Source of the DNA: Acidobacteriota bacterium
GTDB lineage: Bacteria; Zixibacteria; MSB-5A5; GN15; FEB-12
Assembly: GCA_035529075.1 (NCBI GenBank)
Contig: DATKXK010000005.1
Location: forward strand, 132,981-196,980
Reading direction: 5' to 3'
DNA: 64,000 nt
The notes beneath the pieces were generated by a model that was not told the DNA's origin, searched no databases, and saw only the letters and a program-made list of their open reading frames with translations. Positions 1 through 64,000 of the stretch are shown here, in pieces; positions within the stretch are counted from its first letter, which is position 1; the number at the start of each line of letters is the position of its first letter. Made by a program: the position numbers and the translations under genes.

Positions 1-66
1 GTATTCAAAGAGGAAGATGAATACCCAGACAACTATGCTGCCGATAACGTAGCGTGATGCGTTCAT
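1..66 (-). CDS. N-terminus of a small membrane protein, cut by the window edge
   Basis: Only the first 22 codons are visible, read leftwards off the window. The ATG at 64-66 is preceded by a near-perfect Shine-Dalgarno (AAAGGAGGA, about 70-80 on the plus strand), which is the main reason to call it. The peptide starts MNASRYVIGS and then runs into an uninterrupted hydrophobic stretch (IVVWVFIFLF) ending in a glutamate, as in the first transmembrane helix of a small inner-membrane protein. The family cannot be named from so little sequence. Confidence 0.6.
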   Translation of the reverse strand, partial: MNASRYVIGSIVVWVFIFLFEY

Positions 67-598
67 ACGTGGTCCTCCTTTACCGGTGATCCGGATGTCC
101 CTTTCCCGGGAAATGCACTGAAACCAGCCGGAACCTATGCCCTGTTTGAAAAGGTGGCAAGATTTATCACGCCGTGGCTTCAAGTGCCTGAGCGGCGGCG
201 AAGCTTGAGGATGCAGCCGGGACACCGGTCGGATTCCGGCTTGACATTTTCATCCAGGCGACTATCTTGGAAGGGCAAGAACAGAGAACCGGAAAAGCAG
301 TCGCAGCAGAGAGGAGGCGTGACGTATGAGAGTTGTTGGGTTAAAGGTTGTTGTCTTGTCGCGCCTCGGCAGAGCCTGCCGCTGAGTTCCGGCAATCGCG
401 CCTGAGAAGTCATCGGCCGCCCTGTTGCGGGTGGTCGTGCTTGCAGGATCATTACCGTTGGCGTGACGAGCGTCCGCGGCCTTTTTTCGGGCAATCATTC
501 CCGCTATAGCCCCGGAACAACCACCTTACGGCTAATTCTGCACCCCGGCGTGCACGCGCCGGGTGCATCATCGTGACGCGAAAACGAGGAAACGGAAA
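67..598. other. Intergenic region between divergent genes
   Basis: No convincing gene. The open frames here (for example 154-405 on plus) lack a ribosome site and give compositionally odd, arginine- and serine-rich peptides. The region must hold the start signals for the left-edge gene and for rsgA. The only clear structure is the hairpin at 539-567. Confidence 0.6.
539..567 (+). promoter_or_regulatory. Strong hairpin in the rsgA leader
   Basis: The arms TGCACCC (539-545) and GGGTGCA (561-567) pair. After one bulged C they continue as GGCG/CGCC, closing a six-base loop TGCACG. The hairpin ends about 15 bases before the rsgA ribosome site. It could be a terminator remnant without a T tract, an mRNA-stabilising leader or a protein-binding dyad. 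The structure is seen directly; its role is unknown. Confidence 0.5.
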
Positions 599-1690
599 AT
601 GAACTTACGTGATCTGGGATGGGATAGATCCCTGGAGAAACAGTTTGAGTCATTTCAGAAGAAAGGCCTGACGCCGGCCCGCGTAGCGCGCGAGCGAAGG
701 CGAGACTACGTCGTTTTTTCAAGCCAGGGTGAGCTGGTGGCAAAGGTCTCGGGAAAGTTCCGGCACGCCGCGCGCAGCCGCGCCGAACTGCCGACGGTCG
801 GTGACTGGGTCGGATTGGTCGTGCGTCCCGATGAACAGAGAGGCACGATCCACGTGCTCCTGCCAAGGAAGAGCAGTTTCTCCCGCAAGGCCGTGCTCTC
901 CGGCGGAATGCCGGACACGGGCGGCAGGACTGAACAGCAGGTACTTGCAGCCAACGTGGACGTGGTGTTTCTGGTCGGCGGCCTGGACGGAGATTTCAAC
1001 CTCCGCCGGATAGAACGGTACGTGGCGGTGGCATGGGATAGCGGAGCGATTCCGGTGGTTGTCCTGAACAAGATCGACTTGTGCGATAACGTCGAGAAGC
1101 GCGTACAGGAGGTCGAATCGATCGCGCCGGGACTTGCCGTTCTCGCGGTGAGCGCCACGGGAAATCAGGGGCTTGACGAGTTGCATGAATACGTTGCAGT
1201 GGGCAAGACGGCGGCGTTTCTTGGCTCCTCCGGCGTCGGCAAGTCGACTCTGATCAACAAGCTGATCGGCAGCGACCGACTCGAGGTTCGCCCGGTGCGC
1301 GAGCACGACAGCCGGGGCAGACACACCACTACCAGCCGGGATATGCTTATCCTGCCATCCGGGGGTGTGGTGATTGACACTCCCGGCCTGCGCGAAATAC
1401 AGATGTGGAGTGACGAAGGGGGTCTGGAGCAGACGTTTGACGACATCGAAAGCCTTGCCGCACGCTGCCGGTTCCGTGACTGCCGGCATGAACAGGAACC
1501 CGGCTGTGCCGTGCAAGCGGCCCTGCAGGATGCAACCCTGGACGCCGGGCGGTACCAGAGCTACCTGAAGCTCAAGCGGGAGCTTAAACACCTCGCCATG
1601 CGACAGAATCCAGCGGAAGCGCGCCGCGCGCAGAGACAGAGGGGCAAGATGATCAGGCAACACTTCAAGGAGGTAAAGAAGCAGCGGTAG
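599..1690 (+). CDS. rsgA: Ribosome small-subunit-dependent GTPase A (RsgA/YjeQ)
   Basis: Circularly permuted GTPase that helps the last steps of 30S subunit maturation. The 363-residue protein has an N-terminal OB-fold region (about 35-95), then GTPase motifs in permuted order: G4 NKID at 157-160, G1 GSSGVGKST at 209-217 and G3 DTPG at 260-263. A C-terminal zinc site follows, with C290, C295, H297 and C303 in the expected C-x4-C-x-H-x5-C spacing. A basic tail ends the protein. I chose the ATG at 599 because GAGGA lies about 10 bases upstream and the protein then begins like family members; the frame is open to 563 but that extension is arginine-rich and has no ribosome site. The gene is monocistronic; the next gene is convergent. 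Confidence 0.95.
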   Translation: MNLRDLGWDRSLEKQFESFQKKGLTPARVARERRRDYVVFSSQGELVAKVSGKFRHAARSRAELPTVGDWVGLVVRPDEQRGTIHVLLPRKSSFSRKAVLSGGMPDTGGRTEQQVLAANVDVVFLVGGLDGDFNLRRIERYVAVAWDSGAIPVVVLNKIDLCDNVEKRVQEVESIAPGLAVLAVSATGNQGLDELHEYVAVGKTAAFLGSSGVGKSTLINKLIGSDRLEVRPVREHDSRGRHTTTSRDMLILPSGGVVIDTPGLREIQMWSDEGGLEQTFDDIESLAARCRFRDCRHEQEPGCAVQAALQDATLDAGRYQSYLKLKRELKHLAMRQNPAEARRAQRQRGKMIRQHFKEVKKQR

Positions 1691-1744
1691 CACCGGGGTG
1701 CGGGAAACGGCGCCCGGCCGAATAGTGCGGGCCGAGGGCGTGGT

Positions 1745-3313
1745 TCACACCATTGTCAGCCTCGCATCCCGCAGCATGTGCAGGCTGTCGGCGACGTTGC
1801 CCACGAACGAGCGGTCGTGGCTGATCAGGAGGAATCCACCGGCGAAGCCGCAGAGCAGTTCCTCGAGAACCTCTATGGACTCGATGTCCAGGTGTGAGGT
1901 GGGCTCGTCCAGGTACAGGAACTCGGCTCGCGACAGGATGCACTTTACAATCGCCGCTCGCATCAATTCGCCGTAGGAAAAGCGGTCGATCGGTTCCCGC
2001 GCCTTGTCTTTCCGGATGAGCGCCGCCCCCAGATGCTGGCGGACGGCTGTTTCGTTGCAGTTGCAGGCCGCGAAGTTGTCCAGCAGAGTGCCGGCTTTGA
2101 AAAAGCCCTCCAGTCCCTGGGGGACGTACTCCGTCGTCACCCCGTCGTTAAGGTAGCACCTGCCTGCCAGGGGGGTCAGTTGCCTCTGGATGAGACGGAT
2201 GATTGTAGATTTGCCGGAGCCGTTGGCCCCCATCAGGCATATCTTGTCCCGCGTGGTGGCCGACAGGCTGATGTCCTGCAGTAGCCGGCTTTCATCACGC
2301 GTGGCTTCGGCCCCTGACGGGCCGTCATACCGGAAACTCACGCCGTCAAGCGAGAAGACCCGCCGGTTCCTGACGTCGTAAGGAGGAAACTGCAGGTGCA
2401 GCTTCTTGGGCACGAAAGGCCTGGTCTCGGTGAGTCGTTCAACCTCTCTTTCGGCGCGTCGCTGTATTGCCTTGGCACGCTTGGCCATCTTTTTTGAAAG
2501 CCGGCTGATATGCGCTTTGGCCCCCCGCGCCCCGATCTTCTGCTTTTCTTTCTGAGCGGCCCAACCCGCCCTCCGCCGGCAGTCGTCCTGCAACTCGCCG
2601 ATTTTTCTCTTTATTGCCTTCGCGAGCCGATGACGCGAGGCGAGGTCGGTGCTCCTGACTGACCGTGCCCGGCTGCATCCCCCGACAGTCCGGTAGATGC
2701 CGTGCTCCGAAATGAGGAGAGTGCTGTCGGCCAGGTTGTCCGTCAGGGTGCGATCGTGAGTGACCAGAATAATGCCCTTACCCCGGTCTTTCAGTGCCGC
2801 CACGTGGTTTTCGAAGGCGGTGATGCCCGCGATGTCCAGGTAGTTGGTCGGCTCGTCCAGCAAGTACAGGTCGTGGTCTTCCAGCAAAGTGCGGATGATG
2901 GCGCGTTTTTGTATCTCGCCGTCGGAGAGCCTGTCGGCGGGTTCCGCGGCCTCTATCACCTGGAATTCGTCGCACAGTCTTACGGCCCGGCCGGATAATT
3001 CCGGCAGCAGGCTGTAATTGCGATGGACGAGGTCCCGGTTGGCTTGGAGCAACTGGGGCAGATGTACCAGCGAGATCCCCGGCGCCAGGTTGATCTCTCC
3101 GCTCGCCCGGACATCCGAATCGTCCGACAGATCGTCACGACCGGTATGCCTTGATTCCACGAGATTCAGGATGGTCGACTTGCCGCACCCGTTCGCGCCG
3201 ACCAGCGCCAGCAACCGTCCGCTCTGAACGGAAAAGGAGAGGCCTCTGACGAGAAGACGATCCGGGAGGCCTATGGATACATTCTTGAAGCTGACCAGCC
3301 TTGTGTGTCGCAC
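1745..3313 (-). CDS. ABC-F type ATPase with two nucleotide-binding domains
   Basis: Soluble 522-residue protein with two ABC ATPase domains and no membrane segments. ABC-F proteins act on the ribosome E site, either as translation factors or in antibiotic protection. Domain 1 has Walker A GANGCGKST, signature LSDGE and Walker B LYLLDEPTNYLD. Domain 2 has GANGSGKST, FSYGE and FLYLDEPTSHLD. Both signatures depart from the usual LSGGQ. The linker between domains is long and very basic (roughly residues 215-300, many K/R), as in ribosome-protecting ABC-F proteins, but the subfamily cannot be fixed by eye. It starts at a GTG. The stop lies 54 bases from the convergent rsgA stop. Confidence 0.85.
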   Translation of the reverse strand: MRHTRLVSFKNVSIGLPDRLLVRGLSFSVQSGRLLALVGANGCGKSTILNLVESRHTGRDDLSDDSDVRASGEINLAPGISLVHLPQLLQANRDLVHRNYSLLPELSGRAVRLCDEFQVIEAAEPADRLSDGEIQKRAIIRTLLEDHDLYLLDEPTNYLDIAGITAFENHVAALKDRGKGIILVTHDRTLTDNLADSTLLISEHGIYRTVGGCSRARSVRSTDLASRHRLAKAIKRKIGELQDDCRRRAGWAAQKEKQKIGARGAKAHISRLSKKMAKRAKAIQRRAEREVERLTETRPFVPKKLHLQFPPYDVRNRRVFSLDGVSFRYDGPSGAEATRDESRLLQDISLSATTRDKICLMGANGSGKSTIIRLIQRQLTPLAGRCYLNDGVTTEYVPQGLEGFFKAGTLLDNFAACNCNETAVRQHLGAALIRKDKAREPIDRFSYGELMRAAIVKCILSRAEFLYLDEPTSHLDIESIEVLEELLCGFAGGFLLISHDRSFVGNVADSLHMLRDARLTMV

Positions 3314-3623
3314 CTGGATGCTCCGGACGGGGTCGACTGCTTACAGGATATGACCGATCAATGTCGGTTCCGCCAGGAAAATACGCTTCCCGCCTGGTAT
3401 ATCCAAGAACATAGTGGCGGTCGCAGAGTCCTGTTCATCGGCACCCGAAAGGGCATATTCCATGCGTTCAGGCGGTGAAGTGTCTTCGGAACAATGGGCC
3501 CGAGCGATGGTCACATTAGCACTCCCGGCCCAAGAAAGCACTTGATCTTACCCGTGACACGTCGTGATATTGAGGCTCACGAAGATCTTCCGTGGACCTG
3601 CGTTCATATCACCGGAGGTGCAA
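3314..3623. other. Divergent intergenic region between the ABC-F and M14 genes
   Basis: About 310 bases without a supported gene. A 66-codon minus-strand frame at 3341-3541 has no ribosome site and no recognisable features. On plus, TTGATC (3542-3547) and GATATT (3566-3571) with an 18-base spacer could be a weak promoter for the peptidase pair. A good Shine-Dalgarno (GGAGGTG) sits just before the ATG at 3624. Confidence 0.4.
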
Positions 3624-5633
3624 ATGGTCAATCTCGCTGCATCGCTCGTACTCGCGGTTGCCCTGGCCGGTTTCAGCGCGAGTACCGCCAGTGCGGGGCA
3701 GACGGCGTTCTCTTATCACTCCCCCCAAGAGCTCAACACGCGGCTCGAGGAACTTGCGCGGCAGGACAAAACATCGGCCCGGATTAATAATCTGGGAACG
3801 ACACCGGGTGGAATCGACATCCGGATGCTGCAACTGGGGCCGGAGGACGGCGAACTTCCCGCTGTTCTCGTGGTCGCCAACATGGAAGGAAACTGTCCGA
3901 TTGCCTCGGAGGCCGCCTTTCGACTGGCCACGCTCCTGCTGGGCGACTGGAAGGAAGAACTCGCGTCGCACCGCTGGTACATTGTGCCGGTCGGCAATCC
4001 TGACGGGTACGCCAACTTCTTCACAAAGCCGTTGCACGAGAGCTTCGTCAACGCCCGGCCTTTCAATGACGACAACGACGACGCCGTGGATGAGGACGGG
4101 CCGGAGGATCTCAACGGGGACGGCTACATTACCGTGATGCGCCAGGCGCATCCCGAAGGTGTCTGGATGGCCGTTGAGAGCAATCCCATCCTCATGAAAA
4201 AGGCCGAGGCGGCTAAGGGGGAAAGGGGAGAGTATCGCCTCTTTGTGGAAGGAATCGACAATGACGGTGACGGGGTGATAAACGAGGACGCTCCCGGGGG
4301 GGCGAATCCCGGGCACAACTTCCCCCACAATTTCACACATTATACGAAGACGGACGGACCCTGGTCGGCCAGCGAGGCAGAGTCGCGCGCCCTGATGTCG
4401 TTTGCCTTTGACCACCCGGAAATAGCCATGGTCCTGGTGCTGGGACACACCAACACCCTGAGAACGGTGCCGGAGAGTTCCCGCAAGGCGGAAGCCGCGC
4501 AGGACTCGTACAAGATTCCCGAGCATATGGCCCGGCATATGGGGGTCGAGCCGGAGTCTGAGTTCACCATGGAGGAGCTGCTGGCGATGGCTCGTGAGGC
4601 GTTCGGGATCGAGGACGTGACAGAGGATATGGTGCTGCAATTCCTCGGTGCCGGGGCCGCCGTTAACCCGGACCGGAACGATCTGCCCTATTGGAACGAG
4701 ATCAGCACCCGCTATAAGGATTTTATCAAGGAGGCCGGGCTGGATGCGGAGCGTCTGGCTTCGCAGGGTTTCCCGTCGGGGTCGCTGGATGAATGGGCGT
4801 ACTACCAGTACGGGGTGCCGTGCTTCAGCATGGATTTCTGGACCCTGCCGGAAGCGAAGAAGGAAGAAGGAGTCGAGGACACGGCGTTGACGCCGGAAAA
4901 GGTCGAGAAGATGTCGAACGAGGAATTCCTCGAGTTGGGAGAGGAGAAGATCAGCGCCTTTCTCAAGGCAAGCGGCGCCCCGGCCCACTTCTCGCCCGAT
5001 ATGGTGATAAATGCACTGCAGGGAGGCATGCTTACGACCAAGAAAATCGCTGAATTCATGCGCGAAGCAAAGAAGAAGGAGGAGTCGGGCGGTTTGGACG
5101 AAACCGAGCAGGCTCTCTATGACTATAACCCCGACGCCTTCGTCGCATGGCAACCGTACGACCATCCCACCCTGGGCAGCGTTCAGATCGGGGGCATAAA
5201 GCCGTACGCGGCGCTTACGCCGCCTCCGGACTCGGTCGAGGCGCTGCTGGAAAAGCAGCTTCCCTTCGTTCGAGAGCTGGCTGGCCTTCTACCCGAGGTG
5301 TCCATCGAGAAAATCAACGTCGAGAAAGAGAGCGCCGACGTCTGGCGCGTCGAGGCGTGGGTTGCCAATACCGGGTTCCTGCCTTATCCGGTTCATCAGG
5401 GCCAGCGGTGCCTGCGACCGACGCCGGTGGTGGTGACTCTGTCCGGCGAGTCGATGACGCTGCTTGAAGGCCGGTCGAGGCGCGTGCTGGGCCTGCTGGA
5501 AGGTGCGGGAGGCGTCGAGCGCGTAAGCTGGGTGTTCAGTGCGAAGGAGGGCCGCAGTATCACGCTGGAAGCACGCAGCTTCAGCGCCGGCGATGACGAG
5601 AAAACCATCGTTCTGAAGGGAGGTAGTCAGTGA
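3624..5633 (+). CDS. Secreted M14-type carboxypeptidase homologue, probably catalytically dead
   Basis: 669-residue protein with a signal peptide (MVNLAASLVLAVALAGFSAS, cleavage near ASAG). The ATG at 3624 follows ACCGGAGGTG. The fold is that of zinc carboxypeptidases (M14): it aligns through its N-terminal half with the next gene, including two acidic Asp-rich loops (DDNDDAVDEDG, and GIDNDGDGVINED). However, the first zinc motif, HGNE in the partner, reads EGNC here; the substrate-binding NRN reads GHN; and the catalytic Glu region GEL reads MDF. Only the third zinc histidine (LGHTN) remains. The reading frame is intact, so this looks like a maintained pseudoenzyme and not a decaying gene. 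It overlaps the next gene by one base (TGATG), implying coupled translation. Confidence 0.8.
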   Translation: MVNLAASLVLAVALAGFSASTASAGQTAFSYHSPQELNTRLEELARQDKTSARINNLGTTPGGIDIRMLQLGPEDGELPAVLVVANMEGNCPIASEAAFRLATLLLGDWKEELASHRWYIVPVGNPDGYANFFTKPLHESFVNARPFNDDNDDAVDEDGPEDLNGDGYITVMRQAHPEGVWMAVESNPILMKKAEAAKGERGEYRLFVEGIDNDGDGVINEDAPGGANPGHNFPHNFTHYTKTDGPWSASEAESRALMSFAFDHPEIAMVLVLGHTNTLRTVPESSRKAEAAQDSYKIPEHMARHMGVEPESEFTMEELLAMAREAFGIEDVTEDMVLQFLGAGAAVNPDRNDLPYWNEISTRYKDFIKEAGLDAERLASQGFPSGSLDEWAYYQYGVPCFSMDFWTLPEAKKEEGVEDTALTPEKVEKMSNEEFLELGEEKISAFLKASGAPAHFSPDMVINALQGGMLTTKKIAEFMREAKKKEESGGLDETEQALYDYNPDAFVAWQPYDHPTLGSVQIGGIKPYAALTPPPDSVEALLEKQLPFVRELAGLLPEVSIEKINVEKESADVWRVEAWVANTGFLPYPVHQGQRCLRPTPVVVTLSGESMTLLEGRSRRVLGLLEGAGGVERVSWVFSAKEGRSITLEARSFSAGDDEKTIVLKGGSQ

Positions 5634-7378
5634 TGAGAACAACATGGTCAATTCTGCTGGCTGTTTTCCTGGCGGGTACAAGTCTGGCCCCGCGAATTGC
5701 GGCCGAAAAGGTGAAGCTGACGTTCGATCATTTCTACGATGGTCCGGCCGTTACTGAAGCCCTGGAACGCCTGCACGGAGCGTATCCGCATCTGACGGAA
5801 CTTCGATCAATCGGCAAGAGCGAGGAAAACCGCGACATCTGGCTCTTCACCATAAATAATCCGAAGACGGGTGCGGACACCGAGAAACCCGGGATCTACG
5901 TCGACGGGACAATTCACGGCAACGAGATTCAGGCGACCGAGGTGTGCCTGTACCTTGCCTGGTACCTGCTGGATTCATACGACAGCATCCCCGTCGTAAC
6001 GGAACTGGTCGACACGCGTGCCTTCTATATTGTTCCCGTTGTCAACGTTGACAGCCGGTGGCGCTTTTTTACCGACGCGGCCGGCTTTGACCACGGCAGG
6101 AGCCCGCGCATTCCGTACGATGACGACCACGACGGGTTGGCCGACGAGGATGGCTACGAAGACCTTGATGGCGATGGTGAAATCCTCGAGATGAGGGTCC
6201 GGGACCCGTTCGGGGAGTTCAAGAGCCATCCTGACGATCCACGTGTCATGGTCAGGGTCAAGCCGGGCGAAACGGGAGAGTGGAGGTGGCTCGGCAGCGA
6301 GGGGATCGACAACGACGGGGACGGACGGTTGAACGAGGACCCGTCCGGGTACCTGGATATTAATCGCAACTACGGATTCAAGTGGCAACCGCCCTACGTG
6401 CAGGGCGGGGCGGGTGACTTCCCGATGTCGGCAAAGGTGACGAAGGCAATAGCAGACCTGGTTGTCTCGAAACCCAACATCTGCTTCAATTTCGCGTTTC
6501 ACAACTCCGGCGGCTTGATCGTACGGGGCCCCGGCTCAAAGCTGGCCGGGTCCTATCCTCCGTCGGACGTCAATGTCTATGACTTTCTCGGCAAGGAAGG
6601 CGAGAAGATCATTCCCGGTTATCACTACATCGTCGGTGTGACGGACATGTACACGACGCACGGTGATTTCGACGAGTGGATGTTCTCGAATCTCGGTATA
6701 TACGGTTTTGTGGGTGAACTGTACATGAGTCGCCAGGAGCAGTACCGGGAGCCCGGTCGGGCCGCCCGCCCCGGAACAGAACCGGAGCAGGAATACTACG
6801 GCGGCGTGCCCGGCGAGGAAAGGCAGAAATTCAACGATTTTGTGAATCAGGGCGTGATGTTCCGTGACTGGAAGAAGTTCGAGCACCCGCAATTCGGTCA
6901 GATCGAAATCGGCGGCTGGCGAACCTTCACCACCAGGATACCGCCGGCCTTCATGCTGCCGGAAATGGTTCACCGCAACGCCTCGCTGGTCATTTTCGCG
7001 GCCGGGCATGCACCCGATATCAAACTTGAATTAATCGAGGCTGAGGAGCTTGGAGACGGTCTTCACCGTGTCCGCGTGCGCGCTTCCAATGCCAATGCCA
7101 TACCGACGCTATCCGCCAAGGCCCTGCGGCATGACCTTGTGCGAGAGGATTTTCTCAGGATTGAAGGCAAAGGCATTCAGGTAGTTTCCAGCGGCATAAT
7201 TGAGGACATTCATCTGGACCGGGTTCAGCCGGTTCGATACCGGCCGGGGACGATCTTCACCAGCATTCCGTCTTTCGGCAAGAGGGACGTACAGTGGATC
7301 GTGAAAGGAAGCGGTAAGGCGACGATTACGTTCGAATCGGTCAAGGCTCAGGATCAGTCCATTTCCGTGGACCTGTGA
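5633..7378 (+). CDS. Secreted M14 family zinc carboxypeptidase
   Basis: 581-residue exported metallopeptidase. The signal peptide runs to about residue 24 (LAVFLAGTSLAPRIAA). Catalytic features are complete: HGNE zinc motif at about 95-98, INRNY substrate-binding motif at about 243-247, third zinc histidine in FAFHNSGG (about 290), and catalytic Glu in FVGELYMS (about 362). Asp-rich, possibly calcium-binding loops (DDDHDGLADEDG; EGIDNDGDG) are inserted before the NRN motif, as in its upstream neighbour. A C-terminal beta domain follows. A GTG at 5630 is an alternative start; the ATG at 5633 overlaps the upstream stop codon and has GGGAGGTAG before it. It likely removes C-terminal residues from peptides outside the cytoplasm. 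Confidence 0.88.
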   Translation: MRTTWSILLAVFLAGTSLAPRIAAEKVKLTFDHFYDGPAVTEALERLHGAYPHLTELRSIGKSEENRDIWLFTINNPKTGADTEKPGIYVDGTIHGNEIQATEVCLYLAWYLLDSYDSIPVVTELVDTRAFYIVPVVNVDSRWRFFTDAAGFDHGRSPRIPYDDDHDGLADEDGYEDLDGDGEILEMRVRDPFGEFKSHPDDPRVMVRVKPGETGEWRWLGSEGIDNDGDGRLNEDPSGYLDINRNYGFKWQPPYVQGGAGDFPMSAKVTKAIADLVVSKPNICFNFAFHNSGGLIVRGPGSKLAGSYPPSDVNVYDFLGKEGEKIIPGYHYIVGVTDMYTTHGDFDEWMFSNLGIYGFVGELYMSRQEQYREPGRAARPGTEPEQEYYGGVPGEERQKFNDFVNQGVMFRDWKKFEHPQFGQIEIGGWRTFTTRIPPAFMLPEMVHRNASLVIFAAGHAPDIKLELIEAEELGDGLHRVRVRASNANAIPTLSAKALRHDLVREDFLRIEGKGIQVVSSGIIEDIHLDRVQPVRYRPGTIFTSIPSFGKRDVQWIVKGSGKATITFESVKAQDQSISVDL

Positions 7379-7508
7379 TGCTGCCGGATTGATAGTGGCT
7401 GACCCGTGGGCAGGACACGGTGACGGTTTAACCTTAGACGGATCAGTTGCTTATGGTCCGCGTACGGATCAGTGCGGCTATCGGGAATCCAGGCCGTAAA
7501 GAATTGTC

Positions 7509-7537
7509 TTGACAAAACGGGCGATGGGACGTATAAA
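7509..7537 (+). promoter_or_regulatory. Sigma-70-type promoter for the 1359-residue secreted protein
   Basis: TTGACA (7509-7514) and TATAAA (7532-7537) are separated by exactly 17 bases. This matches the consensus closely in an otherwise GC-rich genome. Transcription would start near 7544, giving a leader of about 100 bases before the GAGGAGGTAAGG ribosome site and the ATG at 7649. Confidence 0.75.
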
Positions 7538-7648
7538 TAGAGTTAGCACCACGTACTGCATCATTTGTTTACCACGCGTTTATGAGGTGAGAGTATTGCG
7601 CAAGCGTTAAGGGATTATAGGCGCCAACCTTAATTCGAGGAGGTAAGG

Positions 7649-10600
7649 ATGCGTAACGCCTTTCAGTCCCTTAAGTTCACGGTGCTGCTCGCCTTCATTG
7701 TTCTTGCTCCACTGATCCTCTCCACCGCAGTCAAAACGGCCACTCCGCCGGGCGACGTGGATCCAAACGGTTCCGGCGCCTACGGTCAGGCACCAGCCTG
7801 CCTGGAGGTCAGTCCCGATACCCTCTGGTTCTTCGGCAACCTCTGCTGGACCACTTTGACGCCGGACGAGATGGACTCTCAATTTGTCATGGTGTCCAAT
7901 TGCGACACCGGGACGCTGGAGTGGGTAGCCTCGGTCGACCAATCCTGGATCGGCCTCGAGCCTGACAGCGGCCAGAATTTCGATTCAGTGGCCGTATGGA
8001 TTGTATGGTCGGAAATCCCGGATTTCTTCACGCCTCCATTGCCGGGCGATACGATACTGCTGTCAGCCATCATCACGGTGGAGGCTCCTGGTGCGACTAA
8101 CTCGCCGCAGCATGTCACTGCCATGCTTGGCCTGTACTGCGAGTCGGATTCCTGGATACTTGTCGTCGAGCCATCCCGGTTCGATCTCGTCGCGGCCCCG
8201 GGGGATACACTCGTCGAGACGTTCTACGTCTCAGAGGCGAGCGGGCGAGAGGTCGAGTTTGAGCTTTCCAACAGCAGCGATTGGCTGACGTTTCCGCCTT
8301 CCGTTGATTCTCTCACCACGCCGGATTCCGTTCAGTTTTATGTGTCGACGGCGGGCCTGTCACCGGGAGTGTATCACGATACTATACTGGCCTTTACGTA
8401 CGCCGAGCCGTCGAATTCGCCCGTCCGGGTCCCGGTTGAGTTGACCGTGTACGACACCGGCGGCCTGGAGCTGGCGGTCGATCCCACGCACCTTGAGTTC
8501 GTTGCGACGACGGGCATACCGCTTGAAAACTCGCTGTACATCTGGGAAAAGAGCGGTGATACAACCGTCATACTGTCCTTCTGGAACAGCAGCTCCTGGC
8601 TGCAACTGCCCTTGTTCCTGGTGGCCCCGACCACGCCGACGACGCTGTGGGTAACGGTTGATCCCGCCGGGTTGCTGCCGGGTGTCTACCATGACACTGT
8701 CGTGATTTCCGGCTACGATTCCACCACATGGATCGGCGACCTTGCCGTGCCGGTTACGCTTACCGTCCCGGGTGACTCCGACCTCGTGGTGCTGACCGAG
8801 CCGATGTCGTTCAACTGGACGGTGAATCAGGGCGAAAAGGTGTACGATTCGCTCTTCGTCGATGAACGCTTTGGCCGGTCGGTGGAGTTCATGGTATACA
8901 GCCTGCGACCCTGGCTGATCGTCCCAGGGTCAGGCACGGATATCTTTGCTACCCCCGAGACTCTTCACATCGGAGGTGACGCTACGTCACTTGATCCGGG
9001 TACGTACACCGACTCGATCATTGTATTCCCGGCCATTGATTGTACCTTTGTATCCGCGGCCGTCGATCCGATGCTGTTTCCGATCGTGCTGGTTCCGGTG
9101 GCGATGACGGTCGTTCCCTCGCGGCCAGTGGTTCACACCATCCCCACCCATTTTGCGTTTACCCTCAACCAGGGTGACACGCTCGACAACCAGTGCCTGC
9201 TGGTGTATGAAGAGAGCGGCGGCAACGTGCCGTTTGCCGTGCAGACGACCCAGGGAAGCAGCTGGCTGCAACCGGGCCCAGGCCCCACGGACATGGGTGT
9301 GACCCCGGATACCGTGTGCTTCGCCATCTGTACGGACATGCTCCCGCCAGGCATCTACGTGGACAGCCTTATGATTTTCGACCCGCTTGATGACACCCTG
9401 TCGTTTGAGCCCGTCAAGGTGCCGGTTGTCCTGACCATCGCCGGCGAACCACCGGAGTGGGTGGTGGAGACGCAGCCGGCCTCGCTGCACTATGCTCTGC
9501 CCGAAGAGACCGTGCTGTATGATTCGCTGCTGGTGTACGAAAAATACGGTTTCATGGCTCACTTCGTCATTTTCAACGGCAGCTCATGGCTTGACATTCT
9601 ATCGGTACCTCCCCCGCCGGGTGTCTTTGTTACCCCGGAGATGATTGACCTGAGAATCCACACGGATTCGCTGCCGCTCGGCATCTACTACGATACCATC
9701 CACATCTACCCGGATACCGGCTGGTCGGATCCCTTCCTTCCGGTGGCGGTTCCCGTCGTCCTGACCATGGCGCCGCCGGAACCGATCCTGCACGTTGTGC
9801 CGGAGCGCTTTGATTTGAGCCTGAACACCGGCGACAGTCTCCTTGGCCAGAGGATGTGGGTATATGAGGAGAGCGGCGGCATCGTGCCGTTTGCGGTCTA
9901 CACCGCGCTCGGCAGCCCGTGGCTCCAGATTTGGCCCGACTCGACGTGGATGCGACACACGCCGGATTCCGTGCATTTCGACGTGTACGCGGGCAGCCTG
10001 CCGGCCGGAGTGTACACCGACACTATTATCGTCACCAACTCGCTGGCGCAGATTCCACTTAATGCCGAAGTAAAGGTGCCGGTGGTGCTGACGGTTTCAG
10101 GCGGGCCGTCGGAATGGGTCGTCAAGACCGTACCCACGTCGTTTTACTTTTCGATGCCGGATGAATACATAGTCTTTGACTCGCTCTGGGTGTACGAGGA
10201 GGGCGGTCAGCCGGCACACTTCTTCGTCAGCGATCGACGCATATGGCTCGACATCGTTTCGACGCCACCGCCCGCGGGTGTTTTTGTGACGCCGACGATG
10301 CTGACGATAAAGGTTCACACCGATTCGCTTTCCTACGGCACCTACTACGATACTATCGACATATTCCCGGACACCGGGTGGCCGGATCCGTTCGAGGCCG
10401 TTCATATTCCCGTAATGCTGGACGTGGTGCCCGGGTGGGTCGGAGATTCACTTCTGATTCCGTCGCTCGTATTCGGCACTCCTTTCCCGTCGCCTCAACC
10501 GGTTTTGTGCGTGCTGACCAAATCGGCGTCAGGGGCCACCATCCCCATCGAGATTCCACCGGGTGTCACGGTGCATGACGTGTCATTTGAGGGTTTGCCG

Positions 10601-11728
10601 ACGGAATCGTGGGACTTCAAACTGGTCGATATTAAGAATGATTCCGGGTTCGTGGTGGTTAACCTGGCCAACAGCTCCGGCAAGTACATCCCGGCCGGGG
10701 TGACCTGGTTGTTCGACATTGAGTTCTCCACGTCGATGGACTGCCGCGACGATCAGTATATTCACTGGGATACGGCGCTGTCGGCTGACCCGTCCAGGCA
10801 ACTGAAGTTCTCGGACGTGATGCACCAGACCTTCGTGGTCGGGTTTGACTACTACCGTGACTCGACCCTGATTCCCGGCTATACACCGGGCGACTGCGAC
10901 GGTGTCCCGCCCGTCGACATCGGCGATCTGACCTCAATGATCGGCTACATGTTCCTGGGTGAGCCTGCTCCCCTCGAACTGAACGCGCTGGACGTCAACG
11001 GCGACTGCGGCGGCCCGGACATCGGCGACATAACTTACTTTATCGCCTACCTGTTCCTCTTCGGAGAAGAGCTTCGCTGCGGCTGCCTTGGCGCTGACGT
11101 ACCGGTCGCGGCCAAGCTGAGCACCGATGTTCGGATTCTTACGGCGTGGGAAGGTGGCGCGACGATTATCAGCCTGGCGTCACCCCACGACGTGCGCGGG
11201 TTGCAGCTCGAGTTGAGCGGTCCCGAGGACGCGTCGGCGGTGAAGCTGACTGGTGAGGAGTTCGACCTCGTGTATGGGCAGGCCGGCAGTGTTGTCAAGC
11301 TCGGGCTGTTCGACGCTGACGGCGGCACGATGATACCGGCCGGTACGACGCCGGTTATCCGCCTTGACGGCGAGTATGAGGTCACCTCCGCACTCGTAGC
11401 CGACGAGAATCACCATGTCATTACGCCGCTTGTCAACGGTGCGGCCAGGGGTAGCGCCATGCCCGCTGACTTTGCGTTGGAACAGAACTACCCGAATCCG
11501 TTTAACCCGGCGACGGATATTAAGTTCAGCCTTCGTGAGGCGTCACACGTGCGGCTGGAGGTTTACAATATCATGGGCCAGAGAGTCGCCACGCTGGTCG
11601 ACAAACGGCTCGAAGCCGGGTCGCACGTCGTCACTTGGGATGCCAGCGATGCGGCCAGCGGCGTCTACCTGTACCGGCTGCAGGCCGGTGATTTCACCCA
11701 TACCAGGAAGATGACGCTGCTGAAGTAG
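7649..11728 (+). CDS. Large secreted beta-sandwich repeat protein with dockerin-like and type IX sorting domains
   Basis: 1359 residues. A signal peptide (FTVLLAFIVLAPLILSTAV) is followed by eight units of about 100-110 residues, each ending in a GxYxDTIxI... VPVxLTV pattern. They resemble BACON/Ig-like beta-sandwich modules with a conserved S-S-W-L core. Units 5-6 and 7-8 form a duplicated pair. A dockerin-like segment follows (about 1080-1140: GDCDG...DIGDLTSMIGYMF and DVNGDC...DIGDITYFIAYLF, two EF-hand-like halves). Near the end a QNYPNPFNP motif introduces a sorting domain with the terminal ..ASGVYLYRL..KMTLLK pattern seen in type IX secretion cargo. It is probably a cell-surface or released protein; the binding partner is unknown. 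The gene has its own promoter and terminator. Confidence 0.85.
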   Translation: MRNAFQSLKFTVLLAFIVLAPLILSTAVKTATPPGDVDPNGSGAYGQAPACLEVSPDTLWFFGNLCWTTLTPDEMDSQFVMVSNCDTGTLEWVASVDQSWIGLEPDSGQNFDSVAVWIVWSEIPDFFTPPLPGDTILLSAIITVEAPGATNSPQHVTAMLGLYCESDSWILVVEPSRFDLVAAPGDTLVETFYVSEASGREVEFELSNSSDWLTFPPSVDSLTTPDSVQFYVSTAGLSPGVYHDTILAFTYAEPSNSPVRVPVELTVYDTGGLELAVDPTHLEFVATTGIPLENSLYIWEKSGDTTVILSFWNSSSWLQLPLFLVAPTTPTTLWVTVDPAGLLPGVYHDTVVISGYDSTTWIGDLAVPVTLTVPGDSDLVVLTEPMSFNWTVNQGEKVYDSLFVDERFGRSVEFMVYSLRPWLIVPGSGTDIFATPETLHIGGDATSLDPGTYTDSIIVFPAIDCTFVSAAVDPMLFPIVLVPVAMTVVPSRPVVHTIPTHFAFTLNQGDTLDNQCLLVYEESGGNVPFAVQTTQGSSWLQPGPGPTDMGVTPDTVCFAICTDMLPPGIYVDSLMIFDPLDDTLSFEPVKVPVVLTIAGEPPEWVVETQPASLHYALPEETVLYDSLLVYEKYGFMAHFVIFNGSSWLDILSVPPPPGVFVTPEMIDLRIHTDSLPLGIYYDTIHIYPDTGWSDPFLPVAVPVVLTMAPPEPILHVVPERFDLSLNTGDSLLGQRMWVYEESGGIVPFAVYTALGSPWLQIWPDSTWMRHTPDSVHFDVYAGSLPAGVYTDTIIVTNSLAQIPLNAEVKVPVVLTVSGGPSEWVVKTVPTSFYFSMPDEYIVFDSLWVYEEGGQPAHFFVSDRRIWLDIVSTPPPAGVFVTPTMLTIKVHTDSLSYGTYYDTIDIFPDTGWPDPFEAVHIPVMLDVVPGWVGDSLLIPSLVFGTPFPSPQPVLCVLTKSASGATIPIEIPPGVTVHDVSFEGLPTESWDFKLVDIKNDSGFVVVNLANSSGKYIPAGVTWLFDIEFSTSMDCRDDQYIHWDTALSADPSRQLKFSDVMHQTFVVGFDYYRDSTLIPGYTPGDCDGVPPVDIGDLTSMIGYMFLGEPAPLELNALDVNGDCGGPDIGDITYFIAYLFLFGEELRCGCLGADVPVAAKLSTDVRILTAWEGGATIISLASPHDVRGLQLELSGPEDASAVKLTGEEFDLVYGQAGSVVKLGLFDADGGTMIPAGTTPVIRLDGEYEVTSALVADENHHVITPLVNGAARGSAMPADFALEQNYPNPFNPATDIKFSLREASHVRLEVYNIMGQRVATLVDKRLEAGSHVVTWDASDAASGVYLYRLQAGDFTHTRKMTLLK
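9125..10438 (+). repeat. Tandem duplication of a two-domain block inside the secreted repeat protein
   Basis: Copy 1 is 9125-9781 and copy 2 is 9782-10438, each exactly 657 bases (219 codons). Each copy holds one unit with a VYEESGG motif and one with a PPPxGVFVTP motif. Corresponding units are much more alike across copies than adjacent units are, showing that the block was duplicated as a pair. Confidence 0.75.
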
Positions 11729-11757
11729 TGACCTGAACGCCGAAAACCGGCACAATG

Positions 11758-11788
11758 AAGGGACAGGCTGTCGGGGCCTGTCCCTTTT
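11758..11788 (+). terminator. Rho-independent terminator after the secreted repeat protein
   Basis: AAGGGACAGGC (11758-11768) pairs with GCCTGTCCCTT (11776-11786) across a 7-base loop and runs into TTTTG. It lies 30 bases after the stop codon. It may also serve the minus-strand gene that ends at 11837, since the stem is nearly symmetrical. Confidence 0.85.
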
Positions 11789-11836
11789 GTTTGCGTAAAG
11801 CTCGCCCCTGGTCGCGGCCGGGCCTGCCGGCCAACG

Positions 11837-13396
11837 TCAGGAGATCCTGCGGATGACGTCGAGCAGGGAGCCGTCCCGCCACTCAATCACGTGCACAACT
11901 TCATCGGACGTCTCGGCCTGCGGCGGGATGATTCCGAACTCGCCGGCCCGCGCAACCGATTTCTCGTGCAACTCGTCCATCGAGATCAGCTTGACGCCGA
12001 ACTCGCCGCCGCGCTCGAGAATGCTGTCACGGTAGGTGCTTTTGCTTTTCGGGTTGACGGCCGCGTACTCCTCGGTGACGACCACGTCAATAACCTCGCC
12101 GGGAGTCGTCCGGGTGTACACGCGGTCGACGACCTTGGGGAATCCCTTGCCGTCCTTGCCCGTGGCCAGCGGCATGAAGATGATGGCGAGATCGGCTCCG
12201 GCCGCAACGTCCTGACCGCCGCCGATACCGCCGATAGTGCGGCCGTTGGCGCACACGGTGTTGAGGTTGAATTCACGGTCAACCTCCAGCGTCGAAAGCA
12301 CGGCCAGGTCAAGCATGTTCACGGCGGCCTCCTTGTTGGCCACGGAAGCGTAATAGGCCGTCGTGATCTCGTGATGGTGGTGGTTCGTCAGCAGGGAATC
12401 GAACACTTTCGGGCTCGGCTCGAACAACTGCCCGTGCATAAGCTGGTACAGCGTGCCCTCATCGAGCATATCGACGTGCAACGAGGTGACCCCGCCGATT
12501 GAGAAGTTGGCGCGTATTTTTGTTTCCTTGAGCATATTGCGGATGTTCTCGAGGATAAGCAGCCCCGCGCCCGAGCCGACCTGGAAGGCAAATCCGTCCC
12601 TGACCACCCCGGCCGCCTTGATGACTCGTGTGATGTTTTCGGCCACCCGGGCGTTGAACGGATTGCTTTTCGCCTTCTCCACGTCGAGCGTCCCGGAGCC
12701 GATACCGGACGACAGGCCGGGGTCGTCCACCTTCACCACGAAGTCCACCTGCTCCATCGACAGCGGTGTAGGCATGATCAGCTTGTCGCTGACCGTCCCC
12801 GCCAGCAGGCACACGTACCGGGCGTACTCGGCGTCGGCGGAGAAGAGACCCACGGGGCCGCACAGGTGTTCCGGTCTGCCCAAAACGCCGTTGGCGTTGC
12901 CGTGCACGTCGGCCATCGGCACGGGTCCGAAAGCGACCCTGACGTCGACCTCGCCCGTCTGGAGTTTCCTTACCCGGTTGCCATGCGAGAAGCCGACCGA
13001 AACCCAGGGCAGCAGGTCTCCCCGGACCACGTTGCCCCCGAACTTGCGATAGACGTTTCCATAAATACCGCCGATCGTTCCCGCTTTGACGGCCTCGATC
13101 AGCCAGGGATCGACGTGGTCGAAAAAGGCATTGCCGTATATCCTGATGTCCCTCTTGCCGGTTTCCCGCAGTTTTTCGACGACCAGTTGGAGGCCCTTGT
13201 CGCCGAACCGGTAGTAGTGGGGATAGGAGATCGTGTCTCCGTCCCGAATCAACTCCATGACGGCATCGAGCGTGGTTACCTTGTTCCGCCGGTGGGGGAT
13301 CCGTGTGGTGATTGGGCGGCCGACAAGGCGACCGGAGTAAGTCTTATCGTTGAAAGCGGAGTTGAAAGGTTCGTATTCTTTCCCGTTGAATTTCAT
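11837..13396 (-). CDS. citF: Citrate lyase alpha subunit-like CoA-transferase (CitF family)
   Basis: 519 residues, close to the usual CitF length of about 510. Family blocks are visible in order: GDTISYPHY near residue 53, the DVAFG/ADxxGNxNGV-like segment (VRVAFGPVPMADVHGNANG), FQVGSGAG, FSIGGVTSLHVDMLDEG, GGIGGGQDVAAGA and VVDRVYTRTTPGEVIDVVVTEE. In citrate lyase this subunit exchanges acetyl for citrate on the acyl-carrier subunit. None of the other lyase genes (citC, citD, citE, citX, citG) is nearby, so the substrate may not be citrate. The ATG at 13396 follows GAGGAGACAGCC. It is divergent from the TonB receptor gene. Confidence 0.78.
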   Translation of the reverse strand: MKFNGKEYEPFNSAFNDKTYSGRLVGRPITTRIPHRRNKVTTLDAVMELIRDGDTISYPHYYRFGDKGLQLVVEKLRETGKRDIRIYGNAFFDHVDPWLIEAVKAGTIGGIYGNVYRKFGGNVVRGDLLPWVSVGFSHGNRVRKLQTGEVDVRVAFGPVPMADVHGNANGVLGRPEHLCGPVGLFSADAEYARYVCLLAGTVSDKLIMPTPLSMEQVDFVVKVDDPGLSSGIGSGTLDVEKAKSNPFNARVAENITRVIKAAGVVRDGFAFQVGSGAGLLILENIRNMLKETKIRANFSIGGVTSLHVDMLDEGTLYQLMHGQLFEPSPKVFDSLLTNHHHHEITTAYYASVANKEAAVNMLDLAVLSTLEVDREFNLNTVCANGRTIGGIGGGQDVAAGADLAIIFMPLATGKDGKGFPKVVDRVYTRTTPGEVIDVVVTEEYAAVNPKSKSTYRDSILERGGEFGVKLISMDELHEKSVARAGEFGIIPPQAETSDEVVHVIEWRDGSLLDVIRRIS

Positions 13397-13534
13397 GGCT
13401 GTCTCCTCGTGTCAGTGTCTTGCCCACAGGCTATGTGATGCTGCGGTGGATGTCAAGTATGGTCGGCCCGTGCGTTGCGACCGGGCAAGAAACTCTTTGC
13501 GAGCAGGGCCGGCAGTGCATAGATTGCCGTATCA

Positions 13535-15904
13535 GTGATTCACATGCTCGGACATCGTGCGACCGGGATGCCCTGCGGCAGATCATGGACAACGGTACGG
13601 GCGCGCACGGCGGGTCGCGCGGTCCGTCTCGTCATCTTCCTTGTCTGCGCAAGCGAGTGTCCGATCGCGGCGGCGACCATCGAGGGGCTTGTTGCCGAGC
13701 GACTTACAAGGCAGCCGGTGGCGGGGGCCACGGTCCGCGTAATCCAATCTTCGCACACCGCCGTGACGGACGAGGCCGGGAGGTTCCTTATTGCCAATGT
13801 TGCCCCCGGCCATTACGATATCAGGCTTTCCCATATCGGGTATGCTGACGCCTCGAGGCGGGTGGTCGTGGCCCGCGACGAAACAGCGAGGCTGACCGTA
13901 TTTCTCCGGACAATTACCACCGACGTCGGCGGGCTGACCGTCACCGCTACCCGCTTTGGCGAGGCCGTCTTTTCGTCCGCACAGAACGTCTCGGTAACTC
14001 CCGCACGCAGGTTTGCAGAGCGCGATTTCAGTACTACCGCCGAAGTGCTGCGTGAAGAACCGGGAGTACTCGTTCAGAAAACGACTCACGGCCACGGTTC
14101 CCCGGTCCTGAGAGGCCTGCTGGGCAAGTATGTTCTGCTACTGTACGACGGCATCCGTTTGAATAAGCCGACCTTTCGCTTCGGTGCCAACCAGTACCTG
14201 AACACGGTCGACCTTGCAACGGTGGACAGGGTTGAGGTGGTGCGCGGACCGTCCTCCGTGATGTACGGCAGCGACGCTATCGGGGGTGTTATCAATCTCG
14301 TCCCGCTTCCGCCTCGGGCCGGGGGTACGGGGATCATCCTGAACCCGTCTATGGTGACGCGTTACTCGAGCGCGGACGACGGCAAGAGCGTCAACCTCAG
14401 GCTGACCGGCAGCTACCGATATCTCTCTGCACTCTATGCCGTGACCCTTAAGGATATCGGGGACCTGCGCGCCGGTGGCGAGGTCGGGAAGCAAAGACCG
14501 ACCGGCTGGCAGGAGGCGAATCACAGCACACACCTGTTCATCCGGTTGGACGAAAACAGCCTCCTGAGGCTCGATTATCTGGCCGTTCGGCAAACGGAAG
14601 TGCCGCGCTACGACAGATACGTCAGCGGCGATTTTCAGGAGTACGTCTATGATCCGCAGGACCGGGACCTGCTGGCCCTGACTGTCACGTCCGACGATCT
14701 GGGCTCGTCCGTTCACTCCGTCAAGGCTGCCGTGGCGTTCCAGAGGGAGGTCGAGGGATACATCGAGCAGAGGACCGGCTCGGCAGAGGTGACGCAGTCG
14801 GAGGATGAAGTCAGGACCTGGGGAGGCTACGTTCAGCTTGCATCAGTCCTGCGGTCCGTCCACTGGCTCAGCTACGGCCTGGAGCACTACCGGGACAGGC
14901 TCGATACACGGAGAATGCGGATGAGCGGGGGCGCGACGTGGGATGTCAGGCCGACGTTTCCGGATGAATCGGAGTATCGTTCCACGGGACTGTTCCTGCA
15001 GGATGAATGGCGGCTGCAAAAGAACGTGGCGCTGACCACCGGCGTGAGGTACAGCCGCTTCGCCATCGATTCGCCGCTGGAGGATCCCTTTGGCCGCTTC
15101 GAAGATTCGTTCGATGACGTTACGGCGGCGTTGTCGTTGAGTGTGAAGCCGGACCCGGCGGTACACATCCTGGGTCGCTGGTCACGGGGCTTTCGGGCTC
15201 CTGATCTGAACGACGAGGTGGTCCTCAAGGTTTCCAGCAGCGGTGTGGATGCCCCGAGCCCGGGTCTCGGACCGGAGCATTGCAACAACTTTGAGCTTGG
15301 CACGAAGGTACGGACTGCCCGGATGCAGGGCAGCCTGTTTCTGTTTTACAACCAGTTGAGCAACCTTATCGATCGCCGACCGGGGACATATGACGGTAAG
15401 ACCTACTTCGACGAAAACGGAAACGGCGTAAAAGACAGCGCCGAATTTGATATCTTTCAGAAGTACAACGTGGGCAGGTCTCACATCTACGGGTTTGAGT
15501 ACGAGAGTTTCTTCAAGATTTCCGAGAAGTGGGAAGCCCGGGCGGCGTGTTTCTGGACCCGGGGAGAAAACCACACTGCGAACGAGCCGCTCAGCAGGAT
15601 ACCACCGTTTATGGGCATGGTCTCCATCCGGGTGCATCCGCACGCCCGGGGCTGGGTCGAGCTGTTTGTCCGGATGGCCGGTGAGCAAAGGCGTCTGTCC
15701 ACGCGCGATATAGACGACACCCGCATCGGGCCTGAAGGTACGGACGGCTGGGCGACACTCAATTTCAGGTCACACGTCGAACTCGGACCGACCTTTGTAA
15801 ATATCACCCTTGAAAACGTCACGGACCGGGCATATAAGGAACACGGGTCGGGAATCTGCTCAGCGGGCCGGGGCGTAGTCCTGGCGGCGGGACTGGACCT
15901 GTAA
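13535..15904 (+). CDS. TonB-dependent outer-membrane receptor
   Basis: About 789 residues. A hydrophobic export signal (VRLVIFLVCASECPIAAA) leads to an N-terminal carboxypeptidase-regulatory-like beta-sandwich (about 48-125). A plug domain follows (about 130-260, with VLREEPGVLVQ, VDRVEVVRGPSSVMYGSDAIGGVINL). The rest is a 22-strand-type barrel with receptor features such as RGFRAPDLNDEV, the FELGTKV strand and the terminal ENVTDRAYKEHGSG. It would import a bulky ligand (siderophore, cobalamin, metal chelate or glycan) using TonB energy; the ligand cannot be told. The start is uncertain: a GTG at 13535 and ATGs at 13544 and 13565 all lack a good ribosome site. No TonB, ExbB or ABC partner is adjacent. 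Confidence 0.88.
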   Translation: MIHMLGHRATGMPCGRSWTTVRARTAGRAVRLVIFLVCASECPIAAATIEGLVAERLTRQPVAGATVRVIQSSHTAVTDEAGRFLIANVAPGHYDIRLSHIGYADASRRVVVARDETARLTVFLRTITTDVGGLTVTATRFGEAVFSSAQNVSVTPARRFAERDFSTTAEVLREEPGVLVQKTTHGHGSPVLRGLLGKYVLLLYDGIRLNKPTFRFGANQYLNTVDLATVDRVEVVRGPSSVMYGSDAIGGVINLVPLPPRAGGTGIILNPSMVTRYSSADDGKSVNLRLTGSYRYLSALYAVTLKDIGDLRAGGEVGKQRPTGWQEANHSTHLFIRLDENSLLRLDYLAVRQTEVPRYDRYVSGDFQEYVYDPQDRDLLALTVTSDDLGSSVHSVKAAVAFQREVEGYIEQRTGSAEVTQSEDEVRTWGGYVQLASVLRSVHWLSYGLEHYRDRLDTRRMRMSGGATWDVRPTFPDESEYRSTGLFLQDEWRLQKNVALTTGVRYSRFAIDSPLEDPFGRFEDSFDDVTAALSLSVKPDPAVHILGRWSRGFRAPDLNDEVVLKVSSSGVDAPSPGLGPEHCNNFELGTKVRTARMQGSLFLFYNQLSNLIDRRPGTYDGKTYFDENGNGVKDSAEFDIFQKYNVGRSHIYGFEYESFFKISEKWEARAACFWTRGENHTANEPLSRIPPFMGMVSIRVHPHARGWVELFVRMAGEQRRLSTRDIDDTRIGPEGTDGWATLNFRSHVELGPTFVNITLENVTDRAYKEHGSGICSAGRGVVLAAGLDL

Positions 15905-15957
15905 AGGCTGAGCCGTCTTTCCGCCCCGGTGTGCCGGACCGGCCTGCAAAAAAGGTC

Positions 15958-15988
15958 TTGCCACCGGGCTGAATCGACGTATTATAAT
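15958..15988 (+). promoter_or_regulatory. Probable promoter of pckA
   Basis: A perfect TATAAT at 15983-15988, with TTGCCA at 15958-15963, 19 bases upstream. The overlapping TATTAT (15980-15985) would give a 16-base spacer. A short AT-rich patch in GC-rich DNA, about 65 bases before the pckA start. Confidence 0.55.
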
Positions 15989-16054
15989 AAACACCACAGC
16001 CAGACTCCCTGGCGGCTTACAAAGCGATAATATTCAGGCGTAAGGAGATCGTAT

Positions 16055-17647
16055 ATGGCAGTCAAACGTCTGTTCAGCAGTTACGGCCTCGAGAATCACG
16101 GCATCACCAATGTCCGGCACGTGCACTGGAATCACAACACGCCCATGCTCTACGAGGATATTATCAAACACGACGAAGGTTGTGTAGCACATCTGGGTCC
16201 GATAGTAGTCAGGAGCGGTCTGCACACGGGCAGGGCAGCCAAGGACAAGTTCATCGTGGAGGAGGAAGACACGAAGGGACAGATTTGGTGGGGCAAGGTG
16301 AATCGGCCGTTCTCGCAGGAGAAGTTCGACCGCCTGTTCGGCCGCCTGCAGGCCTACCTGCAGGTGCGGGACCTCTTTGTCCAGGACTGCTTTGCCGGTT
16401 ACGATCCAAAGTACCGGCTTCCCATCCGGGTCATCACGGAGACGGCCTGGCACAGCTTTTTCGCGCGCAACATGTTCATTCAGGCGGACCCCAGGGACCT
16501 CGTCAGCCACGTGCCGGAGTTCACGGTCTTGCACGTACCCAATTTCCAGGCCATGCCCGAAATCGACGGGACCAACTCCGAGGCATTTATTATCCTTAAC
16601 CTCCATCGGAAGCTCGTGCTCATCGGGGGGACCGCCTACGCCGGGGAGATCAAGAAATCGATCTTCACCGTCCTGAATTTCCTCCTGCCGCAGGAAAACG
16701 TGCTTTCCATGCACTGCAGCGCGAATGTCGGCTCCGAGGGTGACGTGGCGCTCTTTTTCGGCCTGTCGGGAACCGGCAAAACGACCTTGTCGGCCGATCC
16801 TCATCGTAAACTGATCGGCGACGATGAGCACGGGTGGAGCGCCACGGGCGTGTTCAACTTTGAAGGCGGCTGTTATGCGAAAGTCATCAATCTCTCCGAG
16901 GAGTCGGAACCTGAGATTTACGCCACCACGCGCCGCTTCGGCACCATCCTGGAGAACGTAGCCTTTGACAACATCACCCGCCGGCTCGATCTTGGCGATG
17001 CCACGCTCACGGAGAACTCTCGTGCCGCATACCCGCTGAGTCACATACCCAACGCTCTTGGCGAGAGTATGGCCGGCCATCCGCGGAATGTCGTCATGCT
17101 CACGGCGGACGCGTTCGGGGTCATGCCGCCGCTCTCGCGCCTCACCCCGGAGCAGGCCATGTACCACTTCATCTCCGGGTATACGGCAAAGCTGGCCGGC
17201 ACCGAGGCCGGTGTGACCGAGCCGCAGGCCACGTTTTCAGCCTGTTTCGGTGCCCCCTTTATGGTTCTGCATCCGACGCGATATGCCGAGCTTCTGTCCC
17301 AGAAAATACGGCGCCATAATGTTCCATGCTGGCTGGTCAATACCGGTTGGAGCGGCGGCCCGTACGGCGTCGGCGAGCGGATGAAAATCGGTCACACGCG
17401 GACGCTTCTGAACGCGGCACTCGGCGGCGCGCTGTCGACGGTTTCATTTGATACTGATCCGGTCTTTGGCGTTCAGGTGCCCGTGGCCTGTCCCGGGATT
17501 CCCGAGGAAATCCTCAAACCGCGGCGAACCTGGACTGATAAGGAAGCCTATGACCGGCAGGCCAGGCATCTGGCCGAGCTGTTCCGGAACAACTTCAAGG
17601 AGTTTGAGAGCGACGTACCGAAGGAAGTACGGACGGCAGGTCCGTAA
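16055..17647 (+). CDS. pckA: Phosphoenolpyruvate carboxykinase (ATP)
   Basis: Converts oxaloacetate and ATP to PEP, CO2 and ADP, the entry step of gluconeogenesis from amino acids and organic acids. The 530-residue length is typical of the ATP-dependent enzyme. Visible motifs are RSGLHTGRAAKDKF near the N-terminus, the kinase-1a loop GLSGTGKTT at 236-244, the metal-binding GDDEHGW shortly after, and RAAYPLSHIPNA in the C-terminal half. The ATG at 16055 is preceded by AAGGAG. It stands alone with its own promoter. Its presence fits the peptide- and amino-acid-degrading genes elsewhere in the window. Confidence 0.95.
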   Translation: MAVKRLFSSYGLENHGITNVRHVHWNHNTPMLYEDIIKHDEGCVAHLGPIVVRSGLHTGRAAKDKFIVEEEDTKGQIWWGKVNRPFSQEKFDRLFGRLQAYLQVRDLFVQDCFAGYDPKYRLPIRVITETAWHSFFARNMFIQADPRDLVSHVPEFTVLHVPNFQAMPEIDGTNSEAFIILNLHRKLVLIGGTAYAGEIKKSIFTVLNFLLPQENVLSMHCSANVGSEGDVALFFGLSGTGKTTLSADPHRKLIGDDEHGWSATGVFNFEGGCYAKVINLSEESEPEIYATTRRFGTILENVAFDNITRRLDLGDATLTENSRAAYPLSHIPNALGESMAGHPRNVVMLTADAFGVMPPLSRLTPEQAMYHFISGYTAKLAGTEAGVTEPQATFSACFGAPFMVLHPTRYAELLSQKIRRHNVPCWLVNTGWSGGPYGVGERMKIGHTRTLLNAALGGALSTVSFDTDPVFGVQVPVACPGIPEEILKPRRTWTDKEAYDRQARHLAELFRNNFKEFESDVPKEVRTAGP

Positions 17648-17810
17648 ACCAGGCCACGCTATCGGGTGCCTGCCGAACCGCGGCGTCACGCCAGTCAGTC
17701 CGACGGCCGGACTATTGCTTTGACATCGACGCGCCGGCCGGTATACCGTGTGTTAGCAAGTTCTGTGGGGTCCGAGTCCGGCCGCAGAGGGAAGGGAGGG
17801 ATACAACCAC

Positions 17811-18596
17811 ATGCCCGTCGTGAAAACCCGCGACATGGAGCCGCGCGACAACTACTTCGTCGCTACCTGTACCCATGTGCATGAGTCGAGCGAAATAGAT
17901 GCTTGCGCACGCAGGAGGCTCACCTGGCTCAAGAGCATGTACGAATCGGGGCTACGCGTTAAGGTCGGAGCCGTGGATGGCAGCCCGGTCGGTTTTCTGT
18001 ACATCATGCCCATCGAGGTCTGCCCGGGAGGGGCGTTGGGAAAGGACCTGCTGGCCATTCCCTGTCTGTTCGTTGAAAAGCGGGCGGGTGGGAAGGCCGT
18101 CGGGCGGTCGCTCGTGGTCGACGCCGAAGATGAAGTGAGGCGGCAGGGGAAGAAGGGACTGGCCACGGTGGCGTTCTACCATGACTTCTGGTTCATGCCG
18201 GCGCCCTTTTTCGAGCGTTGCGGCTTCACGGTGGCGGACCGTAAAGGCAAAACGGCCGCGCTGTGGAAAGCTCTTGACCCGTCGGCCGAACCGCCCCGGC
18301 TCCTGGAACGAAACTACATATACGAGCCCGCGGCAGGCCGGGTTGTGGTGGACCTCTTCTGGACAACGTTCTGCGGCACCAGCGACATTGAGGCCCACCG
18401 GGTGCGCGAGGTGGCTGCGGAGTTCGGAGACGCCGTCGTGCTGCGAGAGTATTGTGCCGACGATCGGGCGACCCTCTTGCGCTACCAGATTCCGCGCGGT
18501 ATCTTTGTCAACGGCCGTGAAATAGGCTGGGGTCACGAAGCGCCCAGGGAAGGGATCCGCAAAGCCATCGGCGACGCCATCAAGAAAGTACACTGA
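17811..18596 (+). CDS. GNAT acetyltransferase fused to a YoaP-like C-terminal domain
   Basis: 261 residues. The N-terminal part (about 1-165) has GNAT organisation: a beta strand reading VGFLYIMPIE, a CoA-loop-like stretch (KRAGGKAVGRSL) and FFERCGFTVADR, a typical GNAT motif-B end. The C-terminal part (about 178-258) starts VVDLFWTTFCGTSDIEAHRVREVA, resembling a thioredoxin-like strand-loop-helix with one cysteine. I associate this arrangement with the YoaP family. The acetyl acceptor is unknown. GGGAGGGA precedes the start. The following gene begins just downstream on the same strand, but nothing ties their functions. Confidence 0.7.
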   Translation: MPVVKTRDMEPRDNYFVATCTHVHESSEIDACARRRLTWLKSMYESGLRVKVGAVDGSPVGFLYIMPIEVCPGGALGKDLLAIPCLFVEKRAGGKAVGRSLVVDAEDEVRRQGKKGLATVAFYHDFWFMPAPFFERCGFTVADRKGKTAALWKALDPSAEPPRLLERNYIYEPAAGRVVVDLFWTTFCGTSDIEAHRVREVAAEFGDAVVLREYCADDRATLLRYQIPRGIFVNGREIGWGHEAPREGIRKAIGDAIKKVH

Positions 18597-18671
18597 TCAC
18601 CAATGGTCGCCGGCGATCACCATGCTTGTGATCCGCGCCCAACTCAGCAGGCTTGCGTTTGGTCAAACCGG

Positions 18672-19397
18672 ATGCGGGCGGCACGGCCGGGGAGAAACGG
18701 TATTCACCTTGGCAGGACACTTCTAATCGCAGCCGTCTTGATTGCGTGCACCGTGACGACAGCCGCCACCGGCCGCGATCCCTTTGATGATGACCGACGA
18801 GGCTTTGTCGCGGGTACGGCTATCGGCCCGGGATTCACGTATCTCCGTGCCCGGAACGGCAGCGTCTCGCGCCACGCCACCAGGGGGACGCTCGCGGTTG
18901 ACTTCAGAGTCGGCTACGCCCCGACCGAACGGCTGCAGTTTTACTATACTCACCGAACGTCGCTGTTTCTTGACGACCTGGGCGATGACTACGAGCGGCA
19001 CCTGGACAAAGTGTCGCTGAAGACGGAAAAGGGTCTTGCATACTTCGTGCTGACTCCGTTCGCAATAGGCTGGTTTCTGTTTTCCACGGAGCAGCACTTG
19101 CTCGGGGGCCCGGCGGTTCACTACTATCTGAATCAGAGGGCGCCGTCTTGGTTCTTTGAAACCGGTTTTGGATGGTCGGCAGTCGCGAACCCCTTTGAGG
19201 ACGACCGGCCCGCGTTCGAGTCCGATGGTATGCCGCTGGCGCTCGGCCTGTTCCTCGGCGGTGGATATGAAGCTTCACGTCACTTCCACCTCGCCTGCAA
19301 CGTAACGTGGTCACACGCGGTCGAGCGGACGACCAACGACAGAATCACGTGGGACGCGCTGTCGGCCTCGCTTACCGCGAGCTTTGTCGGGTACTGA
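18672..19397 (+). CDS. Outer-membrane beta-barrel-like protein of unknown function
   Basis: About 241 residues. A signal peptide (LGRTLLIAAVLIACTVTTAA) is followed by alternating hydrophobic/polar strands with many aromatic residues (FYYTHRTSLF, HYYLNQRAPSWFF, GLFLGGGYEAS) and a final TASFVGY. This pattern suits a small outer-membrane barrel of 8-10 strands. I do not recognise a named family. The start is uncertain: an in-frame ATG at 18603 gives a longer, non-signal-like N-terminus, so the ATG at 18672 is preferred, though neither has a good ribosome site. Confidence 0.6.
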   Translation: MRAARPGRNGIHLGRTLLIAAVLIACTVTTAATGRDPFDDDRRGFVAGTAIGPGFTYLRARNGSVSRHATRGTLAVDFRVGYAPTERLQFYYTHRTSLFLDDLGDDYERHLDKVSLKTEKGLAYFVLTPFAIGWFLFSTEQHLLGGPAVHYYLNQRAPSWFFETGFGWSAVANPFEDDRPAFESDGMPLALGLFLGGGYEASRHFHLACNVTWSHAVERTTNDRITWDALSASLTASFVGY

Positions 19398-19473
19398 GTT
19401 GGAGCCGAACGAATAGCCCGGAGGCGGTAAGCCGTCGACGGGTTAACTGCGAAGCCCGAGGAGAAAGCCTGCA

Positions 19474-20334
19474 TTGGGCTGCTTTTTTGTTTCAGATCTG
19501 CACGGAGATACCGAACGCTATCAGAAGCTGTTTGCCGCCGTCACTGACGAACTGCCCGCGGCGGTGTTTCTCGGCGGTGATCTCCTGCCGTCGGCCGCGG
19601 CGCGGGTCGCCGCCGCCGGCTCATCCGATCATGATTTCGTGACCGCGTTCCTGGTGCCGGGATTTGCCGAGACACGGCGGATCTGCGGCTCGAAGTACCC
19701 GCGCGTGTTCCTGATCCTGGGTAACGACGACAGGCGCGACGAGGAGACGGCGATAGTGCGCGGGGAATCCGGGGGCTTGTGGGAGTACGTGCACGAACGC
19801 TGTGTGCCGTTTTCATCCTTTCGTGTGTGCGGGTACGCCTGCGTGCCGCCTACGCCGTTTCACTTGAAGGACTGGGAGCGATACGACGTGTCGCGCCACG
19901 TTGATCCGGGGTCCGTGTCGCCGGAGCGGGGGTGGCGAACGACGCCGGTTTCGGAAAGGGAGATCCGGTACTCAACGATACAGCAGGACCTGGATCGCCT
20001 GGCAGGGAAGCAGGACCTGACCAGCGGGATAATGCTGTTCCACGCGCCCCCGTACAACACCGGCCTGGACCGTGCCGGGCTTGACGGCCGGATGGTGGAC
20101 GGCGTGCCGCTCGACGTGCACGTCGGCAGCATTGCCGTGCGACGCTTTATTGAATCCAGACAACCGCTGCTGACCCTGCACGGCCACATTCATGAATCGC
20201 CCCGGCTGACGGGCGCCTGGCGGGAACGTATCGGTCGTACGTTCCTTTTCTCGGCCGCTCACGACGGTTCTGAGCTGGCTCTGGTGCGGTTTGACCCGGC
20301 CGGTCCGGAGACCGCATCCAGGGAACTGTTATAA
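19474..20334 (+). CDS. Calcineurin-like metallophosphoesterase
   Basis: 286-residue cytoplasmic protein. Metal-ligand motifs appear in order: SDLHGD right at the N-terminus, GGDLLP, LGNDD (the GNH/D block) and LHGHIHESPR near the C-terminus, the usual two-metal phosphoesterase core. The substrate is unknown. It starts at TTG (19474) with GAGGAG ten bases upstream; any later start would remove the first metal motif. Its stop region overlaps by 6 bases the end of the convergent ATP-grasp gene. Confidence 0.8.
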   Translation: MGCFFVSDLHGDTERYQKLFAAVTDELPAAVFLGGDLLPSAAARVAAAGSSDHDFVTAFLVPGFAETRRICGSKYPRVFLILGNDDRRDEETAIVRGESGGLWEYVHERCVPFSSFRVCGYACVPPTPFHLKDWERYDVSRHVDPGSVSPERGWRTTPVSEREIRYSTIQQDLDRLAGKQDLTSGIMLFHAPPYNTGLDRAGLDGRMVDGVPLDVHVGSIAVRRFIESRQPLLTLHGHIHESPRLTGAWRERIGRTFLFSAAHDGSELALVRFDPAGPETASRELL

Positions 20335-23300
20335 CGGCTTTTTCACCTGTGTGCCCAGAGACAGTTGCTTGGCGGTATCGGTTACGGCGTCGATCTTGGC
20401 GGCGTAGCTTGTTCTCTTCGTGATATCCTCATCGGTGACGAAGTGGGCGTCCAGCAGGCCGCCGGATCGATAGCCCGTCCTGAGGTAGTTCAGATGATCC
20501 AGGCACAGACTCCAGCCTTCAAGCCACTCCTGCAGCGCCTTTCGCTGTTCGTCGGTTCCGTCAAGATGCAACAGGATGTCGATATCACTGGCATCTCCCG
20601 CCGTGGCGTTCTTGGTGCTGCCGATCACGTAGAACGCTTTCACGCCGAAACGCTTGGGGTCAAGCTGGGCCGCCACGTGCTCCGCCATCAGCATCCGCCA
20701 GCGCCAGCTGCCATCCGGCCGTCTGTCACCGTGGTTCATACGGGGTTGGGCATCGGTGACGTCAAACGACGGGTCGGCCAGTATCCCCACCGCCTGGCCA
20801 AGCTCGGCATTCATCAGTACCCTCAGGATCGAGCCGTCGGTCACGCTGGCGACGTCGATCAGGCGGACGGTGTCGCCGAGCGACGAAAACTCGGGCAGCA
20901 TGACGGGGAGCATGTTGGGCGAGCCGGTGAGAAACTTCTCGTTGAAAACAACGCTCTCGTCATCCGGGTACAGTGGCAGGTAGCGTATGCGTGCCTCCAC
21001 CAGGTCCTGGAAGAAGTGGGTGCCGAACGACAGATCGGGAACGTAATTACCCTTCTTGCGCGCCAATTCAATCAGCACGGCCGTGTTGTTGATCTGAGAG
21101 TAAGTGACGTTGACGCCGAGCTTGATGTCACCGCGGCTGCCCCATCGTCCGGGACCCATCAGTATGAACTGCCGTTTCGGCAATACCTTGTTGAGTTGCC
21201 CGACGGCCTGGCCGACGGCCGCGAGGTCTTTTCGGGACGTTAGGGCCGAGTACTTCTCCGGGTCGATATACACGATGTGGGAGATGTCCGGGACCCGGCC
21301 GTTTGACACGTATCGGTTCGCGGAGAAGACTATCTTGTCCTGCGGGGTATCGTGGGGGATGGGGGACGCATAGTCCTCCTCGGTACGGCTCTGGGCACGG
21401 CACTGCAGAAGATACAGGTCGCGGCCGTCGTGGGCGAATTCAACGTCCACGGGCATGCGCAGTTCTTCCTCCAGCACCGCCATCATTTCACGGATCTGCT
21501 CGATAAAGGTCGAGTTGGAGAAAAGCCCTTCGAACGTCACCACCACGTCGTCCTCGTCGAAGTCGATGCTGGAGCCGAGAGGCTGGTGGAGGTGGCCGTC
21601 ACGGTGTATGGACACGAGCTGGTTGATCTGCGGAAACTGGTATCCGAACTTCTTCAGCAGATCCGAGATGGCGACGGTTTCGAACACGTTCTTCTTGAGG
21701 TCGATGACGTCAATACGCTTCGGGGAATACCGCAGCACGTCGTCGGTCGTCGTGTTGACTCTCAACTGCGGCTGCCCGGGGGCCATCAGTATCGGATAAT
21801 CGTCGCTGAGCCGATCCACGGCACGCGTGCCGAGCCCGGGGACCATCCGGACCAGGCCGTCCTCGCGATTGATCCTCGGGGACCAGCGAAACTCGTTCCG
21901 GCTGAATACGACGCCGGCAAACGGCGGCAGGAAGTAATCGCCCACCTGGGAGCCGACAACCTTCTGGATCATGATGGCCATTTCCTCGGCAAAGTCGATC
22001 AGCCCGCGCTCGGCCCGGTACTCGATGGGATCGGGGCCGAAGGTTGAGGCGTATACCTCGGCAATGGCATCCAGCAGGGCGTCGAGCTTCTGCCGCTTGC
22101 TGCCCTGGTTGGCCAGGAAAAGGCTCTTGTACTTGCCGGAGAATGCGGCGCCCACACGGTCTTCCAAAAGACTTGAGCTTCGCACAATCAGCGGGCCGTC
22201 GCCGAAATCGTCCAGCGCCATCGACAGACCCTTGATCATTTCGGTCGGAAACGCGGAATTCTTGAACGTCCGCACGATGTGCGGATATTCGAGCCGAACC
22301 TGGTCGATCGGCTTGTATTTCTGTTCAACGATCTCGTCGAGGTTATTGTAGTGCATGAAATCCAGGAGCATGTCGGAGGAGACATGCCACGTCTTGGGCA
22401 CCTTCACCGCGCTCTGGCCCTTGACGCGTCTGGTGCCCTTCTTGACAATCTGCGAGGCAAGGTACAGGCCGGCGCTCTTGCCGCCCAGCTTGCCGTGGCT
22501 TTCAGGCGCAAAGATGATGTAGTTGAGCAGGTCGTGAAAATCACTGATCTTGATGTAGTTCTTGGCCACGTTTATATAGTCCAACTGGTCCGAAAGAAAG
22601 CGTCGGATAAGGGATACGGTGATCCCCTTGACGGCGGACGAGGTGAGGTCCGGTTCGCCCGGCGCCACGTGATGGAATCGGCGCACCGCGTCGGCGACTT
22701 CGGAGAGCGGGACGTTCCGGTTCACAACCTGCACCAGGAAACTCAGTTTATCTTCCTGAATCCATTTCTGAAGGCGCGACACCAGCTCGTCGTCAGTCAT
22801 GTGTTCCGCCGCGATCTGGAAGATTTCGTCGGCCATGCTGATCGGCAGGGCCAGCGGAGCCTGGCGGTAGGGACGATTGGCCTGTTCCACGGCCTGGTCC
22901 TCCGCAACCCTCTTGTGCGAACTGGAGCTTTGCAGCAGCTTCTCGGCTTCAGCGACCCCGCTCCAGGAGAGGTAGTTGAGCATTTTGTGCGACAGTTTGA
23001 TAAACAGGTTCCTGTCGGTCTGGCGAAGCAGTTCGAGCACCGTTCTCCACTCGCCGGCTTTGTGCTCGGCCAGGCCCTTCCTGGTCGTTTCCCAGTCCTG
23101 GAAGACCTGTTTGAGCTGGTAATGCAGGAGGAAGTGGCCGAGGCGATCGGCGATGGTCTTGATGAGCCGCGATTCCTCCTTGAGAAACGGCCCGTCGTCA
23201 GCCGGTGGCAATTCCTTGCCGTAGTATACGCTGATACTCCCCGCGGGCCTTTCCTGTACAATAATATCCGCACTCCTCACCCACGGTGTCTCCTCGAAAT

Positions 23301-23523
23301 CGGGAGGCTGGAAGATGTCGTCCTCAAACACGATTTGGACCGAACAGATGTCGGGATACTGCATGCCCGGTGGAATGGCCGTGAGGAGTTCCTTGAAGGC
23401 CGTGGCCGGATCGACGTCCGGTCTGTTCAGCAGTTCTTCGATCGCGTACAGGCAGTTCAGCTCCTTGGCGCGCTCGTGCAGAGAGTCCAGGAGCTTGTTG
23501 ACGGATTTTCTTTTGCCAGTCAT
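20329..23523 (-). CDS. GAF-like / ATP-grasp (PPDK N-domain) / nucleotidyltransferase multidomain protein
   Basis: 1064 residues, no signal or membrane segment. Regions in order: a GAF-like domain (about 15-135); a helical segment (about 140-340); an ATP-grasp domain like the N-terminal part of PPDK/PEP synthase (about 343-712: LGGKSAGL, PLIVRSSSLLED, SGVVF-like AGVVFSR, and VDVEFAHDG..LYLLQCRAQS). A module shared with the neighbouring gene follows (about 730-900, with MGPGRWGSRGD at 789-799 and FGTHFFQD at 833-840). The protein ends in a nucleotidyltransferase-type domain (about 940-1040: GST at 968-970, then D980-I-D982). The phosphohistidine swivel domain (GGxxSH) and the PEP/pyruvate barrel of PEP synthase are absent, so it cannot be a conventional PEP synthase. 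Its ATG overlaps the upstream stop (ATGA), so the two are coupled. Confidence 0.75.
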   Translation of the reverse strand: MTGKRKSVNKLLDSLHERAKELNCLYAIEELLNRPDVDPATAFKELLTAIPPGMQYPDICSVQIVFEDDIFQPPDFEETPWVRSADIIVQERPAGSISVYYGKELPPADDGPFLKEESRLIKTIADRLGHFLLHYQLKQVFQDWETTRKGLAEHKAGEWRTVLELLRQTDRNLFIKLSHKMLNYLSWSGVAEAEKLLQSSSSHKRVAEDQAVEQANRPYRQAPLALPISMADEIFQIAAEHMTDDELVSRLQKWIQEDKLSFLVQVVNRNVPLSEVADAVRRFHHVAPGEPDLTSSAVKGITVSLIRRFLSDQLDYINVAKNYIKISDFHDLLNYIIFAPESHGKLGGKSAGLYLASQIVKKGTRRVKGQSAVKVPKTWHVSSDMLLDFMHYNNLDEIVEQKYKPIDQVRLEYPHIVRTFKNSAFPTEMIKGLSMALDDFGDGPLIVRSSSLLEDRVGAAFSGKYKSLFLANQGSKRQKLDALLDAIAEVYASTFGPDPIEYRAERGLIDFAEEMAIMIQKVVGSQVGDYFLPPFAGVVFSRNEFRWSPRINREDGLVRMVPGLGTRAVDRLSDDYPILMAPGQPQLRVNTTTDDVLRYSPKRIDVIDLKKNVFETVAISDLLKKFGYQFPQINQLVSIHRDGHLHQPLGSSIDFDEDDVVVTFEGLFSNSTFIEQIREMMAVLEEELRMPVDVEFAHDGRDLYLLQCRAQSRTEEDYASPIPHDTPQDKIVFSANRYVSNGRVPDISHIVYIDPEKYSALTSRKDLAAVGQAVGQLNKVLPKRQFILMGPGRWGSRGDIKLGVNVTYSQINNTAVLIELARKKGNYVPDLSFGTHFFQDLVEARIRYLPLYPDDESVVFNEKFLTGSPNMLPVMLPEFSSLGDTVRLIDVASVTDGSILRVLMNAELGQAVGILADPSFDVTDAQPRMNHGDRRPDGSWRWRMLMAEHVAAQLDPKRFGVKAFYVIGSTKNATAGDASDIDILLHLDGTDEQRKALQEWLEGWSLCLDHLNYLRTGYRSGGLLDAHFVTDEDITKRTSYAAKIDAVTDTAKQLSLGTQVKKPL

Positions 23524-25271
23524 GAGAATACCACACCCCGGCCATGGCGACCATCGACCCTGACTTTCAAGGGCGATGACAGCCGCACGTGGCGTACATT
23601 ATCGGTTTCTGTGAACGTTGGCCGGCCGTTAAGCCAGGACCAGTCGATAGAATGCTCTCCATCGTGACGCACGGAGAAATAGCAGATCCGGAAGCTGGTG
23701 ATGTTGTGGAAGAAGTGTGAGCCCTGGCTCAGTTCGACGTTCATTTCCGGCAAGGTAGCTTCCACGATTACCTTCGCGCCGGATATCTGGGCCCAGTTGA
23801 CCGGCGTGCCGAGCCAGGGGTCGGTGCTTCCCCACCGGCCAAAGCCGATGAGCAGGTAAGGACGTCCCTCCGCGACCAGGCGGCGATTAAGTTTCTCAAG
23901 TTCCCGGGCGATCAGGGGCGTCCGGCGGGCACTGAACCGCTCCGGTCGGACGTAAACGACGTCATGGATTGTCTCGAAACACCCGTTTCCCATGACCCGG
24001 CTCGATGCGATCAGCACGCCGTCCGCGCTCAACTCGGTCTCGGCAACGTCCACTACTTCGTGCGAGACGACCATCGGCCTGACTTGCAGGAAGCCGAAAC
24101 GCACCGGTGTGTCACTCCGGGAATCCACGGTCAGGGCGAACTCGATCTCGACTTTGGTTCCGACCGCTTTTTCAGACTGTTCGAGCAACTCCCGTACGAG
24201 GTCGTTCACCGGTATCTCGCCCAGTTGCAGGATGGGCCTGAAGTTGATAATGCGCGGCCCGTCGGCGGCTGTGCCCATTACGATCCGATCATCCTGTGCC
24301 ACGTACGTGGACGCGACGTGGCGCAGGGTGTCGTCCATCTCGGCATCCGCCAGGCGGCACCTCACAAGATACTCGGTCTCCCGTAAGGGGTCAAAGGCCG
24401 GGGGTTTCCCCATGTTGACAGCCCAGAAGTCCGTCTGTGTCTGTTCCAGTTGGTCGGCAATAGTGAACGGCGGGTCGACCGACGGGTAAACCGGCGAGTA
24501 CGACCAGCACTTGCCGCCGTCGACAATCGTTTTCCCCAGCCCCAGGGCCAGGCTGACGATACCGTCCTCAGGTTCGGCCCGTCCTACCGGGTAGAAATTG
24601 TAGGATCGCGCCACCCCGGAGACGGCCGGGTAGAAGCGATCCTGGGACCGCTGACCCACAACTTCCTGAATGATGACGGCCATCTTCTCCTCACTGATCG
24701 TCCGGCTGGTCATCGCGGCGTAGCTCCTGGCCGCACTCAGGTACGTGGATGCATAGACGAACTTTATTGCCTCGGTCAGCTTTTTGAATCGCGTGTCCGC
24801 ATCGGCCTGGTTGTTCGGGATCATCTTGGTTGCGTAGATGCCGGCGAACGGCTCGAACATGGCGTCTTCCAGGAGGCTCGATGAGCGGACGGCCACGGGC
24901 TGGTGGATCTTGGCGACGAGGGCGCGCAGATCACCGACGACTGCGGCCGGAATCGCACCGTTCTGGAAGGCGGCGGCTATGCGCTCGTCAGGTTCATCGG
25001 ACAGCGCGATGTCCTCAAGACGGTTCTGCTCGATAAAGGCGTCAAACACGTCGGTCGTCAGAACCGTGAGATTGGGGATGTTCACGGCAACGTTGCGAAA
25101 CATGCCGGCCTCGAAATGCGACGCGAGCACCTTGTGCATGAAGGCGAGCCCCGATGCCTTGCCGCCGAGACCGCCCGAGCCGATGCGAGTGAAGGTTTCA
25201 CGGCCGTCGAAGAACTGGCGGTCAAAACGAGGAATATCCGACGCACCGGATACGTACTGCCGGCGATTCAC
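23520..25271 (-). CDS. ATP-grasp (PPDK N-domain) protein with the same unnamed C-terminal module
   Basis: About 583 residues from the GTG at 25271, which has GGGAG upstream; a TTG at 25310 is possible. The ATP-grasp region shows LGGKASGL near the N-terminus, PVAVRSSSLLED, MAVIIQEVVG, SGVARSYNF and VEIEFAL...FGFLQVRPM, matching the nucleotide-binding half of PPDK/PEP synthase. After it come IGFGRWGSTDPWLGTP and SQGSHFFHN, collinear with the downstream gene. No swivel or PEP-binding domain follows. It probably transfers a phosphoryl or similar group from ATP to an unknown acceptor. It is cotranscribed with the 1064-residue paralogue (4-base overlap). A glutamate dehydrogenase-type gene lies 180 bases upstream on the same strand and could be part of the transcript. 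Confidence 0.75.
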   Translation of the reverse strand: MNRRQYVSGASDIPRFDRQFFDGRETFTRIGSGGLGGKASGLAFMHKVLASHFEAGMFRNVAVNIPNLTVLTTDVFDAFIEQNRLEDIALSDEPDERIAAAFQNGAIPAAVVGDLRALVAKIHQPVAVRSSSLLEDAMFEPFAGIYATKMIPNNQADADTRFKKLTEAIKFVYASTYLSAARSYAAMTSRTISEEKMAVIIQEVVGQRSQDRFYPAVSGVARSYNFYPVGRAEPEDGIVSLALGLGKTIVDGGKCWSYSPVYPSVDPPFTIADQLEQTQTDFWAVNMGKPPAFDPLRETEYLVRCRLADAEMDDTLRHVASTYVAQDDRIVMGTAADGPRIINFRPILQLGEIPVNDLVRELLEQSEKAVGTKVEIEFALTVDSRSDTPVRFGFLQVRPMVVSHEVVDVAETELSADGVLIASSRVMGNGCFETIHDVVYVRPERFSARRTPLIARELEKLNRRLVAEGRPYLLIGFGRWGSTDPWLGTPVNWAQISGAKVIVEATLPEMNVELSQGSHFFHNITSFRICYFSVRHDGEHSIDWSWLNGRPTFTETDNVRHVRLSSPLKVRVDGRHGRGVVFS

Positions 25272-25453
25272 CGCACTTTTCTCCCTTCCCGGACCCAGGT
25301 AATACCTCAATACTCAAAATACCATCGATCGATCCGCCAGCCAATACAATTGTACCGGCACGTGAACGCAGGGTTCGGGCCGGTTCGTCACCGCGCGGAC
25401 AATTCGTCATGGCGGCGCCGGCCGGAGGGCCTGTGTATGCTTGATCGTCGGAA

Positions 25454-26746
25454 TCAGACCCAGCCGCGATCCCGGCAAGCGTGAACCACTCGTTCAACCG
25501 CGATTACGTAAGCTGCATCGCGCATGTACAGCTTCCTCTTACGTGCCAGCTCGCTTACGGCCTGAAATGCCGCAGTCATCCTGACGTCCAGCTTTCCCAG
25601 AACCTCGTCCTTCTCCCAGAAGTAGTTCATGTTGCTCTGAACTTGTTCGAAGTAGCTGCACGTCACGCCGCCGGCGTTGGCCAGGAAGTCGGGAATCATG
25701 AAGATATTTCGCTGCTCGATGGCGCTGTCGGCCTCCGGCGTGGTGGGTCCGTTGGCGCCCTCGGCAATGAGCTTTACCTTCTTGCTTATCTTATCGACGT
25801 TGTCGCCGGTAATCTGGTTTTCAAGCGCCGCCGGAATCAGGATGTCGACGTTTTGCTCGAGCCAGGCGTCGCCGGGAAGGACGTCGTAGCCCAGGGCTCC
25901 GGCTTTCTCCTTGTCGATGCCCCCGAACCGGTCGGTTATGCCAAGCAGGGCGTCTATGTCAATACCCTGCTCCTTGCGATAGGCGTATGAAACCTGGTCA
26001 TTCTGGTCCCAGCACGAGACGCAGGTGACGGTACCGCCGATCTGCTGGTACAGCCGAATCGCGTATTGGGCTACGTTTCCAAATCCTTGGACCGAGGCCG
26101 TCGTATCCTGGGGTCGGATTTCGAGTTGTCGGAGAGCTTCCCGGACGGTAAAAATGACGCCGTAGCCGGTGGCCTCCGTGCGTCCAAGGGAACCACCCAT
26201 GCCGACCGGCTTGCCGGTGATAAATCCGGGGTACTTGCCGCCGTGCAGGTGCTCGAATTCGTCGAGCATCCAGAGCATGTGCTGGGCACTGGTCATCACG
26301 TCAGGGGCAGGGATGTCTGATACCGGGCCGACGTTCTTGGCCAGTTGCCGTACCCAGCCCCTGCAAATCTTTTCCTGTTCCCGTGCGCTCAGGTTGTGCG
26401 GATCACAGACCACACCGCCCTTGCCGCCTCCCAGCGGTATGTCGACGACTGCGCACTTCCATGTCATCCACATGGCCAGCGCGCGGACGGTGTCGATGGT
26501 TTCCTGGGGGTGGAACCGGATACCTCCTTTGCACGGACCGCGCGCGTCGTTATGCTGCACACGGAAACCGTGCAGCACCTTGACGCTGCCGTCGTCCAGC
26601 CGAATGGGAATCAGAAACTGGTATTCCCGGAGCGGGTTGCGCAGCAACTCGCGCGTTGCTTCATCGAGTTCGAGGAAATCGGCAACTTTGTCGAACTGAG
26701 CCTGAGCCATTTCGAAGGCGTTGAATGCTCGATCTGCCATTGCCAA
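25454..26746 (-). CDS. gdhA: Glu/Leu/Phe/Val dehydrogenase family protein, probably glutamate dehydrogenase
   Basis: Oxidative deamination of glutamate to 2-oxoglutarate (or the reverse). The 430 residues match the roughly 420-residue hexameric class. Visible are the substrate-binding PCKGGIRFHP, the catalytic region WKCAVVDIPLGGGKGGV, the catalytic aspartate in DIPAPDVMT, GSLGRTEATGYGV, and the Rossmann motif VQGFGNVAQYA. I prefer glutamate over branched-chain or aromatic substrates on length and overall pattern, but specificity and cofactor cannot be fixed by eye. A good promoter lies upstream at 26851-26879. Confidence 0.85.
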   Translation of the reverse strand: MAMADRAFNAFEMAQAQFDKVADFLELDEATRELLRNPLREYQFLIPIRLDDGSVKVLHGFRVQHNDARGPCKGGIRFHPQETIDTVRALAMWMTWKCAVVDIPLGGGKGGVVCDPHNLSAREQEKICRGWVRQLAKNVGPVSDIPAPDVMTSAQHMLWMLDEFEHLHGGKYPGFITGKPVGMGGSLGRTEATGYGVIFTVREALRQLEIRPQDTTASVQGFGNVAQYAIRLYQQIGGTVTCVSCWDQNDQVSYAYRKEQGIDIDALLGITDRFGGIDKEKAGALGYDVLPGDAWLEQNVDILIPAALENQITGDNVDKISKKVKLIAEGANGPTTPEADSAIEQRNIFMIPDFLANAGGVTCSYFEQVQSNMNYFWEKDEVLGKLDVRMTAAFQAVSELARKRKLYMRDAAYVIAVERVVHACRDRGWV

Positions 26747-26850
26747 ACCTTTCTTGGTAAGAGAGGCGACGTGCAGACCTCCGATACTGTGTCGACGGCC
26801 TGCCGGCGGCGCCTCTGGTGTTTACAGCTTAGTTATTTTTTTCACAAGGA

Positions 26851-26879
26851 TTGATACTACTTTGGCCCGGTTTTGTCAA
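26851..26879 (-). promoter_or_regulatory. Promoter of the glutamate dehydrogenase gene
   Basis: Read on the minus strand: TTGACA (26879-26874), a 17-base spacer, then TATCAA (26856-26851). The predicted start is near 26844, giving a leader of about 100 bases. Confidence 0.7.
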
Positions 26880-26971
26880 GCCGTCAGCTATATTTATCTG
26901 CCTGCCCGGCCATTGCTCGCACCGGACTATCTTGTTAACAGATAACCGGTTAGGCGCCGCGCGCCGCAGCC

Positions 26972-27050
26972 GCCGAGCCGGCCGGCCGGCGGTGGGAAAC
27001 CACCGTCTGTTCGGCTTCAGACTCTCGTGTGAGAACGGGGATACCGTTCT
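26972..27050 (+). ncRNA. Two stacked hairpins, possible small RNA or leader element
   Basis: The first hairpin has an outer stem GCCGA/TCGGC (26972-26976 with 27011-27015) and an inner stem CGGTGG/CCACCG closed by a GAAA tetraloop (26990-27005). The second is AGAACGG (27032-27038) with CCGTTCT (27044-27050), loop GGATA, followed by a pyrimidine-rich tail. A GNRA loop and compensated outer stem suggest RNA selection. The strand is a guess: plus, because the tail resembles a weak terminator and the next gene is on plus. Confidence 0.3.
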
Positions 27051-27201
27051 TCCTCTCGCAGATTAACCGGGTAGCACCACTTGTGGCGAAGGCGGTTTTG
27101 GATTACCTTCGCTGGCAATTGCATCATGACTGACCTTTCGGCTGGGGAACGAACTTGCGTACTGCAATGGATGACACCATAGCGCGACCGGCAGGTCCGG
27201 C

Positions 27202-28104
27202 GTGACCGTGCCTTCCGTTTCCAGTCACCTCGGTGAATTCATGGCTCTGAGCACGGCCGTCACCTGGGCCGTCGCCGTCGTTCTTTTCAAGAAGAGCGGT
27301 GAAATAGTCCACCCTGTCGGGCTGAATCTGTTTAAGAACGTGCTGGCGACCCTGCTTTTTCTCCCGACCATGTGGCTGTGGGGAGAAGCGCTGTTGCGCC
27401 CGGTTCCGATCGGCGACTACCTGCTCGTACTCGTCAGCGGCGCGCTCGGGATCGGGATTGCCGACACCCTCTTCTTCAAATGTCTGAATACGCTCGGCGC
27501 GAGTCTGACGGCCATTATCGATTGTCTTTACAGTCCCTTTACGATCGGTCTTTCCATGCTCTGGCTTGGCGAAAGCCTGAGCACGTGGCAACTCGTGGGA
27601 GCCATACTGGTTGTCTCCGCCGTGCTGACCGTGACTCGCGGAAAGAATTCGCACGGCGGTGACCGTCGCACCATTCTCCTCGGCGTGCTCTGGGGCGTTC
27701 TATCCGTGGCGGCCATGGCGGTCGGCATCGTCATGGTCAAACCGCTCCTGGACCGTTCGCCGCTGTTGTGGGTCACGGAGGTCCGCCTGCTCGGCGGCGT
27801 CGCCGTTCTGCTTGCCGTGTTGCTGTTTCACCCTTCACGTCGAAACATCGTCCGGTCGATCGTATCACGGCAGCGGTGGATTTACACTCTCTCAGGCTCT
27901 TTTATCGGCGCCTACGTTTCGATGATTCTCTGGCTGGCCGGGATGAAATACACCCAGGTATCGGTGGCGGCAGTCCTCAATCAGACCAACAACGTCTTCA
28001 TCTTCATCCTTGCCGCGCTGTTTCTCCGGGAGAAAACTACAATCCTGCGGGTGATCGGAATCGTGCTGGGGGTCGGTGGCACGATACTCGTGACGTTTGG
28101 CTGA
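27202..28104 (+). CDS. EamA/DMT-family transporter
   Basis: 300 residues with about ten hydrophobic helices arranged as two EamA halves. Half one (about 12-140) opens with ALSTAVTWAVAVVLFKKSGE. Half two (about 155-300) ends ILAALFLREKTTILRVIGIVLGVGGTILVTF, the usual last-two-helix pattern. Drug/metabolite transporters of this type export amino acids, nucleosides or related solutes; the substrate is not predictable. The GTG start at 27202 keeps the conserved GEFMALSTA stretch; the ATG at 27241 is an alternative. It converges on the glycosyltransferase gene, with a short CCCTG/CAGGG hairpin (28133-28145) between them. Confidence 0.82.
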   Translation: MTVPSVSSHLGEFMALSTAVTWAVAVVLFKKSGEIVHPVGLNLFKNVLATLLFLPTMWLWGEALLRPVPIGDYLLVLVSGALGIGIADTLFFKCLNTLGASLTAIIDCLYSPFTIGLSMLWLGESLSTWQLVGAILVVSAVLTVTRGKNSHGGDRRTILLGVLWGVLSVAAMAVGIVMVKPLLDRSPLLWVTEVRLLGGVAVLLAVLLFHPSRRNIVRSIVSRQRWIYTLSGSFIGAYVSMILWLAGMKYTQVSVAAVLNQTNNVFIFILAALFLREKTTILRVIGIVLGVGGTILVTFG

Positions 28105-28158
28105 ACTGTGAGCGGCCGTGAGGGCAGGCCGTCCCTGCGGCAGGGGGCCGGTTCCGGA

Positions 28159-29385
28159 TCAGAGACCTATGGTTGCCAGGAGGCGTTCCCAGCCTTCGCA
28201 CTCCGAAACATGTGAGTATTTTGCGATCGCGTCGTTTTCCGCCCGGGCGGCCATGCGGGCGGAGAACTCACGGTCAGTGACGTAGCGGCAAATGGCCGCA
28301 CTTAGCGCCTCGTCGTCTCCCGGCGGAAAGAGCAGGCCGTTTTGTTCGGGCATGATCAGGTCAAGGGTGCCTCCCTCGCTGGTGCCGATCACCGGCAGGC
28401 CCGAGGCAAACGCTTCGATCGTCACCATGCCGTAGGTTTCTGATCGAGACGCGAGCACGAACATGTCAAAGGCGGCGAAGGCGTATTCGGGCCGGTCCTG
28501 GTGCGGCCGAAAGTGAACAAAGTCGCGCAGGTTGAGACTGTCGATCAGTTCATGCAGGTGCCCGGCATAGCCGGTGTTTTCCGAGAGGGTCTGGTCACCG
28601 ATTACCGCGAGATGCAGCCGGTGTCCGGCTTGATGTACGCGGGCCAGTGCCCTGACGGCCGTATCCTGGCCTTTCTTGGGGTCGAGCCGGCCGATGATGC
28701 CGGCGAGCGGGACGCCCTCGGGCAGACCCAGCTTTCTTCGCGCGGCCGTTTTGTCGAGACGCTCGGACGTGAACTGTTGCAGTTCGATGCCGTGCGGAAT
28801 AATATGGATTCTCTCGCGGGGGATGACCGTTTTCTCCAGGACCCTCGCGGCCAGCCACGGCAGGGGCGTGACCCAGGCGTCCAGGCGGCGGTGCATCCAG
28901 GCGTGGACCACGTCCTTTTTCGTCCCACCGACGTGCATGTGCTGGCAGTAAACGAGTTTGAAGCGGTTCGCGGAGATCAGCCCGGCCACGACCCCGAGAA
29001 TGACGTTCCGGCTCTGGTGCAGCAACAATACCCCGACGTTGTCCGAACGTATCATGCGGGCCAGCCGATATGCGCTGACGGGATCGCCGTACGTAAACGG
29101 GGAACTGACGGCACGAACCGTGATGCCTGCGCTGAGCGCCCTTTGAGAAACGACGGAGTCCGGGCGTGCATAGAGCACGGTACTCCAGCCGCGCCCGCGC
29201 ATCCAGCCCAGGAACCGTACGACGTTCATCTCAAGGCCGCCCCAGGCCGTTGAGGAACAGTACGATCCTATGGCGTAATCAGACGGCGGCGTTTTCACCG
29301 GTGCTGTTTCGTCCACCACTTGCAGGTCCGCCCTCGGGCATGGTTCACGGGTGCACCCACGTGCGCCCGCGCCGATTCTCTGCAA
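28159..29385 (-). CDS. Glycosyltransferase family 4 (GT-B) protein
   Basis: About 386-408 residues. GT4 features: an N-terminal GGLEMNVVRFL acceptor-side motif, the nucleotide-sugar domain opening GIIGRLDPKKGQDTAVRALARV, and the ETYGMVTIEAFASGLPVIGT segment containing the paired-glutamate motif that binds the donor. It probably adds a hexose to a lipid- or polymer-linked glycan in the cytoplasm; the donor and acceptor are unknown. The TTG at 29385 gives a Cys/Arg-rich leader and is doubtful; a GTG near 29319, with purine-rich sequence upstream, is a reasonable alternative. No other glycan genes are adjacent. Confidence 0.82.
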   Translation of the reverse strand: MQRIGAGARGCTREPCPRADLQVVDETAPVKTPPSDYAIGSYCSSTAWGGLEMNVVRFLGWMRGRGWSTVLYARPDSVVSQRALSAGITVRAVSSPFTYGDPVSAYRLARMIRSDNVGVLLLHQSRNVILGVVAGLISANRFKLVYCQHMHVGGTKKDVVHAWMHRRLDAWVTPLPWLAARVLEKTVIPRERIHIIPHGIELQQFTSERLDKTAARRKLGLPEGVPLAGIIGRLDPKKGQDTAVRALARVHQAGHRLHLAVIGDQTLSENTGYAGHLHELIDSLNLRDFVHFRPHQDRPEYAFAAFDMFVLASRSETYGMVTIEAFASGLPVIGTSEGGTLDLIMPEQNGLLFPPGDDEALSAAICRYVTDREFSARMAARAENDAIAKYSHVSECEGWERLLATIGL

Positions 29386-29505
29386 CGCTAATATGGTCCT
29401 GCCGAAGGCCGCCCGTCAACGGCCAATTGCTGCGCAGGCCCGTATCGCGCCGTGATGGAGGGGTATCGGCCGGGTTCGCACGTCACCCGGCGACAAAGTA
29501 GCCGG

Positions 29506-31065
29506 TCAGTGACACTCGGCACAGACATCGGCGTTGATTACCGTCTTGCCGTGCTCGCTGACTGAATGGCAACTGGAGCAGGCCAGCTCCATGTCTTCTA
29601 CGTGTGCCTGATGCGGCAGCTCGCCGTCTTCGTACCTGACCGTCTCGGGCTGGAGATAGCTGCCGTGGCAGAAGACGGTGCACGTGTTCTCGGGTTTGAG
29701 GCCGGCCCCGCGGTCTGGCGGTGAGTAGGCCGGATCAATGCCTTTCATCTCGGTTTCCAGCCTGTCAGCGCCGGTGTTGAGTATGGTCAGCGCGTAGGGG
29801 ATATTATGCGGGATTCGCCCGTCGCGCACGAACAGGAAGTTGCCCTCGGCCGCGCTCAGGGCCTCCCGTGCCCTGGTTCTCGCCTTCTTGCCGCCGCCGA
29901 TTGTTTTGAGGTCCGAGCGAAGGCGGGTCAGATACGCCTGATACTGTTCTATCACGTGCCTGGAGCCGACCAGCCAGGCGTCGAACATCAGGTCGAATCC
30001 CTTGCCGTGGCAGGTCACGCAAGCGGCGCGTTCGGCTTCTCGCTTGGCCTGACCCGAAAGAACCTCCCCTTCAGGAGTAACGTGGGTGTGGCATCCGGTG
30101 CAGGCAACCTGTTGTCGGAACATAACGCCGGGCATGTCCGCCGTGTTTTTCGCGCCGATCCCCATGTACAGTTGCTTCTTTCGGTTGTGCTGGTTCAGGT
30201 GGCAGGTCTCGCACCCGGTGTCGGTGGCGCCGGTCATCTCGTAATTGCCGTGTTCGATGTCGGAATGGCATTCGAAGCAGTCGATGCCGTTCGTCGTGAC
30301 GTGGATGGCGTGGAGCTCCTCGCGGCTGTGCTGCTGTGGATCGCGCTCGTTGTGGCAGGCATGGCAGGTGCCGGGTACGAGCGACCCGTCACCTTCGACA
30401 ATCCGCGTATGGCACTGCTTGCATTCGAAGCCGAGTTTCACGTACGGTTCGTGCTCGAAGGTGAACCCGTTGTGGCTGACGGGATCTTTCGGCATCCCGT
30501 GGCAGGCGTCACAGCCGGTGATGGCTTCCCCCAGGCCGGCGTCCTTGAAGTGGCAGACGAAACAGGCCTTGTCGTTGACGGTCAGGTGCGTGGAAGTCAG
30601 CTCCTCGTGCACGTGGACGAACTGGTTGTGGCAGGAGGTACACCGCAGCTTCTCGCCCCGGAGGGGTTTCTCCAGGTGGACGGCGTGATCGAACAGGATT
30701 CCCTGGCGGTATTCGGTCATCCCCATCAGCAGTCGCGCCTCGTGGCAGTCCGAGGCCAGGCACCCTTCATCCGGTACGTTGGCCCGGGGCCGCGGGTTGT
30801 AAGTGCCGGTGAGGTACGTGTACGTAGAGCGGGCAAGGTCGGCCATGGAATAGTCATGGCACCCTTGGCAGGTGACCTCGGAGTGGGTTGACGCCCGCCA
30901 GTACCGCACGAACGGGTCCAGATAGTGGCAGGTGTCGCAGGCGGCCGACTCGCGCGTCCCGTACGCGAGGGCAGCGATGAGCACGATGCAAAGGCCGCCA
31001 AGTATGCTCAGAAACATTACCAGGCCTCGACTATGCCGGCCAAGCGACCGGAGAAACCGCCTCAT
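29506..31065 (-). CDS. Multihaem c-type cytochrome, about 15 haem sites
   Basis: 519 residues, starting at the ATG at 31065, which has AAGGAGGTG upstream and overlaps the cytochrome b stop (ATGA). An N-terminal hydrophobic helix (GLVMFLSILGGLCIVLIAALAY) anchors or exports the protein. I count 13 CxxCH motifs plus one CxxxxCH (CLASDCH) and one CxxxCH (CTVFCH). The last CxxCH (CAECH) forms the final five residues. Many extra histidines between motifs can serve as distal ligands, as in NapC/NrfH-like and octahaem-type electron carriers. It is the last gene of the operon and lies directly after the membrane cytochrome b. It would take electrons from the quinol-oxidising subunit to a periplasmic or surface acceptor. 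Confidence 0.88.
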   Translation of the reverse strand: MRRFLRSLGRHSRGLVMFLSILGGLCIVLIAALAYGTRESAACDTCHYLDPFVRYWRASTHSEVTCQGCHDYSMADLARSTYTYLTGTYNPRPRANVPDEGCLASDCHEARLLMGMTEYRQGILFDHAVHLEKPLRGEKLRCTSCHNQFVHVHEELTSTHLTVNDKACFVCHFKDAGLGEAITGCDACHGMPKDPVSHNGFTFEHEPYVKLGFECKQCHTRIVEGDGSLVPGTCHACHNERDPQQHSREELHAIHVTTNGIDCFECHSDIEHGNYEMTGATDTGCETCHLNQHNRKKQLYMGIGAKNTADMPGVMFRQQVACTGCHTHVTPEGEVLSGQAKREAERAACVTCHGKGFDLMFDAWLVGSRHVIEQYQAYLTRLRSDLKTIGGGKKARTRAREALSAAEGNFLFVRDGRIPHNIPYALTILNTGADRLETEMKGIDPAYSPPDRGAGLKPENTCTVFCHGSYLQPETVRYEDGELPHQAHVEDMELACSSCHSVSEHGKTVINADVCAECH

Positions 31066-32015
31066 GACGCCACCTCCTTGTCGTCGACGCCGCTTTGTAG
31101 CTGTGCGGCCAGTTCCTGCCGCTCCGCCTGCAGGATTTCCGCGTATTCCAGGGGATGATGGTGTTTCATCTGGCTCTCCGTCAGCCGGCCGTGCCACCAG
31201 ACCTTGCTCATGGGAAAGACTTCCGGGTTCAGGTGCACGTTGTAGAAATGCCAGATGACGATGGCCAGGGTGGCGAGCAGACCCTCGTCGGAGTGTGCCT
31301 CGCGCGCGATGTCGTACCCGTACTTGGGAAACATCTCGCTGAACCAGAGAATGATGCCGGACCCGATCATGATCACCATACCCCAGTATACGGCCCAGTA
31401 GTCGAATTTCTCGATGAACGAGAACCGGCCGGACCTGGACCCGTGTGACCGACGGCCAATGAAGTACATCACGGTATGATAGAAGTCGATGACGTCGCGC
31501 GGCCGCGGTATCATGAGGATGAAATCACCCCGGCCCACCCGAGACAGCGTGGAGTACAGCAGATGCCAGATTCCCACGAGGATCAGGCCGACCGCTCCGA
31601 TGCGGTGAACGAGCGACGAGTTCTCCAGGCCGCCGAACAAATCCACGATGATGAACTTCGAAACCCCGAATTCCGGGAACTTGAGCGGGATCCCGGTGAT
31701 GATGAGCAGGATGACGGAGGTGAACAAGAGAACGTGCTGGCTGCGGAAGTTCAGCCCGAAACGGACAAAAGTGCGCTCCGCCGCGGCCTCTTCGGGAATG
31801 CGCTTTCTCCCGGGGCTGTATTTTGTGACTACCTCGTTGAGCGCCACGTTGGTTTCGAACTCGAGACGCTCGCTGATCTCGGCGGCGGTCTTTTTCAGCG
31901 CTTCCTCCGGCGTGTCGGGGTCGGTCAGGGGGGCGGCTGATTCGATGATGTTCTCCGTCAGCTGTTCGATCAGCCGGCGGCGCTCGGACAGTTTCTGCGA
32001 AGTCTGGTCATCCAT
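31062..32015 (-). CDS. Membrane cytochrome b subunit (formate dehydrogenase gamma / thiosulfate reductase-like)
   Basis: 317 residues. A soluble acidic N-terminal segment of about 85 residues is followed by four to five transmembrane helices. Histidines sit in helix contexts suited to two b haems: FRSQHVLLF, SLVHRIGAVGLILVGIWHLLY and REAHSDEGLLATLAIVIWHFYNVHL. This is the layout of di-haem quinol-oxidising cytochrome b proteins. It sits between multihaem genes on the minus strand, overlapping the 519-residue cytochrome by 4 bases and separated by 8 bases from the upstream one. I infer that it passes menaquinol electrons to these c-type cytochromes. The N-terminal extension is longer than in simple FdnI-type subunits. 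Confidence 0.83.
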   Translation of the reverse strand: MDDQTSQKLSERRRLIEQLTENIIESAAPLTDPDTPEEALKKTAAEISERLEFETNVALNEVVTKYSPGRKRIPEEAAAERTFVRFGLNFRSQHVLLFTSVILLIITGIPLKFPEFGVSKFIIVDLFGGLENSSLVHRIGAVGLILVGIWHLLYSTLSRVGRGDFILMIPRPRDVIDFYHTVMYFIGRRSHGSRSGRFSFIEKFDYWAVYWGMVIMIGSGIILWFSEMFPKYGYDIAREAHSDEGLLATLAIVIWHFYNVHLNPEVFPMSKVWWHGRLTESQMKHHHPLEYAEILQAERQELAAQLQSGVDDKEVAS

Positions 32016-32023
32016 GGCTCAGG

Positions 32024-33082
32024 CTACTTCCCCTTCTGGCCCGACGCCTTCGCCCGCCGGAAAAGGTCAAGGATGATAAACAGGAACAGCCCGCCGAGCG
32101 TCGACACCGTCAGGATGGTGAAGAACCGTGTAATGTAGTAGAGGATGCCGGACTTCTTGCTGGTGGGATCGATGTGAATTCTGCCCGAAGCGAAACGGGG
32201 ACTTGCCTCGGGATGACATTCGGGTTTGCCGCAGGTCTTGACGATGTTGTCCGGATGGACCGAGGACCTGGGATCGTCATCAGGGTGAATATCGTGGTAT
32301 CCGTGGCACGAGCCGCAGTTGGCCACGGTCCTGTTACCCAGGGCGGTGGCCACGCCGTGGAAGGAGTGTTCGTAGGTGGAGACGCGGTCCGATTCGATAC
32401 CGTACTTGGAGCCCACTCCTTTGGATCCGTGGCAGCCCGAACACGTGCGGACAAGATCCCGCCCGGCAAGCAACGACTCAGCGCCGCCCGCGCTCTTGAT
32501 TCCGTGTTCGCCGTGGCATGAAGAGCAGTCGGGTGAATCCTGGTTCCCCTCCTGGAGTGCCTGGCCATGGACGGACTGGCTGTAGGCGGCAAAGGTTTCG
32601 ATATGGCACCGGCCGCACGTCCTGGGCCGGTTCACCTTGTAGACTCGGGATTCGGTCGCGCCGGTCGGCAGAACGTCGTGCGTTCCGTGACAATCCTGGC
32701 AAACGGGGGCGTCCGGGTTGCCCCGGAGGACCTCAAGGCCGTGGACCGACTGCTCATACTCGTCATAAAAGTCGCCGTCGGGGGCGCCGACGGGATTCCC
32801 GGAGTAGTGGCACCGCCGGCAATCGACCTTCCTGGCCCGCTGGTGAGGAATGTCGACGATATCAACGTGGCAATCCGTGCAGGCTCTGGCGGCGTGAACG
32901 GATGACTTCAGGATGGACTCGTCGACGTGCAGGGGTATGCGACGACCGGTCTCCTCGACCCGGGCCAGATCCTGCTTTCCGTGACAGATCATGCACTTCG
33001 GCATGGCCAGCAACCCGTCACCCGTCGGCAGCAGGATGGCGCCGGCGCAGAGGAAATACGCCACGATGTGATGAGCTCGCAC
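32024..33082 (-). CDS. Multihaem c-type cytochrome, nine haem sites, with C-terminal membrane anchor
   Basis: 352 residues with an N-terminal signal (IVAYFLCAGAILLP). Eight CxxCH motifs (CMICH, CTDCH, CRRCH, CQDCH, CGRCH, CSSCH, CSGCH, CGSCH) and one CxxxxCH (CGKPECH). Repeating YEQSVHG / YSQSVHG / YEHSFHG segments between them look like distal-ligand repeats; the same pattern recurs in the upstream 400-residue protein, so the two are paralogues. A single hydrophobic helix near the C-terminus (LTVSTLGGLFLFIILDLF) would anchor it in the membrane with the haems outside. Only 7 bases separate it from the upstream gene. Confidence 0.88.
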   Translation of the reverse strand: MRAHHIVAYFLCAGAILLPTGDGLLAMPKCMICHGKQDLARVEETGRRIPLHVDESILKSSVHAARACTDCHVDIVDIPHQRARKVDCRRCHYSGNPVGAPDGDFYDEYEQSVHGLEVLRGNPDAPVCQDCHGTHDVLPTGATESRVYKVNRPRTCGRCHIETFAAYSQSVHGQALQEGNQDSPDCSSCHGEHGIKSAGGAESLLAGRDLVRTCSGCHGSKGVGSKYGIESDRVSTYEHSFHGVATALGNRTVANCGSCHGYHDIHPDDDPRSSVHPDNIVKTCGKPECHPEASPRFASGRIHIDPTSKKSGILYYITRFFTILTVSTLGGLFLFIILDLFRRAKASGQKGK

Positions 33083-33089
33083 CGCGTTC

Positions 33090-34292
33090 TCACTCCACTC
33101 TTGTTACGCGGCGGCGGTACTCCAGAACCCGGAAGAGCACAAAGGCGACAATGATGATGGTGATGAACCAGATGTAAAACTTCCGTACGTAGAATTCGCC
33201 GCCGGATTCGACGTCGCTGGCCGAGGTGTGCACCTGGCTGTGGGCAAAGTCCGCCGGCAGCCCCTCATGACACTTGCCGCACGTCAACTCGATGTTGGCG
33301 GCGTTGATCAGCGACCGTGAGTCCGATTGCGGGAAGATGTCGTGGGCGCCGTGGCAGGAGGCACAGTTGGCGGCCCGCGTCTCGCCGAACTCGGTAACCA
33401 CCCCGTGGTAGGACTCCTTGAACGTCTTGATCCGGTCCGCCTTCAATCCGAATTTCGCCACCAGGGCCTCGGAGGTGTGACAATCGGAACAGGTGGTGGA
33501 CACGTGGGTTGCGTAGACACGCGAGGCCGGGTCGTCGTGCGCTCGAATGTTATGCTCACCGTGGCAGTTGGTACAGGTCGGAGATTCCAGGACGCCTGCG
33601 GCCAGCGCCGTGCCGTGCACCGACTCGGCGTAGGTTTCGGAAATCTCCCCGTGACACCGTCCGCACGTCCCCGCGATGTGGCTCTTGTAAATCGGACTTT
33701 CCGGCTCGTCCGAGGGGAAGAAGGAGTGGCTGCCGTGGCAGTCGACGCAGGCGGGAGCCGCCATGTTGCCGTCGATGAGCAGCGTCTTGCCGTGTATCGA
33801 TTGCTCGTACGCGCGAATCATCCCGGGATCGGGAACGTCAGTGAACTTGCCCGTAACAGACTCGTCGGCATGACACTTCACGCAGATCGAAACCGAGTTG
33901 CGATGGTTAGTCCGCGACCGCGGATCGTCTACCGGAAGCAGGTCATGGCCGCCGTGGCACGTAACGCAGGTGGGGAGGCTTTCGACACTGACCGAGCGCC
34001 CGGCCACGTGGGGCGACCGATTGTACCCCTTAGCCTCGTCCTGGTGGCAACTCGCGCAATAAACAATGCGATTGCCGCGGTGCGGTTCACCGCTACTGAC
34101 CTGATGACAATCGCTGCACCCGATGTCGCGATGGACGGAGGCGGCCAGCACCGATGTGTCGACCGACTGTGCATTCTGCTGGTCTGCCGGCGGCTGTGGG
34201 TTGTGACAGAACAGGCAAGCTCGATCCTGTCCGCATACTCCGGCGGCGAGCAACAGGTAGCTGGCAATGATTATCAGTGTTCTGAAGATCAC
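33090..34292 (-). CDS. Multihaem c-type cytochrome, eleven haem sites, first gene of the operon
   Basis: 400 residues. A signal peptide (TLIIIASYLLLAAGVCG) is followed by eleven CxxCH motifs, with YEQSIHGKT, YAESVHGTA and FKESYHGV segments spaced as in the next gene. A C-terminal hydrophobic helix (FYIWFITIIIVAFVLFRVL) anchors it. It starts at a GTG (34292) without an obvious Shine-Dalgarno; no in-frame ATG lies between there and the first haem site. It leads a four-gene minus-strand operon (34292 to 29506) whose c-type subunits together provide about 35 haem sites. A promoter and a possible operator lie just upstream. Confidence 0.88.
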   Translation of the reverse strand: MIFRTLIIIASYLLLAAGVCGQDRACLFCHNPQPPADQQNAQSVDTSVLAASVHRDIGCSDCHQVSSGEPHRGNRIVYCASCHQDEAKGYNRSPHVAGRSVSVESLPTCVTCHGGHDLLPVDDPRSRTNHRNSVSICVKCHADESVTGKFTDVPDPGMIRAYEQSIHGKTLLIDGNMAAPACVDCHGSHSFFPSDEPESPIYKSHIAGTCGRCHGEISETYAESVHGTALAAGVLESPTCTNCHGEHNIRAHDDPASRVYATHVSTTCSDCHTSEALVAKFGLKADRIKTFKESYHGVVTEFGETRAANCASCHGAHDIFPQSDSRSLINAANIELTCGKCHEGLPADFAHSQVHTSASDVESGGEFYVRKFYIWFITIIIVAFVLFRVLEYRRRVTRVE

Positions 34293-34321
34293 GTTTTACA
34301 CTCGGCAAGTTACGCATTTCA

Positions 34322-34352
34322 CGAATAATGGTAAATATATCGGAATTATTCG
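34322..34352 (-). promoter_or_regulatory. Inverted repeat overlapping the cytochrome promoter, probable operator
   Basis: CGAATAAT (34322-34329) and ATTATTCG (34345-34352) are perfect 8-base arms separated by 15 bases. They flank the -10 hexamer at 34334-34339 and cover the expected start point. This is the usual position for a repressor site. The half-site does not match FNR, Fur or NarL boxes that I know. Confidence 0.5.
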
Positions 34353-34363
34353 CCAGTGTGCAA
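34334..34363 (-). promoter_or_regulatory. Promoter of the multihaem cytochrome operon
   Basis: Read on minus: TTGCAC (34363-34358), an 18-base spacer, then TATATT (34339-34334). Transcription would start near 34327, only about 35 bases before the GTG start codon, which may explain the lack of a clear ribosome site. Confidence 0.6.
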
Positions 34364-34734
34364 CAGTTTTTTGGCGCTGATTAGCTCGTTGGCGTGCAGG
34401 TAGTTATGGAAGCGTCTAAGCGGGCAAAGTAGGTCGGATTAGGTTATGATGACCTGCGGAACATCGATTGAATTGAACCCTTTTCGAAACTCCCCCGGTC
34501 TGATCGAACCGGCAGGTTCCAACCTCGGCCGGACGGCCCGTGTGGCACCGTCGACGGCGCGCTTCTACAGGCCTCATGGTTGCATTATCGCGTCGTGCGG
34601 TGGGCGCAGAGCATGTGCCTGAGAAAGGGATTTTAATTGACTTGATCCGGCTGCGGCTGGATGTTGAAGATCGTTTCCCGGATCGAATATCCACGCTGCA
34701 TTCGTGCGGCCTGCCGACGTGCAAGGAGTAGACA

Positions 34735-36186
34735 GTGCAATTCAATCCCACCCTGGCCATCTCGTTTCTGGTTTACACGGCAGGGATCATAACCATCGGC
34801 CTGTACTCGTCGCGACTGAGGCGGAAAACCACCGACGATTTCGTCCTGGCCAATCGTGAACTGGGCCCTTGGGCGTCGGCTCTGTCGGCCTCGGCCAGCG
34901 CGGAATCCGGGTGGGTAATGCTCGGGCTGGTCGGTACGGCCTTCACCGTGGGCCTTTCGGCGCTGTGGATCATGGTCGGCATAGGGGCCGGCTATCTGTT
35001 CAACTGGTTTGTGATCGCCGAGCGCCTCAGACGCAGCACGCGCGAGAGCGGCGCCGTGACGCTGGTGCAGTTTATCGCCCACCGATTCGGTAAAGGTTCC
35101 CCGGCCCTGCGTTACATACCTGTGATTATCATCACCGCCGCCATGCTCGGTTACGTGGCGGCCCAGATGAACGCGGCCGGCAAGGCCTTCGAAGCCGTGT
35201 TTTCATTACCTTACTGGATCGGTGTCCTGGTCGGCGCGGGCATCATCCTGGCCTATACCGTGACCGGCGGTTTTCGGGCCGTCTGCTGGACGGACATTGT
35301 CCAGGCGACGTTCATGGTAGTCGCTCTGATCGGGATGCCCGTCATTCTGGCCGTGAAGGTGGGTGGATACGCCGAGGTTGTCAGCCGGTTGAGCCCCTCG
35401 GCTCCGGAATTGTTTTCGTTCACGGGTGGCAGGGCGGGCCTGGCCCTGTTGGGGTTCGTCGTCGGCATGCTGGGAATCGGTCTGGGCTACCCCGGACAGC
35501 CGCACGTTCTGGCCCGGTTCAAAGCAGCCAGGGATACGGCGGCTATCCGAAGAGGAAGATTCATATCGCTTAGCTGGTTCCTGCTGGTGTATCTGGGTGC
35601 GATTTTGTTCGGTCTGTTTGCCCGCGCATACTTCGGCACGCTGGGTGACCCCGAACAGGCCCTGCCGCTGGCCTGTGGTGAATTCCTGCCTCCGGTCATC
35701 GGCGGCTTCGTCGTTGCGGCCATCGTTTCGGCCATCTGCTCGACCGCCGATTCCCAGTTGATTGTTGTTTCAACCATTCTCTCGAGAGACGTGTTCGGAT
35801 ACGCCAGGGGAGCCGGCGGGACCGAGGGCACGCGGTACCAGGCGCTTGACCGCTGGACTCTCGTGATCCTGGCTCTGATCTCCGTGCTGTTTGCAGTGAG
35901 CGAGAACCGCGTCATTTTCACATTCGTTCTGTATGCTTGGGGAGTGTTGGGAGCGGCGTTCGGACCGGTCGTCATCCTGGGCCTTACCTGGAGAAAGGCC
36001 ACCAAAGCCGGGGCCATTGCGGGCATGGTTACGGGTACGGCGGTGGCCGTGGTGTGGAAGGAGATCAGCGCCCTCAGCGGGGTGCTCTATGAACTGGTGC
36101 CGGCCTTCGTGCTGGCCTTTCTGGCGGTGGTGGTAGTGAGCCTGCTCACGCAGCAGGCGCGTGCGGAATCTGCCGGACCGAACTGA
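34735..36186 (+). CDS. Sodium:solute symporter (SSS family, PutP-like)
   Basis: 483 residues with about 13 predicted transmembrane helices, the standard SSS layout. Typical segments are DDFVLANRELGPWASALSASASAESGWVMLG (helix 2 region), a GGFRAVCWTDIVQA stretch, and the sodium-site helix VVAAIVSAICSTADSQLIVVSTILSRDVF. It imports a small solute with sodium; proline is suggested by resemblance to PutP, but related proteins carry other substrates. It starts at GTG (34735) with AAGGAG seven bases upstream. Its stop abuts that of the convergent ABC ATPase, the two stops forming TGATCA at 36184-36189. No proline-catabolism gene is adjacent. Confidence 0.85.
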   Translation: MQFNPTLAISFLVYTAGIITIGLYSSRLRRKTTDDFVLANRELGPWASALSASASAESGWVMLGLVGTAFTVGLSALWIMVGIGAGYLFNWFVIAERLRRSTRESGAVTLVQFIAHRFGKGSPALRYIPVIIITAAMLGYVAAQMNAAGKAFEAVFSLPYWIGVLVGAGIILAYTVTGGFRAVCWTDIVQATFMVVALIGMPVILAVKVGGYAEVVSRLSPSAPELFSFTGGRAGLALLGFVVGMLGIGLGYPGQPHVLARFKAARDTAAIRRGRFISLSWFLLVYLGAILFGLFARAYFGTLGDPEQALPLACGEFLPPVIGGFVVAAIVSAICSTADSQLIVVSTILSRDVFGYARGAGGTEGTRYQALDRWTLVILALISVLFAVSENRVIFTFVLYAWGVLGAAFGPVVILGLTWRKATKAGAIAGMVTGTAVAVVWKEISALSGVLYELVPAFVLAFLAVVVVSLLTQQARAESAGPN

Positions 36187-36915
36187 TCAGCCCGGCGTGC
36201 CGGCCGGCAGAGAGTCGGAGCGGCCTTGTTGCTGCGCGTTGCCGTCAGTATCGATCATGCCGTCCTTCAGCCTTATTATCCGTTCCGCCCGACTGGCGAT
36301 GGACTGATCGTGGGTAATGACAACGATGGTCTTGCCGGTGCTCCACAGCTCACAGAACAGCGTGACGATTTCGGCGCCCGAGGCTGAGTCAAGGTTGCCG
36401 GTCGGTTCGTCGGCCAGTATTATCTGCGGTTCGTTGGCCAGAGCACGGGCAATGGCTACGCGCTGCATTTCCCCTCCGGACAATTCGGTCGGTTTGTTGG
36501 CCGCTTTATCGGCCAGGCCGACCCTGGCCAGAAGATCGGTAACGCGCTCTCTGCGCTTCTTGTCGCTCACCCTGGCGAACAGCAGGGGAACCTCGACGTT
36601 CTCGAATGCGGTGGCGTACGGAAGCAGGTTGAACGCCTGAAAGACGAAACCGACATCCCGGTTGCGTATGTCCGCCAGGTCGTTTGATGAGAGCTTGTTG
36701 ACAAGCCGGTCGCCCAGGCGATACTCACCGGACGTCGGAACGTCCAGGCAGCCCATGATGTTCATCAGGGTCGACTTGCCCGAGCCGGAGGGACCGATCA
36801 CGGCGATGAACTCACCCCGGTTGACCAGCAGGTTGATCCCCTTGAGCGCTCTGAACGTCACTGTGCCCGTCGTGTATACCTTGGTCACCTGTCTCAGCTT
36901 CATAATGCTCTGCAT
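36187..36915 (-). CDS. MacB/LolD-type ABC transporter ATP-binding protein
   Basis: 242 residues. Walker [10 protein letters not shown] (near residue 40), the signature [15 protein letters not shown] and Walker [13 protein letters not shown] followed by the switch histidine in VVITHDQS. The [22 protein letters not shown] segment is typical of the MacB/LolD/FtsE branch. It powers the two FtsX-like permeases encoded immediately upstream, and is last in a four-gene minus-strand operon. A start at 36903 ([10 protein letters not shown]) is an alternative to 36915. Confidence 0.9.
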
Positions 36916-36959
36916 GGCTCTATGTCCTGTCTGCTTGCCTTCACCTGTTCGTAACGCCT

Positions 36960-38207
36960 CTATTCGTAGCGCAATGATTCGGCGGGGTTTATCGAGGCCG
37001 CCCGCATGGCAGGAAACAGCCCGGAGAGCAGCCCCATCAGGCCGAGAATGGCGACTACGATCAGGCCGACTTCTAGCGAAATAGTGGGGCGACCCATCAG
37101 GTCCAGTATCGACGACTCCATCGGAATACGTTTGAAGCCTTCGGTCAGAATGTAGGAGACGGCCATACCGAAGGCGCCGCCGGCGAAGGTGATGATCAGC
37201 GCTTCCAGCAGAAACTGGGTCAGCACGAGACTTCGACGCGCACCGACCGCCATCTTGACGCCGATTTCCCGGGTCCGCTCCTTTATCGACACGTACATGA
37301 TGTTGGCGACACCGACGCCGGCTACCAGCAGGGTAAGAAAACCGATTATCCCCAGAAACATCTTGATGCCGGTCATGATGTTGTCAAACTCTTTGGAAAA
37401 GGTCACCGTATTCCAGCTTGAAATGGCCCGGTCATCGTCGGGATCAAACCTGTTCTTATCCGCCATGGCCTGATAGATCTTGCGCTCGACGGCCGCCATC
37501 CGGTCCGGATCCTTCGTCTGGTACACGATATAGTCAAGCCAGGGATCGCCGAAGATCGCCTTGAACGTGGTGGCCGGGATGGCCAGCACGTCTTCATCCA
37601 TACCCTCATAGTTGCTCATCTGCAGTTTTTCAACCATGACGCCGACAACGGTGAACGGAATGGCGCCGACCGTAATCTGTTTGCCCACTGCGTCCTCGTC
37701 CCCGAACAGGCGTTTTTCCAGTTCGGAGCCGAGAAAAGCCACGCGCCGCCGCTGTCGCATGTCCGTCTCGTTGATCATGCGGCCGCCCTGCTGCGGGATG
37801 TGGCACCGCATTTGTTCGTAGTTCGGAGGTACGCCGGTGACGTGCTCCTGGACCACGTTATCGCCGTAGCGGATCTTGACGCCCCAGCGGGAATATTCGC
37901 CGCCTATACTCTTGATTTCGGGGATGCGCTCGGCAAGGTACGCCGGATCCTCCGCGAAGAGGCGGATGCGACGACCTTTGCCCATCCCCTTGTACGGTAT
38001 GGACGTCTGGCCGGACCAGATGATGCCGATATTGTCGCCCAGCCCCTTGCGGTTTATGATGAGCTGCCGGTGAAGGCCTTCGCCAAAGGCCAGGAGCATC
38101 ATGATGGAAATCGTTCCCCAGGCCAGCGCCATGACGGTGAGCGTGATCCGTTTCTTCTGGCTCTGAAACTCGCGGACAAAAACGTTGTATATCGCCGACG
38201 GTCGCAT
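36960..38207 (-). CDS. MacB-type ABC permease (second of two)
   Basis: 415 residues: one N-terminal transmembrane helix (ITLTVMALAWGTISIMMLLAFG), a periplasmic MacB-PCD domain of about 230 residues, then three C-terminal helices of the FtsX domain (IIGFLTLLVAGVGVANIMYVSIKERTREIGVKMAVGA is the characteristic junction). It pairs with the ATPase 44 bases downstream. The start lies 6 bases from the stop of the first permease. The two permeases share layout but differ clearly in sequence. Confidence 0.88.
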   Translation of the reverse strand: MRPSAIYNVFVREFQSQKKRITLTVMALAWGTISIMMLLAFGEGLHRQLIINRKGLGDNIGIIWSGQTSIPYKGMGKGRRIRLFAEDPAYLAERIPEIKSIGGEYSRWGVKIRYGDNVVQEHVTGVPPNYEQMRCHIPQQGGRMINETDMRQRRRVAFLGSELEKRLFGDEDAVGKQITVGAIPFTVVGVMVEKLQMSNYEGMDEDVLAIPATTFKAIFGDPWLDYIVYQTKDPDRMAAVERKIYQAMADKNRFDPDDDRAISSWNTVTFSKEFDNIMTGIKMFLGIIGFLTLLVAGVGVANIMYVSIKERTREIGVKMAVGARRSLVLTQFLLEALIITFAGGAFGMAVSYILTEGFKRIPMESSILDLMGRPTISLEVGLIVVAILGLMGLLSGLFPAMRAASINPAESLRYE

Positions 38208-38213
38208 GACTGC

Positions 38214-39449
38214 CTAAAACAGCTTCAAAGCCTGGACGGGTTGCAGGTTCGCGGCCCGGCGCGCGGGGAAAATCCCCGCTACAAAGCCGACGATCCCAAG
38301 GACGAAAGTGACGAAGAGACCGATGAAAACGTTGACGCTGGGCACACCGATAAAATCTTCGAGGCCGGCGGTCGGCACCAGCGAAACGAGGAGCCAGGCG
38401 AAAATAAACCCGAGCACGCCGCCCACGGCCGTGATCAGAAGCGTTTCCAGGACAAACTGGAACATGATCATGCTCTTACGCGCCCCCAGCGCCATCTTGA
38501 TGCCGATCTCCTTGGTCCGTTCCTCCAGCACCACGTTCATGATGTTGGAGACGCCTATACCGCCCGTGATCAGGGTCGTGACCCCGATCCCGACCAGGAA
38601 CCATCGGAATGCGGTGAAGAAGGTGCGGAGAAAGGCGAACCCCCGGGAAGTATCCCACACCGTCAGCGCCTCCCGGTCGCCGGGGTCAAACCTGTGGCGG
38701 GCACCCATGATCTCGAAAACTTCTCCGAGCGCGGCGTTCATGGAGAACTCCGGTTTGGCCTGCAACACAAAATTGTTCACGAAACGCACCGTGTACATTC
38801 CTTCGAACGTTGTCGACGGAATAAACGCCTGGCGGCTGTCACGGCCGCCGTAGGACGAGTTCTGCCTTTTTTCCTTCATCACGCCGATGACGGTAAAGGG
38901 CATGCCGCCGATGAGGATGCGTTTGCCGACGGCGTCTGATTGGCCGAACAGGTCGCTCTTGAGAATGTTGCCGATAAACACGACGCGGCGGCGGCGCTCG
39001 ATATCACTGGCATTGATGAAACGGGACCCGGTCTGCGGGATGAGGTTGCGCATGATGCCGAATTCCGGCCACACACCGACCACGGATTGCCGGCTCACGT
39101 TGGATCCATACTTCAGGGGAACACTCCCGGCCCGGTATTCCGGGGAGATGTAATTAACCGTCCGGGCCGACTGCTTGATTACACGGACGTCCTCAGCGGT
39201 CGACCGGATCCGCCGTCCCGTGGGCAGCCCCTGGTAAACCTTGCTGGTCACGCCGCCAAAGAAGATGGCGATGTCTTCACCCAGGCCCTTTTGAGACTTG
39301 ATCTGCGCGTCGCCGATACCCCGGCCGAAGGCAAAGAGCAGAACAATCGAGCAGCTTCCCCAGAACATGCCGAACATGGTCAGGGCGCTGCGCATCTTCT
39401 GGCGCCGCACGTCGTTGATAAACTGCCTTATGGTTATGAGCGGAAGCAT
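38214..39449 (-). CDS. MacB-type ABC permease (first of two)
   Basis: 411 residues with the same design as its neighbour: N-terminal helix (MFGMFWGSCSIVLLFAFGRG), a periplasmic MacB-PCD domain, and a C-terminal FtsX domain with VGIGVTTLITGGIGVSNIMNVVLEERTKEIGIKMALGA. Two non-identical permeases with one ATPase suggest a heterodimeric MacB-like complex, where MacB itself is a homodimer with fused ATPase. It lies 21 bases downstream of the adaptor gene. Confidence 0.88.
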   Translation of the reverse strand: MLPLITIRQFINDVRRQKMRSALTMFGMFWGSCSIVLLFAFGRGIGDAQIKSQKGLGEDIAIFFGGVTSKVYQGLPTGRRIRSTAEDVRVIKQSARTVNYISPEYRAGSVPLKYGSNVSRQSVVGVWPEFGIMRNLIPQTGSRFINASDIERRRRVVFIGNILKSDLFGQSDAVGKRILIGGMPFTVIGVMKEKRQNSSYGGRDSRQAFIPSTTFEGMYTVRFVNNFVLQAKPEFSMNAALGEVFEIMGARHRFDPGDREALTVWDTSRGFAFLRTFFTAFRWFLVGIGVTTLITGGIGVSNIMNVVLEERTKEIGIKMALGARKSMIMFQFVLETLLITAVGGVLGFIFAWLLVSLVPTAGLEDFIGVPSVNVFIGLFVTFVLGIVGFVAGIFPARRAANLQPVQALKLF

Positions 39450-39470
39450 AGAACCAGGTTCCCCCTGCGG

Positions 39471-40571
39471 TTAATCAAAGGGCCTGATCTCGCGCGGCGG
39501 CCGTTCCACTATCAGTTCACCCTCGGCAAGACCGCTGGTGATCTCGACCGTGATTCCATCGGACAGCCCGATGACCACGTCGCGCCGGGCGATGTTGCCG
39601 AGTGAATCCTGTACCTCCACCGTCGTCGAGGAGTCGGTCATGGTCACGAGACGCTCGGGAATGACCAGGACGCTTTCGCGTTTGGAGATGATTATATCGG
39701 CGTTGGCGCTGTAGCCGGCCCGCAGGAACTCGCGCCCGAGATCGTCAAACACGATCTCGACGTCGAACACGGTGGCGCCCTCCTGTCTCCTGGCTTTGGG
39801 CGAGATCCTGGTCAGGTTGCCGCTCAGCCGGCTGCCCGGCAGGGCGCCGACCTCGATCTCGACGGGCATTTGCAGGGCCAGCTTGCCGACGTCGATTTCG
39901 TCCACGGTGCCCTTGAACATCAGGTCATCCATCTGTGCCAGTGTCATCAGTTCGGTGCCGGCCTGGTACGAGGTCAGCGGCACGACCGGGTCGCCTTCCT
40001 CGACGTGCATGGACAGGACGGTGCCGTCGATGGGCGATTTGATGATGTTATCAATGGACCGGTCGGCCACGCGCGTCTCGCCGGAGTCGATCAGGGCCAG
40101 TTTCTCCCTGGCCAGCTTCAGGCGCAACTCGGCCTCATCATAGTCGGCTTTCTTTGACTCGTACTCCTGCGTCGATATGAGCTGCTTGTCCAGCAGCGAC
40201 CGGGTGCGTTCAAATTCCTGCTGGACGTTCCTGAACAAGACCTGCGCCATCTCGACCTGTCGCCTGGCCTCGGCAAACTCCAGAGGGGTGGGATCGGGGG
40301 CGATGTCAAACAGAGGGTCGCCGGCGCTCACCCTGTCGCCGACGTCGACGAAGGTTTTTCTGACTATGCCCGAGATCTTGGATTTGACGGCAATCTCGTT
40401 TTCCGGTTCGATCTGCCCGATAGCCAGCGCTTTGTCGATTATCGTTCCGCGGCTGACGGTAAGGGTCTTGTTCCCACCATTCTTGTCCGCGGTACCGTTG
40501 CTTACGATGAAAAAGATGACAGCGGCAATGATCACCAGCGTGATTACGCCGATGATGGTTTTCTTGATCAT
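39471..40571 (-). CDS. Periplasmic adaptor (membrane-fusion) protein, HlyD/MacA family
   Basis: 366 residues. An N-terminal anchor helix (TIIGVITLVIIAAVIFFIVS) leads to a biotinyl-lipoyl half (IAVKSKISGIVRKTFVDVGDRVSAGDPLF), a coiled-coil hairpin (about 105-165, rich in E/R/Q/K), the second lipoyl half (IDGTVLSMHVEEGDPVVP), a beta-barrel and a membrane-proximal domain. It would bridge the two permeases to an outer-membrane channel; no TolC-like gene is in the operon, so a channel encoded elsewhere is needed. First gene of the four-gene efflux operon. Confidence 0.88.
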   Translation of the reverse strand: MIKKTIIGVITLVIIAAVIFFIVSNGTADKNGGNKTLTVSRGTIIDKALAIGQIEPENEIAVKSKISGIVRKTFVDVGDRVSAGDPLFDIAPDPTPLEFAEARRQVEMAQVLFRNVQQEFERTRSLLDKQLISTQEYESKKADYDEAELRLKLAREKLALIDSGETRVADRSIDNIIKSPIDGTVLSMHVEEGDPVVPLTSYQAGTELMTLAQMDDLMFKGTVDEIDVGKLALQMPVEIEVGALPGSRLSGNLTRISPKARRQEGATVFDVEIVFDDLGREFLRAGYSANADIIISKRESVLVIPERLVTMTDSSTTVEVQDSLGNIARRDVVIGLSDGITVEITSGLAEGELIVERPPREIRPFD

Positions 40572-40812
40572 ACTTTGACTCTCCCGTCAATGTCCTCAAC
40601 TGCCATACATATACACTTACGTTCGGGGCTCCCGGGTTGTTTAGATTCTATAATTGTAGCGGCTGGACGTCCCGCGCCGTCCACCGCCATCGAATGGACC
40701 GGTCAGCATCCGGTGGGGTTGCAGAATTCCCGGGTGGCCGTCAAGCGAAGCGCAACCCGCTGGCTGGTAAAGGCTTCCGATCATGCGACGCTTGGTGCGA
40801 CCTTGCTCTCAG

Positions 40813-42630
40813 TTATTGGGCAGTCCGCGCAAGTTCGACAAATGTATCGACATCACCCAGAGCCCGACGGACGGCATCGGTCCAGAACTGCTCACCGGTC
40901 AGGTCAACCCCGAGATGCCTGGCTGCCGCCTCCTCCGTTGTCATGCTGCCGGAATCGCGGAGCAGGGCGCGGTACTTCTCCTCGAAGGCGCGGCCTTCCT
41001 TTTTTGTCCGATCGTATACACCGCCCGCGAACAGGTATCCGAAGGTATACGGGAAGTTGTAGAACGGCTGGTCCGTGAGGAAGAAGTGCAGCTTTGACGC
41101 CCAGAACAGCGGGTGGTAGCCCGACTCGTCAAGCAGAGAGCCGAAGGCCCGTTCTTGCGCGTCCACCATCAACTCGCACAACCGGTCCTTGCTGACCACT
41201 CCGTTCCGGCGTTCCGCCAGGAAGGCGTGGTCGAACAGGTAGCGGCAGTGGATATCAGTGAAGAAGGTGTACGGCTGCTGCAACTTCTGGTCGATCAACA
41301 TGAGTTTTTCCAGGGGGTCGCGGCACGAATCGAGGGCGGCGTCGGTGACAAGCATTTCGGTGAAGATGGAGGCCGTCTCGGCCAGCGTCATGGGGTACAG
41401 GCTGGCCAGAAACGGCGTGTCCTTGAGCACGTGCTGATGATAGGCATGGCCGAGTTCGTGCGCTATGGTGAGCAGGTTTTCATATGTGCCCGCATAGGTC
41501 ATAAAGATGCGGCTCTGTCTTAGCGGCCCGGTGCCGGTGCAGTATCCGCCGGCCGCCTTGCCCGGCCTGTTCTCGGCCTCGATCCAGCGCTTGTCGACGG
41601 CCATCTGGAAGAAGTCGGCCATCGGCTTCGAAAAGTCCCGCACGTTCTCAACAATGAAGCCGACCGCTTCATCGAAGGTGTACGAGCGGTCGACCTTGCC
41701 GCACGGCGAAAACTGATCGTACCAGCGGTACTTGTCGATTCCGAGCAGCTTCTTCTTTGCCTCGACGTAGGGGCCCAGCTTTTGGGTCTCACGCGCAATC
41801 ACCGCCCACATGGCGTCCAGGGACTCCTGCCTGAGGCGGCAGGTCAGCAGGGGCTCGAACAACGGCGAGTCCCACTGCCGTCGCTCGTACAGGGAGAGCC
41901 GGAATCCGGCCAGCGCGTTCAGGGTCATGGCCGCCAGGTCGGCCCGGGACTGCCAGGCCTGGGTCATCTTGTCAAACGCCTGCTGCCTGACCCGGCGGTC
42001 AGGATCGGACATCTTGGCGGCCAGTTGTCCCAGCGATAGGGTGCTTGATTCGCCGTTCCGGCTGAACTCAACCGTCTGGTCGCCAGCCATCTTGTCGTAC
42101 AGCCGATTCCAGGCATGATAGCCGTTTACACCGAGGTCGAGCGCGAGCGACTCCAGCTCAGCAGGCATTTTCTTTCCTGCCACGTAGCGCAGCTCGTTCA
42201 GAGAGAAGCGGATGGGCTTGAGGCCGTCGGATGATACCAGCTTCTCCCACTCGTCGTCCGGTTGCTGCAGCGACAGAGCCTCAAGCTCGGTCTTGAGCTT
42301 TTCGACCTCCGAATAGTACAGGTCCCCTTCGGCCTCAATCGCATGCGCCGCGCCATCGCCGACGTCCTGCGACGTCAGGCATTGTGAGAAGGACATGACG
42401 AGGTAAACATCCTGCGTCACGGATTGCAGAAGCAGGATGGCCTCCTTCCACTTTGCCGCAGTGGAAGCATCCAGGACGCGCGGAAGGCTGTCGAACCTGT
42501 CGCGGGCGTCGGCCAGGGCCGCTTTTACTTTATCCCGGAAGGCCTTGAATTCCTTTGATTTCGAACCGCCGGGGAAAATCGACTCCAGGTCCCACGTCGG
42601 CGCCGGAAATTTCTTGGTCGCATCAGCCAT
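40813..42630 (-). CDS. pepF: Oligoendopeptidase F (peptidase family M3)
   Basis: Cytoplasmic zinc endopeptidase that cleaves oligopeptides of about 7-17 residues. The 605-residue length is standard. The active site HELGH is at 391-395 within TIAHELGHAYHQH, followed by the third-ligand region ETASIFTEML. The substrate-binding FPYTFGYLFAGGVY stretch lies near the C-terminus. The ATG at 42630 follows GGAGAG. It lies 54 bases downstream of, and on the same strand as, a POT-like peptide transporter, which makes an uptake-and-digest pair likely. Confidence 0.92.
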   Translation of the reverse strand: MADATKKFPAPTWDLESIFPGGSKSKEFKAFRDKVKAALADARDRFDSLPRVLDASTAAKWKEAILLLQSVTQDVYLVMSFSQCLTSQDVGDGAAHAIEAEGDLYYSEVEKLKTELEALSLQQPDDEWEKLVSSDGLKPIRFSLNELRYVAGKKMPAELESLALDLGVNGYHAWNRLYDKMAGDQTVEFSRNGESSTLSLGQLAAKMSDPDRRVRQQAFDKMTQAWQSRADLAAMTLNALAGFRLSLYERRQWDSPLFEPLLTCRLRQESLDAMWAVIARETQKLGPYVEAKKKLLGIDKYRWYDQFSPCGKVDRSYTFDEAVGFIVENVRDFSKPMADFFQMAVDKRWIEAENRPGKAAGGYCTGTGPLRQSRIFMTYAGTYENLLTIAHELGHAYHQHVLKDTPFLASLYPMTLAETASIFTEMLVTDAALDSCRDPLEKLMLIDQKLQQPYTFFTDIHCRYLFDHAFLAERRNGVVSKDRLCELMVDAQERAFGSLLDESGYHPLFWASKLHFFLTDQPFYNFPYTFGYLFAGGVYDRTKKEGRAFEEKYRALLRDSGSMTTEEAAARHLGVDLTGEQFWTDAVRRALGDVDTFVELARTAQ

Positions 42631-42684
42631 GAACGTACTCTCCAGTCTATATGGCCGCAGGCAATATCTGCGGCAGAATGTCCG

Positions 42685-44157
42685 CTATATGTCGGGTGCC
42701 TCGTGTTTCTTGACCCAGCGCGCGTAAAACAGCATGGCCGCCGCCGAGATAATGCCGATGACCGCAAAACGGTACCACAGCTCGTACGGGTGGTAGATGT
42801 TCCAGAGCATCTGGGTCGCCTCGGCGTGGGTCTTGCCGGTAACTTCAACCAGCGTGTTCATGGCCTCGGGCCGTGTCACGCCCGTAACGTCGAAATTCTT
42901 CTGAAGGTAGTCGATGGCCAGGTTGGCCTTGTCGCCCATGTCGTCATAGGCGTGGCCGGCGATAATCGAACCGAGTCCCCAGCCGATCCCCTGCGGCACG
43001 TTGGCGTAACCCATGTACAGCCCCTTTTCACCGTCGGGTGCGATGACGCCGAGGTATTCGTTCATTTTCGGCGAGGACAGCATCTCGCCGACGGAGAAGA
43101 CGAGAATGCCCAGCACGCAGAAATAGCCGCTGTGAGTGAAGCCGGCCAATACCAGCCCGATCGAGGCGATCACGATGCCGATGAAAATGGAGTGAGTTCG
43201 CCGCATACGGGAAACCAGCCAGTTTATAACCACCACCAGCAGGATAATCAGGCCCGGGTTGGCGTTGATCATCCACTCCTGTGAGAGCTGGGGACCGCGA
43301 ACGGAATTTAATTGCAGCATGAATCCCGGCAGGTGCAGATCCCTGACGAGTTTGGAACTGTCGACCCAGTCGACGATGAAGTTGGGGAGCATGTCAAACA
43401 ATTGCATGAACATCAGCCAGAAACCGGACATGATCGCAACGAAGACGATCAGGCGGAGGTTGAAGAACTTGGTGATGGTTGTCCCGAGGGTTTTGAAAAA
43501 CCCGCTCGTTCGATCTCCGCCGGCCGGAACCTCCCGGTAGGTCAGTAGCATCAGGAAGTTCAGCGATACGGTGATGGCACATCCGTAAAAGACCGCCGGC
43601 CAGGAGATTCCGTACAGGAAGTGCGCCATGGGCGGTCCGAGAAAGCCGCCGATGTTTACCAGCATGTAAAACGTTCCCCAGCCGACCGACGAGTTGCGCT
43701 TGGTCAGCACCCGGCACATGGTGCCCTGAACGCCCGGTTTGAAAATGGCCGTTCCCAGGGCCAGCGTGCAGCACCCCAAGAGAAACGGGTAGTACTCCCG
43801 CTGCGTGGCCATCAGAACGTATCCGAGCATCTTGATGACCACGGACACCGCAATGGTTTTCTTGAAGCCGTAGCGGTCGGCAAAGCCGCCGGAAATCATG
43901 GGGACCAGCGATTGCACCAGCGCCCACCACAGGAAGATTTCTCCCTTCTGGATGGCCGTGAAGTGCAGCCCGCCAATCTCGTCGGCCTGGGCGATATAGA
44001 TCGGAATGACTACGCGCACGCCGTAGTACGCGAGGCGTTCGAACATCTCCATGATATTGACCATCCAGAACGGCCGGCCGAGCGTGCCGAGTTGACTGCC
44101 GAGCCCCTCTCTGGCCAGCTTTGCCTGGGAAGCAGCAATGGGTGAAGTTGTTGACAT
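42685..44157 (-). CDS. MFS transporter of the POT/PTR peptide-transporter type
   Basis: 490 residues, about 12 transmembrane helices. The N-terminal FERLAYYGVRVVIPIYIAQ resembles the ERxxYYG motif of proton-coupled oligopeptide transporters, and GTAIFKPGVQGTMCRVLTKR followed by FYMLVNIGGFLGP is the PTR2-like signature region. The strict ExxERFxYY motif is not perfect, so the match is to the wider family. Coupling to pepF on the same strand supports di- or oligopeptide import. It is divergent from the Smr gene. Confidence 0.8.
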   Translation of the reverse strand: MSTTSPIAASQAKLAREGLGSQLGTLGRPFWMVNIMEMFERLAYYGVRVVIPIYIAQADEIGGLHFTAIQKGEIFLWWALVQSLVPMISGGFADRYGFKKTIAVSVVIKMLGYVLMATQREYYPFLLGCCTLALGTAIFKPGVQGTMCRVLTKRNSSVGWGTFYMLVNIGGFLGPPMAHFLYGISWPAVFYGCAITVSLNFLMLLTYREVPAGGDRTSGFFKTLGTTITKFFNLRLIVFVAIMSGFWLMFMQLFDMLPNFIVDWVDSSKLVRDLHLPGFMLQLNSVRGPQLSQEWMINANPGLIILLVVVINWLVSRMRRTHSIFIGIVIASIGLVLAGFTHSGYFCVLGILVFSVGEMLSSPKMNEYLGVIAPDGEKGLYMGYANVPQGIGWGLGSIIAGHAYDDMGDKANLAIDYLQKNFDVTGVTRPEAMNTLVEVTGKTHAEATQMLWNIYHPYELWYRFAVIGIISAAAMLFYARWVKKHEAPDI

Positions 44158-44289
44158 CAGGATTCCCCGGTTGTACTGTTACATTTGAAGATTCCAAGAT
44201 ACACCGCCGGCGCGATCCGTCAACCGCAAAGACGGTATCCGCTCAGGAAAAGCGCCTTGCGGCGGTGCGGTGACCGCGATGACCAGGCC

Positions 44290-44592
44290 ATGAGCACTGA
44301 TCCTGACGATCCTGTAGAGTTTCCCATAGATGGTACGCTTGACCTGCACCAGTTTTCTCCCGAGGAGACTCGGGAAGTGGTGCGCGAGTACATCCGGGTG
44401 TGCCTCGAGAAGGGTATCCTGAAGCTGCGGCTTGTCCACGGCAAGGGCATCGGGGTTCAGCGGCGGATTGTCCGCGGCCTGCTGGCCTCGCACCCCGATG
44501 TCGCCTCGTACCACCACGAAAGCGGGTCGGGCGGAGGCTGGGGGGCGACCGTCGTCGACCTTCGGCCGCGCGGGGACAACTCAGGCGAATAG
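44290..44592 (+). CDS. Small Smr-domain protein
   Basis: 100 residues, essentially one Smr domain (the C-terminal domain of MutS2). The two diagnostic motifs are present: LDLHQF near residue 17 and LVHGKGIG near residue 50, with GATVVDLR closing the fold. Such domains nick or bind nucleic acid; stand-alone copies have uncertain roles. The ATG at 44290 is preferred; the frame is open to 44185 but that extension is basic and unlike the family. It overlaps no neighbour and is followed by a terminator. Confidence 0.85.
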   Translation: MSTDPDDPVEFPIDGTLDLHQFSPEETREVVREYIRVCLEKGILKLRLVHGKGIGVQRRIVRGLLASHPDVASYHHESGSGGGWGATVVDLRPRGDNSGE

Positions 44593-44628
44593 AAAAGAAA
44601 GGCCCTCTCGGGGGAGGGCTTTTCTCTT
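44591..44628. terminator. Bidirectional terminator between Smr and the giant secreted protein
   Basis: GCCCTC (44602-44607) pairs with GAGGGC (44614-44619), with A-rich sequence (AGAAAAGAAA) on the left and TTTTCTCT on the right. It therefore works in either direction: after the smr gene on plus and after the 3084-residue gene on minus. Confidence 0.8.
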
Positions 44629-44663
44629 GGAAAGAAGCGGTACGTGCGTCAGTAACGGAAAGG

Positions 44664-47600
44664 TTACTTGAGCAATACCATCTTCCTGGTGGCGCTGAAG
44701 CCTCCAGCCGTCAGACGGTAAAAGTAGACACCTGATGCGTATCTACCGGCATCCCACTCGATTTGATAATAACCCGCTTCGTCCCTGCCGGACCAGTTCT
44801 CAACCTGTTGACCGAGGATGTTGTAAACCACGAGGTGCCAGTCGCTGGCCACCGGCAGCGCGTATTCGAGAACCGTCATCGGGTTGAACGGGTTGGGATA
44901 GTTCTGCGACAACGAGAACCGGTCAGGCACGTCTTTGACCTTCGCCTTCACCACCTGACCGTCGAAGCTGCCGACCTGGATCGTCCTGATCCAGGTGCGG
45001 CCGTCCAGTTCGAGCACGGGGCCGGCGCCCAGCACGGTCTCACCCTTCTCGTTGTAGATTAACACACGGGTTTCGGAGTCGTCGTGGCGATACTGCATCT
45101 CCATGAAGGAGGCATTTTCGTGCAGGCGCGGAGTGACCTTGCCGCTCAGGACGACGTAAATGGCCCCGATCGGTGCATCGGACTGCTCGATGCACAACAC
45201 GTTGCCCGTGACCGAGAACTCGGCCTGAAGATCGGCATTCGGGTTGATCTTCGGCATCTGCTGGGCGTCTCCCACGACCACGCGAATCAGGTAAACCAGG
45301 TCCGCCACCGTAAGCGGAATACCGTCGCCGTTGACATCGCTGGCGGCGATGGCGGCATCGACCCGCCGCCCGGTGCCGAAGGCATCCGGGCCGCGAGTGA
45401 AGTAATTGGTGAACATCACGGCATCCGCGATCTCGTAGGCGAGGCCGTTGAGGTTGATATCGCCGCGCATGTCGATCGAGTCAGAGGGGACGATGTCTAC
45501 GCCGCCGTTGGTGAAGTCGACACAGCGCGCCGGCTTCGGTTTGTCCGGTCCCTGGCCGAGCAGGCAGAGGTCGGGAGCGCCAAAGTAGCCCGGGAAGCCG
45601 TAGCTGATATCGGTGATCGCGTTCAGGTCGAAGGTGTACACGTTACGGGAAATCCAGAGCGTGTCGCCTTCCCGCGAGGAGAACGCGTTGTCACCGCACT
45701 CGGTCCAGAAGAACGACACCGGCGCAAACTGACCCTCCAGGGTCCGGTCGTTGGATACGAGGAACCTGATCGTCGCCAGTGTGCCCGTCATCCCGTCGAG
45801 GAAGCAGCCCGGGTGGTAGGCGCCGTTGTTGGTTTCGGCTATGGCCACGAGCCGCAGAAGGCCGGTCGGGCATGATTCGCAGTTGCCGTCGGCGCCGAAG
45901 CGGTAGGTGAAGTACTCCCAGCCGCACATGTCAAGCAGGTCGCCGGGCAGGGCCAGGGCGGGATTGAGCGCCGTGACGTCATACCAGACCAGGAAGTTGA
46001 ATCCGCCCAGCTCGTGCCCCGAGCCGTTAAGGAAGATTCTCAGGTCCGTAAACTGCCCCTGGACGACATTGTGACTCTTCTCGATCTGGACGTGGACGCA
46101 CTGGTCGACCTCGACCGTAACGCAGATCGTATCGACGTCCGTACAATGCAACGGATCCGTCTCCCCGGAGCAGCCGTCCGTGGCCGTGACCTGGAAACAG
46201 TACACGCCCGTGGTGTCGGCGTCAAAACATATCTGGCCCGTAAGATCGTCGTAGTGGGCGATATCGGGAACGACCGTGACGTCGGCAAGATTGCCGTCGT
46301 TGTCCGAGATATCCGCGGTGAAACAGAGTTCACCCACCGACTCGAGGTAGGCGGTGAAGTCAGGTGGCAGCGACACCACCGGCGGTGCGTTGAAATCGAC
46401 GGTGATGGTCGTGGTGTCGTAGTCCTCGGCGCCGCAGGAGTCGGTCGCCTTTATAATGAAGGTGTATGACTTGTCATCGCCCGTGCCGTACCCGGCGCCG
46501 AAACAGATCTGACCGGTCTGGTCGTTGTAGCTGCCGGTCGACGACATCAACTCGACCGAGGCCAGGTTGCCGTCCTGGTCCGAGGCGTCGACGCTGATGC
46601 AGATCGTCGTGTCATCGCAGGCGAGAATCGTCTGGGGTTCGGGGAGCACGACCAACGGCGCCGCGTTGATGCTGAAGCTGACCTGGAACGAGTCTATGCA
46701 GTGCGCCCCGCAGGAGTCAACGCACATGACCACAACCCACACGGTTTCGTCAGTGGACGGCGTGTACGACCAGTTCCCGCCGACAATCGAGCCGGGTCCT
46801 GAAATCAGTTCACAATGGTCGTAGTTGCCGTCCGGATCGGTCGCGCTCACGGGCAGGCTCACCTGCGACGGCGAACACTGGAAGAACTGCGTGACGCCCT
46901 GCGGCACCTGGCAGGTGGGGTCGGAGTTCAGAGTCACCGTCACCCGGGAGGTGTCCTCGTCCGCGGCGCCGCAGTCATCCACGGCCCGCAGGATGAACGT
47001 ATAGGTTCCGGACGTATCGGGCGTGAAACACACCGTGGAGCCGTCATAGGTGCCTTCCCCGGTCGTCAGGTAGCAACTGTCGAGGTTTGCATCTTCGTCG
47101 GAGCACGCCGCCGCCCGGCATACCTGGGCGGGATTGCACAGGTACAGCCCGGTGTCGGGGGCAAGGGAGGCGACCGGCGGCCGATTGAATCCCACCGTGA
47201 CGACCAGCGTGTCGGCACCCGCCGCGCCGCAGGCGTCGGTGGCCCGCAGCACGAAGGAGTAAGTGCCGGCGACGGTAGGGGTGAAGCAGAACTGGTTGGC
47301 CAGTGTATCCAGAACGCTGCCGGGGGGACTCTCGACGAGTTCCTCTACCGTGACGTTATCGTCGCCGTCCAGAACGGTGTACAGGAAGCAAACCTCCTGG
47401 GCGGCGCAGAGGTAGACGGCCGTATCCTCGGGCAGCGACACCACCGGTTTGCCGTTAAGGGTGACGTTGATGACGGCGACCAGCGTGTCGGCCGCGTTGC
47501 AACTGTCGAGGATCTCGGCGGTAACGCTGTAGCTGCCGCTCGTCGGGGCATCGAAGCACCAGAGGCCGCCCGGGGTCACCGTGCCGTTTCCGGAAAGGCG

Positions 47601-50600
47601 CCGCCATTCATACAGGTCGCCGTCCGCGTCGGTAGCCGCAAACTGGGCGCAAATCTGGCCGGCGGCGCAGAGGAAGGTATCGACGGACGGCGGGTTGGTG
47701 GCCACCGGCGGGCTGTTAATGGTGATGTCGGCGATAAGCAGACAGGTATCCGTGCCGCAGTCGGTGGCGGCGACGATCTGGAGTTCATAGTGTCCGCTGG
47801 TATCGGCCGGGAAGCACACGTTACCGCCAGTGTACGTGCCGATCGGGGTGATCGTGACTACCGCACCGGTACCCACCACACCGACCGGCACACACACCGT
47901 ATCGGGTGTACACAGGAAGCGATCGATCGGGTCGGGACAATCGATCTGAGCCGCCTGACCGATGCTGACGTTAAAGACCAGTTCGCAGGTATCAGCGCCG
48001 CAGGTGTCCGCGGCGATGACGGTCACCGGGTAGGTGCCGGACGTGTCAGCGAAGAAGCAGAGTTCGCCGTTCGCCCAGGAGCCGTAGGAAACGGTGACGT
48101 TTGCGGTGGACGGTGTGACGTCGAGCATCTGACACACGTCGTCCGGCGTACACAGAGAAACTTCTATGGGGCTCGCGGGGCAGTCAATCTGCGCCCGCGC
48201 GCCAATGGCAATGGTAACAACGATCGTGTCCAGGCCCGCTGCACCGCATGAATCGGTGGCGCGGACGATGAACTCGTAGCTTCCGGCCGCGGAAGGCGTG
48301 AAGCATACGGTGTTGGCGACCGTGTCAATTGTTCCGTACCCGGACAGCATGGATTCGACAATCCCCGAGAGCCCGTCCGGATCGAACACCTGATAACCCA
48401 CGCAGACGGGTTCAGGCTGGCACATTTCGAGCGACGTGTCGCTGTCCAGCGTGACCATCGGCGCGCTGTTGATCGTGACGTCGATTACGGCAGTGTCCAC
48501 GGACGACTCGCCGCAGTCGTCGACGGCCTCGAGCGCGAACAGGTACGTGCCGGACTGAGTGGGGTTAAAACAGATTCGGCTGCCATCGTACGTGGCCGGG
48601 GTGGAACTGCTAAAGATGCAATCAGTGAGATTGCCGTCGGCGTCACTGCACGAGGCCGGCCAGCAAAGCGTGGTCGCGTCATCGCACAGGAACACGTCCT
48701 GGTCCCCGCCGGCATCGGCCACCGGGGCCGTGTTGACCACCACACCGACATTTATAGTGTCCCTGGCCACGCGGCCGCACTCGTCCTCCATCGCGAGCAC
48801 AAAGGTGTAGGTGCCGGAAGAGCCGGGAGTGAAACAAATCTCCGAGTTGATCGTATCCAGCGTTCCGGCGCCCGTCTCCAGGACGAGCGTGCGGGAGCGC
48901 GGATCGTTGGGGTCATAGGCCGTGTACGGCAGGCAGATACTCGACGACAGGCACAGCGTGGTGTCGAAATCCGGGCCGAACTGCACGACCGGTGATTCAT
49001 TTATCTCGAACTCAACCTTGAACGACGACGTGCACTCGGCCCCGCAACTGTCGAGACAGCGGACGGTCACGGTGACGCTCTGGCTTGTCACCGGCGTGTA
49101 GCACCAGTCGCCGCCTGTGAGAACACCCGGACCCGAGACGATCTGACAGAGTTCGAGGTTTCCGTCGATATCCGTGGCATACGCAGGCAGGCAGACCTCG
49201 GAGGCCGCGCACTGGAAAATAGTGGTATCGCTTGGCATCACGCAGACGGGGCCGGAGTTGATGGTCACGTCTATGACCACCGTATCGCGATCAACGGCGC
49301 CGCAGGCGTCGCTGGCTTCAAGGACGAACTGGTAGGCACCGGAGGCGCCCGGCGTGAAGCAGATGTTATCGCTGTCATAGGTGCCGGGACCGGAGATCAG
49401 CGCGCAGTCGGAGAGATTGCCGTCGACGTCGCTGCAGCCGGCCGGCCAGCAGATCTGGTCCGGCGAGCACAGGAACAGCGCCTGGTCCGCACCGGCGTCT
49501 GCAACCGGCGGGCTGTTCAGGGTGTAGTGAACAACCACCGTATCGAAGCTCGCCGTGCCGCAGCTGTCGGTGGCTTTCAGCACGAACTCGTAATCGAGCG
49601 TGCCCGTGGGAGTGAAACAAATGTTGGTACCGTCATAGGTGCCCGGGCCGGTAATCAGCTCAACCACCTGCAGGTTTCCGTCGGGATCACTCACGGAGGT
49701 CGGCCAGCAGATCGCCTGGGGAGCGCACTGGAACACCGTCTTGTCTTCCCCGGCAAAGACCACCGGAGGATCGTTGAAGTCGACCGCCACGAGGAGCGTA
49801 TCGTAAACCGCCACGCCGCACGAATCTGTCACCCGTGCGACAAACTCGTAATTCCCCGCTACCGGGGGCGTAAAGCACAGCAGGTCGGAGCCGACAAAGA
49901 GAGCGCCGCCGCCGCTGATCAGTTCCACGGCGGCCACGTTGCCTTCCGCGTCGTAAAGGGAGAACGGCAGGCAGATTTGTTCGGCCAGGCACAGGAAAAC
50001 GCCCGTATCGTTGCCCAGCGAAAAGACCGGCGGCGTGTTGACCGTCGCGTCAAGGGTCAGGCTCACGGTATCAGCAGCACCGCACGAATCGGCAACTTCG
50101 GCCGTAACGGAGAAGCTGCCGGTGCTGCCGGCCGTGACGCACCACTGGCCCGAAGGACCGACCGTGCCGTCGCCGGTCAGCCGTGACCAGGTAAGCGTTC
50201 CGCCATCCGGGTCGTCGGCCCCGAACTGATAGCACACCTGGCCGGGATCGCAGAGGAAGGTGTCGAGCGGCGAGGGCGGGTCGACCGCAAGCGGAGGCCG
50301 GTTGATCTGCACGTCGGCGATCACGATACACGTGTCAGTACCGCAGCCCGTCGAGGCGACAACTTCGATTTCGTAATGGCCGCTGGTGTCGGCAGGGAAA
50401 CAGACATGGCCGGCGGAATAGGTGCCGATCGGGCTGACCGTCACTACCGGTGAAGGACCCATGATTCCGACCGGGATGCACACCGACTGCGCCTCACAGA
50501 TAAATATGGATTGCGGATCCGGGCACGCAATCTGTGCCGCCTCACCGATTTCGACGACGAACGTGACGACGCACGTGTCGGCGCCGCACGACGTCTCGGC

Positions 50601-53600
50601 GATCACGGTGACTTCGTAGGTGCCCGACGTGTCGGAGTAGATGCACAACTCACCGTTCGCGTATATGCCGTTGGAAACCGTTACCGAAGCCGAGGCGGGC
50701 GTTATGGGCAGCATCTGGCAGACGGTGTCCGGTTCGCAGAGTGAGACGTGAATCGGCTCGGTCGGGCAGTCAATGGAGGCGAATTGACCGAGCGTCACCG
50801 TCACGACAATCGTATCTTTGTCGAAGGCCGAGCAGGAGTCGGTCACGCGCACCACGAATTCATAGGTGCCGCCGGCCGTGGGTGTGAAGCAGATCCTGTC
50901 GGCGGCCGTGTCTATGCTTCCGTAGCCGGAAACCATTTCTTCTATCAGACCCGCCGGACCCTGGGGGTCGGACGGCGTATAGACGAGACAAATCTCTTCG
51001 GGAGCACACAGGGAGACCGACGTATCGTTGCCGAAGGCCACCGTGGGCGGGTCGTTAACCGTTATTTCGTAGGTCTTGCCGGTGGTGTCGGCCGCGCCGC
51101 AGGTGTCCGTTACAGCCAGTGTCACGGCGTAGCTTCCCGACTCATCCGGTGTAAAGCACCACAGGCCGGCGGGGCTGACCGTGCCGTCGCCGGTAAGTTT
51201 TGTCCACGTCAGGGGATCACCATCGGTATCGTTGGCCTGAAACTGGTAACAGATTTCCTCCACCGTGCAGAGGGTCCGCGGCATGGGGCTGGTCGGATCG
51301 ACTGTTACCGGCGCCGAGTTGAGCGTGACATAATAGATGATCGACGTGGTATCGGCGGCACCGCAGGAGTCAGCCACGATGACCGTGGCGGTGTAAGAAC
51401 CGGAGGCCGTCGGCGTCAGGCAGAATTCACCGTCCGGCGATATCGTACCGGCGCCGGCCAGGAAGCTCCAGACAAGCGGGCCGCCGTTGGGGTCCGTGGC
51501 GGTGAAGGTGTAACAGACCTCCACCGTGTCGCACAGGAAAACGGTGACGGGCGACGGCGGCTCGGCGACCGGCGGATCGTTCCTGTCAATCGTTACCACC
51601 ACCGTGTCCCGGTCTTCAAGACCGCAGGCATCGACGGCACGAATCACAAATGTATGGGCGCCGCTCGTGGCCGGCGTGAAACAGATCTGGTCATCGACCA
51701 GGCTGCCGGGGCCGGACAGCAACTCGCTGACGACCAGGTTGCCATCGGCGTCGTGAAACGAAACCGGGAGACAAATCTGCTCGAAGTCGCAGACGAACAG
51801 AGACTGGTCCGGCCCGGCCGCGGCGTGCGGCGCCGAATTCAGCGTCACGGTAACGAGAATCATGTCCGTGCTCTCGTAGCCGCAGGCGTCGGTGGCAGTG
51901 GCAATCACCTCGTACACACCGGACGTGTCGGCGGCGAAGCAGATATCCTCCGTTGTCGGTGACGGTGCCGTGCGGGCGGCCAGGGCGTCGATCTCTACCG
52001 GCCCGGCAAGACACGAGATTTTTACCTCGTTAAAGACGAGGCCATCCGGCAGGTCAAACGTAATACCGCCTATTCCCGAGCCGGCTGACCCGCCCGGAAA
52101 GACGCGCGTGAGGGTGTGGACCGTTACGCCGTTGAGCCTGAACTGCAATTCGGCCGTGCCGCCGCCGTTGGTGTTGGTGAATACAACGAAGTCGGTATTG
52201 GCGCCGTTGCACGTGGTGACAGCCTGGCTGTATCCAACTGTACAGAAGTTACCCGCCGCAAACGCCAGGGAACCATCCCCGTCACCGCCGTCGGGACCGC
52301 CGGGGCCGGGAGCGGTGAAGGTCATGTCGGTCGGTGGGCCTGCCAGATGATCGGCGGAGTTACCCGGTTCCAGGCCGGTTGGGAACGACCCGTAGTCAAC
52401 GATGAAGTCGACAAAGCCAAAATCCGGCAGCGTGACGTCGACGCCCGACTGCGAGTTGACCGGCGGGACAAAGTCCGAGGCGATGTACAGGACCTTACCG
52501 GGAGCACCGCCGCCTATCTGAATGATCGTTCCGCCGAGATGGTCCAGGCGAGCCACCTGATCGAAATTCGTCAGCGTGCCGGAATACTGCCCCAGATTGG
52601 TCGTGACGGAGGTCACGTCGCAATCGGCGTCCAGAACGTCGAGTGGCAGGCAGATCTCCGCCGGGTCACACAGGAAGATGGCCGTGTCATCGGGCAGGAC
52701 CACCACGGGAGCGGTGCCGACGGTAACCTCATAGATAATCTGAAGGGTATCGGCGCCGCCGGTGCCGTCGATTACTTCGAACACGGCCGTATAGGCGCCG
52801 CTCGTGGACGGACTAAAGTCATAGTAGCCGACGACCGGAGAGACGGAAGGCGTCGAGCTCAGGAAGCCCGGTCCGGACAGAAGGGTCATGGTCAGGACGT
52901 CGCCCGGATTAGGATCGGTGGCGATAATCGTATCGTATACGGCCTCGCCGGAGCATATCACGACCGTGTCGGTGCCGCCCGGCGTCACGAAGTTGGGGGG
53001 CATGAAGGGCGGACAGAATACCGTCGAAAACTGTATCCCGTTCGCCTCGTACGCCCAGCTTCCGGTGTAGCGGTCACCGTAAGTGGTGCCAGGAACAATC
53101 AGGCCGTTCATATTGAACGTGGCGCCCGGCAGGCTCTTGGGCGTGAAGCGGCTGGTATTGGGGTCGTCGATTGGATCGTTAAGCTGGTACTGGTCGGTTA
53201 TTCCTGCATAGGTGTCGACGAATCCGGGGACTGAAGACAGCAACGTCAGGTCGTCGCCAAGGTACACCTGGTCGGCGTTAAACGCCACGGTGTGGCCGGA
53301 ACTCCAGAGGTTGAAGTCGATCGCACAGCCGGCTACCACGATCCCGAGCGTGTCGCGGAAATCCCCCGTATCCTTAATCTTGGCATAGTCGATGGTGATA
53401 TCCCACCAGATTTCGTACAGGTTCTCGGCGATGGAATCAGGCCACCTGACCCAGCCCCAGCGGTCGTTCTGCTTCAGGTCGCACGAAAGCTCGAATCCCT
53501 GTGCCCACAGGTTCACAGCCGGCGTCGGATCCTGTTCCATCGTCACCAGAATGCTGCCGTGGAACTGTTCCAGCGATTGCCCGCGTGAATACAGGAAGTT

Positions 53601-53918
53601 GGCAATGTACCACTTGCCGGCAGCAGTGTCATTGTAGATGTAGTACCCCCCGAGATCGGTTTCCAGAGGACCGGGCAGGACGGGCACCCCCTGAAAGTAG
53701 CTCGAATCGACAAGGTTGTAGTTGGGGGGCGGACCCGGCGGATTGTTGGTCCACGGCCAATAGTAGTCTGCGACCGGGTCGGGTCCCGTATCGTCAGGCT
53801 CCTGGTCGCTGGCATAGACTGTGTACGGTTCGCCGCTGATTGGATCGTCCGCAACGAGCGCGGGTGCTCCGATCAGGAGAACGGCAATGCAGGACAGAAT
53901 CAACCTTACGGGTTGCAT
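44664..53918 (-). CDS. Giant secreted Cys-rich Ig-like repeat protein with type IX sorting domain
   Basis: 3084 residues. Signal peptide LILSCIAVLLIGAPALVA, then a unique N-terminal domain of about 280 residues. About 24 tandem units of 80-95 residues follow, each with an FLCxxxxIC motif, a (V/I)CFTP strand, a TDSCGxxDxD motif and a VTxNxPP linker, so each has about four conserved cysteines. A cohesin-like region (about 2640-2800), dockerin-like EF-hand segments (GDINLNG and SDVNGDG) and a QNYPNPFNP sorting domain with terminal ASGVYFYRL..KMVLLK follow. Unit 1 carries a large inserted domain. The ATG at 53918 has GGGAGAG upstream. It is probably a fibrous or adhesive surface protein, exported by type IX secretion and disulfide-stabilised outside the cytoplasm. 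The ligand is unknown. Confidence 0.85.
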   Translation of the reverse strand: MQPVRLILSCIAVLLIGAPALVADDPISGEPYTVYASDQEPDDTGPDPVADYYWPWTNNPPGPPPNYNLVDSSYFQGVPVLPGPLETDLGGYYIYNDTAAGKWYIANFLYSRGQSLEQFHGSILVTMEQDPTPAVNLWAQGFELSCDLKQNDRWGWVRWPDSIAENLYEIWWDITIDYAKIKDTGDFRDTLGIVVAGCAIDFNLWSSGHTVAFNADQVYLGDDLTLLSSVPGFVDTYAGITDQYQLNDPIDDPNTSRFTPKSLPGATFNMNGLIVPGTTYGDRYTGSWAYEANGIQFSTVFCPPFMPPNFVTPGGTDTVVICSGEAVYDTIIATDPNPGDVLTMTLLSGPGFLSSTPSVSPVVGYYDFSPSTSGAYTAVFEVIDGTGGADTLQIIYEVTVGTAPVVVLPDDTAIFLCDPAEICLPLDVLDADCDVTSVTTNLGQYSGTLTNFDQVARLDHLGGTIIQIGGGAPGKVLYIASDFVPPVNSQSGVDVTLPDFGFVDFIVDYGSFPTGLEPGNSADHLAGPPTDMTFTAPGPGGPDGGDGDGSLAFAAGNFCTVGYSQAVTTCNGANTDFVVFTNTNGGGTAELQFRLNGVTVHTLTRVFPGGSAGSGIGGITFDLPDGLVFNEVKISCLAGPVEIDALAARTAPSPTTEDICFAADTSGVYEVIATATDACGYESTDMILVTVTLNSAPHAAAGPDQSLFVCDFEQICLPVSFHDADGNLVVSELLSGPGSLVDDQICFTPATSGAHTFVIRAVDACGLEDRDTVVVTIDRNDPPVAEPPSPVTVFLCDTVEVCYTFTATDPNGGPLVWSFLAGAGTISPDGEFCLTPTASGSYTATVIVADSCGAADTTSIIYYVTLNSAPVTVDPTSPMPRTLCTVEEICYQFQANDTDGDPLTWTKLTGDGTVSPAGLWCFTPDESGSYAVTLAVTDTCGAADTTGKTYEITVNDPPTVAFGNDTSVSLCAPEEICLVYTPSDPQGPAGLIEEMVSGYGSIDTAADRICFTPTAGGTYEFVVRVTDSCSAFDKDTIVVTVTLGQFASIDCPTEPIHVSLCEPDTVCQMLPITPASASVTVSNGIYANGELCIYSDTSGTYEVTVIAETSCGADTCVVTFVVEIGEAAQIACPDPQSIFICEAQSVCIPVGIMGPSPVVTVSPIGTYSAGHVCFPADTSGHYEIEVVASTGCGTDTCIVIADVQINRPPLAVDPPSPLDTFLCDPGQVCYQFGADDPDGGTLTWSRLTGDGTVGPSGQWCVTAGSTGSFSVTAEVADSCGAADTVSLTLDATVNTPPVFSLGNDTGVFLCLAEQICLPFSLYDAEGNVAAVELISGGGALFVGSDLLCFTPPVAGNYEFVARVTDSCGVAVYDTLLVAVDFNDPPVVFAGEDKTVFQCAPQAICWPTSVSDPDGNLQVVELITGPGTYDGTNICFTPTGTLDYEFVLKATDSCGTASFDTVVVHYTLNSPPVADAGADQALFLCSPDQICWPAGCSDVDGNLSDCALISGPGTYDSDNICFTPGASGAYQFVLEASDACGAVDRDTVVIDVTINSGPVCVMPSDTTIFQCAASEVCLPAYATDIDGNLELCQIVSGPGVLTGGDWCYTPVTSQSVTVTVRCLDSCGAECTSSFKVEFEINESPVVQFGPDFDTTLCLSSSICLPYTAYDPNDPRSRTLVLETGAGTLDTINSEICFTPGSSGTYTFVLAMEDECGRVARDTINVGVVVNTAPVADAGGDQDVFLCDDATTLCWPASCSDADGNLTDCIFSSSTPATYDGSRICFNPTQSGTYLFALEAVDDCGESSVDTAVIDVTINSAPMVTLDSDTSLEMCQPEPVCVGYQVFDPDGLSGIVESMLSGYGTIDTVANTVCFTPSAAGSYEFIVRATDSCGAAGLDTIVVTIAIGARAQIDCPASPIEVSLCTPDDVCQMLDVTPSTANVTVSYGSWANGELCFFADTSGTYPVTVIAADTCGADTCELVFNVSIGQAAQIDCPDPIDRFLCTPDTVCVPVGVVGTGAVVTITPIGTYTGGNVCFPADTSGHYELQIVAATDCGTDTCLLIADITINSPPVATNPPSVDTFLCAAGQICAQFAATDADGDLYEWRRLSGNGTVTPGGLWCFDAPTSGSYSVTAEILDSCNAADTLVAVINVTLNGKPVVSLPEDTAVYLCAAQEVCFLYTVLDGDDNVTVEELVESPPGSVLDTLANQFCFTPTVAGTYSFVLRATDACGAAGADTLVVTVGFNRPPVASLAPDTGLYLCNPAQVCRAAACSDEDANLDSCYLTTGEGTYDGSTVCFTPDTSGTYTFILRAVDDCGAADEDTSRVTVTLNSDPTCQVPQGVTQFFQCSPSQVSLPVSATDPDGNYDHCELISGPGSIVGGNWSYTPSTDETVWVVVMCVDSCGAHCIDSFQVSFSINAAPLVVLPEPQTILACDDTTICISVDASDQDGNLASVELMSSTGSYNDQTGQICFGAGYGTGDDKSYTFIIKATDSCGAEDYDTTTITVDFNAPPVVSLPPDFTAYLESVGELCFTADISDNDGNLADVTVVPDIAHYDDLTGQICFDADTTGVYCFQVTATDGCSGETDPLHCTDVDTICVTVEVDQCVHVQIEKSHNVVQGQFTDLRIFLNGSGHELGGFNFLVWYDVTALNPALALPGDLLDMCGWEYFTYRFGADGNCESCPTGLLRLVAIAETNNGAYHPGCFLDGMTGTLATIRFLVSNDRTLEGQFAPVSFFWTECGDNAFSSREGDTLWISRNVYTFDLNAITDISYGFPGYFGAPDLCLLGQGPDKPKPARCVDFTNGGVDIVPSDSIDMRGDINLNGLAYEIADAVMFTNYFTRGPDAFGTGRRVDAAIAASDVNGDGIPLTVADLVYLIRVVVGDAQQMPKINPNADLQAEFSVTGNVLCIEQSDAPIGAIYVVLSGKVTPRLHENASFMEMQYRHDDSETRVLIYNEKGETVLGAGPVLELDGRTWIRTIQVGSFDGQVVKAKVKDVPDRFSLSQNYPNPFNPMTVLEYALPVASDWHLVVYNILGQQVENWSGRDEAGYYQIEWDAGRYASGVYFYRLTAGGFSATRKMVLLK
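46101..53003 (-). repeat. About 24 tandem Ig-like units in the giant protein, with a higher-order duplication
   Basis: Units run from about 53003 down to about 46101. Within them, the block starting at 51050 (codon 957) and the block starting at 48464 (codon 1819) follow the same order of unit subtypes, 862 codons apart. Matching pairs include the CQMLPITP/CQMLDVTP units, the two short units carrying GADTC or GTDTC, and the SCGAEC/SCGAHC units. The second block is one unit shorter. Confidence 0.75.
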
Positions 53919-54264
53919 GCAACTCTCCCGTTATCCAGATCACTAATATTCGCTTGTTACAAGGACAGCAAACGGCGTAGGTCCGGAGCAGACGAAAGTC
54001 CGCGAAACCTGGCATACGGGTAGGAAATACTCTGTTTACGTGCTGAGATTAGCAATCAGCCATGCTGTCTCCCCGAAAATTACCTAAATCGCCGCTGTCT
54101 TGCAGGTCTTCCGGGCCTAGTCCTGACCGTGTGCTTTCGAGAATCTCTCCTCAAGGCATGACCCGACCTGTACATATCAAATTACAATATCTGGGGCTTC
54201 TGTCAAGCGAAAACTGCTCAATTATAGGGCAGTCGCGGCGTTTTCCGCGGAAAAGGGAATAACT
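53919..54264. other. Intergenic region upstream of the giant secreted protein
   Basis: 346 bases, more AT-rich than average. On minus, a perfect TTGACA (54206-54201) lacks a good -10 at the right distance (TAATTT at 54184-54179, 16-base spacer, is poor), and TATAAT occurs at about 54221-54226 without a matching -35. A promoter for the giant gene is likely here but cannot be placed with confidence. Confidence 0.4.
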
Positions 54265-55152
54265 CTATCTGATTTGGGACGGTTTCGCCCCGTTCGGCCG
54301 CCGAATCCTCTCCAGCTTGGCCAGCAATTCCTGAGCCTCGCGTTTCGACAGGCCTTCCCGGACAAGGCTGTCGAGCCCCATCTCTGCTGATTCGAGGTAC
54401 TTGACAAGAATCACCAGTTCCGGCGCCGAGAATGTCGCGGCATTGACCGTGTAATCCTCGAAAGCTTCATAAGCTATCGGGCAGACCGTCCTGACTACTT
54501 CGGCCATAATATTCGCATACGCCCTCATCTCGGCCTGGGCGTGACTGTCCATCCGCAAGCGCAAAAAGTGGAAAAGGTTATGAAGGTCAATCTTCCAGTA
54601 CCACTCGGTATATAGCGACAGGGGGAGGTTTATTCGCGCCAGCTCACGGGCCAGCCCAGTCTCGACAAAGGCCTCGTATTCGGCGTACTGAGTCTCCTGC
54701 GAACCCTGCAAGTGGTCCAGAAAGCGGTCCTTTATGTCATCCGGCAGTTCGTCCTGCGATCGCCCCTGCTTGTTCACGGTCGATTGCAGGCGGATGTCTT
54801 TTCGCTCGGGCCGGAAAAACTCGGGCCGCATGACCGAATACCGACCGGAATACTCGTTGACGCTGGCCGAACGATGCCGAATCCATTGCCGGGCGACGAA
54901 AATGGGCAGTTTGACGTGGAATTTCAATTCCACCATCTCGAACGGGCTGGTGTGCCGTTGGCGCATCAGGTAGCGGATGAGCGCACGGTCCTCGGAGATT
55001 TTCTTGGTGCCTTCGCCGTAGCTGACCCGTGCCGCTTGAACAATAGCCTGATCCGATCCCATGTAGTCGACCAGCCGGATAAAACCGTGGTCGAGGACCT
55101 TGAATTCCCTGTCCAGCAGGGCGTCCGCTTCTTTGCTGGTTGCGTGAGCCAT
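54265..55152 (-). CDS. thyX: FAD-dependent thymidylate synthase
   Basis: Converts dUMP to dTMP using methylene-tetrahydrofolate and FADH2. The 295-residue protein carries the ThyX motif RHRSASVNEYSGRY at 92-105, matching RHRxxSxNExSxRY, with the flanking VARQWIRHR helix and FLRLRMDSHAQAEMRAYA. The ATG at 55152 gives a family-like N-terminus; an upstream in-frame start at 55212 only adds an unrelated basic tail. No thyA is in the window. Folate and nucleotide genes are not adjacent. Confidence 0.95.
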   Translation of the reverse strand: MAHATSKEADALLDREFKVLDHGFIRLVDYMGSDQAIVQAARVSYGEGTKKISEDRALIRYLMRQRHTSPFEMVELKFHVKLPIFVARQWIRHRSASVNEYSGRYSVMRPEFFRPERKDIRLQSTVNKQGRSQDELPDDIKDRFLDHLQGSQETQYAEYEAFVETGLARELARINLPLSLYTEWYWKIDLHNLFHFLRLRMDSHAQAEMRAYANIMAEVVRTVCPIAYEAFEDYTVNAATFSAPELVILVKYLESAEMGLDSLVREGLSKREAQELLAKLERIRRPNGAKPSQIR

Positions 55153-55389
55153 ATTGCTGTTACCTGAGACCGACCAACGTCTGAATATAGGGTTGCGGCC
55201 GAGGCGGGACAATCTATTTATGCCCGGCGTACGGTTGGCCGAGGCGCCCTGCCGGTGGCGGGCTTGCGTGCGGGTTGCTTTTCGGCGTCACGTTGGGTAT
55301 CTTCGGACTCTTAGTGAAACTGATCAGATCGGATGGTGCCCCCGCGACGGGGCGAGGCGCGCCCGGATACGACACGAAGGAGACTGCAC

Positions 55390-56904
55390 ATGACCCCGCA
55401 AAAAGCCTACGATGAACTGGAAAAGCGACTTAAAGAAATCGCCTTGATTCAATCGAGTATCGGCCTGTTGGGCTGGGAGGAACGCACCTACATGCCGCCC
55501 CGTGGCGCTGATCTGCGATCCCGGCAGCTAAGCTACCTGGCCGGGCTGGGCCACGAGAAATTCACCGACCCTCGCATCGGCGAACTGCTGGCGACTGTCG
55601 AGGGCAGCGAGCTGACGAAGGATCCCGACTCGGTTCAGGCGGCAAACGTGCGCGAAATCCGCCATCTCTATGACAAGAATACGAAGCTCCCGAAGGATCT
55701 CGTCGAAGAACTCACCCGGACCACGTCGCTCGCCGAGACGGAATGGGCCACTGCCCGTAAGAACTCGGACTTCAAAGCGTTTCTTCCGTGGCTGGGAAAG
55801 GTTGTCGATCTGACCCGGAAAAAAGCCGAAGCTTACGGATACGAGGGGGAACCGTACAATTCGCTGCTGGATGACTATGAGCCGGGGGCGACCGTTGACG
55901 ACATCATCGAAGTGTTCAAGAACCTGAAGGATGAACTGGTGGACCTGGTCGGTCGCATAGCCGAGGCTTCGAAAAAGCCCGATGTTTCCGTCGTTGAGCG
56001 CGAGTACGACGTCGAACGCCAGAAGCTGTTCAACGAGATGGTCGCCTGCGCGATCGGTTTTGATTTCGCGGCCGGGCGACTGGATATCTCCACCCACCCG
56101 TTCACCAACGGTCTCGGACCCGGCGATACGCGCATTACGACCCGCTTCAACCCCCGGCGGTTGAACGATGCCCTGTTTGGTACCATGCACGAAGTCGGCC
56201 ACGCCCTGTACGAGATGGGGCTGCAGAAGGACAAGTATTTCGGAATGCCCGTCGGCGACTCCGCGTCTCTGGGTATTCACGAGTCGCAGTCCCGGATGTG
56301 GGAGAACCAGGTTGGCCGGTCAAAGGAATTCTGGGTCTATTTCCTGCCTCAACTCAAACGGATATTCCGCCAGTCGCTCAACGGCGTGGAGCTCGACGAC
56401 TTCTACGCTGCCGTCAACCATGTCACGCCCTCGTATATCAGGGTCGAAGCGGACGAGGCGACGTACAATCTCCACATTCTCCTGCGCTTCGAGCTCGAGA
56501 GAGCGATGGTCCTGGGGGATCTCAAACCCGGCGACGTGCCGGGTGAGTGGAACAGCCGTTTCAAGAAGTACTTCGGTCTTGACGTCGATACAGACGCCCA
56601 TGGCTGTCTTCAGGACGTGCACTGGTCGGCCGGCCTGATCGGTTACTTCCCCACGTACACCCTGGGCAATCTGTACGCCGCTCAGTTCTTTGCCAGGGCG
56701 AAGCAGGACATCCCGGATCTTCCCCAGCAGTTCGAGCGGGGCAACTTCAGCAGTCTGCTCGGCTGGTTGCGCGAAAACATACACTACCAGGGCCAGCGAT
56801 ACCGGGCCAACCGTCTTTGTGAGCGCGTGACGGGCAAGCCGCTGTCGCACCGGCCGCTGATGGAGTATATGAACGCCAAGTTCAAAGAGATCTACGGCCT
56901 TTAA
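55390..56904 (+). CDS. Metallocarboxypeptidase, family M32 (thermostable carboxypeptidase 1 type)
   Basis: 504 residues, standard for M32. It removes C-terminal residues from peptides in the cytoplasm. The zinc motif HEVGH is at 267-271 in GTMHEVGHALYEMGL. The third-ligand motif HESQSRMWENQVGRS follows about 28 residues later, and the family DTRITTRF and TYTLGNLYAAQFF stretches are present. The ATG at 55390 has AAGGAG upstream; the frame is open back to 55333 but that part is unlike the family. Divergent from thyX. Confidence 0.93.
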   Translation: MTPQKAYDELEKRLKEIALIQSSIGLLGWEERTYMPPRGADLRSRQLSYLAGLGHEKFTDPRIGELLATVEGSELTKDPDSVQAANVREIRHLYDKNTKLPKDLVEELTRTTSLAETEWATARKNSDFKAFLPWLGKVVDLTRKKAEAYGYEGEPYNSLLDDYEPGATVDDIIEVFKNLKDELVDLVGRIAEASKKPDVSVVEREYDVERQKLFNEMVACAIGFDFAAGRLDISTHPFTNGLGPGDTRITTRFNPRRLNDALFGTMHEVGHALYEMGLQKDKYFGMPVGDSASLGIHESQSRMWENQVGRSKEFWVYFLPQLKRIFRQSLNGVELDDFYAAVNHVTPSYIRVEADEATYNLHILLRFELERAMVLGDLKPGDVPGEWNSRFKKYFGLDVDTDAHGCLQDVHWSAGLIGYFPTYTLGNLYAAQFFARAKQDIPDLPQQFERGNFSSLLGWLRENIHYQGQRYRANRLCERVTGKPLSHRPLMEYMNAKFKEIYGL

Positions 56905-57018
56905 GACTGCCGGCTCGGGTTGAAGGAAGGTCACGAGCGGAGCCGGGCACCTTTTACGGCTTGGCCGGCGGCGATATGACTGCACGCGCTATATACCGGC
57001 CCGGCCGAGGTCGAGGAC

Positions 57019-57450
57019 GTGATAGCGAATACGTTACAGCAACAGTTGCGTGAGCTTATCACCGAGATTCTGCACGAAGAGCGCTACTTCCAGACCCGGG
57101 CTCGGCAGATGCACCTTGACCAGGGAACGCTTGACGCCCGACACGTCCAGGTAATGAGAACCGGGAAGTTGACACCGGCGCACGATCGGCTCAAGAGGGT
57201 GCATGACGCGATGTTCAAAGCTCATCGCAGGGTTGCGCGGGACCATCACGGTGTCGTGACCTCCTGTCGGCGAATTGCCGACGGGCTGGGTGCCGGGACA
57301 GTCAGTGAACGCCAAATAGCACTCGAGCTTGACCACCTGCGCTCAGTCCTTAAGGCTATGAAGACCGAGCACGCCACTGTCGAGGCCGAGCGACGGAGAA
57401 TCGACAGGGAGCACGCCGCCTACGTGCGATCGATATCCGGCGGTCGTTGA
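57019..57450 (+). CDS. Small helical protein of unknown function
   Basis: 143 residues starting at GTG (57019) with CGAGG upstream. No signal or membrane segment. It is almost entirely helical, with two long charged stretches (about 1-25 and 100-135, heptad-like spacing of L/I/V among E/R/K), so a coiled coil is likely. I do not recognise a family. It lies about 220 bases before trkA on the same strand, without overlap. It could be an accessory protein or an unrelated gene. Confidence 0.45.
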   Translation: MIANTLQQQLRELITEILHEERYFQTRARQMHLDQGTLDARHVQVMRTGKLTPAHDRLKRVHDAMFKAHRRVARDHHGVVTSCRRIADGLGAGTVSERQIALELDHLRSVLKAMKTEHATVEAERRRIDREHAAYVRSISGGR

Positions 57451-57672
57451 CAAACTGCCAATAGAAGCGGTGACCGTGACCCGTCGGGCAACTCCTCCTG
57501 AGAACGGCCTCCTGATGTTCCGACGGCCGGGTCGGGCCTCTCGGGCGGAACGTAAGGGACCCAGAAATCCTTTGCCAAACGTAAACTCAGCCGGTTACTT
57601 GTTTCGAGGCTGCAGCCGGCAGAGGGAGTCACCGATAGTGCAAGTAGTTGCCAGGAAACGAATGGGACGGAA

Positions 57673-59046
57673 ATGCGGATAATAATCGTTGGTGCGGGAG
57701 TTGTGGGCTCTGCGGTGGCGGAGCAATTGCTTCGCGACAAGCACAGCCTGGCCATTATCGATGTAGACCGCAGTCTGACCGCGCAGCTTGCCGAGAAGCA
57801 GGACGTTCAGATTCTGACGGGCTCCGGCTCATCACCGAGGCTGTTACGGGAAGCCGGCATAGCCGATGCCGACATGGTTCTGGCCGTGACGCCGGATGAC
57901 GAGGTCAATATCGTGGTCTGCGCCATCGCTGCCGAGTACAACGTAGGCCGCCGCATCGCCCGCCTGAGGAGCCCCGATTACGTGCGCGGCGACGCCGGCT
58001 TTGATCTTACGGGGCTCGGCGTCACGGCCGTGATCCACCCGGAAAAATTGATGGCCGAACATATCCTGCAGTTCATCGAGACCCCCCATGCCGTGGAGTC
58101 GGCCAGCTTCGAGAAGGGCAGCATATTCCTGCGCGGCTACCGGGTCAGGGAAAACATGGAACTGGCCGGCAAGACACCACGCGAGATTCGGGAGCAGATC
58201 GCACCCGAGGTCATCCTGTTTGCCGCCATCAACCGCAATGGCCGCGGCATGATCCCTTACGGCAACACCGGCATAGAGCCGGGCGATATTGTCTATACCC
58301 TGTTTCCGGCGGAGTCGCTTGAGAGCTTCCTGAAACTGGTCGGCCAGGTCAGGAAGAAATCCCGGAAGATCATCGTTACGGGCGATTCGTACGCCGTGCT
58401 GGAGATGGCGCAGGCGCTGGACTCGACGGAACACAAAGTCATACTCGTTGATCCCGACCTGGAACAGGCGAAGTCGGTGGCCGGCATGTTCAGCAATATC
58501 GAGGTCATCCACGGGGATTGCACCGACGCCGGTCTGCTTCGGGAACTCAATGTCGATACGGCTTCGTTCTTCATCGCCGTCTCCGATCAGTCTGATTACA
58601 ACATTCTCTCCGCCCTGCTGGCGAAGGCCGAGGGTGCCCACGAGGTTATCGCTGCTTCCACGGAGACCCGGCACGACCGGTTGTTCAATTCGATCGGGAT
58701 TGACCACGTGGTAAACGTCCGTCTTACGGCCGCCCGGGAGATCCTGGAGATCATCTCCCGCGGCCAGATCGGCGCCGTTGTTGAGCTGTCCAATATCGAC
58801 ATTGAGGCGGCTCGCTTCACGGTTGACCCGCAGAGTGAAATCGCCGGGCTGAAAGTGCAGAAGATAGCCAGGAAGCTGAAGAAGGACTCGATCATCGGCG
58901 TCATCGTGCGCGGCGACCGGATGATAATCCCCGGCGGTGATACCGTCATAGAGGCCGATGATCACGTGATCATTATATCGCGCGGCAAGCACCTGCCGGC
59001 CTTGGCCAGCCTGTTCAGACCCGGCGGCCTGTTTACTTGGAGGTAG
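57673..59046 (+). CDS. trkA: Trk potassium uptake system, peripheral NAD-binding subunit TrkA
   Basis: 457 residues, the normal length for a duplicated TrkA. There are two RCK_N/RCK_C pairs: the first begins with the Rossmann motif IIVGAGVVGS and ends near residue 225; the second begins KIIVTGDSYAVLEMAQAL, where the glycine motif is degenerate. Each half is followed by an RCK_C domain (VIIPGGDTVIEADDHVIIIS closes the second). TrkA binds nucleotides and gates the TrkH channel. Only 4 bases separate it from trkH, whose ribosome site GGAGGTAG lies over the trkA stop, so the pair is coupled. Confidence 0.93.
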   Translation: MRIIIVGAGVVGSAVAEQLLRDKHSLAIIDVDRSLTAQLAEKQDVQILTGSGSSPRLLREAGIADADMVLAVTPDDEVNIVVCAIAAEYNVGRRIARLRSPDYVRGDAGFDLTGLGVTAVIHPEKLMAEHILQFIETPHAVESASFEKGSIFLRGYRVRENMELAGKTPREIREQIAPEVILFAAINRNGRGMIPYGNTGIEPGDIVYTLFPAESLESFLKLVGQVRKKSRKIIVTGDSYAVLEMAQALDSTEHKVILVDPDLEQAKSVAGMFSNIEVIHGDCTDAGLLRELNVDTASFFIAVSDQSDYNILSALLAKAEGAHEVIAASTETRHDRLFNSIGIDHVVNVRLTAAREILEIISRGQIGAVVELSNIDIEAARFTVDPQSEIAGLKVQKIARKLKKDSIIGVIVRGDRMIIPGGDTVIEADDHVIIISRGKHLPALASLFRPGGLFTWR

Positions 59047-59050
59047 CAGC

Positions 59051-60649
59051 GTGCACAAGGCAGCGGTCGGGTATGTTATTGGGAAGCTCATGCAGGTGCT
59101 GGCGGGTGTCCTCCTGGTGCCGTTGGGTATTGCCGTCTACGACTACCGGGCGCTCGAGTTCAGCCGCATCCTCGCTGCACCCGAAGTCGTCGGGTTTCTT
59201 CTTTCCGTGCTCCTGTCGTTCGTGCTCGGCACGTTGATGGTGGCGAGCCTTCGCCACGGCCGTGAGCTCCAGGGGGCCAGAGAGGGGTACGCCATCGTCG
59301 CCATCGGATGGATCTGGCTGACCTTCTGGACCTGCCTGCCCCTGTTCTTTTACTTCGTGTCCCGAAACGCGGGCGGGCTGGCCCATCACCTGGCCTGCTT
59401 CACGGACGCGTATTTTGAAATCATGTCCGGTTTCACAACCACGGGCGCCAGTATCCTCAGTGATATCGAGTCCGTGCCCCGGTCATTGCTGTTCCTGCGC
59501 GCCCTGGCCCACTGGCTGGGCGGTATGGGTATTATCACGCTGGCCATAGTCATCTTTCCGTCCATGGGGGTCACGGCGTACCAGATGTTCCGAGGGGAGG
59601 TACCCGGGACCAGTCCCGGGAAGCTGAAGCCGCGATTGTCCCAGACGGTGTCAATTCTCTGGGGTGTCTACTTCCTCTTCACGGCCGCCGAAACCGTCCT
59701 GCTGTTCATCGGCGGTATGGGCCTGTTTGACGCCGTCTGTCACGCCTTCGCCACTATGGCCACGGGCGGGTTCTCAACACAGAACAGCTCCGTTGCAGCC
59801 TACGGATCGGATTTCATTCGGTGGGTCATTATTGTCTTCATGTATCTGGCCGGCGTCAACTTCATCCTGCATTTCCGGGCGTTGCGCGGTGATCTGGCGG
59901 CGATGTACCGCAATCGCGAATTCCTCTTCTACAACGGGGTCATCCTCGTGGCCATCGTCCTGGTCACCAGCGTGCTCTATTTCAACGGCCCGGCGACGCC
60001 CGAAACGGCGGCCCAGAGTTACCGCCATGATCCCATGCCCGCCGAGGAGTTCGACGCCCACTACGCTCAGGAAGCGGGCAAGGTGAGCACCCTTTACGGC
60101 AGCATCCGGACGGCGACTTTCCAGGTGGTGTCAATCGTGACTACGACCGGTTTTTCCACCGCCGACTTTGACCTGTGGCCGAATTTCGTGCGCTTTCTGC
60201 TGGTCTTCCTGATGTTCTTCGGCGGCTGCCTGGGGTCGACCGGCGGCGGCATCAAGATGATTCGCGTGGTCGTGGTGTTCAAGGTGGCCTGGAAGCAGTT
60301 GCGCAAGATGACTCAGCCACGCCTGGTCGCTCCCATCAAGGTCGGGGACACGGTGCTGCATGATGAGGCCGTCGTCAACGTCGTCGCGTTCTTCATTCTC
60401 TTCACCGGCCTGTTTATCCTCGTGGCTTTCCTGATGACGCTGTTTACGCCCGACCTGACCACGGCCGTTGCCTGTTCCATCGCCACCATCGGCAACATCG
60501 GTCCCGGTCTGGCCGGTATAGGTGCGGCCGAGAACTACGGCTGGTTGCCGTCGCCCGCCAAGTGGATTCTGGTGCTGTCGATGCTCCTCGGTCGCCTCGA
60601 GATTTTCACCGTGCTGATCGCCTTCCGGCCGTCCGTGTGGCGCCGGTAG
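59051..60649 (+). CDS. trkH: Trk potassium uptake system, channel subunit TrkH
   Basis: 532 residues, membrane protein with four pseudo-repeated M1-P-M2 units. The selectivity-filter segments read GFTTTGASIL, MATGGFSTQ, VTTTGFSTAD and ATIGNIGPGL, the usual TrkH set. A periplasmic loop of about 45 residues (rich in A, E and P, around residues 315-350) sits before the third filter. It starts at GTG (59051) with GGAGGTAG upstream, overlapping the end of trkA. It imports potassium under TrkA control. Confidence 0.93.
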   Translation: MHKAAVGYVIGKLMQVLAGVLLVPLGIAVYDYRALEFSRILAAPEVVGFLLSVLLSFVLGTLMVASLRHGRELQGAREGYAIVAIGWIWLTFWTCLPLFFYFVSRNAGGLAHHLACFTDAYFEIMSGFTTTGASILSDIESVPRSLLFLRALAHWLGGMGIITLAIVIFPSMGVTAYQMFRGEVPGTSPGKLKPRLSQTVSILWGVYFLFTAAETVLLFIGGMGLFDAVCHAFATMATGGFSTQNSSVAAYGSDFIRWVIIVFMYLAGVNFILHFRALRGDLAAMYRNREFLFYNGVILVAIVLVTSVLYFNGPATPETAAQSYRHDPMPAEEFDAHYAQEAGKVSTLYGSIRTATFQVVSIVTTTGFSTADFDLWPNFVRFLLVFLMFFGGCLGSTGGGIKMIRVVVVFKVAWKQLRKMTQPRLVAPIKVGDTVLHDEAVVNVVAFFILFTGLFILVAFLMTLFTPDLTTAVACSIATIGNIGPGLAGIGAAENYGWLPSPAKWILVLSMLLGRLEIFTVLIAFRPSVWRR

Positions 60650-60799
60650 CGGGCGAAAACCCCTGGTGCCAGCATCGGTATACCGTTATCATACTCCATC
60701 ACGGGCCGCGCGTGACCGGGCCCGGCGACCGGTTTCGCCCGGCCGCCGGCCGGTGAACGCGAGGTGCGCCCGGTATAGAGCGCCGCAGGTAGTCTGAAA

Positions 60800-62011
60800 A
60801 TGAAAACGATATTCTTCTTTGTCTTCTTTGTCAGTTTGTTCATTCTGGTCCTCGGCCTGATCGAGGTCCTTCTGCTGCGCGTTCTGAATAAGGTGTGGTG
60901 GAAAAAGAAGGTTGTCCGCCGCCTGGCCCTGTCACTGCCGCTGGTCGGTGTCGCGGGGTTCGTCGTGTTCGCCGCCGGCGAGTTCTATCGCATCCCCTGG
61001 CTGGCCGTCCCGGCCTCGGTGGTCGCCGCCATGGCCTTCATCCTTGAAGTCTGCCTGATGCTCTCCCTGCCGGTGTCGGGCGCCATCCATCTGGTCGATC
61101 ACTGGGTCCACCGGCTTACACGTCACTGGGCACCGGGCAGGGGAGAGCCGCCGGATCGCCGTCGACGACTGTTCCTCAAGGGGGTGGCCATGGCGGTGCC
61201 GCTGGGAACGATCGGTATGGGTGTCTTCGGAGTGGGGCGTTCGTTTGTGTCTGCCAACGTGTACCTGCGGAGGATTGCCATGGACAACCTCCCGGACGAC
61301 CTGGTCGGCCTGCGAATTCTGCACCTGTCCGATCTCCACCTGGCGCACTACGTCACCCTCGACGATCTGGTGACGGTGCTGCAGAAGGCTCAGGAGTTCC
61401 AGCCGGACGTCGTCCTGGTCACCGGCGACGTGGCCGACGACCTTGCCCAGTTACCCGGCGCGCTGGGGCTGATAGCAGAGTCGGGCACACCAATGGGGTG
61501 CTACGCGTCGCTCGGCAATCACGAGCACTTCAGGGGGCTGACCCAGGTGAGGCGGACATTCGACGGTTCCCCGGTGCCGCTGCTGGTGAACGAGGCGGTC
61601 CGCTTGCCCGTGGGTGAGGCCTCGGTCATTATTGCCGGGATCGATGATCCCCGGCTGATGGAGGGTGGCGACGCCGGATTCTATACCCGGTGCCTGGACC
61701 TTGCTCTCTCGGAAACCCGCGACGGTGATGTGACGGTTCTGATGAGCCATCGGCCAGCCGTCTTCGACTACGCCGCGGCGCGGGGTGTGCACCTCACGCT
61801 GGCCGGCCACACGCACGGGGCGCAGATTGGGTTGTTCGGACGTTCCCTCCTCGAAAGTTATTTCCCGCGACAATACCTGTGGGGACACTACCGTACGGCT
61901 GCGTCGCACCTGTATACCTCGAGCGGTGTCGGTCACTGGTTTCCGTTTCGTCTCGGCTGTCCTCCCGAGGCGCCGGTGCTGGAGCTGGTACGCTCGCAGG
62001 GGTCTCGCTGA
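60800..62011 (+). CDS. Membrane-anchored metallophosphoesterase with an internal twin-arginine-like motif
   Basis: 403 residues. Three or so hydrophobic helices fill residues 1-105. A segment reading RRRRLFLKGVAMAVPLGTIG near residue 115 resembles a Tat signal (RRxFLK) and a fourth helix. The phosphoesterase domain (about 165-400) has LSDLHL, TGDVADD, SLGNHEHF and AGHTHGAQIG, the metal-binding set seen in YkuE/YaeI-type enzymes. The catalytic domain probably faces the periplasm and acts on a lipid-linked or envelope phosphate ester, an inference from that family. It lies 150 bases after trkH. Confidence 0.83.
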   Translation: MKTIFFFVFFVSLFILVLGLIEVLLLRVLNKVWWKKKVVRRLALSLPLVGVAGFVVFAAGEFYRIPWLAVPASVVAAMAFILEVCLMLSLPVSGAIHLVDHWVHRLTRHWAPGRGEPPDRRRRLFLKGVAMAVPLGTIGMGVFGVGRSFVSANVYLRRIAMDNLPDDLVGLRILHLSDLHLAHYVTLDDLVTVLQKAQEFQPDVVLVTGDVADDLAQLPGALGLIAESGTPMGCYASLGNHEHFRGLTQVRRTFDGSPVPLLVNEAVRLPVGEASVIIAGIDDPRLMEGGDAGFYTRCLDLALSETRDGDVTVLMSHRPAVFDYAAARGVHLTLAGHTHGAQIGLFGRSLLESYFPRQYLWGHYRTAASHLYTSSGVGHWFPFRLGCPPEAPVLELVRSQGSR

Positions 62012-62211
62012 CGTCCGTCGTGCCGTCGCTCAAGTTGATTTTTTTTGCCCGAGATGAATATTTTTTCTTGCTAAAAAAACTCCGGGGAGATTATGTTTTG
62101 CAGGAATAGAGGGAGTTGGTTGCACCGGGGTTTTGCGTAGCTACTCATGATTCAGAGAGAGAGAAGTCAAGGTTAAGCCGTAACCCTAACGTAATGCTAA
62201 AGGAGTAACAA

Positions 62212-62757
62212 ATGGCAGTAGCCAAGAAGAAGGTTGCCAAGAAGAAGGTGACCCCGCGCAAGAAGACGGCTGCCAAGAAAACAGCGGCCAAGAAGAAAAC
62301 GACCGCGAAAAAGAAAGTAGCCGCCAAGAAGCCGACTGTGAGGAAGAAGGCAGTAGCCAGGAAGAAGACGACCGCCAAGCGGAAGACGGCCAAGCCGAGA
62401 AAGACGACCGCACGCAAGGCGGCGCCCAAGGGGAAGACCACCCGCAAGGCGGCCCCGCGCAAGAAAACCACTCGTAAAGCGGCCGCCAAGAAGAAGACCA
62501 CCAAGCGCAAACCCAACCCGGCCTTCATGCGGCCGATGACGCTATCGGCCGATCTGGGCGCCGTCGTAGGAGCCAAGCCGATTCCTCGTACGGAGGTCAC
62601 CAAGAAGATCTGGGCATACATCAAGAAGAACGGACTTCAGGACGCCGTGAACCGTCGCATGATTAATGCCGACGACAAGCTCATACGGGTCTTCGGCGGC
62701 AAGCGAAAGGTCTCAATGTTTGAGATGACCAAGCTTATCTCCAAGCACATGAAGTAG
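62212..62757 (+). CDS. Histone H1-like lysine-rich protein with a C-terminal SWIB domain
   Basis: 181 residues. Residues 1-100 are a low-complexity tail of alternating A, K, T and R (AKKK, TAAKK and RKAA repeats), like the DNA-binding tails of histone H1-like bacterial proteins. Residues about 103-181 are a SWIB/MDM2 domain (FMRPMTLSADLGAVVG, EVTKKIWAYIKKNGLQD, INADDKLIRVFGG, SMFEMTKLISKHM). This pairing is known in chlamydial and some other bacterial proteins, often linked with topoisomerase I or chromatin compaction. AAAGGAGTAAC precedes the ATG, and the AT-rich region 62035-62100 probably holds its promoter. It should be abundant and nucleoid-associated, an inference from composition. Confidence 0.88.
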   Translation: MAVAKKKVAKKKVTPRKKTAAKKTAAKKKTTAKKKVAAKKPTVRKKAVARKKTTAKRKTAKPRKTTARKAAPKGKTTRKAAPRKKTTRKAAAKKKTTKRKPNPAFMRPMTLSADLGAVVGAKPIPRTEVTKKIWAYIKKNGLQDAVNRRMINADDKLIRVFGGKRKVSMFEMTKLISKHMK

Positions 62758-62787
62758 CGAGCCTGGTCTTCATCTAAGTACACAGGG

Positions 62788-62816
62788 CAGGTCGGCTATG
62801 CCGGCCTGTTTTTTTT
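62788..62816 (+). terminator. Rho-independent terminator after the SWIB gene
   Basis: CAGGTCGGC (62788-62796) pairs with GCCGGCCTG (62800-62808) with one G-T pair, loop TAT, followed by eight T residues. It lies 30 bases after the stop codon. Confidence 0.92.
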
Positions 62817-62891
62817 CATTCCTTTTGCTCCCGCGCCGTCGGCTCCGTACCTTGGGATGAGAAACAGCACTATCGAGCAAGCCGAGGTGGT

Positions 62892-64000
62892 ATGAACGCG
62901 CAAACCCGTATCAGATTAGTAATCGCTGTCCTGTGCACGGTCGGACCGGTTCTGTATTCACCGGCACGAGCCGGCCGGCCGGCGGTGTATCCCCCGACGC
63001 ACGTAGAGGTGGTCACGGACACTCTCCACGGTCGCGCCGTGGAGGATCCCTATCGCTGGCTGGAGGATCAACGGAGCTCACAGACCCGGGACTGGATAGC
63101 CGGCCAGAACCAGTTCACCCGGTCCGTCCTGGACACGCTGGAGGGGCGGGACCGACTTCGCCGCCGGTTCGATGAACTCCTTCGCGTAGACAGGGTCGAC
63201 GTACCTACGGTGGCCGGGGATCGATACTTCTACGGGCGTCGTAACGCCGACCAGGATCTGTTCACCATCTGCATGCGCCGGGGGCTGGACGGTCAGGAGC
63301 AGGTGCTGGTCGACCCGGACACGATGAGCGACGATCACAGCCTTAGCGTGAGCATTCTCGACGTCTCGCCGGACGGACAACTGCTTGCCTACGGTGTTCG
63401 GTCGGGAGGGGAAGACCAGGTGATTGTGCGTGTCCTCGACGTGGAAAATCGCCGCGATCTTCCCGACGTGCTTGCCAGGGGCAGCTATTACGGGGGGGTG
63501 GCGTTTACCTCGGACCTGTCCGGCCTCTACTACGGCAGGTCTGAATCGGTGGGCCCGCGCGTGTACTACCATGAGATGGGGACCGACCCGGCTGAGGATT
63601 CCGTCGTTTTCGGCGACGGTTACGGTCCCGATAAGATTGTCGAAGTGGCGCCGTCGCACGATCGCAGCTACTTGCTCATGACGGTCTTTCACGGTTCGGC
63701 GGCGACCCGGACGGAAGTCTACTTCAAGAACCTGGCGCAGGATGGCCCTGTCAGACCGCTGGTCACCGACATAGAGGCGAGGTTTCGCCCGGTGGCGGTC
63801 GGTCGGCACTGCTACCTGTTGTCGAACTGGGAGGCGCCCAACGGCCGAATCCTGCGCGTCGACCTTGAGCACGGCGAGCAGGCAAATTGGCGCGAGGTTG
63901 TCCCCGCCGGTGAAGGTGTTATTGAGGATTTCTCTCTTGTCGGCGGAAAACTGTGCCTCAATTATGTCGAACAGATCAGCTCGCACCTCAGGCTCTTCGA
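62892..64000 (+). CDS. Prolyl oligopeptidase family (S9A) serine peptidase, N-terminal part
   Basis: Open to the right edge; the first 369 codons are visible. A signal peptide (IRLVIAVLCTVGPVLYSPARA) indicates export. The mature part begins with VYPPTHVEVVTDTLHGRAVEDPYRWLED, matching the S9A start YPxTxxxxxxDxxHGxxVxDPYRWLED. It continues into the beta-propeller (SPDGQLLAYGVRSGGED; FTSDLSGLYYGR). The catalytic alpha/beta-hydrolase domain with Ser, Asp and His lies beyond the window. The ATG at 62892 has GAGGTGG directly upstream. It cleaves short proline-containing peptides and adds to the peptidase set in this window. Confidence 0.88.
   Translation, partial: MNAQTRIRLVIAVLCTVGPVLYSPARAGRPAVYPPTHVEVVTDTLHGRAVEDPYRWLEDQRSSQTRDWIAGQNQFTRSVLDTLEGRDRLRRRFDELLRVDRVDVPTVAGDRYFYGRRNADQDLFTICMRRGLDGQEQVLVDPDTMSDDHSLSVSILDVSPDGQLLAYGVRSGGEDQVIVRVLDVENRRDLPDVLARGSYYGGVAFTSDLSGLYYGRSESVGPRVYYHEMGTDPAEDSVVFGDGYGPDKIVEVAPSHDRSYLLMTVFHGSAATRTEVYFKNLAQDGPVRPLVTDIEARFRPVAVGRHCYLLSNWEAPNGRILRVDLEHGEQANWREVVPAGEGVIEDFSLVGGKLCLNYVEQISSHLRLF

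Follow-up and report, generated by a model that had tools for sequence, protein, structure and literature searches.

Paired ATP-grasp proteins with a putative divergent phosphohistidine swivel, encoded beside glutamate dehydrogenase: candidate regulatory relatives of PEP synthase

We analysed a stretch of DNA of 64,000 nucleotides (the window) in which two minus-strand genes, P2 and P1, overlap by 4 bases. Both open reading frames had been proposed in an earlier note made from the sequence, and their coordinates, strand and overlap were borne out. The start codon of P2 is a GTG at 25271, and an alternative TTG at 25310 would give a longer protein. Directly upstream of the pair is a glutamate dehydrogenase (GDH) gene with Pfam matches to PF00208 (E 1e-70) and PF02812 (E 7e-53). 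The earlier note had recognised the pair and overlooked both this gene and a third and fourth paralogue, P3 and P4, in the same genome. The features of the locus are as follows.

19474 to 20334, plus strand: metallophosphoesterase (PF00149, E 1e-5), convergent with P1 and slightly overlapping its end
20329 to 23523, minus strand: P1, 1064 aa; GAF domain, helical region, ATP-grasp, putative divergent swivel and nucleotidyltransferase
20362 to 20706, minus strand: P1 nucleotidyltransferase (MNT-type), residues about 940-1054; GSTKN...SDID...LLD with D980, D982 and D1025
20944 to 21336, minus strand: P1 putative divergent swivel with GRWGS and GTHFF, residues about 730-860, from homology to the P2 module
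21016 to 21018, minus strand: P1 His836, proposed phosphohistidine
21352 to 22494, minus strand: P1 ATP-grasp, residues 344-724; PF01326 (PPDK_N)
23086 to 23496, minus strand: P1 GAF domain, residues about 10-146, from VIA-align
23520 to 25271, minus strand: P2, 583 aa, GTG start; ATP-grasp and putative divergent swivel
23523 to 24023, minus strand: P2 putative divergent phosphohistidine swivel (GRWGS/GSHFF module), residues about 417-583, from alignment of the AlphaFold model
23715 to 23717, minus strand: P2 His519, proposed phosphohistidine, which the model puts at the N-terminus of helix 518-526
24048 to 25181, minus strand: P2 ATP-grasp, residues about 31-408; PF01326 (PPDK_N)
25454 to 26746, minus strand: GDH, ELFV family, 430 aa, directly upstream of the P2-P1 pair

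Two other parts of the window were also annotated. A 3084-residue open reading frame (44664-53918, minus strand) contains several copies of bacterial Ig/PKD-type domains and ends in a Por_Secre_tail sorting domain; its giant product is a putative surface protein that the type IX system would secrete. A multihaem cytochrome c protein of the c7/c3 families with weak MtrC/MtrF similarity (29506-31197, minus strand) lies in a run of minus-strand genes.

The proposal that both proteins carry an ATP-grasp domain of the PPDK/PEP synthase type was confirmed by Pfam PPDK_N matches (E 2e-57 for P1 and 3e-34 for P2), and the catalytic Lys, Arg, Glu, Gln and Arg characteristic of PEP synthase and PPDK are present in the pair. 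A collinear alignment of P1 with P2 spans about 560 residues and takes in both the ATP-grasp and the GRWGS/G(S/T)HFF module, with 27% identity (E 7e-38). Residue conservation was determined in 118 P2/P3 and 47 P1 sequences, which were picked without requiring the HFF motif. K38, R129, E377 and Q396 of P2 are invariant, K349, R448, E695, Q707 and R709 of P1 are invariant or nearly so, and the final ATP-grasp arginine is kept in every sequence but one. The HFF histidine is invariant in both sets (118/118 and 47/47), and it is the likely phosphate acceptor, a role that the earlier note had suggested as possible. From these sequences the ATP-grasp domains are complete and probably active, and the invariance of their residues together with that of the histidine argues for active enzymes. 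As the earlier note had claimed, Pfam showed no PEP/pyruvate barrel in either protein; P2 has no match beyond PPDK_N and ends with the putative swivel.

The shared module is real. Profiles of the P1 and P2 modules match each other (Prob 99.8, E 1e-28), the alignment of the two proteins runs through it, and an alignment of 46 relatives shows no variation at R, W, G or the HFF histidine. A central claim of the earlier note was that this module is new and has been swapped for a swivel that both proteins lack. Consistent with that claim, a profile search matched no characterised domain. Pfam PF00391, a PDB sequence search and profile-profile comparison, including that of a module-only profile with the swivels of PPDK and PEP synthase, all failed to recognise a swivel. 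When a profile of the ATP-grasp plus module was compared with PEP synthase, the ATP-grasp aligned (Prob 97.5, E 7e-12) and the histidine was left unpaired with the swivel histidine; none of the sequence alignments brought these two histidines together. Searching PDB sequences with the module returned weak matches to VAMP7 longin domains alone, which we judged to be due to chance.

The AlphaFold model, however, places the module on the swivel. The P2 model (pLDDT 87.9, pTM 0.88) has values mostly above 85 pLDDT in the module blocks, and its best structural matches were rifampin phosphotransferase, PEP synthase and PPDK, with HpeI also among the closest. VIA-align aligned residues 4..583 of the model to 11..465 of PEP synthase (2ols; 362 residues, Z 25.6) and residues 26..583 to 8..505 of PPDK (1dik; 348 residues, Z 18.3), whereas the top matches limited to the ATP-grasp aligned 229 to 282 residues. 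In the model the module runs strand, helix, strand, short helix, strand, loop, helix, strand, helix and strands, and the helix after the loop begins at S518-H519. This order of elements, in which a helix starts at the histidine, is that of a swivel. The distance between the ATP-grasp glutamine and the histidine is 123 in P2 (396 to 519) and 129 in P1, compared with 120 in PPDK (335 to 455). Because the P1 model is poor in the module region, we gave little weight to its VIA-align end points (846 to PPDK 465, and 848 to rifampin phosphotransferase 836), which would put His836 at, or at most one residue from, the catalytic histidines.

On account of its place, its strand and helix order, its spacing and its structural match, we read the module as a diverged swivel. 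Based on the predicted fold, it is most likely the swivel itself, highly diverged, and predicted structure, element order and spacing suggest that the HFF histidine is equivalent to the dikinase histidine. The swivel reported as absent thus appears in the predicted structure of P2, although sequence profiles miss it. The alternative, in which the swivel was lost and the GRWGS/GSHFF module is a truly new domain that binds a new substrate, accounts for the failure of the sequence comparisons but not for the swivel order of elements or for a structural alignment that extends to the end of the module, and we consider it highly improbable. The pair resembles PEP synthase and PPDK in having a PPDK_N ATP-grasp followed by a predicted swivel, collinear in predicted structure, and differs in that G(S/T)HFF replaces GGxTSH and in not being a PEP enzyme; what was lost relative to PEP synthase is probably the PEP/pyruvate barrel, not the swivel.

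P1 was found to contain two domains that the earlier note missed while correctly describing its ATP-grasp and module. The N-terminal GAF domain aligned to many GAF structures, including those of NifA and PtsP, with VIA-align Z scores of 12 to 9. The C-terminus matched PF01909 with an E of 5e-4 and a score of 20.9, slightly below the cut-off of 21, and Foldseek matched it to HEPN-MNT and MNT structures (prob 0.99, E 0.02-0.08). It has the GS...DxD motif and third carboxylate of the NTP_transf_2/MNT group: G968-S969 is conserved, D980 and D1025 are each found in 47/47 P1 sequences and D982 in 45/47. Although fold match and motif are shared with MNT and HEPN-MNT proteins, the P1 domain is fused to a dikinase-like protein and is not a stand-alone antitoxin. 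Next to a P2-P1 pair at locus L052 (15523-18309, minus strand) a 929-aa P1-like protein is encoded, which has the GAF domain, the ATP-grasp and the module and lacks the nucleotidyltransferase; other family open reading frames of 920-946 aa may resemble it.

The two remaining paralogues differ in architecture. P3 consists of receiver domains followed by the ATP-grasp and module; the first receiver has no conserved acceptor aspartate at the expected position, and the acceptor aspartate of the second, D248, is invariant (16/16). P4 (L002:1471-3669, minus strand; G000:C1) is a P1 relative with 49% identity that consists of a GAF domain and an ATP-grasp and is truncated, stopping exactly where the ATP-grasp finishes and the module would start; the end of its ATP-grasp is partly degraded (LDFASDG...LLQCGRQ). 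The P4 gene is directly downstream of a Glu_synthase-domain gene (L002:3765-5105), and a search of the family for a conserved P4 partner gave no clear P4 orthologue. Several Zixibacteria have a LuxR-type response regulator gene between or beside the GdhA-type GDH and P3 genes (L075:5934-6683, plus strand; L041, L045 and L051-L053). Proteins of about 1150 aa with a GAF-type N-terminus, receiver-like sequence and the module are encoded beside P3 in Chlorobiota and Bacteroidales (regions L124:6204-6758 and L144:6197-6754), and are possible P1-P3 intermediates.

A scan of genome contigs identified at least 577 encoded relatives, of which 80 loci were retained and pooled with Zixibacteria loci. P1 followed P2 at 48 of 57 loci, in agreement with the two-gene unit across phyla that the earlier note had anticipated. 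A GDH gene was directly upstream on the same strand at 41 of the 51 P2 loci with room upstream, as it is in the window. These loci come from about ten bacterial phyla, among them Zixibacteria, Calditrichota, Ignavibacteria, Bacteroidota, Acidobacteriota, Planctomycetota and Spirochaetota, and their flanking genes differ. An archaeal locus (L145, Methanomassiliicoccales) has the order GDH, P3-like, P1, phosphoesterase, with the P3-like gene in the place of P2. About 60% of P3 loci have a directly adjacent GDH gene, and tandem GDH-P3-GDH-P3 arrays occur in L118 and L128. P2 was associated with the GDH type found in the window (40/41), whereas P3 was associated with the NADP GdhA type, as assigned by NCBIfam NF006929 above its cut-off (24/26; Fisher p 8e-15). 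Because the counts include truncated contigs and related genomes, this and the other linkage p-values are indicative only. The loci are not phylogenetically independent and come in many cases from one query. Active-site motifs of the linked GDHs are intact. For nine genomes we also read where the GDH genes and the module genes lie; the window's own genome has three ELFV-family genes, two of them beside module proteins, and all three of its module proteins sit in the two GDH loci. Thus, the claim of an undescribed system holds, but on the strength of the conserved GDH linkage, which lies outside the region to which the earlier note had confined itself.

The metallophosphoesterase gene is associated with P1, being present at 31 of 64 P1 loci and 2 of 56 other loci (Fisher p 9e-9, indicative because related genomes are included). 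In the multi-phylum set alone the corresponding values were 10/32 and 2/48 (p 0.0025, also indicative).

The closest precedent is VadK (Rv1127c) of M. tuberculosis, a PPDK relative without the pyruvate/PEP domain that autophosphorylates on His422 and binds enzymes encoded nearby; its proposed mode of action is the binding of methylcitrate enzymes, and its histidine was located by overlaying the published model on PPDK structures (PMC13400623). Compared by published architecture, P2 and VadK are alike in being PPDK-derived, with an ATP-grasp and a histidine swivel (predicted in P2) but no barrel. The systems differ in that the P1/P2 swivel is unrecognisable by sequence, that the P1/P2/P3 family adds GAF, receiver or nucleotidyltransferase domains, that P1 and P2 come as a pair, and that the enzyme to which they are linked is GDH. 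VadK regulates metabolic enzymes encoded nearby, and by analogy we propose the same for P1 and P2, with the linked GDH as the likeliest client.

In our model P1 and P2, as dikinase relatives that lack the barrel, serve GDH as regulatory phosphohistidine kinases, a reading to which we give a probability of roughly 55%. P2 by itself is very unlikely to carry out PEP chemistry, as it has no barrel. The ATP-grasp would phosphorylate the divergent swivel on its invariant HFF histidine. As the pair has no PEP/pyruvate site, the swivel would then offer its phosphate, or itself in phosphorylated form, to another protein. The likeliest recipient is the product of the neighbouring GDH gene, an enzyme whose activity would be altered. 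The GAF domain of P1 may sense a metabolite signal, and its nucleotidyltransferase, together with the adjoining metallophosphoesterase, may put a second modification on and take it off again, or may return the system to its starting state. P3 would play the same role for the other GDH type via its receiver domains. Linkage alone is no proof that GDH is a substrate.

We considered the possibility that the swivel instead phosphorylates a small metabolite of glutamate metabolism, giving a phosphorylated intermediate, in the manner of rifampin phosphotransferase or two-component HpeHI. Both rifampin phosphotransferase and HpeHI combine an ATP-grasp with a phosphohistidine swivel outside PEP metabolism (PMC4844700, PMC12167813), they provide the best structural matches to the ATP-grasp part, and HpeHI establishes that small-molecule dikinases can be split (PMC12167813). 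A role in such a pathway would also fit the GDH linkage. However, the drug- or phenol-binding domain of those enzymes was not seen in the pair, in which Pfam annotated no RIF-BD-type substrate-binding domain, and their domain order is different. P2 has nothing beyond its ATP-grasp and predicted swivel with which to bind a substrate, the extra domains of P1 are sensor- and transferase-like, and dedicated receiver and GAF domains point to signalling. We regard this explanation as unlikely.

Alternatively, nucleotidylation could be the output, with the P1 nucleotidyltransferase modifying GDH or another protein, the phosphoesterase reversing the modification, and the ATP-grasp and swivel serving as the switch. 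GlnE and GlnD nucleotidylate proteins in nitrogen control. The almost invariant active-site residues in 47 P1 proteins and the association of the phosphoesterase with P1 favor this arrangement, whereas the low sequence score of the P1 domain and its absence from some P1-like proteins, such as the one of 929 aa, do not. Moreover, P3 systems lack the domain yet keep the GDH linkage, so nucleotidylation is not the general output, and we have little confidence in this explanation. Control by binding alone, with the proteins merely binding nucleotides and GDH, has a precedent in mycobacterial GarA, which regulates GDH by binding, but is very unlikely given that, across phyla, the histidine and all of the catalytic ATP-grasp residues examined show little or no variation, a pattern that fits catalysis better.

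The preferred reading, regulatory phosphohistidine kinases for GDH, also recalls PtsP (EI-Ntr) of the nitrogen PTS, a phosphohistidine protein of nitrogen control that is joined to a GAF sensor (PMC4848567); the P1 GAF resembles GAF structures of PtsP. EI-Ntr uses PEP via its barrel, whereas the phosphate of the barrel-less P1 and P2 would come from the ATP-grasp. No description of this architecture, the divergent swivel or the GDH link was found in the open-licence PMC papers searched; the parts are of known kinds, and what is new relative to those papers is how they are combined, together with the diverged swivel and the link to GDH.

GDH connects carbon metabolism with nitrogen metabolism, and to our knowledge its post-translational control is poorly understood except in a few groups. 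If our model is correct, a pair adjoining GDH in many phyla, with parts that family models liken to PEP synthase, would be a common control system, one that annotation easily hides. It would also extend the recent idea from VadK that dikinases can become regulatory histidine kinases. More tentatively, these proteins may constitute a widespread ATP-driven phosphohistidine relay dedicated to GDH, with versions for two GDH types, GAF or receiver input and reversal by a phosphoesterase, that would serve as a hitherto undescribed general mechanism of nitrogen control in bacteria and at least one archaeon.
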